Of a stretch of DNA of 64,000 nucleotides, positions 1-64,000 are shown in pieces. Below the pieces are notes generated by a model that saw only the letters and a program-made list of their open reading frames with translations, had not been told where the DNA came from and ran no database searches. The stretch's first letter is position 1; every line of letters starts with the position of its first letter. The stretch is from Bryoerythrophyllum caledonicum (Eukaryota; Streptophyta; Bryopsida; Pottiales; Pottiaceae): the NCBI GenBank assembly GCA_963971425.1, contig OZ020516.1:21583332-21647331 (forward strand), in the 5' to 3' direction. The position numbers and the translations under genes were made by a program.

Positions 1-35
1 GACCAAGAGCCGTGACCAATGAAAATGGATTAATT

Positions 36-93
36 CCATGGTCTCACTTCATGGTCTCACTTCATGGTCACACTTCCATGGTCACACTTCATA
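36..93. repeat. Short tandem repeat, about 14-bp units
   Basis: About four imperfect units built on catggtctcactt / catggtcacactt lie in a row. Around it the first 600 bases hold no convincing gene; the small reading frames there are AT-rich and low-complexity. The motif gaccaaga at position 1 recurs in inverted form near 592-608 with partial similarity beyond it, so this may be the edge of a mobile element cut by the window. Confidence 0.6.
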
Positions 94-2950
94 CAAATGT
101 CATTTTTAAAGCCCTTGGGCCTCTCACTAAGTGTAAACCGAACTTGGACTGGGAGGAATGACCATGTACTAAAAAGTGGGAGTGTTGATTTTTTAATGAA
201 TGCCTAAAGAGGGCAGTATTGCCTAAAATAACAAAGAAAATAAAGCAAGCCAAAAAGACAAAAAGGATAGCCGCCAGTGTAGAACAGAGTAACGTTGGGC
301 CCCCTCCCAACAAAACAAAGAAAAAAACAAAAAACAAAAAATTCAATTTAAAAATAATAAAACAACATTTCAGGCTTAGGGTTTCCTCGTTCCAGCAATG
401 AGAGAACCCTTTTAGCCTCTCTCACCGTAAAATCCGGGGGACCCTCCAACATTATCCATTAGGCCTATTTCTAGGCCTTTTAAGGACCTCAACTCCTTTG
501 GTCACTTTTCTTTTTTCCTCATACTGTAAACCTAAGTCATCCAGGGACGAGTTGATGGAGCCAATCACAGATTTTAGAGGGTCATGGGACGAGTTCTTGG
601 TCCGTAGTGTAAACCGCCCCTTAACTGCTAAGCCTAGGCAAAGTGATATTGCTTAGAGAGATCAACATGATTATAAGTTGTGAATGGACACTTTGCAGGA
701 ACAAGCCGCACAAGGCTATAATGCCATTATGCCTGGAAATGCCAAATGATGTAATCATGCGCATCAATTAAGGGCTGAGTCAGACTTGTTGGTATGAACC
801 TCCCAAAAAATTGTGTCATGCATGATATTTGAAGTCACTCTTTAATGTAATATACAATGAGTTGTATCAAATTTGAATGGCAATACGAGTCGGTTAGATT
901 TGTAAAATACAAATAGTCCGATCATTCTAGTAATTTGCAAGTAGAACTTATCAAAGGTGGTAAGTACCAGATAAAAACTATGGTTTATGCAACGTGGTCA
1001 TTACCGCAACGTGGAGTTATCAAATGCCAGTAGCTTCTCATCTTCCAAAAAGTACTTGGCAAAACTGCCTAAACTGTCATTTCCATGGCGAGAAGTGTAA
1101 ATGACTATAAAAGTATTATTTTCCAATCTGAACTATAGGATCTTGAACTGGATTATCGTAGAAGATATTTTTCCATCCCCTTCTTTAAAAATTGACCTTA
1201 TTAATTAAACCTTGATCAAGGTATAAAATTGAGAATTACTTGTGGTTCAAGTCCTGTAATAGTTGTCTTAAAATAAATAAATAAAATAATTAAATTTTTT
1301 GCAAATTCATACCTTTTTAATTTAATCTTATACAAATACTATCTCCACTTTCAATTTGGACTACAATTATTACAGGACTAAATATAGAGACCACCAAGTC
1401 CTTACATATTCTACTAAAGAATATGGTTGCCAAAGACTAATAAACTCTTCAATATCTAATAATTAAATAAAATGATTAAATAATCACTATGATGAATAAA
1501 AGGATGACAAATCTCACTACACTAAGATTGAGAATTGGTGTTAGACCACATTTAACAAAGCAACCTCTATTGTCCACACTACCCTAATTGTGTATTTGTT
1601 GAAAATGAGTGTCAGTTGCTCATGATTGACATGCCTGTTAATGAGGTAGAAATGATTTAACAAGTATTTAATTAAATTAGATAGATGATGTGTCAACTAC
1701 CTTTAAAATATAATATCCAAAATTCATATTTTTTTTTAAAAATATACTATGTAGCCCTTTGTATCAATTCTTAAAATAGATATATGACATGTCAACGGTT
1801 TTTAGAATGTTGTGTCTAAAAATAGACATTTATGTCTAAAAATTGCCAAGTGGGCCCTCCAAGAGAAGTCCAGTAATAATAAAATAGTCAAGATTTTGTT
1901 AAATGCCTATTTTTTTCAATCTATTTTGATACATTTTCTTATCTTTGATCTATTTTTTAATTTTCTAACATTATTTTGCCATTGATACTAAATGTAAAGC
2001 TAATAAATCTCCAAAGTTATAATTCCCTACATTTAATGTTCACGTTACATTCAGTGTTGACGTTGACATTTAGTGTTCGAGGGTTAAATCTCTGAGTTGA
2101 CATGTAGTGTTTAGATTTGTAATTTGTGTTGCAAACAGTAATTCTCAATTTGAGTGAAGAACTTTAGGTAAGTTTTCTAAGATGTCTAATATGTTTTGGA
2201 TTTTCGGTGAAATTAATGATTTTCATTAGAATGCTTATAAAAGGCTCCTAGAGTCATGCAAAGATGATTCTTGTTCTTTTTATTATATCTACATTACCCA
2301 TTAGAATTTTGGGACTAGAGAATTTAAAGCAACATTTAAACCAAATCATGCTTAATATAATGTAATCACCTTGCATAAGTTTGCTTCTTTAACCAATCAT
2401 ACTTAAATTCAATGAATATTGGTAACCTTTGTATTTTTCAAAAATATATTGGAAGCTCGTTGCTTTTAAATCGTGTATAAAATTATAAATGATGAATTTT
2501 CCAAAACCATTTATGAAGAATTCATCTAAAACTCTTAATTAAGAAACTTTCTTCATGGAACCATACCCTCTAGATCATTTATTGTGCATTCTTTCTTTCT
2601 TTATCATATATTTTAATTATGTACTTTGTTATATAATTCTAATTTTTTTGGTGTCTTTATATTATCTAAAATACCCAAAAATATAGTTTAATGATTTACT
2701 AACATATTCTTAATTCTAGAATATGTCATTAAAGATAGAGTCTACATAGATTAAACTCTCTTCACATTTCAATTTGGACACTTTTAGCTCATTTTATATA
2801 AATTTTCTAATGCTAAATTGAGAAGAAGGTTAGGTCAAATTGACATGCTAAAGTAGATATGCTACACATGAGTGTTTTCCAGGAAAGAAATTTCCATAAA
2901 AATATAAAACTATTTTCCAGCATATTGACAAAACGTAAAACTTTAGAAGA
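94..2950. other. AT-rich intergenic DNA, no gene seen
   Basis: This stretch is AT-rich with short homopolymer and direct-repeat tracts. No open frame in it has plausible protein character and I recognise no RNA gene. It is probably decayed repeat sequence. Confidence 0.5.
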
Positions 2951-2955
2951 CACAT

Positions 2956-3176
2956 TACACTAAAGATGATATTTAGTGTTAACCACACTAATTTGTTTAA
3001 AAGTGCTATAAGTTTTTACTCTTGATGAATATTTTTACCAACTATGTCACCAATGATCACTCTCTTTGGATAGTATTGATAGTTGTGGCCTCGGTAAAAA
3101 TCTTCTTCAAAAGTAAAAATTTATGGCATTACCAAAAACATTAATGTGGTTACACTAAATATCATCTTTAGTGTAG
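2956..3176. mobile_element. Palindromic MITE, copy 1
   Basis: The ends are inverted repeats of about 32 bases: cactaaagatgatatttagtg at the left and its complement at the right, followed inward by aaccaca / tgtggtt. The flanking bases read ta on both sides, compatible with a TA target duplication, although the CACTA/TAGTG-like termini leave the superfamily open. About 220 bp with no coding capacity. A diverged second copy with the same internal sequence lies at 46789-47006. Confidence 0.75.
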
Positions 3177-3371
3177 TTTTTTTCTAAAAATAAACAAAGA
3201 CAAAACTTATCTTTTCGAAGGTAAAAATAACAACTACATTTTGAAGTTTAGGCACATTCAAAACTTGCAATTGGTGGGGATATTTACCACAAAGTTCATT
3301 CATTAAATTACTACTAGGAACGTACTGAAAATTTACTAAAAATACTAAAATGAATGTATTGAACAAATCAA

Positions 3372-3690
3372 CTTACAATCAGGCCAGCACTTGGTGGTTG
3401 CGAAGTGGGTGCTCAAATCATCACTAGATGGCCCCAGTAGCAAGAATTAAGCTGCAACAGTCCTGGCCATGGACCCTCGGTTTCATACGTTGCACTAACA
3501 ACTGCCATGCCGACTCTCATGCTTATAGCCCTGGCAGCAGAGTACAATATTGTACAAGACAGTGACATTCTCATCATGCCGGCAATTGGTGACTACCGAG
3601 TGGGTGCTGAAATCATCACTGGAACGCCCCACTATGTTACCAACAATCAAGTTGCAACAGTCCTCGCCATTGAATCGTCTTTCACTTGTT
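3372..3690. repeat. Two diverged direct repeats of about 110 bp
   Basis: The sequence at 3372-3482 recurs at about 3571-3686. Both contain gagtgggtgct or gaagtgggtgct, then aaatcatcact, then gcaacagtcct and gccat. The second unit reads as a short open frame of about 60 codons, but I recognise no family. It may be a remnant of a tandemly repeated coding region. Confidence 0.5.
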
Positions 3691-6600
3691 AAACATATAC
3701 TAAAAACAAGTTGCAACAATGGTTGTACACTAATTCACTAATTTTTGAATTTTTGATTCAGTTAGGGTAATGCTAAACATGAACCCCTGGGAGGGTAGAG
3801 GCGCCATAATATATGAACATATGAACATATGCATGATCTTTATGACATTGAATGTAACATCGTGGATAGATTTCTAATTCGGAATGTCTCTCATGTGTAC
3901 GTATAAATTGCATTCATATGTGTTTAGAATGCCAACATCTACCAATTCAAAAAGGGTTTAGGGTCCTCAGCGGATTAACTCCTAAAGGACGAAACGTCCC
4001 CCCGGGGTCAAATTGGATTTTGGGCATGTACCTACAATTCGAAAAAAATCCTTTCTAAATATTTCTTTTATACAAGATAGCCTCTAATAAGCCTCTTTGT
4101 GGAGAAATTTCTATTTTGTTTTGTGGACTTGTGGTTTGGAAGTTAGTACCACTAAAAGCCAAAAGTTGGGATTCCGGCACCTCCAAAATTTTTGACAGAA
4201 GTTTCTATTCACATTGAGATTTTAAACACACATAAAGAATATTTCCTTCTTTGGAAATTTTCAAACAAAATTCTTGTCTTTAGTGAAAAAAGGGATGAAT
4301 ATCCAGAGGCTAAAATTTTCACACATTGTTGGGCAACGACAGAAAAAAAAATTCATCTTTTCTACATAAAACCTAGAGATCTTCATATTTTTCACTTCTT
4401 ATATTTTCAACAACAATATGTGGTGAAAACCTTCTAATTGACCGTTTGGATTATCATTCAATACATACGTAGTTCACAAAAAAATAAAACGTGAAATGGA
4501 AATTTATGAACCTCCACTACTTGCACACTGTGTTTTGAATATGCTACACCCCTTTTTTACCTCTAAAAATTCGTGAGTTGGGAAATATCATAATGTTTAA
4601 GACAATGGTAAAAGATTTAGACCTTGTACAATGCAAAAATCTGATACAAAGTGAAGTCAAAGTCTGTTAATCTACTCAACGCAGGGAAGAAAATGAACCA
4701 TTGTTTTGACTTTAAACACTAAAATCTATCAATCCGTGCGGTGGATTGCAACCAAAATCATTATGGCATGTTTATATAGAAGTCTTAATTTAGGCAGCCT
4801 ATGGCCCCTTTTTAGAAATATTAAAATTATTCCTAAAATCAAAGACCCCAAACTAGTCTAGGGGGTCTATTTAGTGAATTTAGAGAACTTAAATATATGA
4901 TTTTTAAACCTTAAATTTTTACTTTTATCACCCATAAAAGAATAGGGGGCTTTTTATCCCACCTATGGGTCCACACTTGGGGGCCCGCTTGCGAGGGCCC
5001 GCTTGTCATTGAATCAAATCATAATCATCAGCGTACCTCACACTGGAATCCCTTTTCATAATTCAACTATCTTTGTGCGCGTCACTTTTTGGGAGAAATA
5101 AATATTGTTGGACAAATATAATTTTCTACTTTGAAAAGAAGCCTATGAAACTATGTTCTCACCGTTTGGATTTCTGGTTTTTAAGATCTTCAATTCTTCA
5201 GAAGAACAAAATGGAAATTAGCAACTTCTCAACCCCTTCTAATTCCAACACTATTTAAACCCCAATAGTTTATGATTTAATTTAATTGTTTTATTTTCAT
5301 TCCCAGTCTATTATCTAAGAAGTGAAACAAACAATTTCATGGTGTTGTTTTTGTAGAAACCGAGTCCTAGAATCTAGGGATTCAAAAAATCTATAACCAT
5401 CTAGGAACTGACATTAGGGATGCTCGAAAATCTATAACCATCTAGGAACAAAGAGTGAGAAGTTAGCCCCTAAATGACATTTTAACCCTTGGGGAACAAA
5501 TTACATTTTGGGTAGGTTCTTGTGGCCCCGATTTTTGCTCATAAACTTTTGAACAGCCTATCAAGATGTGGCATCACGCTAGCTTCATGGGAATGAACCC
5601 TTTTTTTGCATATTGGAGCTCCAAATTTGGTACCTAGTAGAGTCAAAGTTACGGTTGGTCCTTGAATTGTAGGGAAGGAAAAATGCCTCGTTTTATACTT
5701 CAAACATTCTAATCATCCAATCCGTATGGTCAAATTTAATTACGATTGGAGGACATGTTTTTTTAGTTGTATACTTAAAGATCTTATGGTTAATAATATT
5801 TGTTGAGGTTTTTATATTCTCATCCTCGCTTTGCACTTTTATATGTAGTCTTGAAGGAATTTTGGCCCATATCTCCTTATATTTTTGGTACTAGGTCTTT
5901 AAATACTTCTTCTATACATAGTATTGTACAAAAATGACCAATTGAACTGAATTTAAAGCTTACAAGAATTGATGGATTTTATTGCCACCGTCTCTAAATG
6001 ATAGTTTAATTACTAAATAATATTTCCATTCCAAATAGCATTATCAAAGGAGAGGGCCAAATAAAACTTTTTGATTTTGTATGGTTTTTGTAAAAATCCG
6101 ATTCTCCCTATTTTTATCTTGTATTTGACTAGTATTTAGGATTCAATATTAAAATTAGCATTTATCAACTATTGCTTCAAGAAGCAAAGTTGTTATTAAG
6201 TTACATATCATTTTATTCAATTTCAAAGAGGTAGCTAATTGGAATCCTTTGACCTTGAATCCTGATTTACAAAATTTGACTCAAAATGGTTTGGTAAATG
6301 AATACTGCATTTTAGAATATTAATGTATGAAATCTTATCCATGTATCGTTCCGACTCTGATAATTTTATGCTGAAAAATGATGGCAAAGAAATCCCAACG
6401 CGCTATTGTACAACAGTAATGTATAATAAGGGCCGGGGCTCAAGAAGTTAATATGTCACACGTGTTGAACGGCGAAGTGACATTGCATGTTCTGGCTAGA
6501 GTGTAGATCCAAAACTTTATTCTGAAGTTTCAGCATCAGCTTGAAGTGCAGACGTAAGCTAGTATCGATTAGTCCTCCACATTGTGTTTTAACACTTCTT

Positions 6601-6939
6601 ATGTTTACTAAGTTGAACTGTCCATTTCGTATGCCATTTCAGGTGGAATCTCTAATCTTGGGGACTCAAGCTCCTCTGTAGCTTTTGCGTGCATTTCCTG
6701 CGGCCCAACCTTCAGTTCATTATCACTGTGCACCCTTAGAGCTTTTAGTATAGCTTAGTCGGTCGTTGATAATTGGCTTGATTGGTTGTTTTGGATGTGG
6801 GTCTGCATGCTGCTGCAGTGTCTCCTTCAGTATCACTGTGCCTTTTTATTGTAGGGAAGCCATTGTGATTTGTCTGATCTCTTGATTTGGAGGAGGAAAC
6901 ATTTGCAGCAGGTGGCAACCTTAACTCTGCTGTAACACA
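3691..6939. other. AT-rich intergenic DNA with repeat relics
   Basis: No gene is visible. Two copies of a 24-base motif (aatctataaccatctaggaac core) lie near 5386 and 5426. The 20-mer at 4733-4752 is an exact inverted match to 18404-18423, inside the TTAA-flanked element described below, and weaker similarity continues for about 45 bases, so an old relative of that element probably lies here. The last about 400 bases are the presumed 5' region of the plus-strand gene at 6940. Confidence 0.45.
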
Positions 6940-8817
6940 ATGACGTACAAGGGGAAGTCTGCACTAGTACACATGCAAGATGAGCTCTAGTCCAACCAGT
7001 TGACAATCTGGCAGAAGCCTTTCGACCTCACCAAACTACCGAACACAATCACGTCTGAGTTGATAAAGAGGACACCTCTCCTCTTGGGCTCGGACAAGGC
7101 TACATACAGCAAGTTCTTCTTCAAATCCATTGGTGGCCTCTGTGGTTCAGGAATTCCAGTTGAGAACGTGGCTAAAGACGACCATGGAGTTCCGATAGAG
7201 GATCTGGTGGCTACGTATCCCCTCAATCGACACGGGAACCGACACTCCATGAAGCTCATGTCAGACCGCGCTGCAGTCAAGGATGCTTTGGACATGTATC
7301 AGAGAGTTAATGGCGGCAAGCAGCCTGACAATGGTGAGTTTGGGACTGCATTCATTCGGGGTCTTGTTCTGAATTTCCAACGGTCGACGAAGGTCGATTG
7401 GGCTAAGCACGCTTCGGACTTCGCGAGGAAGCGCTTGGAGAACCCTCCAGCAAATCCCTAGAAGCTCACTCCACCGTGTCTCAGAGAACAGATCTAGGAG
7501 ATTATCAATGTCTTTTGCCACTATTTACGGGTGGCCTATGCTGATAGGGATGCAATTGTAGCACAGATGAGGCTACATAATTTCCCTGTAAAGCCCTCAG
7601 ATTTTCCGCTCCGGCAGCCACGGTTGGCAGAAAGTATAACCCCTGTGCGACAGCCACGCAGTGGTGGTCGAGTTCAAACTACACACCGTACACAATCTGC
7701 TGGAGGATTGCCGCCATCGACAGCACTACTCGACCCGGTGGCGACGCTGAAGCACAAGAGGACGAAGATGGAAGAACAGCTATTGAATGGAATGAAGAAC
7801 CTACATGATGCGGAAAGTGAGCTCGAAGTTCTAGATACCTACAAGCATGACCTGGAACAGTCGGAGGAAGCGAATTGGAAGAGTATGGTGGCCATACGAG
7901 CAAAGAAGAAGCGCTTTGGATTGCAACCAGCAGAGCACACCACAATTGAGGAAGAGCTGCGCTCAAAGACAACAACTGCAAGCTCCATGTCTCAGGCCGC
8001 TGTTGATCTTGATAATCAGATGATCGAGTTACAGAACCGCATTGCACTTATTCGAAGAACCACAAAGGAAATGCAAGATGCGCTCGGGGTCATCACTCTT
8101 GAAATTGACGAGACCGTTTTGCACAACAGTAACATTCGCCCTAAGCAAATCTTGACAAGGCTGCCGGTGACCCGTGTGGACCAAGTTAAATTACAGGCGG
8201 ATGTTCCGTGTGTTCTCTGTGGTCGTTTTTGGGTGGATAATGCTTTTGTATGTCTCCCGTGTGGATGCTTGCTGCATCCTGTTTGCATGTTCAAGGTGGC
8301 GTTGTTGCCAAATCCGCGGTGCCCTTTCTGCAGCCATGTGCATGGTAAGCTGTGGCGGGCCCAATGGGGATATACAGCACATAGTGATGAGATGCTTAGT
8401 GCCGCCATAGGTGCTTGTACTGCAGGGATGGATGCTGCTGGGTGGATGAAACCCCTTGACCTAGTGGGTGTGCGGGCAAGGGTGGAAGATGTGTTGCACT
8501 GCATGAGTAGTCAGGAGGCCAATTCTGTGGCTAAACCCAAACGCCCTTTGCCGATGGACAACGAGAATGAAAATGAACCACTTCCTAAACGTGCACATTT
8601 GGAGATCATATCGGCTGAGCCAGTGGACCAGGATATTGCTACAATGATGGAAGAGGTCAGTGCCATTGGTGTTGCAGCGGCGCGTGAAGCCTCAGCAGCA
8701 ACGATGGAAGACACATATTCCATGGATAACGAAACGTCACAAGAGGAGTCGGCAGCAATGGTACAAGATGCCTTTGCCATCACTGCGGCAGCAGCACTGG
8801 AGGCCTCATCGACTTAG
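6940..8817 (+). pseudogene. Coiled-coil / RING-like zinc-finger protein, interrupted by three in-frame TAG codons
   Basis: One frame runs from ATG 6940 to TAG 8815-8817 (about 625 codons) and stays coding-like on both sides of TAG codons at 6988, 7459 and 7495. Read without them, the N-terminal part (about 7000-7460) is a charged globular region of no family I know. A long helical, probably coiled-coil segment follows (about 7740-8130), then a RING-like cluster at about 8208-8330: CVLC, 11 residues later C-x2-CGCLLH-x2-C, and finally CPFC. The C-terminal tail is Ala/Glu/Met-rich. All three stops could be CAG-to-TAG changes. The gene is convergent with the RAG1/Transib-like gene at 9568-12793, so the two may belong to one element; RING domains are common in ubiquitin ligases and also occur in RAG1 itself. 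Function is unknown. From the Met after the third stop the intact part (7531-8817) could still be translated. Confidence 0.6.
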
Positions 8818-9567
8818 TTCGAGTACCAAAGTAGTCGGGACTTTGAACTTTGTCCAAAGCGGTACTGGTCATATACGGCAGATTTTGTTTTTACTAAGTT
8901 GTTGCAGTTTCGGTTTCTACTATTGAGATTTGCCAGTTTTGTGAGTAGTTTGCAACTCTAAGCCTTGACCCTAAACACTAAGTTCTGTTTACTTAAATAC
9001 ATAATATATATGTAAACGGCTTAACAGGTATGTATTGAAAAGTTGGCTCGTCTAGTTTCATCTATGATTCTCACAAACCATCTATATTGATTGGGCCACT
9101 CATACAATACCAACTGTTTTATTGTTGTGGTCGCATACTGCTTTGTTGCTGACATCGGCACATGCAACTGCTACTAGATCATGGGGCATGAGTTAGTTAT
9201 CGGCCCTTCTGGCCACCACTGTAGGTAAGGCCAACATTGTACACATTGAAGCAACCCTAGGAGATTATACGATGTTGATACATAAATCCATGTTCTTGAA
9301 CTTGAAGAAATTCCATCTTGTACACAGCGTTAAATTCTAGGACAAAGCAACCAATAAATGAAACAGTAATGTGATTGCAGAGACCACAAATTATCCATAT
9401 ACGACGTACAACATCCAATAAAACGACCACTCTGTGTAGCTTCTTACACTAAATCATGCAGCAGTGGCTACACATAGCAATCCTTGCTAAACCATGGTTA
9501 TCCCTACAACAAATTGTTTCTGACTCTATCTGCACACATACTAATTGGGATTTCACTATTCTACTAA
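8818..9567. other. Intergenic spacer between convergent genes
   Basis: About 750 bases separate the tail-to-tail genes. The spacer is moderately AT-rich and no open frame looks like protein. It presumably holds both 3' untranslated regions. I see no hairpin or repeat worth calling. Confidence 0.5.
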
Positions 9568-12500
9568 TTACTCCTCGCAGTAGGATGATTCTTCTGAGAA
9601 AAGGCCATACTGGTGGCCGACAACAGGCGGGATCCCTTCCCTAAACCTTGAACTCTCAGCCACTGCCTCTTCGTTGTCTTGGGATACATACTGCGAGCCC
9701 ACCCGATTACGCCCCTGTCGCCACGTTTCACATGCCGCTGGCGCATCAGAAGCCCACCATGCATCACGACGCTTAGAGGCCGCAGAGATCACAGTTGGGT
9801 CTGGCGTAGACCGCTGCTCTTCTCTAACCTTCAACTCCAACTTGGCTTTATACTGATGCTGAATGTTTCGGTACCAGAATTGATATTGCTGCACTACAAT
9901 GCTTACTTGTTTCTTAGTCCCCCCATGCTGAGAGTGGTATTGGGTACTAGCCTTTGCAGCATGATGCGATTTTTCCATCCCCTGGCAACTCCACACTGAC
10001 AAACTCCCAAACTTATCCACAAACCAAGGCCCATGTTTCACCAGCACGTGCTGCACATTATTACAGCCAACAATGCACTTCAATATGTTGAGTTCAGTAG
10101 AGGCTTATTACTGTAAGCACTTGAGCAAAGCATAACAAGTTGTGAGGAAGAGGCTTATTACTGTAAGCACTTGAGCAAAGCATAACAAGCTGTGAGGAAG
10201 CGAAGGTATTCATCAACCCGTCAGAGGACTCACAATGTAATGAGTGACGTGAGTCTCTCCAAATGCGGCAATAAACGCCTTACCGAATGCATCCATTCGG
10301 ACTCCACAACATTGTCGTTGTTCCTCTGACAACACCAATCCCCTAAAATACGGCAACAAATCCTCTAGTGTTTCCCACACCCGCCAACGTTTCACCCTGG
10401 CAGCACCTCCTTCGAGGTTATTGAACTTGGACATGCATACATCTTTCCAAGCTTTGTCTAGATTAGACCAGGAGCTCTCTTTAAAGAGCTTGCTTGCAAC
10501 AGCCCCACTAAGACTTGGCTTGGTCACAACATTCCGAGTCTTACCTGAGCGCTTGATGTCCTGCTTGAGCACGCAATTGCCCTTCTCCACACCAATGGCT
10601 GACAAAGATTTTTCCATTCTCTCAATGGCTTCAATCTTTCTGTGATCATCCTGCATATTCCATATGAATTGCATATGCAGGTGAAGAATCTTTTCAGTAA
10701 TTCGCACCAGCGCATGTAATGTGCACATGTGTGTCCGAGACAGAGGAATCGGTAAGATCGGCTTCCAACGGGGATGCGTGCTGACATCGCAAGGTTCCGC
10801 TGCAATCCGTGGGGCAAAGAGTCCACCTTGCCACCCTCCCTTTCCCCGCCGACTTGCTTGCCTCTCAGCCTCTGCTGATGTACACGTTACCAAGCGCTCG
10901 TGAACTTGCTCACAATAAATGCAATTCATCTTCGAAGAAGGGCCATGCTGGAGCCCATTCATACATTTGATAGTTTTCATATCCGCACTCAAGTGCCATT
11001 CAACCACAAAGCTACCACGACCAGGCACCTCCAATACTTGTCCATCAGTTTGTGCTTTAATAACCTCGGGATATTTTGTTTGCTGGAACACCCAATCAAG
11101 AATTTCATATGATTCCTTATCCACCTGGAAGCATCCAACAGGCCAAATCTCTTGCTCTGATTGGACAGAAAAATACCTCTGGTCATTCTTTTGAATTGTG
11201 GGGTCGAGCGCTCGATTCATTAGTGTAAGGCTGACGCGCTCATATTTGGCCCCCTGTATAATCTCCGCTTCATCTAGCTTCAGCACAAAAATCAGAGGTC
11301 CATTGTTGCACTCTGCACGCATACATCCAGCAACCGGATTAGTACAACAATACAAGCACCCTGAAATGGAATAGCGGAGGATCTCAAAGCCTGTTCCTGT
11401 TCCTTGGAGCCCACCGGAAACTACCTTCAACAGTCATGTCGTAAAATAAAACCATCGAACGCTGCACAACCTCCAATTCAGCGAAGAGGTTGTTCTTGCT
11501 GTGGAGAATGACCTCCTTTGCTGGCCGCACAACCTTCTTGCCCTGCCGCACTTCTGGGACATGGCGACGACCCTCTATGTGGTAATAATCCCCTATGAAT
11601 TGCGGCAGGTTTTCGTTCAATTGCTTCCTCAATTCTGCCAATTTGTTAGGCGATGGAAGCACAGTACCATGTAATTCCGGAGCCACTAGACCAATTCTAT
11701 TCTTCAAAGTCTTGTAAATCCCTGTGTACCCTCTATGCGTCACAGACGATCCATCAACAGTGCCCAACATGACTTCTTTGGTGAGCACATCCTGGATTTT
11801 CTTGAATACTGATTGTGTGACAGCCATGGTCGCCTGACTCATCTGGGGATGTTCGGCCAGTGCTTTGGCCTCTCCCCGCGAAAGAATGCTAGCAATCACA
11901 GCCGCAGTTTTGTGCTGCGAAGTTCCCTCACCCCCTAGCCTCTTCTTCTTCCCCAGTTGTTTGTTACTCTGCTGCACACGATGTAGCACCTCTGGTAAAA
12001 TTTGGTGCCGCAATTGTGTTGTTTTGCGCTTGAAATACCCAGTACCACTCCTCAAGTCGGTAATATTCTTCATGATTCTTCCATGAACACGCTGATGCAA
12101 TCCGGCAGGCGTTTCCACCATGCATTTCAACTTCTCCTCAAGTTTGCTATACTTGGCTCTAGTCACTACCAATTCTTGTTCAATGGCTACCAACCTCTCC
12201 TGCTGCTCAGTCAACCTCGCAATAGACACACTGTTTTCAGCCAAAGTCACCGTCAACTGGACACACATGCTTTCTAATCTAGCGACCTCATGCTGTGATT
12301 GTTGTCGTTCTTACGCCTCCACAACTGCCGCAATGGCCATCATCCGAGCCTCGCCCTGTAATTGGTCCCGATGCTGTCGCAGTCGAATGGAATCCTGCTC
12401 GTGTCGAGCTAACTCTTTCTCCAGTGAAATAATGCAATTTTTCAAAGCCATTGTTGTGTGCACTTGGTCGACAGTACCACACGCTGGCACGATGTCTCTC

Positions 12501-12793
12501 AAACGCCGAGTATATCCCAACAATCCATCTTCACCATGGCACAAAAACTGGAGAAATTGCTTCAAATTACTGAAACGCGGTGCACATTTTGTTGCAGGGT
12601 CCTCTGGATACAATGCTCCATCTGTCCAAAGGTCAATGTGAGTTTCGCCTCTACCTCTCCTCCCTGCGAAGCTAGATCTATTAGCCTGGTCATCTAGTCT
12701 AGTGCCTCTTCGAACAAGAGGAAGGTATCTCGCATCCATGTGAATTTGCGGTATGTATCCACCCGTCGTATTCGTGACATCTCTAAGTGCCAT
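9568..12793 (-). pseudogene. RAG1/Transib-like DDE transposase, three exons, one in-frame stop
   Basis: Translation starts at ATG 12793. A single TAA (12311-12313) interrupts a frame that is otherwise continuous. I infer two introns: 11361-11424 (64 nt, GT..AG) and 10051-10233 (183 nt, GTGAGT..CAG). Splicing restores one frame of about 992 codons, close to RAG1 length. An N-terminal region and a long coiled coil precede the catalytic part. There, Asp (11272-11274, in LKLDEAE) is followed 97 residues later by Asp (10981-10983, in SADMK), 20 residues later by CIYC (10912-10923), and, across the second intron, by HVLVKH and Glu (9973-9975, in CQGMEK). The two His lie 25 and 20 residues before Glu. 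Mouse RAG1 has D600, D708, C727/C730, H937/H942 and E962, i.e. nearly the same spacing, including the exact -25/-20 His positions. The reaction expected of the family is hairpin-forming DNA cleavage and strand transfer. The family call is by motif and spacing only; other RNase H-fold transposases with zinc inserts are the alternative. Confidence 0.7.
10101..10200. repeat. 50-bp tandem duplication inside an intron
   Basis: Units 10101-10150 and 10151-10200 differ at one base (t/c at 10140 and 10190). Both lie within the inferred second intron of the RAG1/Transib-like gene, so the duplication does not touch coding sequence. The near identity indicates a recent event. Confidence 0.95.
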
Positions 12794-13380
12794 GCTGAAG
12801 CAGCCTACCGGGCAACAGATGACCGCATGCACGTCTCAAACTGCACATGCACAACTGGCCAATGACTACATTCTCCCGCCACTCCACGCATTCTCTGCCA
12901 ACACTATAACTCCCGCCACAATTTGCATGCTGTCATGTTTACAACAACCTTGGCGCCAATCCGAATACATTAAAGTTGCATAAAAAATACAAGTTGTACA
13001 TTCACTTCTATTAGATATACAAGTCGGGGAAGGACCAAGCATGCGGCCACACTCATAAGTCAATACAGATGACGATGCGGTTGGGGGGCAGCATTCGCCA
13101 CGTTGGGAAACCAAAGTCGGCATTATTAGCTACGCTGGGCGTCGATGCTTGGCAGCATTGTCCATGGTGGACACCAGCGCATCCTACTACGCCACTACTT
13201 CACAACGGCCGTAACAGCGATTGAGACTGTTTCCAACTACCCGCCGGAAAAACTTGTACACTTGGACGCATGCCCGAGGCAAAAAGCCATGCAACCAGCC
13301 TGCCCGCACATGCCTTAGAGGGCCTTTTGAAGAGCCGAAAGTGCTTCTAATGAGCCCTTCTTCATGGAAAGACCAGATGT
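12794..13380. other. Spacer upstream of the transposase-like gene
   Basis: No gene or terminal inverted repeat was recognised. The presumed promoter of the minus-strand gene and possibly one end of its element should lie here. Short open frames on the minus strand look like shadows and have no recognisable content. Confidence 0.4.
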
Positions 13381-14847
13381 AGTTCCTCCATCCCTGAGTC
13401 CAAGGGGGATCCACCGCCTCGCGTTGTTCCTGGTCGACCTCAAATTCCACTGCCAAGGAAACTTTATCTCCAACTTGACAACTCCGCCAAGGATAATAAG
13501 AACAGATTTGTGATGGCATTCTACTCTCTCCTTACGGCCCGAAGAATTTTTAAAGAAGTCACCGTGGGCTTCTTGATTGTCGGGCACACTCACGAAGATA
13601 TTGTTGCTCATTTCAATTACTTATCCAAACATCAAGAGGAAAAACACTTACTGTTTGGCTGACCTTATGAAATCCTTCATGGACTCTCAATAAACTGTGG
13701 CTTTCATTCCGGAGTTTGTGCAAGAGGTGGCTGATTTTAAATCTTTTATCAGTGACTTTCATCATGACGGCTCAAACAGAATTGTTGGATTGGCGGAACT
13801 TCACCTCTTCAAGTTTTACGTCGAAGAAGAAGGCGGCGACGCTGGCTGGCCGGTTATGAGATACAAGAAATCCGCCACGGATTCCTCTTGGCTCCCTCCA
13901 GGTATGCCCTTCATTTATTGTCATTTGGTTCACACTCAACTTCTCTTCCCGTCGGCGGACCGCCGACCAAGTCACCATCATTTTTCGGTTTCACTCATGC
14001 ATGGTGTCATTTTGATTCTTTTCCAGGTAAGCCCGTCAAGATGTAGAAGGCCGATGCCGAAGGAAACCCACGCCTAGCTGTTGGTGAACCCAAGCCTGTC
14101 CGGTTCAAACCCCTCTGGGGTGATTGCACCATAAATTGTAGGAAGAGGAATAAGGAGAAGGAAGCTGCCCAGGTTTTCGCGGTCACCGAGAAGAAGACGT
14201 TCATCCAGGACGGAATTGCAAAATATATTGATTTCTGGAAGTCTGGTATGTCCCACGATCAGAGATATGCACTTGACATGGCGCCCTATGTTGACTACTG
14301 AACGCGTATTCACAGGGAGATTTCTAGTCGCCTTCCTTCTAACCAGGAAGCTCTTCTTGAGGGATTATGGATCGGCTTCGTCCTCCGGCTAAGTATCCGG
14401 AGCAGATTCGAACACCTTTGGCACAGCACGATTGCGGAAATGATCAATCCCATGCGTGACGTCCTCCTTGATGATTTTGTGCTTGTCCACCATTCGGATA
14501 AGCACTATCTTCCAGTCTGGATGTGCCGAGTCCTGACAAAGGTCGATACAAACCCAGGAAAGACTTATGGTAACTTCCAAGTTGAATGATGGACACCACC
14601 GAGATTGAAGAAGGATAAAAGAAATACGATCGCTAGAGAATGTTGGACCAGGCCCTGGGTAAAGGAAAATGGGATTCCTCAAATTACGAATTGCAAATCC
14701 GTACCCTACTCGCATCGCTCTCCTTCTCACAAGAAGAAAGGACCTCCAATTCATCATCAAATCCCTGAAGAATCAGCCATAGCCGCAATTGCTTGCTTAG
14801 AGGCTGGCGGTGTCTACATGAACCCTGATGAAGACATTGAGGACTGA
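13381..14847 (+). pseudogene. Relic of a DUF7869-type protein (C-terminal two thirds)
   Basis: From about 13381 the frame reads through YLQLDNSAKDNKNRF and VGFLIVGHTHEDI, the hallmark of DUF7869 proteins, then a frame shift near 13640 leads to a segment (13697-13910) containing VQEVADFKSF, LHLFKFYV and WPVMRYKKSA. A GT..AG intron of about 120 bases seems to follow (about 13901-14026). The last segment runs from about 14047 to TGA 14845-14847 with TGA codons at 14299 and 14587. The N-terminal part with the cysteine cluster is missing. The family is common in algae, bryophytes and animals and looks like a transposon-derived RNase H-fold enzyme, though its activity is unproven. The better preserved relative is at 61561-63999. 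Clearly non-functional here. Confidence 0.75.
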
Positions 14848-15689
14848 TTCCCTCCACCCGTCGACTTCACTCACCTCTACACTAGCGCATCCGTCGGCAT
14901 CTTGCAGCCATGCCCTGCAATAGCGCACATGCATCGACAATCGTATGCCTCTGCATTGTTCTCTCCGTCGGCTGCCGGCCGACTGCTATCCATGCTCATT
15001 GGAATTTGCTTTCCGGCCTCGCCAACCTCCACTATATTCTTTGTCACCATTTTTAATTGTGAAATAAAATGGTCACGTCTGCTATCAGCCGAAGCGCTCA
15101 CCTTTGTAAACTTATGTTTATGTTATTTGGACCTCTGCACTATAATGTTTTCAGACGTTTATTGTGTCGCGTTGGCTATTCAGCCCTTTATTGTGATGTT
15201 GTGAAGTGTAGACCAAAATAGTTTCCTCGGCGGGCAACCGACATACTCAGCCTTAGGTGTATCACAGATCTTCTAACCCAACTGCCGTATGATTACCCAG
15301 TTTTTTGACAAATCTTAAGGGTTCCTTAGAAAATTTCCGGAATCTTTAGATTTTTCCAAAATCATAGGGTTCTTCGGAATCTTTAGGATCTTCTAGAATC
15401 CTCGATAATTTGTACTATCTTTGGGGTGTTAGAGTTTCGGTTTCTTAAGAATCTTAAGTGTTTTGAAGCATATTTTGAGTCTAGAAGAATCTTGACCATT
15501 TTCTGTAAGCGGGCTGCTTACGGTATTAGTCAATTTTAATGGTTTAAAAGGAAAAAATATGGCTACTTCATCATTCTTTCTTATGATTTCGGTTCTTTAA
15601 TTTAGACTCTAAGTTTTTTATTTTGTCCATAATTAATCATTTTGTCTAAAATTAGTCAGAATTAATCATTTTGTCTTAACTGGTTAAGA
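14848..15689. other. Intergenic DNA, no gene seen
   Basis: The part at 15290-15500 consists of degenerate short motifs around gaatcttta / ttctagaatc. Nothing else is supported. Confidence 0.4.
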
Positions 15690-16450
15690 CCACAATTTAA
15701 TTTTCCAATTTTTTTCTAATCACTCTTACAAATTCTATAATATCCCAAGAGCACTCATGCATTCCCATTTTACTTTTGATAACCTTTCAAGTTTCCAAAC
15801 ATATGAAAAGAACTTCAACGTTTCCTAGTTATTTCTTCAATGAGTTTCAATTTAATTAACATCTAATAAGCACTCACATATTGTAATTGATTTTACCATC
15901 TTAAGATGAAAGAAACACTTGAATACCAAATATCACTTATTCGTTATCCATTTTCATTTCGGTCACTTTTGCAATTTTCATAGAAGCCCAAGACGAATTA
16001 ATCCACAATGATTTTACATTTTTTTAAAAACACTCTTTCTAGTTTTCCTAAACTTAAAGACCAAATTCATCTTCCTCATTTTTTTCTCCAATTTTGCAAT
16101 TTTTTAACAACCACTCAAACATTTGCCACTAAGTTCATGAATTTAAAGAATGAATTTCTGGAGCTATTATATTAACAAGCATGCTCTGTGACATTATTTA
16201 AATTAATGAGCAAATAATCCCAATTTTTGTTCATCACTCTTAGAGTTTGAAACACTCCAGAACCACTCACACCTTCCCCATTTTTTTTTCCACTTTCATA
16301 ATTATTTAACAACCCAAGACCACTCAAACATTAGTCATTTTTTGGAACTCATTCTTCTGAAAAAATGAACTTAAAGAATGAATACTGGAATTGCTATATT
16401 AACAAGCATGTTCTGTGATCCAATTTAAATTAATGAGCAAAAATTCCCAT
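15690..16450. repeat. Diverged satellite-like tandem repeat, about 200-230 bp period
   Basis: The segment near 16143 (aaagaatgaat ... attaacaagcatg ... taaattaatgagcaaa) recurs near 16371, a shift of about 228 bases. Flanking pieces such as the cattttttt-tcca..ttt..ttta-acaacca stretch appear near 15700, 16075 and 16270. Two clear and one or two weaker units can be followed. AT-rich, non-coding. Confidence 0.6.
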
Positions 16451-16619
16451 GTTTAATCAACTTAAAAATATTATGTATACAAAATATATGTAACATGTGC
16501 ATTTAAGTTGAGCCACTAAAAAAGTTTTAGTTTTATGTGTTTTTGTAAGTCCATCAAAATAACTTATCCCATGTAAGCCAAGCCGATGTTTTCATACAAA
16601 CAAATATTGCCTATCTATG

Positions 16620-16945
16620 TAGAGGAGCTCCCATTTTGCTCAATTTTTTGCATCCGGGCAACAGTCTGCAGTCATTCCAGAGTGAAAATGAATGCAGTGG
16701 CTGATGTGGACCTCCCGCATTATCTATGACGTTGCACTCAAACGTGACCACGTTGTTGCTGACGTCTTCCAAAACGTGTCTGTCCACGATGGCATCTGGG
16801 CATTTTGTCTTTAATAGGAACACGTTCTATGCAACGTCAAAAAAATTTCACGTATTGCAGCCGGTGTCCGACAAACGTCAGACGTCTCACAAAACACGGC
16901 ACGTCGCAGCATTGACGCCACCTAAAACGCGGTTTTCTTATAGTG
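16620..16945. mobile_element. 3' end of a CACTA (CMC/En-Spm type) element
   Basis: The sequence ends in ggttttcttatagtg at 16945, the complement of CACTATAAGAAAACC, the same terminus as the complete CACTA element at 48433-51341. Subterminal copies of acgtc/gacgt are dense over the last about 250 bases, as usual for this superfamily. It abuts a copia 3' scrap at 16946. The left terminus was not found, so the start given here is only where the subterminal motif density begins. Confidence 0.65.
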
Positions 16946-16979
16946 ATTAAATTCAACTCATGCAAACAACTTCAAATCT
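16946..16979 (+). mobile_element. Ty1/copia 3' scrap
   Basis: The bases attaaattcaactcatgcaa and the following caacttcaaat match the end of the copia RNase H region at 25951-25984 with two or three mismatches. The copy is cut by the CACTA end on its left and by the duplicated repeat block on its right, so copia sequence was present here before the CACTA insertion. Confidence 0.7.
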
Positions 16980-17061
16980 TCTTTCTATTGCACATATCTT
17001 TCATTCATGATTTTGATCGATGACCATTAACTCTTCCGGGTAGATTTCAAGAATATATGTA

Positions 17062-17194
17062 TACGAAGACGCCCTCGTTGGAGGGCATCACGGGTTGGGA
17101 GGTGCCCTAACGAAGGACAAGGGCGGAGCGTGACCCAACAAGGAGAGCGCCTCCCAACTTGTGATGCGCAACATTGAGGGCGTCTTCCGACGTA
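17062..17194. mobile_element. 133-bp palindromic MITE, copy A
   Basis: The two halves are complementary: tacgaagacgccctc with ggcatcac and gttgggagg on the left, and cctcccaac, gtgatgcgc and gagggcgtcttc on the right. The transcript would fold into a long hairpin. An equally long copy is at 26314-26446. No coding capacity. Confidence 0.65.
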
Positions 17195-17609
17195 ATCCCC
17201 TTTTGATAAGATTCTTCATAAGATACTCTGCGTGGCAGGCATTACATCATGATGCGCTCCTGTCGAGTACTTTCCAACGTGGGAGTTGCATTGTAGAGAA
17301 TGGGCCGAAAACCCGAAAGGGGATTACGTGGTTGGTGTTCACCTAGAGATCCAAACAAGGGGTTGAAGAGATCCTAACCACGATCTTGGTGGGGTGTAGC
17401 ATGTCCCAGAACCGGGACTTGCTGCATGGGTATCACTTTGGCATTACATGGATATCACCTAGACAAGTGTATTGAATTTCCAAATTTTTTGGACATCCTC
17501 CATTCTGAATCGAAATTGACCACTGCTTAATTGAGATAGGAAATGCAAGGATAAATGAGATAGAAATGCGATGCCAAACACATATTTTCTCGACACGGAA
17601 AAGAGAGTC

Positions 17610-18173
17610 AGGGCCGCTTCACACCTAACGCCCTAGTGGAGAGTCCGTCAGTTTCCACCAATGAGATTGCTTGAATGGCCAAAGTCTGGCTTCTCGGCCT
17701 TCACACCAAAGGCCAAAGTCCAAAGGTCGTCGTCTTCCAATGTGCCTACGTGACAGTACTTTTGGAGAGTTTTGGTGCCAAGGCCACGGACTCTCGAGCT
17801 AACCTTGGGTGGTCGTTTTTAGTCTACCCAAAATTCCTTCAAGAGTCTATCAATTTTTTCAATCAAATAATCAAAATCTGACAAGATTTGGACCGTTAGA
17901 TGAAAGAGGCCAAATTTTTTGGCTGATTTTTCTCGGCTGATTTTTATTGGCCGATTTTTTTGGATTGATTTTTTTGGCGTAATGATATGGGGTTTGGACT
18001 TTGGACCTGGACTTTGGACCTGGGCTTTGGGGCTTCACACCGTACTTGCCAAGAGACTTATATATATATATATATATATATATAATTTAATCCAAAAGTT
18101 TGGACTCTCGCCATAGTGTGGGCAGAAATATTGACGGACGGACTCTCGACTTGACTTGGTGTGAAGCGGCCCT
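17610..18173. mobile_element. Inverted-repeat element (agggccgcttcacacc ends), copy A
   Basis: The left end agggccgcttcacacc with gagagtccgtc inside it is matched in inverse orientation at the right end (gacggactctc ... ggtgtgaagcggccct). The interior has a (TA)n tract near 18060-18083 and T-rich sequence, but no transposase. I could not define a target duplication, so the superfamily is undecided; the termini resemble hAT ends loosely. Copy B is 26862-27407. Confidence 0.65.
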
Positions 18174-18240
18174 CACACTAAACCCTGCAAGAAACCTTCA
18201 GAACTTAACAGCCCACGAAAACCCATAAGACCTATCTTAA

Positions 18241-19215
18241 CCCCTAAAGTTCCTTCACATTTTCTGTCCAAAACTAGTCCAAAACTACCATAGTCAAATA
18301 TGGCCGCAATAATCACATTTTTTAGAAGAATTCTCAACTTTTAACCGTAAGATCTAAAACAAGACTCATGTATAATAATCCTGTAAAATTATAGTTGCAA
18401 TCCACCGCACGGATGTGAAGATTATAGTATTTGAAGTGCACAAAGTAGTTTTTTTTCCCTCTTGCCCGACAAAGTCAGCTCACTTTGACTAAGCATATCT
18501 CCTAGATTTTAGAGTACATTGTGTTGGAAATCATTACCAATACAAAGAATATGATGTTAGCTAAGTGTGTGCAAAATTTGAGGTCATTTCAAGTGGTACA
18601 TCATGCTCAAATAAATACTTTAGTGAAAGGGGGTATAAAACAATGCACATGACTACAAATGAAGTGAAAAATTATTTGCTAAATATGAATTTACAAATTT
18701 AGAAATCCGTATGGTTGAAATATGGAATTTAAATTTTTACTTATTTTAGATTTTTTTTTCTAAAACGGGTAAAATCTGTAATATTAATGAATTTATGAAT
18801 TATTCAAATATTATAGGTGAGGGCAGGGCTTCAAAATGGGGACCCTTCAAGAAATGAAGGGCCACGTCATTCACCCACTCCCCTGTGCGGGACCGGCGCA
18901 GCTCCTCGGGGGTGGCCCGCTGCTACAAGGCAGTGTTGTTTTTTTTTTTTTTTTCTTCTTTTTTTTGGTTTTGTTTTTTTTCTTCACACATGCCATCTCT
19001 TTCAGTACCCGGGCCCTGCCATGCACCACTTTTGACAATAGGTGGTACTAACTTTCAAACCGGAAATCCAAAAAAAAAATTAAAAATACCTCCACGAAGC
19101 TCTTATCAGGGCCGATCTACAATAAAAGTTTTTAAAAAAAAGGATTTTTTTTCGAATTTTAGGAACCTGTCAAAAACCTGAAATCCCATCGAAGGAGACT
19201 CTGGTCCTTTAGGGG
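18241..19215. mobile_element. piggyBac-like non-autonomous element with TTAA target duplication
   Basis: The 975-bp segment begins CCCCTAAAG and ends CTTTAGGGG, a perfect 9-bp inverted repeat, and is flanked by TTAA at 18237-18240 and 19216-19219. The homologous block at 27471-27474 shows a single TTAA at the same place, i.e. the empty site. TTAA duplication and precise joining are the hallmark of the piggyBac superfamily. No transposase is encoded; the inside is AT-rich with a long T tract near 18935-18980. The alternative is precise loss from copy B rather than gain in copy A, which piggyBac also allows. Confidence 0.85.
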
Positions 19216-19437
19216 TTAAAAATCTCGGAAGACGCGCATTCAAACGACTGAGCGCAGAAAACCTCTTCCGCACTGTGAAAAACAATCCAAAGCGATAAGA
19301 AACGCAAGCAAAACGACGGAAAACACATCTGCCCCTTCGCTCTGCTATCGCCCTCACTCCGCCCCCCCAACCATGCTCAGTCAACTCGCTCGTCCTGCTT
19401 CATAAGCATGTAATCTTCATTGTGCAATTTTTCAAAA

Positions 19438-20021
19438 AGTATATACATCTCATACTATCTGGCACCATATTCCTCCTGACTTGGTCCTTCAGGAAGCACT
19501 TTCAGGAAAACTCTATTGCTTAATCTAAGCTCTCTGATATGGTTCAGTCGCGCTCGGCCAGATATACATTTATTATCAGGATTCGAGCTCCGTAAAAAAT
19601 TCATCGGAAACATGCGATCCAAGGATCTTGTGGCACCGAAACTGGTAAAATATCACTTGCCAGGAAGCTAACGTACAGACAGACCGTGTTGGCCGTGTTG
19701 TGTTGTGTTAGAAAGCTAACAGTGATGGCAGCCCGATTCGGATCCGAGCCTGGTCTTACTTCAAACTCACGCTCAAGTGCGAGCTTATAAGTCCTCTCCT
19801 GCTCCCTCTTCCTTCAAAACATCTTGCTGCAGAAATATTGATTGGGTTTTGAAGCTTACCAGAGACTCACGTTTGCGCTCCAGAGTTTCCTATTGATTGA
19901 AAGTAGGAGCTGCTGTTGTATGTCGTGCTGAGGCAGAAGTGGTTGGCTGTCGCGCAGATAGATTTGAAGAAGTGGACCATCAGCTTCATTGTTCTCGCAT
20001 TTCATTGTCATATTTGGCAAG
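19438..20021 (+). promoter_or_regulatory. Promoter and 5' leader of VIT/VWA gene 1
   Basis: Homology with the second gene begins at about 19446 and contains cttataag (19784-19791), a TATA-like box that is conserved at 41784-41791. A pyrimidine-rich stretch follows and the leader to the ATG is about 200 bases. A conserved, duplicated upstream region suggests the two copies kept similar regulation. TATA assignment is by sequence only. Confidence 0.5.
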
Positions 20022-23000
20022 ATGAGTTCCATTTTTTACGTTGTAATTGGAACTGGGAGTGATGAATTCAGGGAGCGCGAAATGGCGCCGCTCGAGTCTG
20101 TGTCGGTGACAGGTCAGATTCGTGACTCAGTCGCAGAGTATACCTTGACACAGACATTTCTGAACCCGCGCAAAGACACCGCCATCGAAGCAGTGTACGC
20201 CTTCCCGTTGTACGAGGGCGCGGCGGTGTCGGGATTCGAGGCAGAGGTGGATGGCAGGAAGATCGTCGGGCGGGTGCAAGAGCGAGCCGCAGCGCGGAAG
20301 GAGTACGACGAGGCTGTGCAGGCCGGGAAGGTGGCGAGCCTGTTGGAGCAGGAGCGCCCGGACTTGTTCCAGGCGTCTATCGGAAATATCCCACCCGGGC
20401 ACAAGATCCGCATCCGCCTTACTCTGGTCTCGGAGATCAAGCAGGACGCGGACGAGAATCAGGTGCGGTTTGTGCTGCCCACCGCCATCGCGCCTCGCTA
20501 CGGCGCGAGCCCCGTGAGCGCGTCAAATGTGGACTCATCGGCTTCGAGGCTGTCTGTGAACATTTCGTGCGCCATGTCGAAGCCCATCACTTCGATTCAG
20601 TCGCCTTCCCACACCATTCAGGTTCATCTTGGCAGTGGGAGTGACGATCATTTTGAGCCGAATCGTGCGAGGGTGAGCTTGACGGCGGATGCTCTTCTCG
20701 ACAAGGACGTTGTTGTCATTGTTCAGTCGCAGGGACTGGACGCGCCGCGTGCATCGGTGGAGCGCCACCCGAGAGATGGAACGCACGCAGTTTCGTTGAC
20801 GTTTGCGCCACGCTTTGCGCTCAACGCTCTGCGAGCCTCAGAGCTCATTTTCCTCGTTGACAGGTCGTACTCTATGTGCGGCTTCCAGATCAAGCAGGCA
20901 GGCGAGGCGCTGGAGCTTTTCCTGCGATCCATCCCTCTTGAGAACCACTACTTCAACGTGATTGGATTCGGGTCAACTCACAAGGCGCTCTTCCCCAAGT
21001 CTGCGCCATATTATGAAGACTCGCTGAAGAAGAGCATCTCATACGCGCAGCAGCTGGAGGCGGACATGGGCGGGACCGAGATGAAGAGCGCCTTCCAGGA
21101 GGCCCTCCAGCGCCGCCGTCGCGACGTGCCAACGCAGATCTTCCTGCTCACGGACGGGGAAATTTGGGACGTGGACAACCTGGTGGAGGTCGTGAGAGAG
21201 GCCGTGGAGGAGGGCGAGAAGAGCAGGTCCTTCGTGAGAGTCTTCTCGCTGGGTGTGGGCGCCTCTGTCTCCCATCACCTCATTGAATCGGTCGCCAGGG
21301 CCGGCGGCGGGTACGCCCAGCTCGTCGTGGAGGGAGAGCGAATGGAGAAGAAAGTGGTGAATATGCTGAAAGCGGCGCTGATGCCGCCTGTCACTGATCT
21401 GGGCGTGCAATGGACGGATGCAAATGAAGAGGATTTTGAAATGGTTGAGTCCGAGGTGGTGCCAAAACCCGAGGTGGAGCCTTCTCCCAAACCGACCATC
21501 AATTTGTTCGACACTTCTCTAGATGTGGCTTCTCCTAATCCTCCTCCTCCCGTTCCGCTCCCCAACGTCGTCATTCCAATCCAGCAAGCTCCGTTTAAGG
21601 CGCCATCGCTCTACCGAGGTGCAAGGTTCACAATGTACGCAGTCCTTTCGCCAACAACCCCGGTTCCCAACGAGCTCATTCTGCAAGGCCTCTCCCCAGA
21701 CGGACCAGTGGAGCTCAAAGTAAAGGTGGGCTGCCTTCAAGAGGGCGAGACGATGCTACACACGCTGGCAGCGCGCGCCCTGGTGCGGGATTTAGAGGAA
21801 GGCTCCTCTTGCATCCACGCTTTGGGACGAGACGCCAGCGAGAAGAGACTCCACGGGGTGCAGGTCACGACTGAAGACGGCAAGAAGTACAAAGACCTTC
21901 CGTTGAGCAGCAACCTCGTCTCCGAGCTCACGAAGCAGAAGATTCTGGAGCTCGCACTGAAATACAACTTGTCGTCGAAGCACACGAGCTGGGTCGCCAT
22001 CGACTCAGAGAGCCAGGAGCGGTTCTTTCACGACGAGGTGAAGGAAGTGGAAGGACTCGTGGTAGGCATGAGTTTGGGCACGAAGTCCCGTGCATCCGGA
22101 CCAAAGTTCGGCTGTGCATCCGGACCGGTTTCATTTCAAAGAATGTCTTCAGGTGTGCGGTTTTCATCAGCTATGCCCCGCACACCGCCAGGATCTGCAC
22201 TCGCAAGAGGACTAGTTATGTCCTGCGAGCGTGTACCGCGAGCGTCTGCATTCGATGGTGGAGTAGCTATGTCCTGCGCACCGGCAGCATCTGCAATCCC
22301 AGAAAGAAGAGGTCCCAGGGAAGGCTGCGCACCGCCAGCATATGCATTCGGAGGAGGAGTACCCATGTCCTGCGAGCGTGCACCGCAAGAGTCTGCATTC
22401 GATGGTGGAGTAGCTATGTCCTGCGCACCGCCAGCATCTGCATTCCCAGATAGAAGAGGTCCCGAGGAAGGCTGCGCACCGCCAGCATATGCATTCGGAG
22501 GAGGAGTACCTATGTCCTTCGAGCGTGCACCGCGAGCGTCTGCATTCGATGGTGGAGTAGCTATCTCCTGCGCACCGCCAGCATCTGCATTCGAAGGAGG
22601 AGAATCGTTGAAGCAGAAGAAATTCTCGTCTTTGGGCGATTCACCGGGCCGACTGTCGAGACCGCGCGTTGCACGAGGCGGTGTGGGCGCTGCCTTGATG
22701 GGATTATTCAAGACCAAAATACCGGGAGAACTGGAATTTATCGACGACTGTTCTAAGGAGCCGGAGATGGAGGGCAGCGAGGAAGAAGCAGGGCTCTCCT
22801 CTCGTGACCCGCATGCGCGGTTGCGCTCCATTCTGCAGCACCAGCAGTTCGACGGTTTGTTTTCTCTCAACTCTGCCATTGCTGCCCTGTTCTCCACCAC
22901 TGTAAAGGAGCTGCAGCGAAAGCTGGCGGAGCTGAAGGAGGCCGAGGGATCGAAACTTTCGGAGACGGTGTGGGCGACGTGTTTGGCTGTGGAGCTGATG

Positions 23001-23153
23001 CGGAAGCAGCTGCCGGAGTTGCAGGAGGAGTGGGAGCTTGTTGTTGAGAAGGCTGAGAAACGAGTGGCGGCGCTCGTGAAAAGTGCTGAGAATTTGGCTG
23101 TGCTCCAAGAGGCTGCCAGTGACATGGTCCACGAATCCTTCAAGGCAGATTAA
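20022..23153 (+). CDS. VIT and von Willebrand A domain protein, copy 1
   Basis: Single exon of 1043 codons from ATG 20022 (ATG AGT TCC); upstream in-frame codons lack an ATG. Residues about 25-150 form a VIT (vault inter-alpha-trypsin) domain with YTLTQTF and the Y-A-F-P strand. A VWA domain spans about 276-455 with a complete MIDAS: DRSYS at 280-284, GGTE near 352 and TDGE near 378, so metal-dependent ligand binding is expected. A Pro-rich linker, a beta-rich region, a Cys/Ala/Gly repeat array (about 730-865) and a C-terminal helical domain with VWATCLAVEL and WELVVEKAEKR follow. This layout resembles fungal, amoebal and plant VIT-VWA proteins and the non-catalytic part of PARP4. No signal peptide or membrane segment is evident, so a cytosolic scaffold or vault-related role is possible. 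Exact function unknown. The near-identical paralogue is at 42022-44838. Confidence 0.92.
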   Translation: MSSIFYVVIGTGSDEFREREMAPLESVSVTGQIRDSVAEYTLTQTFLNPRKDTAIEAVYAFPLYEGAAVSGFEAEVDGRKIVGRVQERAAARKEYDEAVQAGKVASLLEQERPDLFQASIGNIPPGHKIRIRLTLVSEIKQDADENQVRFVLPTAIAPRYGASPVSASNVDSSASRLSVNISCAMSKPITSIQSPSHTIQVHLGSGSDDHFEPNRARVSLTADALLDKDVVVIVQSQGLDAPRASVERHPRDGTHAVSLTFAPRFALNALRASELIFLVDRSYSMCGFQIKQAGEALELFLRSIPLENHYFNVIGFGSTHKALFPKSAPYYEDSLKKSISYAQQLEADMGGTEMKSAFQEALQRRRRDVPTQIFLLTDGEIWDVDNLVEVVREAVEEGEKSRSFVRVFSLGVGASVSHHLIESVARAGGGYAQLVVEGERMEKKVVNMLKAALMPPVTDLGVQWTDANEEDFEMVESEVVPKPEVEPSPKPTINLFDTSLDVASPNPPPPVPLPNVVIPIQQAPFKAPSLYRGARFTMYAVLSPTTPVPNELILQGLSPDGPVELKVKVGCLQEGETMLHTLAARALVRDLEEGSSCIHALGRDASEKRLHGVQVTTEDGKKYKDLPLSSNLVSELTKQKILELALKYNLSSKHTSWVAIDSESQERFFHDEVKEVEGLVVGMSLGTKSRASGPKFGCASGPVSFQRMSSGVRFSSAMPRTPPGSALARGLVMSCERVPRASAFDGGVAMSCAPAASAIPERRGPREGCAPPAYAFGGGVPMSCERAPQESAFDGGVAMSCAPPASAFPDRRGPEEGCAPPAYAFGGGVPMSFERAPRASAFDGGVAISCAPPASAFEGGESLKQKKFSSLGDSPGRLSRPRVARGGVGAALMGLFKTKIPGELEFIDDCSKEPEMEGSEEEAGLSSRDPHARLRSILQHQQFDGLFSLNSAIAALFSTTVKELQRKLAELKEAEGSKLSETVWATCLAVELMRKQLPELQEEWELVVEKAEKRVAALVKSAENLAVLQEAASDMVHESFKAD
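22221..22610 (+). repeat. In-frame 147-bp (49-residue) tandem repeats
   Basis: The motif tcctgcgagc (tccttcgagc in the last unit) starts at 22221, 22368 and 22515, a strict 147-base period. Each unit encodes a Ser-Cys-Glu-Arg-Ala-Pro type segment, FDGGVAMSCAPPASAF, a short charged spacer and CAPPAYAFGGG. Copy 2 keeps only about one unit, which accounts for most of its 105-residue deficit. Confidence 0.9.
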
Positions 23154-23744
23154 ATTTCAGTTTTGGTCAGAGACCTTGTTTTCTTGGTGGCCGTGATCAT
23201 TGTTGATAAATGTAAAGATGATGTGTCTTTTAATAGGAGTCAGTGTGTAGTATATGGTTTAGATTTGAGATGTAAACGGCAACTTCAGTCTACACTCGGA
23301 AAGCAACAACTGGGTCCTCCCTGATGTACGAGGGATCACAGTTTTAGTAGGTGTTAGAATGAGAAGCTTGAAAACAGCTGCATGCAACTTGGTGCTGTAC
23401 CGTGGTTTGAGTATTTTGTAATGTACTAGCGGAAGGTCCTAATGCACATGTTAGGATATTGAATGTTCAAGCATGCATATTAATATACCATGATCGATGT
23501 TCGTCAGTGTTATTCTTTATCCTTAAAGAGAGAGTTCGGTTATGCAAAGCTAAGTTTGTCAATCATTCAAACCTTAAAGTTGGTGTAGGTGATCCTTGAT
23601 TCAAGCAATGACAACAAATCACTCACGAATGTCGTCGTGTTAGTTGCGTTAAATCCTGCTACACTTAACATCCTGCTAAACCTTCAAATGATGGTTTCTT
23701 GATAGGACTGCATACTTCAGATTATTCATGAATATATGACCACA
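23154..23744. other. 3' region of VIT/VWA gene 1
   Basis: The sequence matches the 3' flank of copy 2 up to about 23668, where the tandem similarity breaks. It is non-coding and presumably contains the 3' untranslated region. From about 23690 on the sequence is unlike copy 2. Confidence 0.6.
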
Positions 23745-26059
23745 ATATCACACACCGCAAAGTAATGGTGTTTTGGAGCACAAGAATTGATCCATTGTCA
23801 AGATGGCTCAAGTTTATGCTTTCAAAACAACATTCCCTCTTGCCTACGGTCCGAGGCCATAAAAATTGCCACCTACATTATTAATCAAATCCCTACTCGC
23901 ACATTGTCAAATATGACACCCGAAGAAGGTTTTTCCAGTATAAAACCTAACCTATCTCAGCTTTGTATTTTTGGCACACGTGTCTTTGTTCACATTCCAA
24001 AAGAAAAAAGGTACAAAATGTCTCCTAAATCCTCTAGCTGCGTTCTTCTTGGTTGAGAAGAATCCATTAATGGATACAGGTGTCATTGCCCTTGCACACA
24101 CCGTATTCTCATATCCCGCGATGTCAAGATTGATATAGACAATCCATGCAACATTTTCTCCAATATTTCTTAGCCACCCAAGTTTAGGCACCACCACTTC
24201 ATAATAGTGCTCCCTCACATGGACTCTAGAGACATATCCAAGCCTTCTGATGTTAGTATTGTACACCAAGACTCGTTACATCGCCAGCCTCTTCAATTTT
24301 CATCACCCTTACGCACAAACCCCACAACTACAACGAAGTTTGAACTTCATTTAAGCATCCCGCCATCTACATTGACTGGGGATTCACAATCAAATCACCC
24401 ATTGCCATCTCTCCATTGTATTAGTCGCATCAAACGACCTTTAGTGCGATTGAAAGGCTTTGTGGATAACATAGAAGGTTTGAATCTCACCTATAAGGCC
24501 GCAATAGATGACCCCAATGGGGTTGAGGCAATGCCTGTGGAAATTGAAAGCTTAAAGGACATGAAGACATGGATACTCACCAAATTATCTCATGGACATC
24601 ACGCCATATCCTCCATGTGGGTGTTTAAGCTGAAACCAACCCAGTCCAATATTCCTGAACGATATAAAGCCCATTTAGTTGCTCGAGGTTCCAACATCGC
24701 ATAGGTGTCTATTATCACAAGACCTTTGCATCTGTTGCCAAATACCACATCATAAAGGTAATTACCTCCTTAGCAGGCACGATGGGTTGGAATATCCATC
24801 ATATGGATGTCAAAACCGCATAGCTCAACAACCATTTGAAAGAAAAACTCTATCTGCGCCAACCGCTTGGACACGTCATCAAAGGACAAGAGCATCTAAT
24901 ATGTGAACTACACCGATCGTTACATGGCCTCAAACAATCCGCGTGGAACTGGAATTTAAAAAATTAATACATAGATGGCTCCGGAAACACGGCCTCCAAC
25001 CGTCTCATGCCAACAACAATCTCTATTTCCTACGCCAAGGAATCTTCATTATTCTTCTCATCCTGTATGTTGATGACGCATTTCTAACTGGCAACTTCAC
25101 AATGAAAATCGCATGGCTTAGGGAGAAATTCCACTCACGTTTCAAGATCACTTATCTAGATCTTATCTCCAAATTTCTTGGTATCAAGTATACATCATCC
25201 CAACAAGGAATCAACATCCACCAAACCAATAATGCAAAATCTAAACTTATCAAATACGAAATGCAAGATTGCAATCTGACAGAAACGCCTATACCCGTTG
25301 GTTTTACAACTTCTGCTCAAAACGACACACCAAACATTAATTCTACTAGCTACCAATTTCTCACCGGAAACTTTATTTTCTCGCTACTACACCGCCTAAT
25401 ATCACATATGCCGTCAACCTCCTATCCAGGTGCAATTGTGCACCCCAAACGACACATTTTCAGGCAGCAAAGCAAATATTGAGGTCTCTATGTGAAACAA
25501 CTTCTTAGGGTCTTTTCTATGCTTGGTCCGACGCTTTCTCTCTCATTGAATGTAGTGACATTGATTGGGGGGTGATTTAGACCAACGTAAATCAACAGGA
25601 GCATATATCTTTACAATCAACAACACTCCGGTTACTTGGAACACAAAAAAACAGATTCGTAATGCACTATCATCTACAGAATCCGAGTATCGATCTCTTG
25701 TCGAGGCTATCAAAGAAGCAAGATGGATTCATCTTCTTCTCCAAGAATTGGAATTTGACAAAAATGAGCCCATTCATATCATGTGCAACAATCAAAGGGC
25801 CATCAAGTTATCCGACAACCCACAATTCCACTCCAAAACCAAGCACTTTGAGATTCATTTCAATTTTGTTAAGGACATGATTGAAAAAGGTCTACTTTTC
25901 ACACCCACTGACTGCCAACCAGCGGACATGTTAACTAAAGCTTTGGAACGCATTAAATTTAACTCATGCAAGCAACTTCAAATTTCTATCCAACAAATAC
26001 TCCTGCTCCTTGAGCTGACGTTTTGCTACAATCTATATTGTATCTTACAACAAATTTAG
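23745..26059 (+). pseudogene. Decayed Ty1/copia polyprotein (integrase end, RT, RNase H)
   Basis: The 5' half (gag, protease, most of integrase) is missing. What remains starts with TPQSNGV of the integrase core (about 23751), a TGA at 23788, then EAIKIATYIINQIPTRT and a C-terminal integrase segment ending near 24056. The RT region runs from about 24480 to 25480 with several frame breaks, and keeps the LYVDDAFLTG active-site motif near 25059-25090. The RNase H region (25565-26059) has LDQRKSTGAYIF, SSTESEYRSL and the C-terminal DMLTKAL. The order integrase-RT-RNase H is diagnostic of copia. It is non-autonomous and dead: frameshifts, stops and missing 5' part. It is described only; no function remains. 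Confidence 0.9.
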
Positions 26060-26066
26060 GGAGGGT

Positions 26067-26227
26067 GTTGTTCATAGAGAATCCTTGTCCAATACTTGTA
26101 CAATAAACACATCCGTTAGGTTAGGGTTAGATCTCGATCTTTCATTCTTTGCAACGCCTCCGTTGTTCTACATCGCCTTGCTGTATCCTCACATGTACTT
26201 ACGGGCTTCGCCCACTTGCAATAGAAT
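26067..26227 (+). mobile_element. Partial 3' LTR of the copia element
   Basis: A polypurine tract (tttagggagggtg, about 26056-26066) is followed by tgttgttcatag, a typical LTR start. The LTR is cut at about 26227 by the duplicated repeat block, which begins with atcttctttctattg. No 5' LTR was found upstream. Confidence 0.6.
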
Positions 26228-26313
26228 ATCTTCTTTCTATTGCACATATCTTTCATTCATGATTTTGATCGATGACCATTAACTCTTCCTGGTGGATTTC
26301 AAGAATATACGTA

Positions 26314-26446
26314 TACGAAGACGCCCTCGTTGGAGGGCATCACGGGTTGGGAGGTGCCCTAATGAAGGACAAGGGCGGAGCCTGACCCAACAAGGAGAGC
26401 GCCTTCCAACTTGTGATGCGCAACATTGAGGGTGTCTTCCGACGTA
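26314..26446. mobile_element. 133-bp palindromic MITE, copy B
   Basis: Same length and arrangement as 17062-17194, with a handful of substitutions. It moved as part of the larger duplicated block, not independently. Confidence 0.65.
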
Positions 26447-26861
26447 ATCCCCTTTTGATAAGATTCTTCATAAGATACTCTGCGTGGCGGGCATTACATC
26501 ATGATGCGCTCCTGTCGAGTACTTTCCAGCATGGGAGTTGCGTTGTAGAGAATGGGCCGAAAACCCGAAAGGGGATTACGTGGTTGGTGTTCACCTAGAG
26601 ATCCAAACAAGGGGTTGAAGAGATCCTAACCACGATCTTGGTGGGGTGTAGCATGTCCCAGAACCGGGACTTGCTGCATGGATATCACTTTGGCATTACA
26701 TGGATATCACCTAGACAAGTGTCTTGAATTTCCAATTTTTTTGGACATCCTCCATTCTGAATCGAAATTGACCACTGCTTAATTGAGATAGGAAATGCAA
26801 GGATAAATGAGATAGAAATGCGATGCCAAACACATATTTCCTCGACACGGAAAAGAGAGTC

Positions 26862-27407
26862 AGGGCCGCTTCACACCTAACGCCCTAGTGGAGAGTCCGT
26901 CAGTTTCCACCAATGAGATTGCTTGAATGGCCAAAGTCTGGCTTCTCGGCCTTCACACCAAAGGCCAAAGTCCAAAGGTCGTCGTCTTCCAATGTGCCTA
27001 CGTGACAGTACTTTTGGAGAGTTTTGGTGCCAAGGCCACGGACTCTCGAGCTAAACTTGGGTGGCCGTTTTTAGTCTACCCAAAATTCCTTCAAGAGTCT
27101 ATCAATTTTTTCAATAAAATAATCAAAATCTTACAAGATTTGGACCGTTAGATGAAAGAGGCCAAATTTTTTGGCTGATTTTTTTCGGCTGATTTTTATT
27201 GGCTGATTTTTTTGGTTTGATTTTTTTGGCGTAATGATATGGGGTTTGGACTTTGGACCTGGGCTTTGGGGCTTCACACCGTACTTGCCAAGAGACTTTT
27301 ATATATATATATATAGAATTTTAATCCAAAAGTTTGGACTCTCGCCATAGTGTGGGCAGAAATATTGACGGACGGACTCTCGACTTGACCTAGTGTGAAG
27401 CGGCCCT
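26862..27407. mobile_element. Inverted-repeat element (agggccgcttcacacc ends), copy B
   Basis: Matches 17610-18173. It is 18 bases shorter, chiefly in the (TA)n tract and in a repeated tggacctgg stretch near 27255. Confidence 0.65.
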
Positions 27408-27692
27408 CACACTAAACCCTGCAAGAAACCTTCAGAACTTAACAACCCACGAAAACCCATAAGACGTATCTTAAAAATCTTGCAAGACGCGCATTCAAAC
27501 GACTGAGCACAGAAAAACCTCTTCCGCATTGTGAAAAACAATCCAAAGCGATAAGACACGCAAGCAAAACAACGGAAAACACATCTGCCCCTTCGCTCTA
27601 CTATCGCCCTCACTCTGCTCCCATCCAACCATGCTCAGTCAACTCGCTCGTCCTGCTTCATAAGCATGTAATCTTCATTGTGCAATTTTTCC

Positions 27693-28289
27693 ACAAGCAC
27701 ATTAGAGTTTTCCTAAAAGTCTCCAAAATGCATTGGATAGGTACCCCAAATCTTAAGGTCTTATGTTAGTAGAAGGCCGGCACAAGGCTGTAGTACAGAG
27801 TTGGGATGAGAGAAGAGTAGCTCCGCAAAACCTGGTGAGGAGGAGTTTCTTGGTGTTAGGCGCAAATGAGATGCACGCAACAATGAGAATTGTTGGGCTC
27901 ATTGTTAATCCCTATGTGCACTACTTTGTTGCTGAATGGTATACTGATGGTGTATAGAGTATTAAGAGGGATTGCAAATCTTAGATTTATTGATACAAAG
28001 GATGTATGAGGGTGCAACAATCTAAGTACATGTTTGAGAGAGTAGATCTATGGTAGGGCTCCGTGTTGGCTCAAATCTAGATGTAGAGGTTGCAGCCCCC
28101 ATATCATTTCTCAATCAATTAGATCTAGATCTAGAATACTATGACACCATAGAATATCCACACACCAAATCCCTCCTCAACCTAGGACTCTAGCACTATC
28201 AGGAAGGCAACCTACTACCCACATAAGACTCGAATCAGTTGCCAAGACACAAGATCATTGTACCAAGGACGAAACTCTGGAAAATCAGC
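27693..28289. other. Non-coding spacer
   Basis: No family recognised. Short runs such as gatctagatctaga occur near 28125. A 64-codon open frame near 27763 has no recognisable content. Confidence 0.35.
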
Positions 28290-28447
28290 TAAGCTCTCTT
28301 TTTGCAAAACGCAACTTACAATGTTTTATGATAGAAAATGCATGTTAGACTCTTCTTGCAAAACGCAGCTTACAATGTTTCACCTTAGAGATTGTAAGTT
28401 AGACTCTTCTTGCAAAACACATCTTGCAATATTTTGTTCCAGAAAAT
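28290..28447. repeat. Three tandem units of about 54 bp
   Basis: The core cttgcaaaacgcaacttacaatgttt occurs near 28297, 28350 and 28405 with increasing divergence, each followed by a tail ending in ttagact or ttagg. The array is open in one plus-strand frame, which is a consequence of the period (54 = 18 codons). Confidence 0.75.
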
Positions 28448-28599
28448 GCTAATTAGGCACACACATATCAACGAGAGTGGTAGAAATAGGACTACTATCT
28501 AACCTTTCAGACACAAAGAAACACAGCAGTTGCCTGCATGGGACGGCAGACGTGGAGAAACAAGACACTAAATTCACTTTGAAACAACATCAGTTCAGC

Positions 28600-28770
28600 A
28601 CTAAGGAAGAGACAAGTATACATCAGCTCAGCACCAAAGAAGAGACGAGTATAGATCATAGCTACAGGCCCAACACCGGCACCAAGGAAGGGACGAGCAC
28701 ACATCAAAGCAGCAGGTCCAGCACCAACACCAAGGAAAAGATGAGACTACAACAAAGTTAGAGGAGCAAC
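28600..28770. repeat. Degenerate repeat with caccaaggaag motif
   Basis: Units of about 50 bases built on cagcaccaa-gaagagacgag and aacaccggcaccaagg follow one another. They grade into the minisatellite at 28795. Confidence 0.5.
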
Positions 28771-28794
28771 ACCGGCACCAACATACAGGACCAA

Positions 28795-29195
28795 CAACAA
28801 CAGTTCCAAAGCACGAAGGTCCACCTTTAAAAGTACGAAGACCCAGCTCCAAAGATACGAAGGCCCAGCTCCAAAGCGCACAGGTCCAGCTCCAGAAGTT
28901 TGAAGGTCCAGCTCCAAAAGTACGAAGGACCAGCTCCAAATTGCGAAGATCCAGCTCCAAAAGTACGAAGTGCCTACTTCAAAGTACGAAGGTCCACTTC
29001 CAAAGATACAAGGCCCAGCTTCAAAGCGCAAAGGCCCAGCTCCAGAAGTACGAAGGACCAGCTCCAAAGTACGAAGGCCCAGCTCCAAAAATACGAAGGC
29101 CCAACTCCAAAGCGCGAAGGCCAGGTTCCAAAGAGAGAAGGTCCAGTTCCAAAATTGCAAAGGTCCAGCTCCAAATGCGAAGGTCTAGCTCTAAA
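28795..29195. repeat. Minisatellite, about 27-bp unit
   Basis: About fourteen imperfect units with the core aagtacgaaggcccagctcc. Because 27 is a multiple of three the array is open in several frames on both strands and produces repetitive nine-residue peptides (plus strand QLQKYEGPA-like, minus strand LRTLELVL-like). I do not regard either as a protein gene. The array may be the 5' untranslated part of a retroelement. Confidence 0.8.
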
Positions 29196-30009
29196 CACAC
29201 ATCACCGTCAGCAACTCCAGCAAGCACCGACACCGAACCTGAAGGAGAAGATTACCGCCAACGACACAATCACCTGCAGCAGAGGCAACAAAAGTAGTAG
29301 AAGGACAAAGCCAGCCCAACCGCGCCCAACAACAACAAAAGGGAGTCAACAAATATGGGAACCCCACAGCTGCCACAGGACTTCACACAGCCCAAGACCA
29401 AACCCGACATTGAGGTACGTTAACTCACAGGTAGGTCCTCTCACCCAAATCTCATTGTTAACATTGTACCTTCCTTCTCTAATCAGTAACAGGTACCACC
29501 AGAACTCAACGACAGCCACATTCAAATATAAACGGAAGATCGTTACCAGGACCACTAGCAAGCTCCAATGCTTACGCGCCCAAGCTACCAATGGATACAA
29601 CAAGAGAAGCGCCAAGACGAATGATCTAAGACGAAAACCTAACGACGGCACCCCAAAAAAAGATCAAGCCAAGAAACCTGCAACCCTAGATCCAAGATCC
29701 AATCATCACAACCCTCAAGATCTAATCGCGCAGTTGGCAGCACCACAAAATCCTAGCCGCCACCAATCCAAGAAACGAATGTATGCAACAGCAACAGAAA
29801 ACGCCAACGCTTCAAAGGAAGACGCACTAAGGTATAAAACATATACTCATGCATTGGGGAAACCCTCTTTCAATCACTCCTTCGACTACTCCCTTTACGC
29901 CTTCCTAGCGCCTACACCAAACAACACCTGGGAGCAAGAATTTTTGGAGTACAACACTGACTGCACAAGGGGGACAGACCAAAGACGCCGACAGGAGGGG
30001 AAGCTCTGA
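29196..30009 (+). other. Open frame downstream of the minisatellite, unrecognised
   Basis: One frame stays open from the minisatellite at 28900 to TGA 30007-30009 (369 codons). The non-repetitive part is rich in Asn, Thr, Pro, Lys and Arg, without hydrophobic periodicity or a known motif. It could be the start of a gag-like protein or chance. No start codon choice can be justified. Confidence 0.25.
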
Positions 30010-31396
30010 CAGCTGCTAGCGTGTAAACTAGATCCCTGGCAACGCTCGTCAACCCCGCTAGACCCCCAACTGAAATTTTTCAGTAGTGAAGTACACCTAA
30101 CTCTATCTCTGCATTATCTACTTTTATGTTGTATTAGAACTTCTGAACCCTCGCACACACCAGTTTGGCACCTCACAAGCACATGTAGAACCCACTTCGT
30201 ATGTACTAAACCCCCCCTCCTACATAGCTGCAACATAAGAAAAAAAGAGGCAGATACAAAGAGAACCACAGCAAACGAAACAAGGTGGCAGAAGTAGCGC
30301 ACCTTTAGATCCAGAAGAAGCAAATAGGACACGTACAGATTGTTCGAAGATGACAGGAGCACGCGCACACAACAACAAAAGGTAAGAACGGAGGGGCAGC
30401 CCAACATCACGAAGTAGCCTGGATCATCTTGTCAGCCTCCCGCCGACATACATCGACACAACCGCCGCAACTCTCCTCAGCCCGAGCCAACAAGAGATCG
30501 GAGGACGAAGCTCGAGGGCCAGAAGAAACCCACAACCCAAGAAGAAAGAACGCCAACCCGCTGCATCGAACCCACAACAAGAAGAGGAAAAGAAGTCAAC
30601 CAACGCGACAGCACACACAACTGCAGAAGCCGCAAACACTAGTGAAGCAAGTAACCGGAGGAGGTGCAGACCCTAAGAGGCGGACGCCCAAGACTGCCGC
30701 ACAAGTAGAGCGCAAGAGAAAGACGACTGCAGCCGACCCAGATACAACGCTCGTAGACAACACAGCTGTAGCAACGTGCATCCTGGCGGCACTACCCAGC
30801 CAAACACACGTGCGCTATTGACAGCCGAGGAGGAGACAGGCGCCAGCACAGAGCAGCCAAGAAACAAGGGCGTTAGTGAACGTTGGATTGGCTGCACCTG
30901 ATGGAGACCCATTGTAGGTCGACTGACTCCAAGGGAGCAAAGGAGCCAGGGGGATACGAATCACTACACCACAAGGTTACCCCAACTCGAAACCACATAC
31001 TCAGGTTGCAACCTCCTATCTCTCTTAAAGTTTTATGACCATTGCTATCAGTTGGTTTATTTTGCAAACCAATGGGCATGTATTCAAATACCAATATTAA
31101 AACATGTTACTTGGGGAGGTGCCCCTTACTGTAGCACCTCTCGTGTGTGTATATGTGTAATAGTTGTTAAAGGTCATAGCACTAGTCACCTTCCACAACC
31201 ATTTGGTAAGTACTGTCAGTCTTATTGCTTGAACAATGTTAATATTGTCATATCTTACTCCTTCTTGAAAATCTTAATGTCAACAAGCCCTCAATGCATG
31301 TTGAAGGGAGATGTTAAGATCAAGATGATAAGGAGAAAAACAGAAGTAACATGGTACATTTTAGCTAGTAACACTCTTATATCTTATTTCTACAGC
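30010..31396. other. Non-coding region before the LINE
   Basis: A perfect hairpin ctgaaatttttcag lies at about 30069-30083, directly before tagtg. Open frames near 30429-30821 are basic and low-complexity. I see no recognised family. The 5' end of the LINE probably lies in the second half of this stretch, but it cannot be placed. Confidence 0.35.
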
Positions 31397-31568
31397 ATGC
31401 CTCCGACGACCGCTACGCCCTCTAAGCGCCTTTTCGTTGACGTGGTTGAGGAAAACCCTTGTACTATGAATGTAACCCAAAAGTCCTTAATGATCACAAG
31501 TACCACCCAGAAAAAGGTGAAGGCAACAAGTTTGCCTTCAACCAAATACTGGTTAGGCTTCCAAAACA

Positions 31569-32979
31569 ATGAATACCATTGCAAAGAAAAATGGAGGTCA
31601 AAAGGTGTCTAGTGTTACCATTGAAGAAATGATTGAGAATGGGATAGACAAAAAAGAGGCAGCTCAAAGTTGCGAGGCAATGCCCTCATTCCCATTTATC
31701 CCCCAAGAAGAATGGCCCTATAAACGGGCTGATGGGAAGGAGAGAAACCATTTTAACCTCATACAACTTCCAAGTGAAGTTGAGGTGGATACAAATGGCT
31801 TTGCCTTGGACTACCAAATCTCCATTCACTTTGAATTGGGAAGTCAAATATGGTCCAAATACGTTGTGTTAGACATGGTTAAAACAAGATTGAAAGAGAT
31901 GGACATTGCCTTAGGGACATGTATTGGGGAACCAATTGCCATTTTTTGCCACCACCAATCCAATAATTGGACTGGTGTGGCTAAATTACACCTTAAAAAC
32001 CGGGAGGCTGATGCCAAAGGGATGTTGCAAGGTCTGAGGCCCTTCATCCTTATCCTGAATGAAGGGATACCACACCAAGGGAAAGTATGCAAGTCATACG
32101 ATTCCTTGGCTTTCTCACACCTCCTATCAATAAAAATAACCGGCCCTAACCTTGCCAACATAGAGGCATACAACTTGTATGAGGAGATTATGAAAGATAT
32201 TTTTGCTAGAAGTTATGACTTCGAAGTTACAAGAGTAGAAAAGAAATGTTCTTATGAGTTTGCATGGGTCAAAACTCCCTCCCCGGAATAGGCAGCCAAA
32301 ATAAAGGACTATAAAATATCATTTTACAATGAGATTTTTGTACCCGTTTTTGCAATCTGGAAAATGGATGAGGATGAGATCGCAAAGAAGAACTGTCTAA
32401 TTTTAATTGCAAAAAACCTTAAGAAAACAAAAAACGAAAAAGACTTAGAAGAAGGAATAAAATCCATACTTGGAGAGGAGAATGTGGTGGACACATTCTT
32501 CAAACTTGAATATGGGCGCCACGTAGGGACTTGCAATATCGAATGTCTAAATGCGGATGTATACAAAAAATATGTCAGACAAAGTAAAAAACTTCACAGA
32601 AAATATATAATGTTTACCCCCCACCCCAAGAGTCTAGATGGCAGCAACAAATCCATCATGGAGGAATTAACACGGCTTGGGTTCACGGATGTAAATCCGG
32701 CGGTAGCTAACGCGGTAATAGCCATGGAGAACGGCCCAAACAAAGGCAATGGCATCACCCTTCAACAACTCCGAAGAGAAATGAAAACCATGAAAGGAGA
32801 AATTGTCGAGGAAGCAAAACTATACACAGACATGGTGCAAACAAACACGGTAAAATCCCTTAGAGGGGAGATGTCAACTCTTTGATCCCAACTCATTGCA
32901 ACCATCATGGCGGCAGAAACACAAGCATCTGAACGAGAACACCGAGCCATTGAAAACAAGATGGATATGTCAAACTAAT
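31569..32979 (+). pseudogene. LINE ORF1 protein, two in-frame stops
   Basis: One frame runs from ATG 31569 to TAA 32977-32979 (about 469 codons) with isolated TAG 32289-32291 and TGA 32883-32885 in otherwise coding-like sequence. The protein is acidic/basic mixed with a globular central part and a helical C-terminus (KGEIVEEAKLY onwards, probable coiled coil). I see no zinc knuckle. Position directly upstream of an APE/RNase H ORF2 and similar base composition identify it as LINE ORF1, whose usual role is nucleic-acid binding in the RNP. An upstream open segment from 31397 is in another frame and may belong to an older 5' end. Confidence 0.65.
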
Positions 32980-33098
32980 AGCGTCAAACAACGCTACAAT
33001 TAAAATAAATATTATAGTATATATCTATACTAAAATACATATTGTATACTCCAAAAATATATATATAGTATATCTATATACTACCAAACAAATAAAAA

Positions 33099-33125
33099 AC
33101 AACAACAACAACAACAACAACAACA
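33099..33125. repeat. (CAA)n microsatellite
   Basis: Nine aac/caa units between ORF1 and the start of ORF2. In the ORF2 frame they read as poly-Gln, so they may be untranslated spacer or the beginning of the protein. Confidence 0.85.
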
Positions 33126-33171
33126 CTCCACACCCCTCCCACTAGTAACCAGAATCATTACTCATTGCAAA

Positions 33172-36100
33172 CTATTAATTACACTTTGCGGAGACATAGA
33201 AACTATCCCCGGCACAATGCCAAATGTCTTCCACAACCATCCAAATACACACAAAAGATTATCAGAAATATATTTCATTCCAAACACTATAAAACTCCAC
33301 CCCGAATATCAACACCTAGCATCTTCCTTTGTACCACTTCTAAAAAATAATCACATACTTCACCAAACTTATTCCACCCTCTACCCCAACATTTCTCGCT
33401 ATATACATCAAAAAAACAACCACCCATCCACACATATCTTATTCGCCATAATTACTACCCTCCACCCTTCAATAGATGAATGCAACAATCTCACCAACCA
33501 ACATTCTACCGACACAAACCCAACACATTGGACAAATATATTACTAAACACCCTATCCTCCCTACATAATCCCCCCGAAAGACATATAGATACAGTCCAC
33601 CCATACACCAAATTTCTAGAGGAAAATCAACACCTTTTTTAACACAAAACCTCTCTACACAATGACCTATATAACTTTATTCATAGCCAAACTCCACCCC
33701 CTTCCCCCGATGAACTACAACTAAAATTTCCCTACTTCCCGCACAACCTTATCCTTGAAGCTCTCAGATGCTTTGAACCAATTCATGCTTACACGCACCC
33801 CACCCCGACACCCGCCTACATTTCCCCTTCACTTGGTAACCACGACAATATAGACAATAGAAACACATATATAACTACATGGAACGCCTCAATGCTAAAC
33901 ACTGCTTTACCATGCATCCACAATCTAACCGCCCACACCAACACACCACCCGCCATAATTGCCATACAAGAAACTAAACTAACCGCTACTAAATCCATAA
34001 TATACATCCAAAAAACATTCCCTGATTATAAAAATATATTTAACAACACTCATTTTCTCACACGATGCATCCAACAACGAAGGCCATATACACCGGCAAG
34101 GGGAGGTCTACTCATGCTCATACACCAATCATATGCCTTCCCCGGGAATATTACTAAAATCCCTACCCCGGCTAATATATCACCATATCTTCAAATTATT
34201 GAAATTACTAACCGACCCCTCCAACCATGGTTCATTCTTCATCTATACATGCCCTCGCACATAGAAGACTCTAGGCTTATTCTGGAGATCCAAAATTCCA
34301 TCACTTCACAAATAAATACACACACTAACCATACAATAATACTTTGCGGAGACTTTAACCGAGATATCGCCCTCATTGGACGACAAAACGAAGCAGTTTC
34401 TTCCCCCCCACTTGACATAGACTATCAATGGCAAAATTTCACGGTTATCCTTGAATCTAATCCCAACCAATACACAATACTCTCGTCAAGGTGGACTTAA
34501 TTACACACACACACTACTTTAATTGATGGATTTTACATTAAAACACCTAACCATACCCGATATACATTTATCACCAATACCACAACCAACTTGAACTTGG
34601 ACCACTTCCCAATCCAACTCAATATACCTCACAACACCCTTATAAGTAGACCTCCCACAACCATCAACTCAAATGATATTAAAATAGTAAACCCCATCCC
34701 AAAAGAAAACCTTGATAACTTTAATACAATATTCTTTGAAAAAAACTCACTACAAATAGACTCCCTTACAGATATTCTTTCTAACCACCAACACCTCACA
34801 CACATACAATGGCAAGAAGCTTGCAAGACTCTTGATAAACTTATTAATGAAATTTCTACTATATTAGAAAAGACTTGTAAAGCACCCCCGATTCCACAAT
34901 TCACACCTAGAACCTCGAAACAAGGGGGGTATCTCTCGAGAAAACTAGCAAAAAAGTGGAAACAACATCTTGTCACATACCACACTATACGTAAAACAAT
35001 TTATATTGCCAAAACTAACCAAAATTGGCGAACCCACCCCATACTCTCCGAACTACAAAACCTCCGTCACCCTCAAATCCCACAAGTACCACTATCCAAC
35101 ACCCCTCATGAGGACTGGCTAGAAGACATTGCAAACATTGCAAAAGCTGCCAACAAAGAAGCTCAGAAAATTACTACAAAATATGCATGAGAATGTGTCA
35201 AAAAAACCATTTCTATGTATCGTCAATTATACGAAACTAGCCCAAAAAGGATTAATAGAAAAGTCTTTACAAATAACACAAACCTACCACTAGACTGTAT
35301 TTTAGATCAAAACAATAACATTCTAACCAGCCGAGATGACATTGCAAACGAAATACATTTTCAACAATCCATAAACAATAGACCATCCACCCCCATGTCA
35401 CTTCCAACCACAACATACATCAACATGCACATGCGGAATCAGGCAATACCCGTGGCATGATTTGGACAGATTGACCATTGATAAAAGAGACGAACCAACA
35501 ACACCCCTCCACACATATTATAACAGAGACACATACAACATGTGTCTAAAAAATTTGGGAACCAACAAAGCCCCCGGCCCGGACCATATACCTAACTCAA
35601 TTCTAAAATAAATCCAAAATAAATCCGACCGCCTTCAAAGCCCTTATCCAAACTACCAATATCCACTATCGTAACCAACCAATTCCGGTTCTCAACCAAA
35701 ACAAACCCTACATATACCTTGGAATAAACCTAGTCCCATCGGTAAAATGGAAAATTCAAATTCACGCTACTACTACAAACTTATTAAACAATGCAATGAA
35801 CTTACACTATGTCCCGCCACATTGCAACAAAAAATTAAAATGATTGATACCGTCATACGTCCCGGTATCTCATATAGTTTCTATGCGGTCCCTTATTCCA
35901 TGCCTGCCATAAACAAACTTGATAAAAAAAATCATAGCCATACAAAAGAAAGTATGCGGACTCCCTAAATGTACGCCCAATGTCATAACACAACTCCCCC
36001 ACGAACTATTCGGATGAGAAGCTTTCTCCCTCAAAAATGCCTATCTACGTTGCATTGGTGAACAACTCCAAAATGCACTTAACGATAAGGGTCGACTAGG

Positions 36101-38518
36101 ACTAATTTACAGTGGACTCCTTCGGCACATCCTTGCCATTTATGGAGGAGCACAATACCTCCAAAGACTTAAAAAATTTGATTGCCTTTGGTCTCCCATT
36201 ACCGGCACACTTTTTCTACTCAAATCAGAAAGCCAAACATTTCTAAAAAGCACACTAGAAGATTTCCGACTAGGCCCCGCGCCGCTTGAACAAAATTGAG
36301 CAAATGAAATACATAACCTCCCTAGACTTGACCGACAATTATCCACCAAACTCCTACAAAAACTTTTTTCCGCAAACATTACCGATCTAAAACAAATAAC
36401 ACTACCAAATGGAACACAACTTATGGACGACAAGAGCTACAAAACATTCTACGGTACCCCTCACAAATTAATAAAAATGCACTAAATATTGCTAAACAAT
36501 TATTTTGTCAACCTCCATGCCTCCCTATATGCCATAACCCCTGCACCACTCACGTCCCACCTTACACACTCAAAGACTCGTACATCATTGGTCACAATGA
36601 CATCCACCCCAACACCAACCTCCCATTAATCCCTCCAAACCCGTCACATTCACGACCATATGCCCCTCCACCACATATATTAAAAAATCCTTCCATACAC
36701 CCAATAAACAACATAACCGCGCACAAACATAAAAAGTACACTGACTCCAACAACATAAGAAAACAATATACGTCATACCTATGCCATTGGCCCCACAATA
36801 ATACCACCTACACCAAATGGCTCCCGCAAAGAAATCTTTTCCCTTGGCACAACCCAAACGCCTCCTTACATAACACCAAAATCCTCACACAATACTACCT
36901 TAGAACTCAAAACATTTATTATCTTAATATCATACAAATTCACCACCGCCAAGCACAACCTCGAGATAGAAGATTTGTCACACCACCTCTTATTATCCCC
37001 CTCCTCAACATCTTTACAACCGAATGCAACCCCGAAAGTGACATCCTCGCACAAACAAATACAATCAAAATACAACAAGATAATGCCCACATATACGAAG
37101 GTAATGGTAGACACCTATAACCATACCACTCGCTAGACTACAATGGTTGTGGAACCAATATCACAACGCATTACAAACCCCCATTAACATTGAACTAACA
37201 CCTCAAACATTTGAAACCGAAATTGTTTGGCTATACCAAAGATATAAATACCGAATACCCAAAAATGACCCCCTTAAAAATGCACACTACACATTACCCG
37301 ATTCTATCTTAGACTACCTTATTACATCTCTGAATATCACACATTCATACTTCTCATCCCCCGTTAGATGCTCTACAAAAATTTCAAAATTCTACTCTCC
37401 ATTCAAACGTGATAAGATTATCGGTTCCCTTGGTAAAGCTTTTGATTATAGGTGGAGCGGAATAGGCCTTGCACACCCTCACAACGAAGAAGAAACACAA
37501 CAAGCAACACATTGGGCACGCCTAGCGGCAAACGATGATCCCAACCACAACATCACCATTATTATTATTCCCGACACCCATTGGTACCACAACTCTAACC
37601 CACACTTAGGCCCATTCCCAGACTCCCACATCATAGTACTATTTGAAGCGGACTCTATGAGTTACAAAGAACCCACTATACCACCGCAAATACAAACACC
37701 CCGCCTTGAACTAGCAACCCTACGTATCCTATGTATACATCACCAAACTCGAGAGATAGGTACTCTAGAAAACCTCACTCACCTCACTTTGATAACAAAA
37801 AATCTAAACATTAACAAGGTATACACCGCAATTGCCCCTCCCACACCTATTTCAATCTGTGTAAACCGTAACAAAAAATGGTCTAAAACCCTCCACACAA
37901 ACATCTCTATACTACCAACTACCGAATTGAGCCTCCCACTCCCCAACTACCAAACCAATACCGACCTTAAATTTGACCCCAACTTTAGCTACTATACTGA
38001 CGGCTCCTTTAAAGAACCAACCAAAGTAAGCCCGGGACATTGGCACCGAGAAAAAGCCGGTTATGGGGTATACAATTCAACCAAACAAATAAAATTAGGC
38101 AAAAGACTACATGGACTCCAAAATATTCTTAGAGCCGAAATGATGGCTATACACAAAATCCTCAAGATAATCACCACTCAATACCCAAACGAACCGGCTC
38201 ACATTTTTACAGATTGCGTAAATGTATTATATCTCCTTAATACACACATAAAACATCCCACTTTACACAACAGTCACCCGGACAAAACTATCCTCACATC
38301 TATGGTTGTAATCCTCCAAAATCGCACACAAATTACTATACTCCACAAAGTCCGAGCTCATGCTAATATCGCCGGCAATGAACAAGCCGACAAACTAGCA
38401 AAGGAAGGAAGAGAAAAAACCCACAAGAATGCCGAACAACCATACAAACACGCCCATGCCACCCCATATTACTTTCATAGATATGAATGGCCCTCTATGG
38501 GCGAAACTCCCGAAAATG
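33172..38518 (+). pseudogene. LINE ORF2: APE endonuclease, truncated RT, RNase H
   Basis: From 33172 the frame reads LLITLCGDIETIPGT, a degraded 2A-like motif, then an unknown N-terminal region with TAA 33640-33642. An APE-type endonuclease follows from about 33880 (AIQETKL, GGLLMLI, CGDFNRD) with TAA 34498-34500, LDHFPIQLN near 34600 and TGA 35188-35190. The RT begins (NKAPGPDHIPNSIL, about 35566-35607) and then jumps to thumb-like sequence (PYIYLGINL, about 35706), so the palm with the catalytic Asp pair is deleted. The thumb and linker continue with frame breaks to 37140. A long intact frame from 37147 includes an unrecognised domain (FYSPFKRDKI, GKAFDYRWSG) and an RNase H at 37978-38400 (YYTDGSF, LRAEMMAIH, IFTDC, HANIAGNEQADKLAK). 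The coding sequence is cut at about 38518 by the telomere-repeat insertion and resumes at 40081. Confidence 0.88.
33187..33216 (+). other. Degenerate 2A-like peptide motif
   Basis: The codons read LCGDIETIPGT immediately before an ATG. The 2A ribosome-skipping consensus is D-x-E-x-N-P-G-P, so Asn and the final Pro are lost (Ile and Thr here). 2A-like sequences at the start of LINE ORF2 are known from several animals and plants. This copy would not be expected to work. Confidence 0.6.
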
Positions 38519-38577
38519 GGGGGGTAGGTCACTTCAAAACAACAAAAAAAGTATGCCACTTTATCGGGGACACACAT

Positions 38578-38618
38578 GTAACCCTAAATCCGAAACCCTA
38601 AACCCTAAACCCTAAACC
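38578..38618 (+). repeat. Interstitial telomeric repeat (CCCTAAA)n, block 1
   Basis: Four to five units in CCCTAAA register, the first two with single changes, directly after gggacacacatgtaa. The same preceding 60 bases occur before block 3. Confidence 0.9.
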
Positions 38619-38817
38619 GAATGGAGAGACCATGTGAGGTCTCTTGGTTGATATTATTTTGTTCATTTTATATATATACTTATATTATTACCACTATATT
38701 TCTTCAATTATAGTATTATTATAATATATCTTCTATCATAATTTATTATTTAAATAATTACCCTAACTTCTTACACTTCTTCATCAATCACTTATACTAC
38801 AACCCTCGTATCACTAT

Positions 38818-39030
38818 CCTAAACCCTAAACCCTAAATCCAATTACTAAATACCTAAACCCTAAACCCTAAACCCTAAACCTAAACATCCTAAACTCTAA
38901 ATCCCTAAATTCTAAACCCTAAAATCCTAAAACCTATAACCCTAAACCCCTAAACCCCTAAAACCTGTAACCCTAAATCCCTAAACCCCTAAACCCCTAA
39001 AATCTATAACCCTAAACCCTAAATCCTTGT
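38818..39030 (+). repeat. Degenerate telomeric repeats, block 2
   Basis: About 210 bases of CCCTAAA, CCTAAAC, CTCTAAA and CCCTATAA variants. The best run is at 38861-38882. It appears to be older than blocks 1 and 3. Confidence 0.9.
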
Positions 39031-39264
39031 AAATCACTCCTACACAAACCTATGACGTAATAAAAAACCAAACATCAACAATAACCCCATAAAAAGTAAA
39101 TTCTACACTTAATCCAAATTAACCTTAAGCACATTTCAAAACTAAGCAATTTTACACAAATCTAACACTACCAATGAATTTTTCATGTCTAAATTAGTAG
39201 GGGTAGGTATACCAACACTTTAAAAATAGTAACTTTCAAAGTCATTATCCCCCAAAGTCAACAA

Positions 39265-39700
39265 CAATAATGAAAGTCAAACCCTCCATATCTCCCAAAT
39301 GAAAAACGATTTGGGAAATGTTTTCACACCATTAGAATCACAACCCTTGATAATGGGGGGGTACGACTCTTCAAAAGACCTAAATTCCAAAAATAGAAGA
39401 CTTTATACATCACCCTAAATAATTATCAAACCCTCCATATCATCCAAACCAAGTCTTATTTACAAAAACTAAACACACCATTGGATTCACAATGCCCCAC
39501 AATGGGGGGGTATGTCACCTCAAAAAGTTTAAATTCCTTAAATATAAAAAAAGTCAACTACAAATTCGAAGTCAATTCACCCATATCTCCCAAATGGAGT
39601 AAGATTAGGGAAATGTTTTTACATTTCGGAATCACAACCATCAACAATGGGGTAGGTCACCTCAAAATCCCCAAAAAAGTATGTCACTTTTTCGGGGACA
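39265..39700. repeat. Three diverged tandem units, about 150 bp each
   Basis: Units start near 39269, 39427 and 39573 with tcaaaccctccatatc or a variant (third: tcaattcacccatatc). Each contains aatcacaa or attcacaa and ends in aatgggg followed by tatgtcacctcaaaa or a variant. They behave as a short subtelomere-like satellite next to the telomeric blocks. Confidence 0.75.
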
Positions 39701-39708
39701 CACATGTA

Positions 39709-39744
39709 ACCCTTAACCCTAAACCCTAAACCCTAAACCCTAAA
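39709..39744 (+). repeat. Interstitial telomeric repeat (CCCTAAA)n, block 3
   Basis: Five CCCTAAA units, nearly perfect, after gggacacacatgtaaccct. Confidence 0.9.
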
Positions 39745-40080
39745 GGAATGCAATATTATTTTCAACTCGTATCATTAGCCTCTAGGGCATATGCTACTCC
39801 AATAACGAATAATACTTGCTATATAAATATCCATATATCACACCATCCATATTGACACATGTAAAAAACATTAATTCATCCAAAAAAAGTTGATCACGTC
39901 CAAGAGAATTGAAATGCCATTCCAAAACGGTAACCTACTTTTTCATCTCCCACTCTATGCATGAGAAATCATTGGATGAAGTTCTCAGAAACCTAATTTC
40001 ATCCATCCATAACTTATTCATACAAGGTCCAAACGTCAAATGTAATATCATTTGGAAATACCCACATTCGGCCCTACAAC

Positions 40081-41017
40081 GTGGTAAAATTCTTGGACAA
40101 ACACCTCAAAAAACATGATCTTGTAAATAACTTGAAAAAACTTACAGAAAATTTCCCCAATATTGATAAATGGACCGGTAACCCAAATATTCACAACGCA
40201 CTATCCAACAATTTTTGGAAAAACCCGATAATTACGGACCCACAAATCACATGCCTAATCAAATTCCGCACTAGACAATACATGGAAAATGCCCGCAAAC
40301 AACTCTTCTTTGGAATAGAAAGATTTTCCACAATAACATGTCCAAATTGCAACACCACGGACCCGGACACATGGCTACATGTCTTACTCAAGTGCCAAAA
40401 CCCCCATATACACTCACTAATTGTCAAAAGACACAACAAAGCCGTATGGGCTATTCGTAAACTACTTGTATCATCAACCAAATCCCGGTGCTTCATTCTC
40501 ATGAATGCCGGAACCTTTAATGACAACCCACAAGAAAATACGGTCCCTCCTTGGCTATTACCATGCATATGTTGCACTCAATGATGCCACTGCAATGCAA
40601 GATTCAAACCTGACCTACTATGTGTCAGAGGACTATCATACAAAGACCCCCCACCAAACCACATAGACCCTAGTCTCACTATTCAGTTTATTGAATTCAC
40701 ATATTGCAATGATAGATTCTCATCGGACACTGTTGTAAACAAAACAAACAAATACCAACCACTACTTGACAATATTCAAGCACTAGGATGGAAAGTAGAC
40801 CCCCTCATTGTCATCACCACGGGTGCTAGAGCCACCACCTTCATTCCCTCAATGACAACCCTTGAAGAAACATTTGAAAATCCCCATCACTTCAATCAAA
40901 ACCACTTTTTCAAATATTAACATTATTGCAATTCAACATGCTATGTCGATACTCCTGCATAAACGAAAACTTGAAAACAACCAACCCCTTCTTGACGCTT
41001 CGGACCCCCCTCCATAG
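40081..41017 (+). pseudogene. LINE ORF2 C-terminus: zinc motif and restriction-like endonuclease-type region
   Basis: Coding resumes as HLKKHDLVNN and continues through ISNNFWKN-like (here LSNNFWKN) sequence to a zinc motif CPNC...DTWLHVLLKC...RHNKAV at about 40339-40440. A Cys-rich stretch (CICCTQ), TGA 40582-40584 and CHCNARFKPD follow in the same frame. The last part has KPDLL, then FIEFTYC, then KTNKYQPL and GW-x-VDPLIVITTGARA. This resembles the PD-(D/E)xK endonuclease-like C-terminus of R2-type and Dualen/RandI elements, with Thr in place of the usual Lys. A frame change near 40915 leads to a final segment ending at TAG 41015-41017. The same strand, the composition and the domain order make it part of the LINE split by the insertion. 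Confidence 0.7.
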
Positions 41018-41255
41018 ACTTACATTTGCATTTCACCGTACACACCCTCCAACTTTCGGAGACTTTGGGAACCTATGGTCCTTTGTTCTTGGCTACTTGT
41101 TATTGGGTACATAGTGTTTACCCTCAAAAGAGGAAAGTAGTTCCATACTACTAACCTATGCCCGGTGGGCATGGACTTAGTGGTGGAATGAATGGACATT
41201 TTATTCACACCGGCCCCCTTCAGGAACCAGCGTTCTTCTTCTTCTTCTTATGATA
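41018..41255 (+). mobile_element. LINE 3' untranslated region and (TTC)n tail
   Basis: The sequence after the ORF2 end continues without open frames to a ttcttcttcttcttatgatag tail at about 41231-41252, a plausible simple-repeat LINE 3' end. The inverted repeat flanking the second VIT/VWA gene starts directly after it. Confidence 0.45.
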
Positions 41256-41263
41256 GTAATCGG

Positions 41264-41450
41264 GACCACATACACATGGTGTCTTGGCTTGGGAAAGGTT
41301 TGGGGGAACTATTGGTCAACCCTTTGAGAACTCAGGGTACCATGGGGGAACTTTAGCTTGCATGGGGTAGCGCCCAAGAACATTAACTGCAAAGCAATTC
41401 ATTGTTGCATGAAAAGGAGATATAAAATTTCTTCATGCTCTTTCTTTTTC
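41264..41450. repeat. Inverted repeat left of VIT/VWA copy 2
   Basis: The complement of this segment matches 45866-46056 over about 185 bases at roughly three quarters identity (for example ttctcaaag-gttgaccaatagttccc and gcatga-gaaattt). The pair encloses the gene and its promoter. No such repeat flanks copy 1. Confidence 0.75.
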
Positions 41451-41454
41451 CGTT

Positions 41455-42021
41455 TATACATCTCATACTGTCTCCAGGCACCATATTCCTCCCCTTCAGG
41501 AAGCACTTTCAGGAAAACTCTAATGCTTAATCTGAGCCCTCTGATTATGGTTCAGTCGCGCTCGGCCATTTAGAATTAGGATTCGAGCTCCGTAAAAAAT
41601 TCATCGGAAACGTGCGATCCAAGGATCTTGTGGCACCGAAAATGGTCAAATATCACTTGCCAGGAAGCTGAGGTACCGACAGACGGTGTTGGCAGTGTTG
41701 TGTTGTGTTAGAAAGCTAACAGTGTTGGCAGCCCGATTCGGATCCGAGCCTGGTCTTACTTCATTCTCACGCTCAAGTGCGAGCTTATAAGCCCCCTCCT
41801 GCTCCCTCTTCCTTCAAAACATCTTGCTGCAGAAATATTGATTGGGTTTTGAAGCTTACCAGAGACTCACGTTTGCGCTCCAGAGTTTCCTATTGATTGA
41901 AAGTAGGAGCTGCTGTTGTATGTCGTGCTGAGGCAGAAGTGGTTGGCTGTCGCGCAGATAGATTTGAAGAAGTGGACCATCAGCTTCATTGTTCTCGCAT
42001 TTCATTGTCATATTTGGCAAG
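41455..42021 (+). promoter_or_regulatory. Promoter and 5' leader of VIT/VWA gene 2
   Basis: Near-identical to 19440-20021. The TATA-like cttataag is at 41784-41791 and the leader and ATG context are unchanged. Differences cluster upstream of about 41700. Confidence 0.5.
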
Positions 42022-44838
42022 ATGAGTTCCATTTTTTACGTTGTAATTGGAACTGGGAGTGATGAATTCAGGGAGCGCGAAATGGCGCCGCTCGAGTCTG
42101 TGTCGGTGACAGGTCAGATTCGTGACTCAGTCGCAGAGTATACCTTGACACAGACATTTCTGAACCCGCGCAAAGACACCGCCATCGAAGCAGTGTACGC
42201 CTTCCCGTTGTACGAGGGCGCGGCGGTGTCGGGATTCGAGGCAGAGGTGGATGGCAGGAAGATCGTCGGGCGGGTGCAAGAGCGAGCCGCAGCGCGGAAG
42301 GAGTACGACGAGGCTGTGCAGGCCGGGAAGGTGGCGAGCCTGTTGGAGCAGGAGCGCCCGGACTTGTTCCAGGCGTCTATCGGAAATATCCCACCCGGGC
42401 ACAAGATCCGCATCCGCCTTACTCTGGTCTCGGAGATCAAGCAGGACGCGGACGAGAATCAGGTGCGGTTTGTGCTGCCCACCGCCATCGCGCCTCGCTA
42501 CGGCGCGAGCCCCGTGAGCGCGTCAAATGTGGACTCATCGGCTTCGAGGCTGTCTGTGAACATTTCGTGCGCCATGTCGAAGCCCATCACTTCGATTCAG
42601 TCGCCTTCCCACACCATTCAGGTTCATCTTGGCAGTGGGAGTGACGATCATTTTGAGCCGAATCGTGCGAGGGTGAGCTTGACGGCGGATGCTCTTCTCG
42701 ACAAGGACGTTGTTGTCATTGTTCAGTCGCAGGGACTGGACGCGCCGCGTGCATCGGTGGAGCGCCACCCGAGAGATGGAACGCACGCAGTTTCGTTGAC
42801 GTTTGCGCCACGCTTTGCGCTCAACGCTCTGCGAGCCTCAGAGCTCATTTTCCTCGTTGACAGGTCGTACTCTATGTGCGGCTTCCAGATCAAGCAGGCA
42901 GGCGAGGCGCTGGAGCTTTTCCTGCGATCCATCCCTCTTGAGAACCACTACTTCAACGTGATTGGATTCGGGTCAACTCACAAGGCGCTCTTCCCCAAGT
43001 CTGCGCCATATTATGAAGACTCGCTGAAGAAGAGCATCTCATACGCGCAGCAGCTGGAGGCGGACATGGGCGGGACCGAGATGAAGAGCGCCTTCCAGGA
43101 GGCCCTCCAGCGCCGCCGTCGCGACGTGCCAACGCAGATCTTCCTGCTCACGGACGGGGAAATTTGGGACGTGGACAACCTGGTGGAGGTCGTGAGAGAG
43201 GCCGTGGAGGAGGGCGAGAAGAGCAGGTCCTTCGTGAGAGTCTTCTCGCTGGGTGTGGGCGCCTCTGTCTCCCATCACCTCATTGAATCGGTCGCCAGGG
43301 CCGGCGGCGGGTACGCCCAGCTCGTCGTGGAGGGAGAGCGAATGGAGAAGAAAGTGGTGAATATGCTGAAAGCGGCGCTGATGCCGCCTGTCACTGATCT
43401 GGGCGTGCAATGGACGGATGCAAATGAAGAGGATTTTGAAATGGTTGAGTCCGAGGTGGTGCCAAAACCCGAGGTGGAGCCTTCTCCCAAACCGACCATC
43501 AATTTGTTCGACACTTCTCTAGATGTGGCTTCTCCTAATCCTCCTCCTCCCGTTCCGCTCCCCAACGTCGTCATTCCAATCCAGCAAGCTCCGTTTAAGG
43601 CGCCATCGCTCTACCGAGGTGCAAGGTTCACAATGTACGCAGTCCTTTCGCCAACAACCCCGGTTCCCAACGAGCTCATTCTGCAAGGCCTCTCCCCAGA
43701 CGGACCAGTGGAGCTCAAAGTAAAGGTGGACTGCCTTCAAGAGGGCGAGACGATGCTACATACGCTGGCAGCGCGCGCCCTGGTGCGGGATTTAGAGGAA
43801 GGCTCCTCTAGCATCCACGCTTTGGGACGAGACGCCAGCGAGAAGAGACTCCACGGGGTGCAGGTCACGACTGAAGACGGCAAGAAGTACAAAGACCTTC
43901 CGTTGAGCAGCAACCTCGTCTCCGAGCTCACGAAGCAGAAGATTCTGGAGCTCGCACTGAAATACAACTTGTCGTCGAAGCACACGAGCTGGGTCGCCAT
44001 CGACTCAGAGAGCCAGGAGCGGTTCTTTCACGACGAGGTGAAGGACGTGGAAGGACTTGTGGTAGGAATGAATTTGGGCACGAAGTCCGGCTGTGCATCC
44101 GGACCGGTTTCATTTCAAAGAATGTCTTCAGGTGTGCGGTTTTCATCAGCTATGGCCCGCGCACCGCCAGCATCTCCACGTAAAAGAGGATCAGTTAAGT
44201 CCTGCGAGCGTGCACCGCGAGCGTCTGCATTCGATGGTGGAGTAGCTATGTTCTGCGGACCGCCAGCATCTGCATTCGAAGGAGGAAAATCGTTGAAGCA
44301 GAAGAGATCCTTGTCTTTGGGCGATTCACCGGGCCGACTGTCGAGACCGCGCGTTGCACGAGGCGGTGTGGGCGCTGCCTTGATGGGATTATTCAAGACC
44401 AAAATACCGGGAGAACTGGAATTTATCGACGACTGTTTAAAGGAGCCGGAGATGGAGGGCAGCGAGGAAGAAGCAGGGCTCTCCTCTCGTGACCCGCATG
44501 CGCGGTTGCGCTCCATTCTGCAGCACCAGCAGTTCGACGGTTTGTTTTCTCTCAACTCTGCCATTGCTGCCCTGTTCTCCACCACTGTAAAGGAGCTGCA
44601 GCGAAAGCTGGCGGAGCTGAAGAAGGCGGAGGGATCGAAACTTTCGGAGACGGTGTGGGCGACGTGTTTGGCTGTGGAGCTGATGCGGATGCAGCTGCCG
44701 GAGTTGCAGGAGGAGTGGGAGCTTGTTGTTGAGAAGGCTGAGAAACGAGTGGCGGCGCTCGTGAAAAGTGCTGAGAATTTGGCTGTGCTCCAAGAGGCTG
44801 CCAGTGACATGGTCCACGAATCCTTCAAGGCAAAGTAA
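42022..44838 (+). CDS. VIT and von Willebrand A domain protein, copy 2
   Basis: Single exon of 938 codons from ATG 42022. The first about 1700 bases of coding sequence show no difference that I could find from copy 1; later differences include Gly to Asp near codon 569, Cys to Ser near 595 and a handful more. VIT and VWA domains with the DRSYS, GGTE and TDGE motifs are complete. The Cys/Ala/Gly region has about one 49-residue unit instead of three and there are further small changes there. The C-terminal helical domain is preserved and ends KAK instead of KAD. No stop or frameshift is present, so both copies appear functional. Copy 2 is either the ancestral short form or has lost units by unequal exchange. 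Confidence 0.92.
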   Translation: MSSIFYVVIGTGSDEFREREMAPLESVSVTGQIRDSVAEYTLTQTFLNPRKDTAIEAVYAFPLYEGAAVSGFEAEVDGRKIVGRVQERAAARKEYDEAVQAGKVASLLEQERPDLFQASIGNIPPGHKIRIRLTLVSEIKQDADENQVRFVLPTAIAPRYGASPVSASNVDSSASRLSVNISCAMSKPITSIQSPSHTIQVHLGSGSDDHFEPNRARVSLTADALLDKDVVVIVQSQGLDAPRASVERHPRDGTHAVSLTFAPRFALNALRASELIFLVDRSYSMCGFQIKQAGEALELFLRSIPLENHYFNVIGFGSTHKALFPKSAPYYEDSLKKSISYAQQLEADMGGTEMKSAFQEALQRRRRDVPTQIFLLTDGEIWDVDNLVEVVREAVEEGEKSRSFVRVFSLGVGASVSHHLIESVARAGGGYAQLVVEGERMEKKVVNMLKAALMPPVTDLGVQWTDANEEDFEMVESEVVPKPEVEPSPKPTINLFDTSLDVASPNPPPPVPLPNVVIPIQQAPFKAPSLYRGARFTMYAVLSPTTPVPNELILQGLSPDGPVELKVKVDCLQEGETMLHTLAARALVRDLEEGSSSIHALGRDASEKRLHGVQVTTEDGKKYKDLPLSSNLVSELTKQKILELALKYNLSSKHTSWVAIDSESQERFFHDEVKDVEGLVVGMNLGTKSGCASGPVSFQRMSSGVRFSSAMARAPPASPRKRGSVKSCERAPRASAFDGGVAMFCGPPASAFEGGKSLKQKRSLSLGDSPGRLSRPRVARGGVGAALMGLFKTKIPGELEFIDDCLKEPEMEGSEEEAGLSSRDPHARLRSILQHQQFDGLFSLNSAIAALFSTTVKELQRKLAELKKAEGSKLSETVWATCLAVELMRMQLPELQEEWELVVEKAEKRVAALVKSAENLAVLQEAASDMVHESFKAK

Positions 44839-45362
44839 ATTTCAGTTTTGGTCAGAGACCTTGTATTCGTGGTGGCCGTGATCATTGTTGATAAATGTAA
44901 AGATGATGTGTCTTTTAGGAGTCAGTGTGTAGTATATGGTTTAGATTTGAGATGTAAACGGCAACTTCAGTCTACACTCGGAAAGCAACAACTGGGTCCT
45001 CCCTGATGTACGAGGGATCACAGATTTAATAGGTGTTAGAATGAGAAGCTTGAAAACAGCTGCATGCAACTTGGTGCTGTACCGTGGCTTGAGGATTTTG
45101 TAATGTACTAGCGGAAGGTCCTAATGCACATGTTAGGATATTGAATGTTCAAGCATGTATATTAATATACCATGATCGATGTTCCTCAGTGTTATTCTTT
45201 ATCATTCAACAGAGAGTTCGGTTATGCAAAGCTAAATTTGTCAATCATTCAAACCTTAAAGTTGGTGTAGGTGATCCTTGATTCAAGCAATGACAACAAA
45301 TGACAACAAATCACTCACAAACGCCGTCGTATTAGTTGCGTTAAATCCTGCTACACTAAACA
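44839..45362. other. 3' flank of VIT/VWA gene 2
   Basis: Homologous to 23154-23668 with a few small indels, then the similarity ends at ctgctacact. It marks the right limit of the gene duplication. Confidence 0.75.
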
Positions 45363-45865
45363 CTGAATATAGTGGAGAGGGATTATTGATGTAGATCACT
45401 CACACTAATTTCCACCAAAGCATGTACATGCCAAGTTCTGATTGGGTATTTGTTCTCAAGCAAGTGTGTGTCAGTCAACAATTGCAAGTATATTTTCAAT
45501 TAGTGTAGTAAATTTCAAGTAGTCTAGTCTGCACTATATTCACAAAACGGTATACTCATCCCTGGTGTACAATTCTAGGAGTAAACTTATAAAATTAAAT
45601 AGAAACTACAGTATTGAGTTTTAAAATGTGAAGCTCTTCCGACGGCTACAAGAAATAATCTCGATCGCAATACCAGCTACCACCAAACAAGTTGAGGTTT
45701 GCACCGAAACGGAAGAAAACCTCACTCCTCCACGGGGTTGGAGAATTGGTGGGGATGCTCTTGAAGTAAACACAAACCACGTTTGGTCAAATGTAACTCT
45801 ACATTCTAGTAGGTTTCTTGAAAGTCCTTCCTGGAGAGGAAAGAAATGAAAAAGGCAAGGTGAGA
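45363..45865. other. Non-coding spacer
   Basis: No recognised feature. A 73-codon open frame near 45628 has no family resemblance. Confidence 0.35.
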
Positions 45866-46056
45866 AAGAAAGGGAGCATGAGGAATTTCATGCTTCCTTT
45901 TTCTGCATCAATGAAATGCATGGCAATCAATGCTCTTGGGCCCTACTCAATGCATGCTAAAGCTCCCTCATAGTACTGTAAGTTCTCAAAGAGTTTACCA
46001 ATAGTTCCCTGCACCTTTCCCAATCCAAGTCAACATTTCCATGTGGTCCAAATCAC
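45866..46056. repeat. Inverted repeat right of VIT/VWA copy 2
   Basis: Reverse-complement partner of 41264-41450. The distance between the arms is about 4.4 kb. Confidence 0.75.
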
Positions 46057-46788
46057 TAACATAAGACCACAAAGTACAAGTGACATGCAAGGTGACCGAG
46101 TTTCATTCTTAGGAACACTCTATTATGTGACTTCTTTTTTAGGTCACATCGAAAGCCATGTATTGCGGAACTACATTTCAGCTATTAAATTATCAAGTTT
46201 GGTACATGTTGACTACTTACGGAATACATGGCTTTTGATGTTAAAGGGTTTGGAGTAAGGGTTAAGGTGAAATGTTAAAGGGTTTGGAATATTTTACCTT
46301 CATCTCGTAAGGACAAGCGACCATTTGTGGGTCGTTTTAGCACAATAATCTTAATAGCAAATGCTACCAGCTACCTCCATGAAAGATTAATACTATGATA
46401 AAGAGGTGGAGGAAGATGGGCATCTCTTGAGACCAGTGCCACAAAAATTGGTGCAAGCATCGGCGAGCTATAATGTTTTCTGTGAAGTGGGGTCGCAATG
46501 AAATGCACCTTGAGCATAGATGTTGTTATGCATAATGTAGAACACTAGTAGATTCTTGCGGGCTAAAAAAGCTCATTGGCCTTAAAGAATTAACCTTTAG
46601 AGGCCTTTGGCACCATTTTGAGGCTTTTGGATGACTAACAATATGGCTTGGAGGTAGAAATATTGTCCTTTTCATCCAAAATTCTTTGCAAACGTTGCAT
46701 ACTATGTGCATAATAATAAAGAGTTGATATGGACAAGGTTCACTTTATTGGTGGGAACTAAACTATGATAAGAATGAATCATGATGTG
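46057..46788. other. Intergenic DNA, no gene seen
   Basis: Short repeats such as gttaaagggtttgga twice near 46240 and 46275 are present. No coding or RNA feature is supported. Confidence 0.35.
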
Positions 46789-47006
46789 CTCTTAAAATGA
46801 TGTTTAGTGGATCCACACTAATTGATATATAAATGCCATAATGTTTCTACTCATGATGAATATTTTGTCAACTATGTCTTCAATGGTCTGCCTCTTTGAG
46901 TAGTATAAACGGTTGTGCTCTTGGTAAAAAATATTCATCAAAAGCAAAAACTATAGCACTTCCAAATCATATAGTGTGGATACACTAAACATCATTTTCA
47001 ATGTAG
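46789..47006. mobile_element. Palindromic MITE, copy 2
   Basis: It shares with 2956-3176 the terminal tttagtg / cactaaa inverted repeats, ccacactaat next to the left end and a common interior (gatgaatatttt, caactatgtc, ttggtaaaaa). The termini are more diverged than in copy 1, so it is probably older. Confidence 0.7.
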
Positions 47007-47556
47007 TGTATTTTGTTGTTTTGTTCTTATGGCCAACCTTTGAATTAGTAATATTTGAAAATAGAAGCTATTGCATTTGAATTCAATTTTTAAAATAAAG
47101 AGCTTCTTGAGCAATTTTCAAACACCTAAGATTAAGAAAATCCTTAATGAAAGGAGTTTTATAACAAATGACAATGGTCTATCACCATGGAATTCCAAAT
47201 TTACTTATTTTAGTAACATGGATCATTTTCATCTATAAATATGATATTCATAGCTATTTGTACTGTACTTCTAAAGATGACAAATCTTAAGCATATTAGT
47301 CACTACTATGAGTTTTGAGAAGCATATCTTTTAAAAAAGTATGACTATTTATAATTTTCTGGATATAGTTCATGAATTTTTTCAATGTAGCCCATACCAT
47401 ACATACCTTCATCTACAGTAACTACAGTTATAAAGCTAATTTCTGAATAAAATATATAGGAGATAATTGAGCACAAAAGAATTGTTTGATTCATTACTCA
47501 TAAAGCCCACTGCTTAGAGGTTAACTTCTATCCCAAAGAACCCATATCAATCTAAC
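47007..47556. other. Intergenic DNA, no gene seen
   Basis: AT-rich, with no recognised motif. Confidence 0.35.
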
Positions 47557-48079
47557 GTAGAGGCACCCAATCCCGATCGGCCACCAAATTCCGATCAATA
47601 AAGTATGCATGGCATGGTGCATGAAAATGGCAAATGCATGAAATGGTGCATGAAGTGATCCAAAATCCTTAACTCAAAATCTGAAAACACTAGTCATTAT
47701 CGGCATTGCGGCATCAAGTGTGCAATTTTGGTTTGCTCCACTTCAATTGAGCTCTCATTGGTGGCTTTGCCTCGAAAGTCAAACAAGGCTGATTGGCATT
47801 GGGTACCCTTCATCAGTTGGTTATCCATGGCATGTCTCTCTTTTACTCACTCTCACTTGTTGGCATTCGACAAAGGAGGCCGCCAAATCTCACCTACACT
47901 ATTGCTTGATTATGCACTCCGATGGTTTTTGGGCTTTTAAATTCTATATCAATTCCAAATCTTTGTGATTATATTTGAAAAAATATTTGTTGAGTTTCAT
48001 TCCTAATTTCACATCTTTCTACATACAGTGTCATTTGAGTCTCCAAGTGGCTTAAGTGATTGGAATTGGGTGCCTCTAC
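47557..48079. mobile_element. Non-autonomous element with gtagaggcacccaat termini
   Basis: The left end gtagaggcacccaatcccgatc is matched inverted at the right end (gattggaattgggtgcctctac), about 22 bases with two mismatches. The 523-bp interior has tandem atggtgcatga motifs near 47610-47660 and a short open frame on the plus strand (about 47720-47968) that I do not recognise. No target duplication is clear. Confidence 0.65.
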
Positions 48080-48954
48080 CTTACAATACATGTGCACTTC
48101 CTAACCGATATTATCTATGAGCTATGAGTCCGATACACTGTAATAATAGACCAGGGCAAACTGACTCACTCGTTCCCCCCTCGTGGGATGAAAGGGGCAG
48201 TTGCCTTGGCCCATCTTCATCCCTCCCAGCTTGGCTAGCCAGCACCTATAAACCCCAACCGGCACACAAACCCTCCCATGCCCGGCATGTACCCTAGCAT
48301 ATGCGCTCCTCTCGTCCATCGTGACAGATTTCTATACAAAATATCCGTAACAGGTCTTTCCGTGACACATTTATCTACGAAATGCCCGTGACGGGTATTG
48401 CCTCCTGTGAAGCTTGTGTGTGTAGGAGCACGCACTATAAGAAAACCGTGTTTTTTGTCATGTCTTCAGTGATGTCTCAAAAAACGCAAAGACATCTACG
48501 GTCATGTCTTGCAAGCGCGAAGACATCTTAGACAAGGTGGATGTCTAAGAAGACATCCGGGAAGACACGGAAGACATCTCTGTGTCTAAGACGTCTAGAG
48601 GTAATTTTGGGAGGGTAAAGTATGTGCCACGTGGGAGCCACGTCAGAGACACATGGCAATGAATTTCATCTTTATGTGCACATACAATGACGTGGCGGCG
48701 CCAAAGTTTGACATGGCACATGGGAAAATCTGACGTGGCATGACGTGGCAGGCGGGAAATCCAACGTGGACCCGGAAAAATGACGTGGCATGCCACGTCA
48801 GCATCGTTTTGGGGGTTTTTATACTCAAAATATGTTCCTGATAGACATCCCAGATGTTTGGGCCGACATCCACAATGTCTTCAAGGCTGTCTCAAGTGAT
48901 GTCTTCTGAACTAAAGTAGCATCTGCCGAGACATCGCTTGAGACATGGTACTGC

Positions 48955-49160
48955 TCCAGTGATGTAGTGGAGGATGTTTTAGAGGATGTCTTAGGGGATG
49001 TTTGGGAGGATGTTCGTGAGGATGTTTGCTATGTCGTTTGAGAAGATGTTTGCGAAGATGTTGGAGATGATGTTTGCTATGACGTTTCAAAAGATGTTCA
49101 AGAAGATGCTACAGATGATGTTTGATATGGCGTTTGAGAAGATGTTCGAGAGGACGTGAT
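48955..49160. repeat. Subterminal degenerate gatgttt repeats
   Basis: About twelve units of ga-gatgttxg in a row with variants such as gaggatgtttgctatg. Part of the CACTA subterminal region. Confidence 0.7.
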
Positions 49161-50049
49161 TGCACAAACGTCCTAGAAAACATCTGTGACGACTTGTATA
49201 GGATGTCTTACAAGACATCCACAATTGTATGTAGACGTCTTTTGAAGCATGCTCCACTCACCATTCAAACATCCAGTGTGACATCGGAATGTCTTCCCTT
49301 CCTGTTCTAGACATCTTCCAATACATCTCACATAACATTCAGAGACATATATAGACATCGCAGTACCCAATGTTCAAAATATCTACAATACTAATGGCTG
49401 CTTGTCAAGAGTAAGTATTTTCATTGCATACTCAAAACACGAGGTGACATCACAAATTAGTTGTTATAACAATATTGTTTGTAATCTAATAAAAAAATTA
49501 CATCAAAAAAATACTTCTATCTACATCAACGATGTACTACGTACCCACAACTTTAAATTGCTCCTCTGTCATCACTGGTTGTCGCTACTCCCATATGGTC
49601 ATGCGCATGTCCAACACTGCACATGTTCAACAAGCCAACAACGCATGCAATTAAACAAGGGTTTAACAGAAGAAGAAAATTGCTATAAATCCCGTTAGCA
49701 GGACGACCTATATGTGCATGGTTAACTTCTTAACGCCAAAAAACCGTTAGTCTTAATCTCACCACTATGTGAACGTTCCACATGTCCCTCAAAGTAGAAT
49801 ACAAGTTGCTATATGTGACAAGATGTCTTATGGGATGTTCTAGCAGACATCTCAGACGCTCACGGAAATGTTAACGCGTTTGACTGGACGTCTTCGAAGA
49901 CGTCTTCAAAGACGTCTTTGAAAATGTCTTCAAGATTTCCCGTGTTGTTCATACGTCGTGCAGTGGCTCACTTGACTCTCATTCGGGCCAGCATTATATT
50001 GTGCAATCACTCACCTACTTGCACGCCTCTTTCTTTATTTCTGCTTTGC

Positions 50050-50285
50050 TGCCTCTACACTCTAAACTCTAACACTCTCAAACTCTTAAACTTTAACATC
50101 TAAACCACACACTCTAAAACTCTAAAACTCTAACCTCTACACTCTAAACTCTAACATCCTAACTTGTAAACTCAGTCTACACTCTAAAACTCTAACCTCT
50201 ACACTCTAAATTCTAACATCCTAACTTGTAAACTCAGTCTACACTCTAAAACTCTAACCTCTACATTCTAAACTCTAACTACTTA
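50050..50285. repeat. ctctaaa tandem repeat with about 64-bp higher-order unit
   Basis: Basic motif acactctaaa / actctaacc. A longer unit containing catcctaacttgtaaactcagtct is repeated at about 50155 and 50217. Lies inside the CACTA element and resembles telomeric CCCTAAA only loosely. Confidence 0.7.
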
Positions 50286-51660
50286 GAGAAATGAAGGCCA
50301 AAGTGAGCTTTGTGTAGCCTCAAATTCCACTTAAAGGTCTCATGACCTAACTATGGCTGCAGCTGCTAACCCTAGCCGCCTCTGTTCATTCAGTGAACTC
50401 GATGAAATTCATCCTAGATGATGGTTATGAATGTCATTATAGACATCTTTATGGACGTCATCTTAGACATCTTCATGGACGTCATCTTAGACATCCGCCT
50501 AGACATTTTATGACGTATCAGCTCGTCCGACATGGAGTTTTCCTTGCCATGTAGATAAGGAGCTGTAAATTATTAAGTGAACAATATGTCCACGTGTTTA
50601 TTCAATTATCAATATCAGAAAATTGACTTTTATTATAAAATGTTATTTTCTACAACATTTCTATTTTAATAATTTAATAATATTTAAATACATATATTTT
50701 AATATTTTAATAATTTTAATTGAATATAAAACAATTTATTAATTTAAATATAATAATTTGTTATTACATATTATTAATTTATTCAAAAATATATATATTC
50801 AATAATTTTAAATTCAAAATTTTAATTTTTAATATTATTTTTAAAAATGGACCAATGACAACTACTGAAAATAGAATATTCATATCAAAAAATTAATATT
50901 TCGAATTTATAAGGAATTCAAAATACTTTTTCAATGAACAAAAAAGGAAACAATATTTTACTGGATGAAGACTTTTCCTTTGCTCATGCAAACCGCTGCC
51001 CATTATGCTAATTTTCTACATTTGGGCTGCATTTTACCCCGCATACCAGTGACTTTCAGACATTTACCCTCGGTCAAACCGGATTCCCTTGCCAATGTGG
51101 CACTTTGATGTCTCCGGGAATGTCTGCAAAGACATCCGCAAAGACATCCACGTCTCTGCAGACATCTTCGCGTCTTCTTGAAGACACGGCTCTCTTCATG
51201 CCACCGAAGTTGCTACAGTACCCAAAAGACGCAGAAGACATACTCATGTCTAGCTAGACATCCTGCTCTGTCTTGAAGACATCACCGAAGTGATTCTACG
51301 TCTGCAGAAGACATCACCAAAAACGGGGTTTTCTTATAGTGACGTGTAGGGTTTGTTTTTGTACCTCCCCAAGTGTTCTCAAGTGCTATCCTTTCCGCCC
51401 ATTTGACACTAATATTGAATATATTATTTTCTTTCATGGTTTCCATTCTACATAGATTGGTCCTTCGAGCTCATCTTTTGTGCTTAGGTACATTGTCATT
51501 GAGAACTAGGATTTGAGTTTTATATTTTCAAATTTCTTGAGTGATACGTTAGTTTCTTCAATAAGTGATTTATTATAATTTAGGATATGAGATATATTTC
51601 AATCATTCCATTTAGTGTAATTTAGGATTTTTATGGCACAAATTTATGCTACATATATCA

Positions 51661-52650
51661 TAGATGTAGATAATGACATATTTCTTAAATTTGATTTTGT
51701 GTGTGACACGTATTGCATTTGGATGCAAAGGCTCCCAGGGACGTTTTAGGAAACTTTTATTGCACGTGACGGGTATTGCCTTTTAAATGCTCACTCAAGT
51801 ACATTTATTGAGACTTTTTTCCTTTGTGACGGATATTGTGATAAGAAACTAGTGACGTTTTGTTTCATATTCTTGTAGCGTGACGGGTATTTTGCTTGAA
51901 AAACAAAGTAACAAAGGGAATGTTTTTTAGTTGTCATCCCTGTGAAGTGTATTGCTATGTATATTTTGTCTTCTCTAACCTTAGAATTACATAAATTTCT
52001 CATACTTCAAATAAAATTCTTTTCATATCTACCGCATTAAAAAAAATGAATATTTATGTACTCAAATTGACCTATCCGCCACTTTACTTTCCATTACTCA
52101 AATTGCCTTTCTTACATTCTTACATTTTTTTTTATAGAGTCACCATGTCAAAATCACGGAAGACAATCAATGTCCAGAATCCTTCGCAAGGACCTATTTC
52201 ATTTCATGACATTACATGGGAGCATGCTAGTAGACAAGGATGGGGCAATGCAAGTGCAATTGTGCATTCATGCATTCATTTTTTTGGTTGAAAATGCAAT
52301 GAAGATCCTTCAATTGCACAATCTTCAACTCGTCTATGCCACCGTCCAACTTCAACTCCATAACCGCGTTGGCAAAATTGGGATGGCGCGGTTGTGCGTC
52401 AAGGCATGTCGCATCCAATTCTCCAACTCCTTCCTTCTTTGCCCCGAGGTGAGTGACATACATCTTCCCCATTGCTATGGGAATAAAAGGTTTTTTCACA
52501 CATCACTGTCAAAGGTGCCCACCATCTCCACCCGTACCCATAACACCTCCACCGCCTTTGTCCACGCTTGGAATTTTTTCCAAACCTCCTTTTGTAGTCT
52601 CTTCAACGGCTTCGTTTAAATTTATTGCATTGATACGGCGGGAGTTGATG
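51661..52650. other. Interior of the inverted-repeat element, left part
   Basis: Contains three cccgtgacgggtatt-like motifs (51766, 51826, 51880) and an open plus-strand frame (about 52170-52619) with no recognised domain. The sequence tttatagagtcaccatgtcaaa near 52132 looks like an acquired exon start, but I cannot assign it. Confidence 0.35.
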
Positions 52651-52658
52651 TTGTGAAG

Positions 52659-52850
52659 TCATTCTACCTTCTGCGGACGACCAAGTGTTTGCGTCCTGAG
52701 CTCTATGCGATGGCGATGACGAAGATGATTATTCAAGTGTCGCCAATTCTTCCACTCACTCAAGCCACAAGTCGCAACCTCGCAATGCCATGGCTTCTGT
52801 CCAGAGGGGACTTCCTTGTAGTCCCGGTCGAGAAACAACAAGTGGTAAGC
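52659..52850 (-). pseudogene. C2H2 zinc-finger gene fragment
   Basis: On the minus strand the frame reads KPWHCEVATC, 12 residues, then HLNNHLRHRH. This is a C-x4-C ... H-x4-H type finger preceded by the usual Lys-Pro and aromatic residue. It ends GRPQKVE with a stop at 52659. There is no complete gene around it. It sits between the arms of the inverted-repeat element and is best explained as a captured host fragment; a single finger gives no clue to the DNA target. Confidence 0.5.
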
Positions 52851-53594
52851 CAAATAACTCCATCCCGTAGAATGGAGAAAACTATACATTAGCAAGAATG
52901 AAATTAGAATCTTACATCTTCAAACCTCTCTAAGCAATACAAGACCTAATCACAACACTAAAAAGAATGAAAGAGAGTATCCTAAAATACCAATACCCAT
53001 CATGATTTTGAAACACACCAAATACAACATTATGTATTGAAAAAAATTGAAGCAATACTTGTTGGGACAACAAAAAAAGCATAAAGTTGTGCCATAAAAA
53101 TCCTAAGTCACACTAAACGGAATGATTGAAATATACCTCATACCCTAAGTTATAATCAATCACTTATTGAAAAAACTAATGTATCACTCAAGAAACTTGA
53201 AAATATAATATTCAAACCCTAGTTCTCAATAATAACGTACCTAAGTACAAAAGATGAGCTCGAAGGATCAATCTATGCGGAATGGAAACCATGAAAGAAA
53301 ATAATATATTCAATATTAGTGTCAAATGGGCGCAAATGATAGCACTTGAGAACACTTGGGGAGGTACAAAACAAACCTCCTACACACACAAGCTGCACAT
53401 GAGGTAATACCCGTCACGGGTAGTTCGTAGATAAATATGTCACGGCAATGCCCGTCACGGACATTTTGTACAGAAGTGTGTCACGACAGGCAAGAAGAGC
53501 GCACGGGCCAAGGCACATGCCGGGCAAGGGGGAGGGTGTGTGTGTCGGTTGGGGTTTGTGGGTGATGGCCAACCAAGCTGGGAGGGATGAAAAG

Positions 53595-53878
53595 ATGCCC
53601 AGGGTGAATTGACCCCCTCGTTGATACTTATCCAAGGTGGGCCCAATCTTAATTGGATGGGGTCATTTTTCTGGCCCTCTTATTTTGGGGGGTCCACGGG
53701 CTTTTTTTGGATTTTTTTGGAACAAATTTGAGGCCTACGGTCATTGTTTATCCCGGAGGACCCTCTTTTACTGTGAATAGGGCCCCATCCAAAAACAAAA
53801 TAGGGGCCAAGTTTGGCTCCACCACCTCGTGGCCCCCTCGGGTAAGTACCAATGAGGGGGTCAGTTCGCCCTGGGCAT
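53595..53878. mobile_element. 284-bp MITE with atgcccaggg termini
   Basis: The left end tgcccagggtgaattgaccc is matched inverted by the right end (gggtcagttcgccctgggca), and the match extends to about 38 bases (ttgatactta / taagtaccaa). The inside is G/T-rich and non-coding. A related terminus lies at about 48148 (agaccagggcaaactgac). Confidence 0.75.
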
Positions 53879-53884
53879 AATAAT

Positions 53885-55206
53885 ACCCGCTTAATACTCA
53901 GGGGGTAACGTCGTAAGAAACACAAAAAACAACGTTGTAAAGTGCCTGTATGTCACATGAAAGTGAATCCGACACGAACAACTCATTCGAACACGTCGGT
54001 AATTTAACCGTTGTAATGTGCACAGAGCCGTGAACAGAGCTTCATTCATCCGCTCCCAAACGGTCATCCATCCGACATCCAAGCCCATCCCACGTGGATA
54101 GCCGCTCGACCTACCCGCGAAGCTCCCGCCAAACCCTAGCATGTAAAGGTCATGGTACGCCACGGAGGATCCCGGTCCCCCGGTCATGCTTTCCCTGCAA
54201 CCACGGGTTAACTCTCACTCAATAGACAGAGTGCACAGCGGAGTTATACACTTAGGCAATGATTAGAGGTGATTAACCGGCCGTTCCGGTTGTCTCGGAC
54301 CCCCCAGACTATCTGTCTTGGAGAGTCGTTGCGGCGGAAACCATCGTTCCCCCTTCGAGCCATCGCCATGAGGGATGCTCGCGTCCGGATTGCTGCCGCT
54401 GCCGCCTTCGCGTCCACCCCGCAATCGTCCCCGTCGTCGCGCCCCTTTCAGTTTTTGTCGCGTGCCGTTTGGTTCGGTATCCAGTGTGCTGCGTCGGTTT
54501 TTCTGGCGTGAAGGGAAGGTTAAGCGCTTGGCGTGGGCGTGGCTCGTTAAGAGGGCGATGAATTCAAGGTTTTAGGTTGGGAGGTTGGAGGGGAGTTTAT
54601 GGTGGGAGATGGGAGCGTGTGGGCGTGCCGGTGAGTTGGGGGGTTTGGAAGGGGAGCATGGGTTTGGTAGTTGCGGTTTGTGAGAATGTGGTGGTGGTGA
54701 AATTTGAAGTGGTGTGAAGGAAGGGAAGCTTCTGGTATTTTGGATTTGTCCATGGATGCTCAGAGCGTTTTCAAAGGAGCAGCAGGGGCGGACATCGTTG
54801 CCCTGATAATGGAGGTTGCACCATTGGAGATATTCTCGTCGGCCGGCGGTGTTGCGGAGGTTTGAGCTTAGTCTTCCTCTCGAACGGGAGGTATTTTCTG
54901 GAATCCGGTTCGCTGCATTTTGATGAGAATATGGTTTGTCATTAAGTATTTTGGAGGCGTGGTTCACCGATTACGCCATCATTGGTATACCATTAGAGGA
55001 GACGAAATCGAGAAGGGTATGCGGATTTCGTTGCATACTGGACATCATTACAATGCAGACGAAGGGAATTTGTTGAGATTTTTCTGATTTTCCTTCACTG
55101 AGGCGTATGTGCAATCCTGAGACGTGCACATGTGTATGACATTGGCGCTGCTGGCGTCCCACCTGACAAACGGGACGCTTAGAAGACAGCATTGAAAGCA
55201 GAGCAA
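53885..55206 (+). promoter_or_regulatory. Upstream region and probable 5' UTR of FZR
   Basis: From about 54270 the base composition becomes GC-rich and G/T-skewed, typical of a long plant leader. Several short upstream open frames exist, for example ATG 54368 (about 47 codons), which could reduce translation of the main frame. A leader intron is possible but I cannot place it with confidence. Confidence 0.4.
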
Positions 55207-56769
55207 ATGGATCACCCCATGGAAGCCTATGGGGCAGGAGATGGAGAGGATATGGAACAGAGTAGGGTTGAGCGGTCCCTTAACTTACCAGTTGGGATGT
55301 CGCGAGATACGTTGCATCTTGACACAATTGCCAGGCGATCATGGCAAGGCGCAGGGTCGCCAATGAAGCAGATGCTGGGCACATGTAGTACCTCATCACC
55401 CACGAGGACTTCCTACAGCGACCGATTTATTCCCAGTCGCTCAAGCTCGAACTTGTCCGGGTTTGCTCTCTTAGATCGATCGCCGTCGGGAGCCAACGTC
55501 GCCCAATCCAATGACAACAGAGAGGACGGCGGCGCGGCGTACTCAATGCTGCTGCGATCAGAGCTTTTCGGGCAAGAGGCGAGCTCGCCAGCGACTCCGG
55601 TGGAGAAGTCGATGGGGACAAGGGACTCAATACGGTCGCCCAGGAGCCCCACGAACCGGAACTTGTTCAGGTTCAAGAGCGAGACAAAGCCGAACGCTGG
55701 GGCCAATTCAATGCCAGAGAGCCCGTACGCCCTAATGCCTGCTGATAGCACGCTGAGCGGAGCGACGATGTCACCCAGGAAAGCCCCGAGGAAAATTGCC
55801 CGGTCACCGTACAAGGTGTTGGACGCGCCAGCATTGCAGGATGACTTCTACCTGAATCTGGTGGACTGGTCGTCGCACAACGTGCTCGCGGTGGGGCTGG
55901 GCACCTGCGTGTACCTGTGGAGCGCGTGCACGAGCAAGGTGACGAAGCTGTGCGACTTGGGACCGACGGACAGCGTGTGCTCGGTGGGGTGGACGCAGCG
56001 GGGGACATACCTGGCCGTGGGGACGAACCTGGGCGAGGTGCAGCTGTGGGACGCGACCAAGTGCAGGAAGGTACGCACCATGGGCGGCCATCGGACGCGC
56101 GTGGGGACGCTGGCGTGGAGCTCTCACCTGCTGTCGTCGGGTAGCCGGGATAAGAACATCCTGCAGCGCGACGTGAGGGCGGCGGACGACTTTGTGAGTA
56201 AACTGGTGGGGCACAGATCGGAGGTGTGCGGGCTGAAGTGGTCGTACGACGATCGGGAGCTGGCGTCCGGGGGGAACGACAACGACCTTTTCGTGTGGAA
56301 CCAGCAGTCGACGCAGCCGGTGGTGAAGTTCAGCGAGCATACAGCGGCCGTGAAGGCCATCGCGTGGTCTCCTCACCAGCACGGGCTGCTGGCGTCCGGG
56401 GGCGGGACGGCGGACCGGTGCATCCGGTTCTGGAACACCGCGACGAGCACACCGCTGAACTGCTACGACACGGGGAGCCAAGTGTGCAACCTGGTGTGGT
56501 CGAAGAACGTGAACGAGCTGGTGAGCACGCACGGGTACTCGCAGAACCAGATCATTGTGTGGAGGTATCCGACGATGTCAAAGCTTGCGACCCTGACGGG
56601 GCACACGATGCGGGTGCTGTATCTGGCGATCTCCCCGGACGGGCAGACGATCGTGACGGGCGCCGGTGACGAGACACTGCGGTTCTGGAACGTGTTTCCT
56701 TCTCCAAAGTCGCAGAACGCCGTCCGTGATACAGGAGTGTGGTCGCTGGGACGAACTCACATCCGGTGA
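55207..56769 (+). CDS. FZR: Fizzy-related / CCS52-type APC/C activator
   Basis: Single frame of 520 codons from ATG 55207 (the first in-frame ATG); the family usually has 450-500 residues. It carries the C-box DRFIPSR (72-78), a YSMLLRSELFG segment (112-122, matching the FZR Y-x-x-LL-x-x-x-LFG motif), RNLFRFKSET (151-160), SPYKVLDAPALQDDFYLN (200-217), seven WD40 blades (about 215-505) and the C-terminal IR dipeptide (519-520) that binds the APC3/CDC27 TPR subunit. CCS52/FZR proteins recruit KEN- and D-box substrates such as mitotic cyclins to the anaphase-promoting complex and in plants promote endoreduplication. CDK sites (SP/TP) are numerous in the N-terminal half. All critical motifs are present, so the gene appears functional. 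It has no introns in the coding region, unlike the multi-exon angiosperm homologues. CDC20 is excluded by the FZR-type C-box context and by RNLFRFKSET. Confidence 0.96.
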   Translation: MDHPMEAYGAGDGEDMEQSRVERSLNLPVGMSRDTLHLDTIARRSWQGAGSPMKQMLGTCSTSSPTRTSYSDRFIPSRSSSNLSGFALLDRSPSGANVAQSNDNREDGGAAYSMLLRSELFGQEASSPATPVEKSMGTRDSIRSPRSPTNRNLFRFKSETKPNAGANSMPESPYALMPADSTLSGATMSPRKAPRKIARSPYKVLDAPALQDDFYLNLVDWSSHNVLAVGLGTCVYLWSACTSKVTKLCDLGPTDSVCSVGWTQRGTYLAVGTNLGEVQLWDATKCRKVRTMGGHRTRVGTLAWSSHLLSSGSRDKNILQRDVRAADDFVSKLVGHRSEVCGLKWSYDDRELASGGNDNDLFVWNQQSTQPVVKFSEHTAAVKAIAWSPHQHGLLASGGGTADRCIRFWNTATSTPLNCYDTGSQVCNLVWSKNVNELVSTHGYSQNQIIVWRYPTMSKLATLTGHTMRVLYLAISPDGQTIVTGAGDETLRFWNVFPSPKSQNAVRDTGVWSLGRTHIR

Positions 56770-57376
56770 CTTGTAGGAGGACCCGTTATTTGGAGCTGTG
56801 GAATAGGTGATTTAGGTTAGATGCAGCCGTGGATGTTGCTGTATTATGAAGTGGATTAGGTTCGGCCTCGTAGGAGTAGGTGATTTTGTCCGCAGTTTCA
56901 TGTCCAACTCTTTTTGGATGGTTACTAAATCATCGGTGACGACCGGATGCATGGCTGCAATCTGTACAGTGTGGCTCTCAATCTGCAGCTGTGCGTCCCA
57001 AACGAGGTAGAGTGGATCCCATACTTGATGAATTGATAAAGAAAAATCTCGTGTGACCAGACGCACAGAACCTCGGTGTAGATGATTTGCTACTTTGGAC
57101 GATCTTTTGTTTCTCAAGTCAACTTGCTTGTCTTTGTTAGCAGGAATTTGGATAGAATCGTCTTGAAGGCATGAGCTCTGCTTTTTCACACGACAATTTG
57201 TCACGTACTGTGATTCTCCAAGCGGAAAGAAGTGTTCGTTCTGAAGCTCTTCAGATGTGAGTCACACTGCTTCTAAAGAAAAGATAGTTGTGCTCACCAC
57301 TTTTATAAATGATAGAAATTCCCGCAGTCACGGTTCTGTCACGATGATAGAAATCTTCCCATAAACTCCCCATTCA
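56770..57376. other. 3' flank of FZR
   Basis: Presumed 3' untranslated region and spacer. No open frame of interest; the minus-strand frame at 56812-57204 has no recognised content. Confidence 0.45.
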
Positions 57377-58193
57377 GAAATTTGGAGCTCGTTATTCCAT
57401 GTAGACGGATGCTGTGGGATCTGGTCCGCGGGCCGCGTCCCTGGGCGGGCAGCTTGCAATTCGAAACCAACGAGCTCCCTATACCCCTGATGATACGCGC
57501 CGCTGCCCTTGTCTCCGTTGCCCTCGTCTCCGTAGCCCTTGTCTCTGCCGTCCTGAACCTCCCTCCGGTAGCCACCGTCTGAAACCCTAAACCGCAGCCA
57601 TTCGGAAACAAGCGCAGCCACTCATAAGGTGAACGCAGCGCTATGGCTCTCCCTCGGAAACAAGCGCCGCAGGTGAAGGTGACCGCAGCCAGGCTCCCTC
57701 TGCCTGAAGCGCGACCAAGTTGGAGCGGAGATGGTGGAATGTGGGTTCTTGATCAAGCTGGTGGACATGAAGGTGTTCCTTCTTTCTTCGTTTGTGAGCT
57801 GTGGCAGGAGCTTGTGAGATTCAGGTTGTGACGTTATTTTTGATCGTGTGTGCACAGGGCCTTGAGAAGTTGTCCGGGAAGCCGCTGTACATCTTGGTGG
57901 AGTACGAGGGCGAGTAAGGCCGTTCGTTAGGTGATGGAGCCGTATCAGAAACGTGTCGGGTCAACCTGCAAAAACCATGGCTACCACCAGCTACAGGGAG
58001 AAGCTGGTTCGTGCATTGTTAAAGCAATTTCAGCTGGAGTAATTCTATTCCTTTGGTCGATTCTTCCTCCACCTACTCGTACCCGTGTCCGTTTCTACCG
58101 TCATTATTCTATTCCATAACCCGCCAGGGACGCGGCCCGCGGACCATTTCCCGCACCATCCGTCTACATGCGGTAAAGAGCTCCTGAAATTTT
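57377..58193. mobile_element. Inverted-repeat unit carrying an APRT fragment
   Basis: The segment 57377-57453 and the complement of 58120-58193 match over about 70 bases: catgtagacggatg, then a 20-base core tggtccgcgggccgcgtccc, then ggcggg. GC-rich long terminal repeats around a host gene fragment are typical of Pack-MULEs, but no 9-bp target duplication could be recognised, so the mechanism is open. An 18-bp repeat (cccttgtctccgttg-like) lies at about 57508-57550. Confidence 0.6.
57704..57917 (+). pseudogene. Adenine phosphoribosyltransferase 3' fragment (two exons)
   Basis: The first piece (57704-57772) encodes LKRDQVGAEMVECGFLIKLV and DMK. A GT..AG intron (57773-57857) follows, and the second piece (57858-57917) encodes GLEKLSGKPLYILVEYEGE and stop. 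APRT proteins end in the same order: VGAEVVEC-type strand, then GLEKL-x-GKPL-(Y/F)-x-LV. The PRPP-binding and N-terminal parts are absent and there is no start codon, so the fragment cannot make enzyme. APRT normally salvages adenine to AMP. Retention of the intron argues against an origin by retroposition. Confidence 0.7.
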
Positions 58194-59349
58194 ACCCAGT
58201 TTTGACTTCCATGTCGTAGAGTCGGACAATGCACCCAAAAGTACTCTTTTTCTACTCGAAATTCAAGGGTGCCCTCCAAGTTTCTTCATCTGTGGTCCTT
58301 GAGTCAACTACCAGGGCCTTTGATGCACCGCCATCATGTTTGTTGTTGTTTCAAGTCAGGTTTATAATATCCGAAAGGCTATCATTATAATTACAACTTG
58401 TGGGCTGTCGGTATGGCAAAACCAAGTGGGTACCGGTCCATCATGGACACAGGACCTTATTTTCTCTCATAATTCAAGGTGGAGAAGAGTACTTATGTGC
58501 TCGTCTCTCACACCATGATCTCGAAGTAGTAATCAAGTTGAAGCTGCTTTCGGAAGAAATGAAGCTAACAGTTCTTTTGACATGCCTGTGTCTTTGCCTT
58601 GTTCAAGTAGAGCGTTCACTCGCACAATGTGGAGCTGCAACGGTGCTGCCATCAGACGTGGATCCCTCCATAGAGGACAAATACTTCACCTCGCAGCTCG
58701 CAACACAGATCACGGAGCTCGAGGATATTGTCACAAGAACACTGCAAGCATATCACATCGACGTCTACGCCATCACCGTGGTGTACCGCAACAGCACCAT
58801 CTTCTCCACCGGTCTGGTGGACACGCCGTTCCGGATCGGGTCGGTGACCAAGGCCTTCACCGCTCTGGGACCACTCCTGCTGCAGAAACAGGGCGCGGAT
58901 CTCCACCTGGACGACCCTGTGACAAAATTCCTGCCAACGTTTTCGGTTGCGGAACCTGCAGACAGTGGGCATGGCATTACGCTCCGGGAACTGATGGGCC
59001 ACGCTTCGGGGTTGCCTCGCAACCTCTGCGCGGGGCTGTTCTGTGAGTCGGAGCGTTCGGAAGAGGAGAACCTGGCGTTGGTGGCGAAGATGCAGCTGGC
59101 GCGGCCGCGCTGGAGCGCGCTGCCGGTGTACTCCAACCTCGGGTTCGCAGTGCTGGGTCACGCGTGGGAGAAGGCGACGTCGCCGAGGAGGACGTGGAGC
59201 GCGTTTCTGAGAGACGAGCTTTGGGCGCCGCTGGGGATGGATCGCACGGGTGTGCCGGCGGATCTGGGCGAGGCGGAGCTGGCGCCTGGGAATGTGCGCC
59301 CGTTTCCTGCGAACTACTCCTTAGGTTGGCAAGCGCCTTGTGGCGACAT

Positions 59350-60130
59350 GTAAGTGCAGACACACCTCTTTGAGTTTTTGATCTTGCACAAGCTGATAAT
59401 AATCCTCACGCCATCTCATGGAGGAACTCAACAGAAAGAACAAGGCAACTTTTCTTGTAGGAACAGGATTTACTTGATCGTCATTGACGTCAAATTCAAT
59501 AGATTGGTGGCTTTCAGTAGAATTGGCACCTTTGTGCAAAACTTTCTCGATTAAGTTTCTTAGTGCAATTCTAACAAGTTAAGATTTTCGATAACATTTA
59601 TGTATTTCGGAAAGGTTCTATTGCGTAGACGCACGTATGTTCTTTTTCACATGGGGTGAGAAATTAATACAAGAATTGTTGAAAGAGTTGGCACATTTCG
59701 AAATGTGAAAACCGCTAAATAACGAATAAACCTGTCAAGTGAAAATTCACGTCCAATACTTTAGGTCTGGTATGAAAGGAAAGCGGCATTTGTGCTCACA
59801 TAGTTGGACACTCACTGTTTTGTAATAGCAACTATGGAGATCAATTCTTTCAACTGTGGCAGTTTCACGCTTGTGAAAATGAGAATTTGATTTTCAGAAA
59901 ACACTAGATGTTCATATCCACAAAGGGCTTCCGAACTGCCATAGTTACGAGAACTAAGTCTGCCAATCAATAGTGAATAACCACATACTTCGCAAAGTTT
60001 GCAGTATCGAACCTTCAGAACTTCTTAAGGACTCAGTCTGGTTTCAATTTTTGCCGCTAGGACATGATCCTCTCGAACTTGTATGCAGCCTTATGCTTTA
60101 GCTTGGTCACATCATTGCTGTGACTTGCAG
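59350..60130 (+). other. Intron of the beta-lactamase-like gene
   Basis: 781 bases, AT-rich, GTAAGT at the 5' border and tgacttgcag at the 3' border. No inserted element is recognised. Confidence 0.85.
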
Positions 60131-60564
60131 GTACTCCACAGCGAATGACCTCGCAAAGTTCCTCAAGTTTCTGCTCCACCCAACCGGTCTTCTCTTCCCT
60201 GCATCTCTCCGCGAAACGACCCACCCGGCCACCGTCTTCCCTGTAACCTCCAGCGGATTGCGCGGCTTCGCGCTCCCGTGGGAGCTCATCGGCATCACGC
60301 CGCGCGGCGCCAATTACCGGTCCACGACGCTCATCACCAAGAACGGCGGATTAGGGAGCTACGGCTCGGTCATCGCCTTCCACCCCGACACCCACCTCGG
60401 CGTCGCCGTGCTCACCTCCTCTGACACGCCCTCGATCCAGGTCTACGAGCTTCTAGGCCTCCAGATCCTGCAGTACCTCATCCCCGCAGTGCAGTCCCTC
60501 CACGCGGACTTCATCGCCTCTCTGTACTCGGGTGTGTACGTCTGCGAGCACACCGCCCCGGTCA

Positions 60565-60604
60565 AGAGCGCGCACATCCGGAACAGAGCGCGCACATCCG
60601 GAAC
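60565..60604. repeat. Perfect 20-bp tandem duplication
   Basis: The unit agagcgcgcacatccggaac occurs at 60565-60584 and 60585-60604. Because 20 is not a multiple of three it shifts the reading frame of the enclosing exon by two. Confidence 0.97.
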
Positions 60605-60937
60605 ACCACGTTGCAGGTGCTGGGCGGGAGCGTGAGCGTGACCACGGCGACTCTGGACCGGAACTTGGTTGCGAACTACAATCTGAGCCTGGTGCAGAAC
60701 GGGGCTCGCGGCACCCTCGCAGGGTCGAGGTCCCTGGTGCGGAAGATGGGAAGCGCGGAGCACGCGTTCTGGTCGTCGCCGGGGGACTGCTTCGCTGTGG
60801 CAACGTATTTGGGCAGTAGACCCGAGATTGCCAGGCCGAACTTTCCCGAGAGTGTGGACTTGTATGAGTTCGAGTTCGACGTGGAGGCTGCGTTGCTGCA
60901 GTGGCCGGCCTTGGGCGGCGTGTGCCACAAGTCCTGA

Positions 60938-61560
60938 GTTCTCGACCTTGCGAGGTCCGGTTCGGACTGGCGTGGAATTTCCACTTCTAACACGAAATTA
61001 AGCAATTATGCACTTGGCCATTTAAAAGTGCACTTGGGTACAACGGCGGCCATTGCGAACAAAAGTGGCAAAATTGAAAAAAAAAAAAAAAACCAAAGAA
61101 AAAAAATGTTTTCCAAAGGAAAAAAAATTGAGCTTCTGCAACAATATTACGTACAATCATGGTTGTTCATATGGGAAGCAATTTTTTGGCATTTTCAACT
61201 AATTTGTGGTGGCCCCTCGTTAATACTAGATAAATGTGTATTTAATATAGTTTCACAATATTTCAAAGATAGATTTGAAGGATTGTAGTATATAAACAGG
61301 CGTAATTACAATAAAACATATTTAATGCGAGGATTGGCAGTTGATTAAAAGATATTCTACGTAGTACAAAATGCATACAATGGTGAAAACTAAATATAGA
61401 TGCTTCAACAATTCGACTTAGCACCAATAGTAAACACAGCTTTACTCTAAAGGATTAATGACATAATGTCTTACATCACCCTTAGAATATACTACTCTTA
61501 CACATACACTATATATCAATCACCATACACAACTAGTATACTCTCATAAAGGCACACTAT
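60938..61560. other. Spacer between convergent genes
   Basis: AT-rich with a long A tract near 61078-61092. No gene seen. Confidence 0.45.
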
Positions 61561-63999
61561 CTACTCCATAGAATTTAGGGCTGCTTGCAAACGGTCGTCA
61601 TCGATAGCTTCGGTTTGCATTGCAATATATTGTAGGATGTGAGCCTTTGCCGATTGAAGAATGCGAATCCTGCTTTCAACCTGCACTCCAAATACATTGC
61701 GCTTTCTCCACCCGTTGGCTCCGGACATGGTTCTTTCCAGTGTGTCTATCCATGAAAAAATGCATGCATCTTTTTCTACCCAACTATGGCTCTCCCCAGA
61801 TGGCTCCCAGAATGAATCCATGCAATTTGCATACCGTTGTGCAAAAGACCCATGTCCATCAACAACCCCCCTTTGGATGATGGGCCAATACCAACAAACC
61901 TTAATCTTAAGTCTCCATCGGTTTTTTTCTTCTTCAATCACTTTCCCCACATAGAATGGTACACCACCTTCTATCTCTGCTCGATCAACACTCAAAGCTA
62001 CAAACTGTCCACAACGGATATCAGATTGTGGATTAAATGGTGGAAATGGGTCGTGATTACCTTCAAACATTGCTCCTTCTTCGGCACGTTCCTCAACATA
62101 GTTGCGCTCTGTTTGTTGTGCCCTACGCACTGCTTGATTAGAGGGTCTTCCTCTACGAGGACCAAAGTATCCTCGAGCCTCGGCATTTGGAAGCATGGCC
62201 ACTACCTGCTCTACGATATTTACCTCGCGATTTTCTTCACTTCCACCATCCATTATATCCAAAGATGCGCTCCCTGTAGATCCGGTGTTGGAGAACTCTG
62301 AAGGCCAAAATGGTGAGGTACGATGCTCATTGCTACGATCTTTGTGTGGAAATTGAGCTAAATAGAGTTTCAATCTTTCAGCCTCTACTTTTGCCTCACG
62401 ATTCTTGTCCTCATGCTGCAACCTTTGGATGCACCTTTGTTTATATACAATGAAGTCATCCAACGCCTTCAACTCCCGTTCGTCCGCTGCAAATACTTCC
62501 GCAGACGATGGCCGCTCATCCCTATTTGGTAACGACCTCAAAGTTTTCGTCCCTGCCTCTGGTCCCCATGGATCCTTGCAATAATGTTTGTGTTGTACTC
62601 GAACCTCACGAGTCCCTTCTCGATTGTCCATATAGAATCGCATGTGGTGCGGAAATGTTATGCCCACCAATGAATCCTGACGTGTCAGTAAGTGAGGACT
62701 TATGAATAATTTCCAATCCCATACATTTTCTAGCAGCCGGGCGCTAACAAATGCCTCCGTAGAAGATGTTCCTCGTTCTATAAGACTAATTATTTCCTTC
62801 AACGAGTATACGTCCGACCTCTTCAACGTATTTGATATACAACTGAAACGTTGATCAATATCTTCGTGTGTATGGCCTACTATAAGAAAAGATAGTTCCA
62901 CCTCCTGAAAAAACCCCAATCCCTCCAATGTAGCACATAGAGCAAACATATAAATGTTTTTGTTCTCACGCGTGTAGTTGTCGGCCTGAATTCGCAATGT
63001 TGCTGGCAAAAAGCCCCTCCTCCATAGCACATCTCCAATCACGTACAACAATGTACTCACGACTTGATTGCTATCGTGTTTGTGGTGAGCCCCAAACCAC
63101 ACGTCGCAATATAAACCAATCCCATGTACAAGAGCACCACACAGATGGGTCTTCACAAACCGGTGTTCAATGTTCTTCACAGTCTGACGCATCCTCGGTA
63201 CCATGGTCGTGTTTTGGTCCATGCCATCCACTATGATGCACATATACAACTCAGGGCTAATATAACACGACCTCTTGAATATCCAATAATGCCTACCTTC
63301 TTCCATCTGGTTGCGCAGATGTAACATAAACAAGTCCTTTATCTTTATCCTTGCATCGGCATTGGTAGTTCCCTCCATGGCGCATTTATACTCCCAACAA
63401 TGATAACACTTTGAGAATCTCGAGAATGGAGGTACCTAAACATGGGGATACTTGATGCGCCACATCCTCCGGAACAAACTCATAGAAATGGTTTCTCCAT
63501 TACAAATTCTCTTGAACTCCTCATTGACGTAATTGAATACATCAAATTTGGCTGTATTCATAGGAAGGAGAATGAGAGGCACCACTTCGTTGTCACTCAT
63601 ACGGCGAATACAACGATGAGGTTGAGGACAACCAGCTTCATCGACAAATGATTTAAACCAAGCCTCTGCCGCAGACATTCTAGTGCTCTCTCTGATTGGA
63701 TCTGAAAGGGTATTGCCGTGAATCGATGTCACTCTTCTGTATATTAGACAGTCCTTCTTCAATTGCTCAAAGCGCCTCTGTGAATATCCAACCCCAAGAG
63801 CGTAGCAAGCATTGCAAACTTGTTTCCCATCTAACTTTGTTACAAACTTGTCTCGACGAGTTCCTTTCGTCCTTGTGTAAAAAGAAACCAACATCTGCCT
63901 CATCCAAGTACTTCGTACCGAAAACTCATTACCCCATGCATTATATCGCATGTCCAATAGATACTTTGCTGGAACGTCCCTCAAACAATTGCGTTTGCA
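61561..63999 (-). pseudogene. DUF7869-type protein, one in-frame TAG, runs off the right edge
   Basis: The frame is open from the window edge (63999) to the stop at 61561 except for one TAG at 63436-63438. The N-terminal side has CKRNC, RYNAWGNEF, WMRQML and CNACY. After the TAG come VPPFSRFSKCYHC, a helical stretch, and the DUF7869 core: IIVDGMDQ, LRIQADNYTRENKNIYMF and LSFLIVGHTHEDIDQRFSCIS. The Asp/Asp/Glu residues in these three motifs could form an RNase H-fold active site. The C-terminal region (about 62000-61800) has FYVGKVIEEEKNRWRLKIKVCWYW, reminiscent of a BAH- or chromo-like reader. The gene is far better preserved than the relic at 13381-14847. The start lies outside the window. 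Read-through or a recent stop are both possible; I treat it as inactivated. Confidence 0.8.
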
Positions 64000-64000
64000 T

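Follow-up and report, generated by a model that had tools for sequence, protein, structure and literature searches.

The window (the whole 64,000-nucleotide stretch analysed) contains what we judge to be, with good probability, a damaged copy of a large DNA transposon of the cut-and-paste kind, which carries at least two genes and forms a separate lineage of the EnSpm–Mirage–Chapaev–Transib (CMCT) clade that is related to RAG1 and Transib and is not one of them. We read the region as a transposon: it is present in many copies, some of them recent and nearly identical, its termini are precise, and a second gene is linked to it. Most likely, the transposase is a DDE enzyme that has an RNase H fold and a zinc insertion of the RAG1/Transib/CACTA type, in which CxxC and HxxxxH lie between the second Asp and the Glu. 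At two genomic sites, copies of the family have inserted between two adjacent target bases, with zero bases gained or lost.

Transposase gene and its catalytic signature

The transposase is a spliced minus-strand gene of three exons (Table 1), as originally predicted. Both introns (11424–11313 and 10233–10051) have GT...AG borders, and the start codon and donor GT of exon 1 were verified in the window letters. Splicing of intron 2 joins ...HVTHYI to HVLVKHG..., at a position shared by the other copies that hold this region; the donor GT is gone in copies L010 and L014 and the acceptor AG in L017 and L026. Intron 2 of the window copy also carries a 50-bp tandem duplication at 10099–10198. Exon 1 is interrupted by an in-frame TAA that the first reading of the sequence did not report, and the window copy is, for this reason, probably inactive.

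Table 1 Features of the element in the window
Feature	Position	Strand	Content and basis
Transposase exon 1	12793–11425	−	N-terminal region, probable coiled coil, region preceding the RNase H-like domain; protein conservation across copies
Transposase exon 2	11312–10234	−	D, D, CxxC; last residues HVTHYI; 10-copy alignment
Transposase exon 3	10050–9571, stop 9570–9568	−	HxxxxH, catalytic Glu, C-terminal tail; 8-copy alignment
In-frame stop TAA	12313–12311	−	Within exon 1, window copy
First Asp	11274–11272	−	Exon 2
Second Asp	10983–10981	−	97 residues after first Asp
First Cys of CxxC	10923–10921	−	20 residues after second Asp
Second Cys of CxxC	10914–10912	−	Exon 2
HxxxxH	His 10050–10048, His 10035–10033	−	Exon 3
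Catalytic Glu	9975–9973	−	25 and 20 residues after the two His
5' terminal inverted repeat CATTAGAAGCACTTTCGGCTCTTCAAAAGGCCCT	13319–13352	−	Outer end of element at 13352; fits family pattern; letters verified
AT-rich remainder of element	1–6990		At least one other repeat nested inside
Second gene, open stretch (first exon region)	6991–7461	+	Convergent with transposase
Second gene, main open frame, 439 aa	7498–8817	+	Coiled coil, RING-like zinc finger, acidic tail
Zinc-finger core CVLC...CGCLLHPVC...CPFC	8209–8331	+	Alignment

Checked codon by codon, the encoded protein has the signature D-x96-D-x19-CxxC...HxxxxH-x19-E, with the spacings of 97, 20 and 25/20 residues that had been proposed; the mouse RAG1 positions cited for comparison (D600, D708, C727, C730, H937, H942 and E962) were likewise confirmed on the PDB letters. 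Across 10 aligned copies of exon 2, the second Asp, the first Cys and a THY motif are invariant, and the first Asp and second Cys nearly so (Glu in L017 and Trp in L012, respectively). A 16-row alignment concurs on these residues, with a second Trp exception in L026. Both His and the Glu are invariant in the eight aligned copies of exon 3. This conservation across copies places the signature beyond chance. The transposase is under purifying selection, with dN/dS of 0.10–0.16 in 6 of 36 copy pairs (the other 30 are saturated at synonymous sites).

Local profile alignment against mouse RAG1 (hhalign) gives a score of 38.2 (P = 4.4e-4), in register on H937, H942 and E962. That score exceeds 200 of 200 shuffles (best 32.4) and seven of seven unrelated proteins from the window (best 20.9). 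With a three-sequence block of RAG1, BbRAGL and HzTransib the score is 25.6 (P = 0.0034), which none of 150 column shuffles reached (best 21.1). These profile comparisons support a putative homology to RAG1 at the H-H-E block. The D-D block does not align significantly with the RAG1 profile (P = 0.27). RAG1 and Transib were absent among the matches listed in PDB profile searches with the transposase. Sequence and profile searches of the PDB recognized no family and gave no whole-protein match to HzTransib, and neither a RAG1 nor an EnSpm family was among the matches listed when pieces of the transposase were searched against Pfam up to E 1.

The predicted structure has a pLDDT of 39.7, with a strand order (b1(D) b2 b3 a b4, then D) that fits the RNase H fold. 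Compared by Foldseek with 350,542 PDB chains, this model ranks HzTransib first and mouse RAG1 second, the matches being non-significant and the model poor. VIA-align places model residues 1–110 on HzTransib 113–223 and RAG1 589–707 with low Z; the absence of EnSpm and Chapaev from its rows has no bearing either way. At the level of the model, the fold ranking suggests homology to RAG1.

Copies, termini and a second gene

A search of the 437-Mb genome with exon 2 gives 105 matches, and 20 copies (L009–L028) were fetched for comparison. Their 5' ends are sharp at CATTAGA. Both ends are readable in six copies (L018, L019, L020, L023, L024 and L025), as CATTAGAACCAATGTCGGGTCATGGGAGGGCCCT and, inverted, CATTAGAACTAGATTCGGGTCATGGGAGGGCCCT: 34-bp inverted termini running CATTAGA...GGCCCT, so that all six have CATTAG...CTAATG at their two ends. 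The terminus pattern CATTAGA-N12-TC-N7-GGCCCT has 91 matches genome-wide, against none for a reversed control. A correctly oriented terminus lies no more than 6 kb upstream in 29 of 72 core places, and a wrongly oriented one in none; these 72 were drawn from the 105 rows, the 33 omitted being fragments of listed copies or separate weaker fragments. Paired ends delimit elements of 12.2, 14.8, 15.3, 20.9 and 24.4 kb, with longer pairs at 42–44 kb and one at 2.5 kb; C9:8529681–8550541, C7:17695965–17720326 and C15:12828134–12852550 are among these paired elements. A further inverted pair, 2.06 kb apart (C8:21220893–21222954), could represent a non-autonomous derivative. Among the six young copies (12–15 kb), sequence differences amount to 0.40–0.60% over the 5.2 kb compared, and in L018, L019, L020 and L025 the part of the transposase that was aligned (second half of exon 1, exons 2 and 3) is free of stops.

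We did not locate the left (far) end of this copy within the window. Stretches across 1–7000 match two other copies (contig C856; C1:56.886–56.899 Mb) at 89–96%, for which reason the far end probably lies outside. Comparison of the fetched older copies did not find their far-end terminus either; the pattern search placed it in a few. A repeat nested in the AT-rich part (3975–4785) has many copies elsewhere in the genome, 87–92% identical.

Just beyond the outer end of the element, 13354–13662 resembles by eye an open frame at 61564–63435 (minus strand) that has a DUF7869 domain (E 2.7e-46) and is likely a transposon protein, which suggests that the element inserted into a repeat of this kind. 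A pair of long, near-identical open frames on the same strand, 22 kb apart (19968–23150 and 41968–44835; 1061 and 956 aa), looks VIT/von Willebrand-A-like by eye and represents a recent duplication. Between them, 28600–40600 is a long strand-skewed region (plus strand G-poor and A+C-rich, GC skew to −0.47) whose open frames have, by eye, the look of a LINE-type retroelement (endonuclease, RNase H-like).

The second gene encodes a zinc-finger/coiled-coil protein. Genome-wide it has 78 matches with E values no higher than 1e-3, although the weakest of these may simply be other coiled coils. Its upstream open stretch (6991–7461) has a homologue in 10 of the 20 fetched copies (weakly in L022, E 9e-5); another lies in L030, the sequence that follows L025 downstream. 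The window zinc finger is spaced CxxC-x13-CGC-x2-H-x2-C-x11-CxxC, a Cys/His pattern that fits 9 of 11 aligned sequences; one of the remaining two has a Cys changed to Tyr, and the other is a more distant paralogue with other spacing. In 10 fetched copies (L010–L015, L017, L021, L026 and L027) the second gene is a close neighbour of the transposase on the other strand, whereas the two genes run in the same direction in the six young copies. Pfam gives just a weak zf-RING_2 match, on the L029 protein (E 0.22), so 'RING-like' is used here as a descriptive label. A RAG2-like partner was rejected, there being no Kelch or PHD Pfam match in the second-gene protein. Our guess at its role is that it probably binds the ends, target chromatin or the ubiquitin pathway.

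Two additional frames occur in other copies. Downstream of the first partner gene, L015 and reverse-complemented L047 carry a further partner-related gene with altered Cys/His spacing (approximately 12125–13847, joined, minus strand). In the young subfamily, L029 has a 417-aa frame (4667–5917, minus strand) whose family was not recognized and which has no counterpart in the L013, L015, L021 and L026 stretches searched.

Insertion without target-site duplication

None of the six young copies is flanked by a direct repeat of 3–8 bp; L020 alone shares 2 bp, a chance-size match. The flanks of L024 and L023 sit in other repeats, and when joined they match at least 40 places each across the junction. 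In all five aligned empty paralogues of L024 the junction is crossed without gain or loss of a base, and all three of L023 are exact there; elsewhere in the 300 bases, beyond the aligned part, the L023 empty sites exceed the joined query by some bases. At L018, two aligned empty sites have three extra bases near the junction, an ambiguous result in a repeat that is AT-rich and diverged. These three insertions made up the empty-site comparison, and the no-duplication result describes one subfamily.

We propose that the transposase would pair two bipartite ends, each made of a CATTAGA block and a GGCCCT block, and that its DDE site would cut the paired ends. If both 3' ends were then joined to directly opposite target phosphates, the stagger would be zero, and gap repair would therefore leave no duplication. 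Alternatively, an excised element could be end-joined into a break that already exists, a route with which the exact junctions agree less well.

Spy, a PIF/Harbinger relative of the PHIS superfamily, is described as inserting without target-site duplication (PMC4482050) and shares this behaviour with the element. It differs in its PIF/Harbinger-related transposases and its AAATTT insertion site; our six insertion sites share no such motif.

Placement of the lineage and rival readings

Members of the CMCT clade (EnSpm/CACTA, Mirage, Chapaev, Plavaka, ESTA and Lanisha) are described as having C(2)C and H(3-4)H between the second D and E, mostly 5'-CA..TG-3' termini and a 2–5 bp target-site duplication (PMC12730594). 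The element shares the zinc motifs, as C(2)C and H(4)H, and the CA..TG ends, but makes no duplication of 2–5 bp and has no Pfam EnSpm similarity. Among the papers listed in our literature search, none showed a CMCT member without duplication or the present element. The best reading is of a separate lineage of CMCT type that inserts seamlessly and is possibly identical with Lanisha.

That the element is a Lanisha, and so already named (Repbase Reports 2020; Maumus, McDaniel and Carey), with the same mechanism, is possible, though we lean against it. Lanisha is assigned to the CMCT clade and shares the C(2)C and H(3-4)H motifs of the element, but 2–5 bp duplications are stated for that clade (PMC12730594). 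Lanisha is also said to resemble EnSpm, a family absent from the matches listed when the transposase pieces were searched against Pfam up to E 1. The host here looks like a streptophyte, and two of the Lanisha authors reportedly study the moss Ceratodon purpureus. A derived EnSpm/CACTA element is unlikely. CACTA elements have a terminus of the CACTAGAA kind, from which the terminal CATTAGAA is one base off, and the two-gene layout and length are CACTA-like; yet there is again no EnSpm family among the Pfam matches listed up to E 1, the element flanks show no 3-bp duplication, and of the best 150 of 420 Transposase_21 candidates in the genome (weakest E 2.5e-55) none, by eye, falls on an element core. 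An ordinary CACTA was rejected on the same Pfam result and on CACTA matches lying off the element cores. A viral origin was also rejected, six pattern matches in viral contigs having yielded no confirmed relative.

Transib shows the same order of D, D, CxxC, HxxxxH and E as the element. HzTransib (PDB 6pqn/6pqy) reads HKLLIHG...GSLS...E where the element has HVLVKHG...GSLS...E; HzTransib has the longer gap ahead of GSLS. Transib termini begin CAC, as the RSS heptamer does, whereas those of the element begin CATTAGA. Transib and RAG transposons make a 5-bp duplication (PMC4411706, PMC9435367), the element none, and the AanRAGL terminus is given as CACACCC (PMC9435367). RAG1 and the RAG-like transposons ProtoRAG, TransibSU and AanRAGL have an H-H-E spacing identical to that of the element; the RAG-like transposons likewise have a second gene for a zinc-binding protein next to the transposase, and two conserved terminal blocks. 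They differ in their 5-bp duplication, and the partner in the element is RING-like, without a Kelch or PHD match. A true Transib or RAG-like plant transposon is scarcely credible: it would account for the H(4)H-to-E spacing, the HG at the second His, the GSLS before the Glu (though at a different distance), the top Foldseek ranks and the adjoining zinc-finger gene, but would leave a significant alignment limited to a short block. Membership of Transib/RAG was rejected on the CATTAG termini and the lack of a 5-bp duplication. What survives of the RAG1/Transib-type assignment made in the original prediction is a DDE transposase of RAG1/Transib-like architecture.

The opposite reading, in which the likeness to RAG1 is a coincidence and the protein belongs to an unrelated DDE or other transposon family, is very unlikely. 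No database family recognizes the transposase, its fold is of low confidence and the D-D block is not significant; against this stand an in-register profile alignment that beats all shuffles run, the fold ranking, and seven key residues that are conserved, all in order and near-identically spaced.

The plant-like host that had been proposed is supported by the LEAFY SAM family (PF01698, best E 1.3e-27), which we take to be a marker of streptophytes. A plant Transib would be no first. Because 39 Transib-like plant proteins are already reported (PMC9435367), finding a relative of RAG1 in a plant is by itself no novelty, and the distinctive features are the zero-duplication insertion and the RING-like partner. 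We tentatively suggest that a land-plant or charophyte lineage of RAG1-related transposons may have independently built a two-component machine, a RAG1-like catalytic protein plus zinc-finger partner, and shifted to zero-stagger, seamless insertion; we put this at rather less than even.

If true, the RAG1/Transib/CACTA clade would have its first branch without duplication, and with it a test case for the determinants of duplication length. The length of the duplication reflects how the two strand-transfer sites are arranged, and a CMCT relative without duplication would show that this geometry can shrink to zero while the enzyme architecture stays the same, a parallel to Spy in another superfamily. 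With six near-identical copies and many empty sites at paralogous positions, the zero-duplication question is testable. The element would also add to the RAG1-like enzymes that have a zinc-finger partner gene, and so bear on the origin of RAG1–RAG2 pairs.
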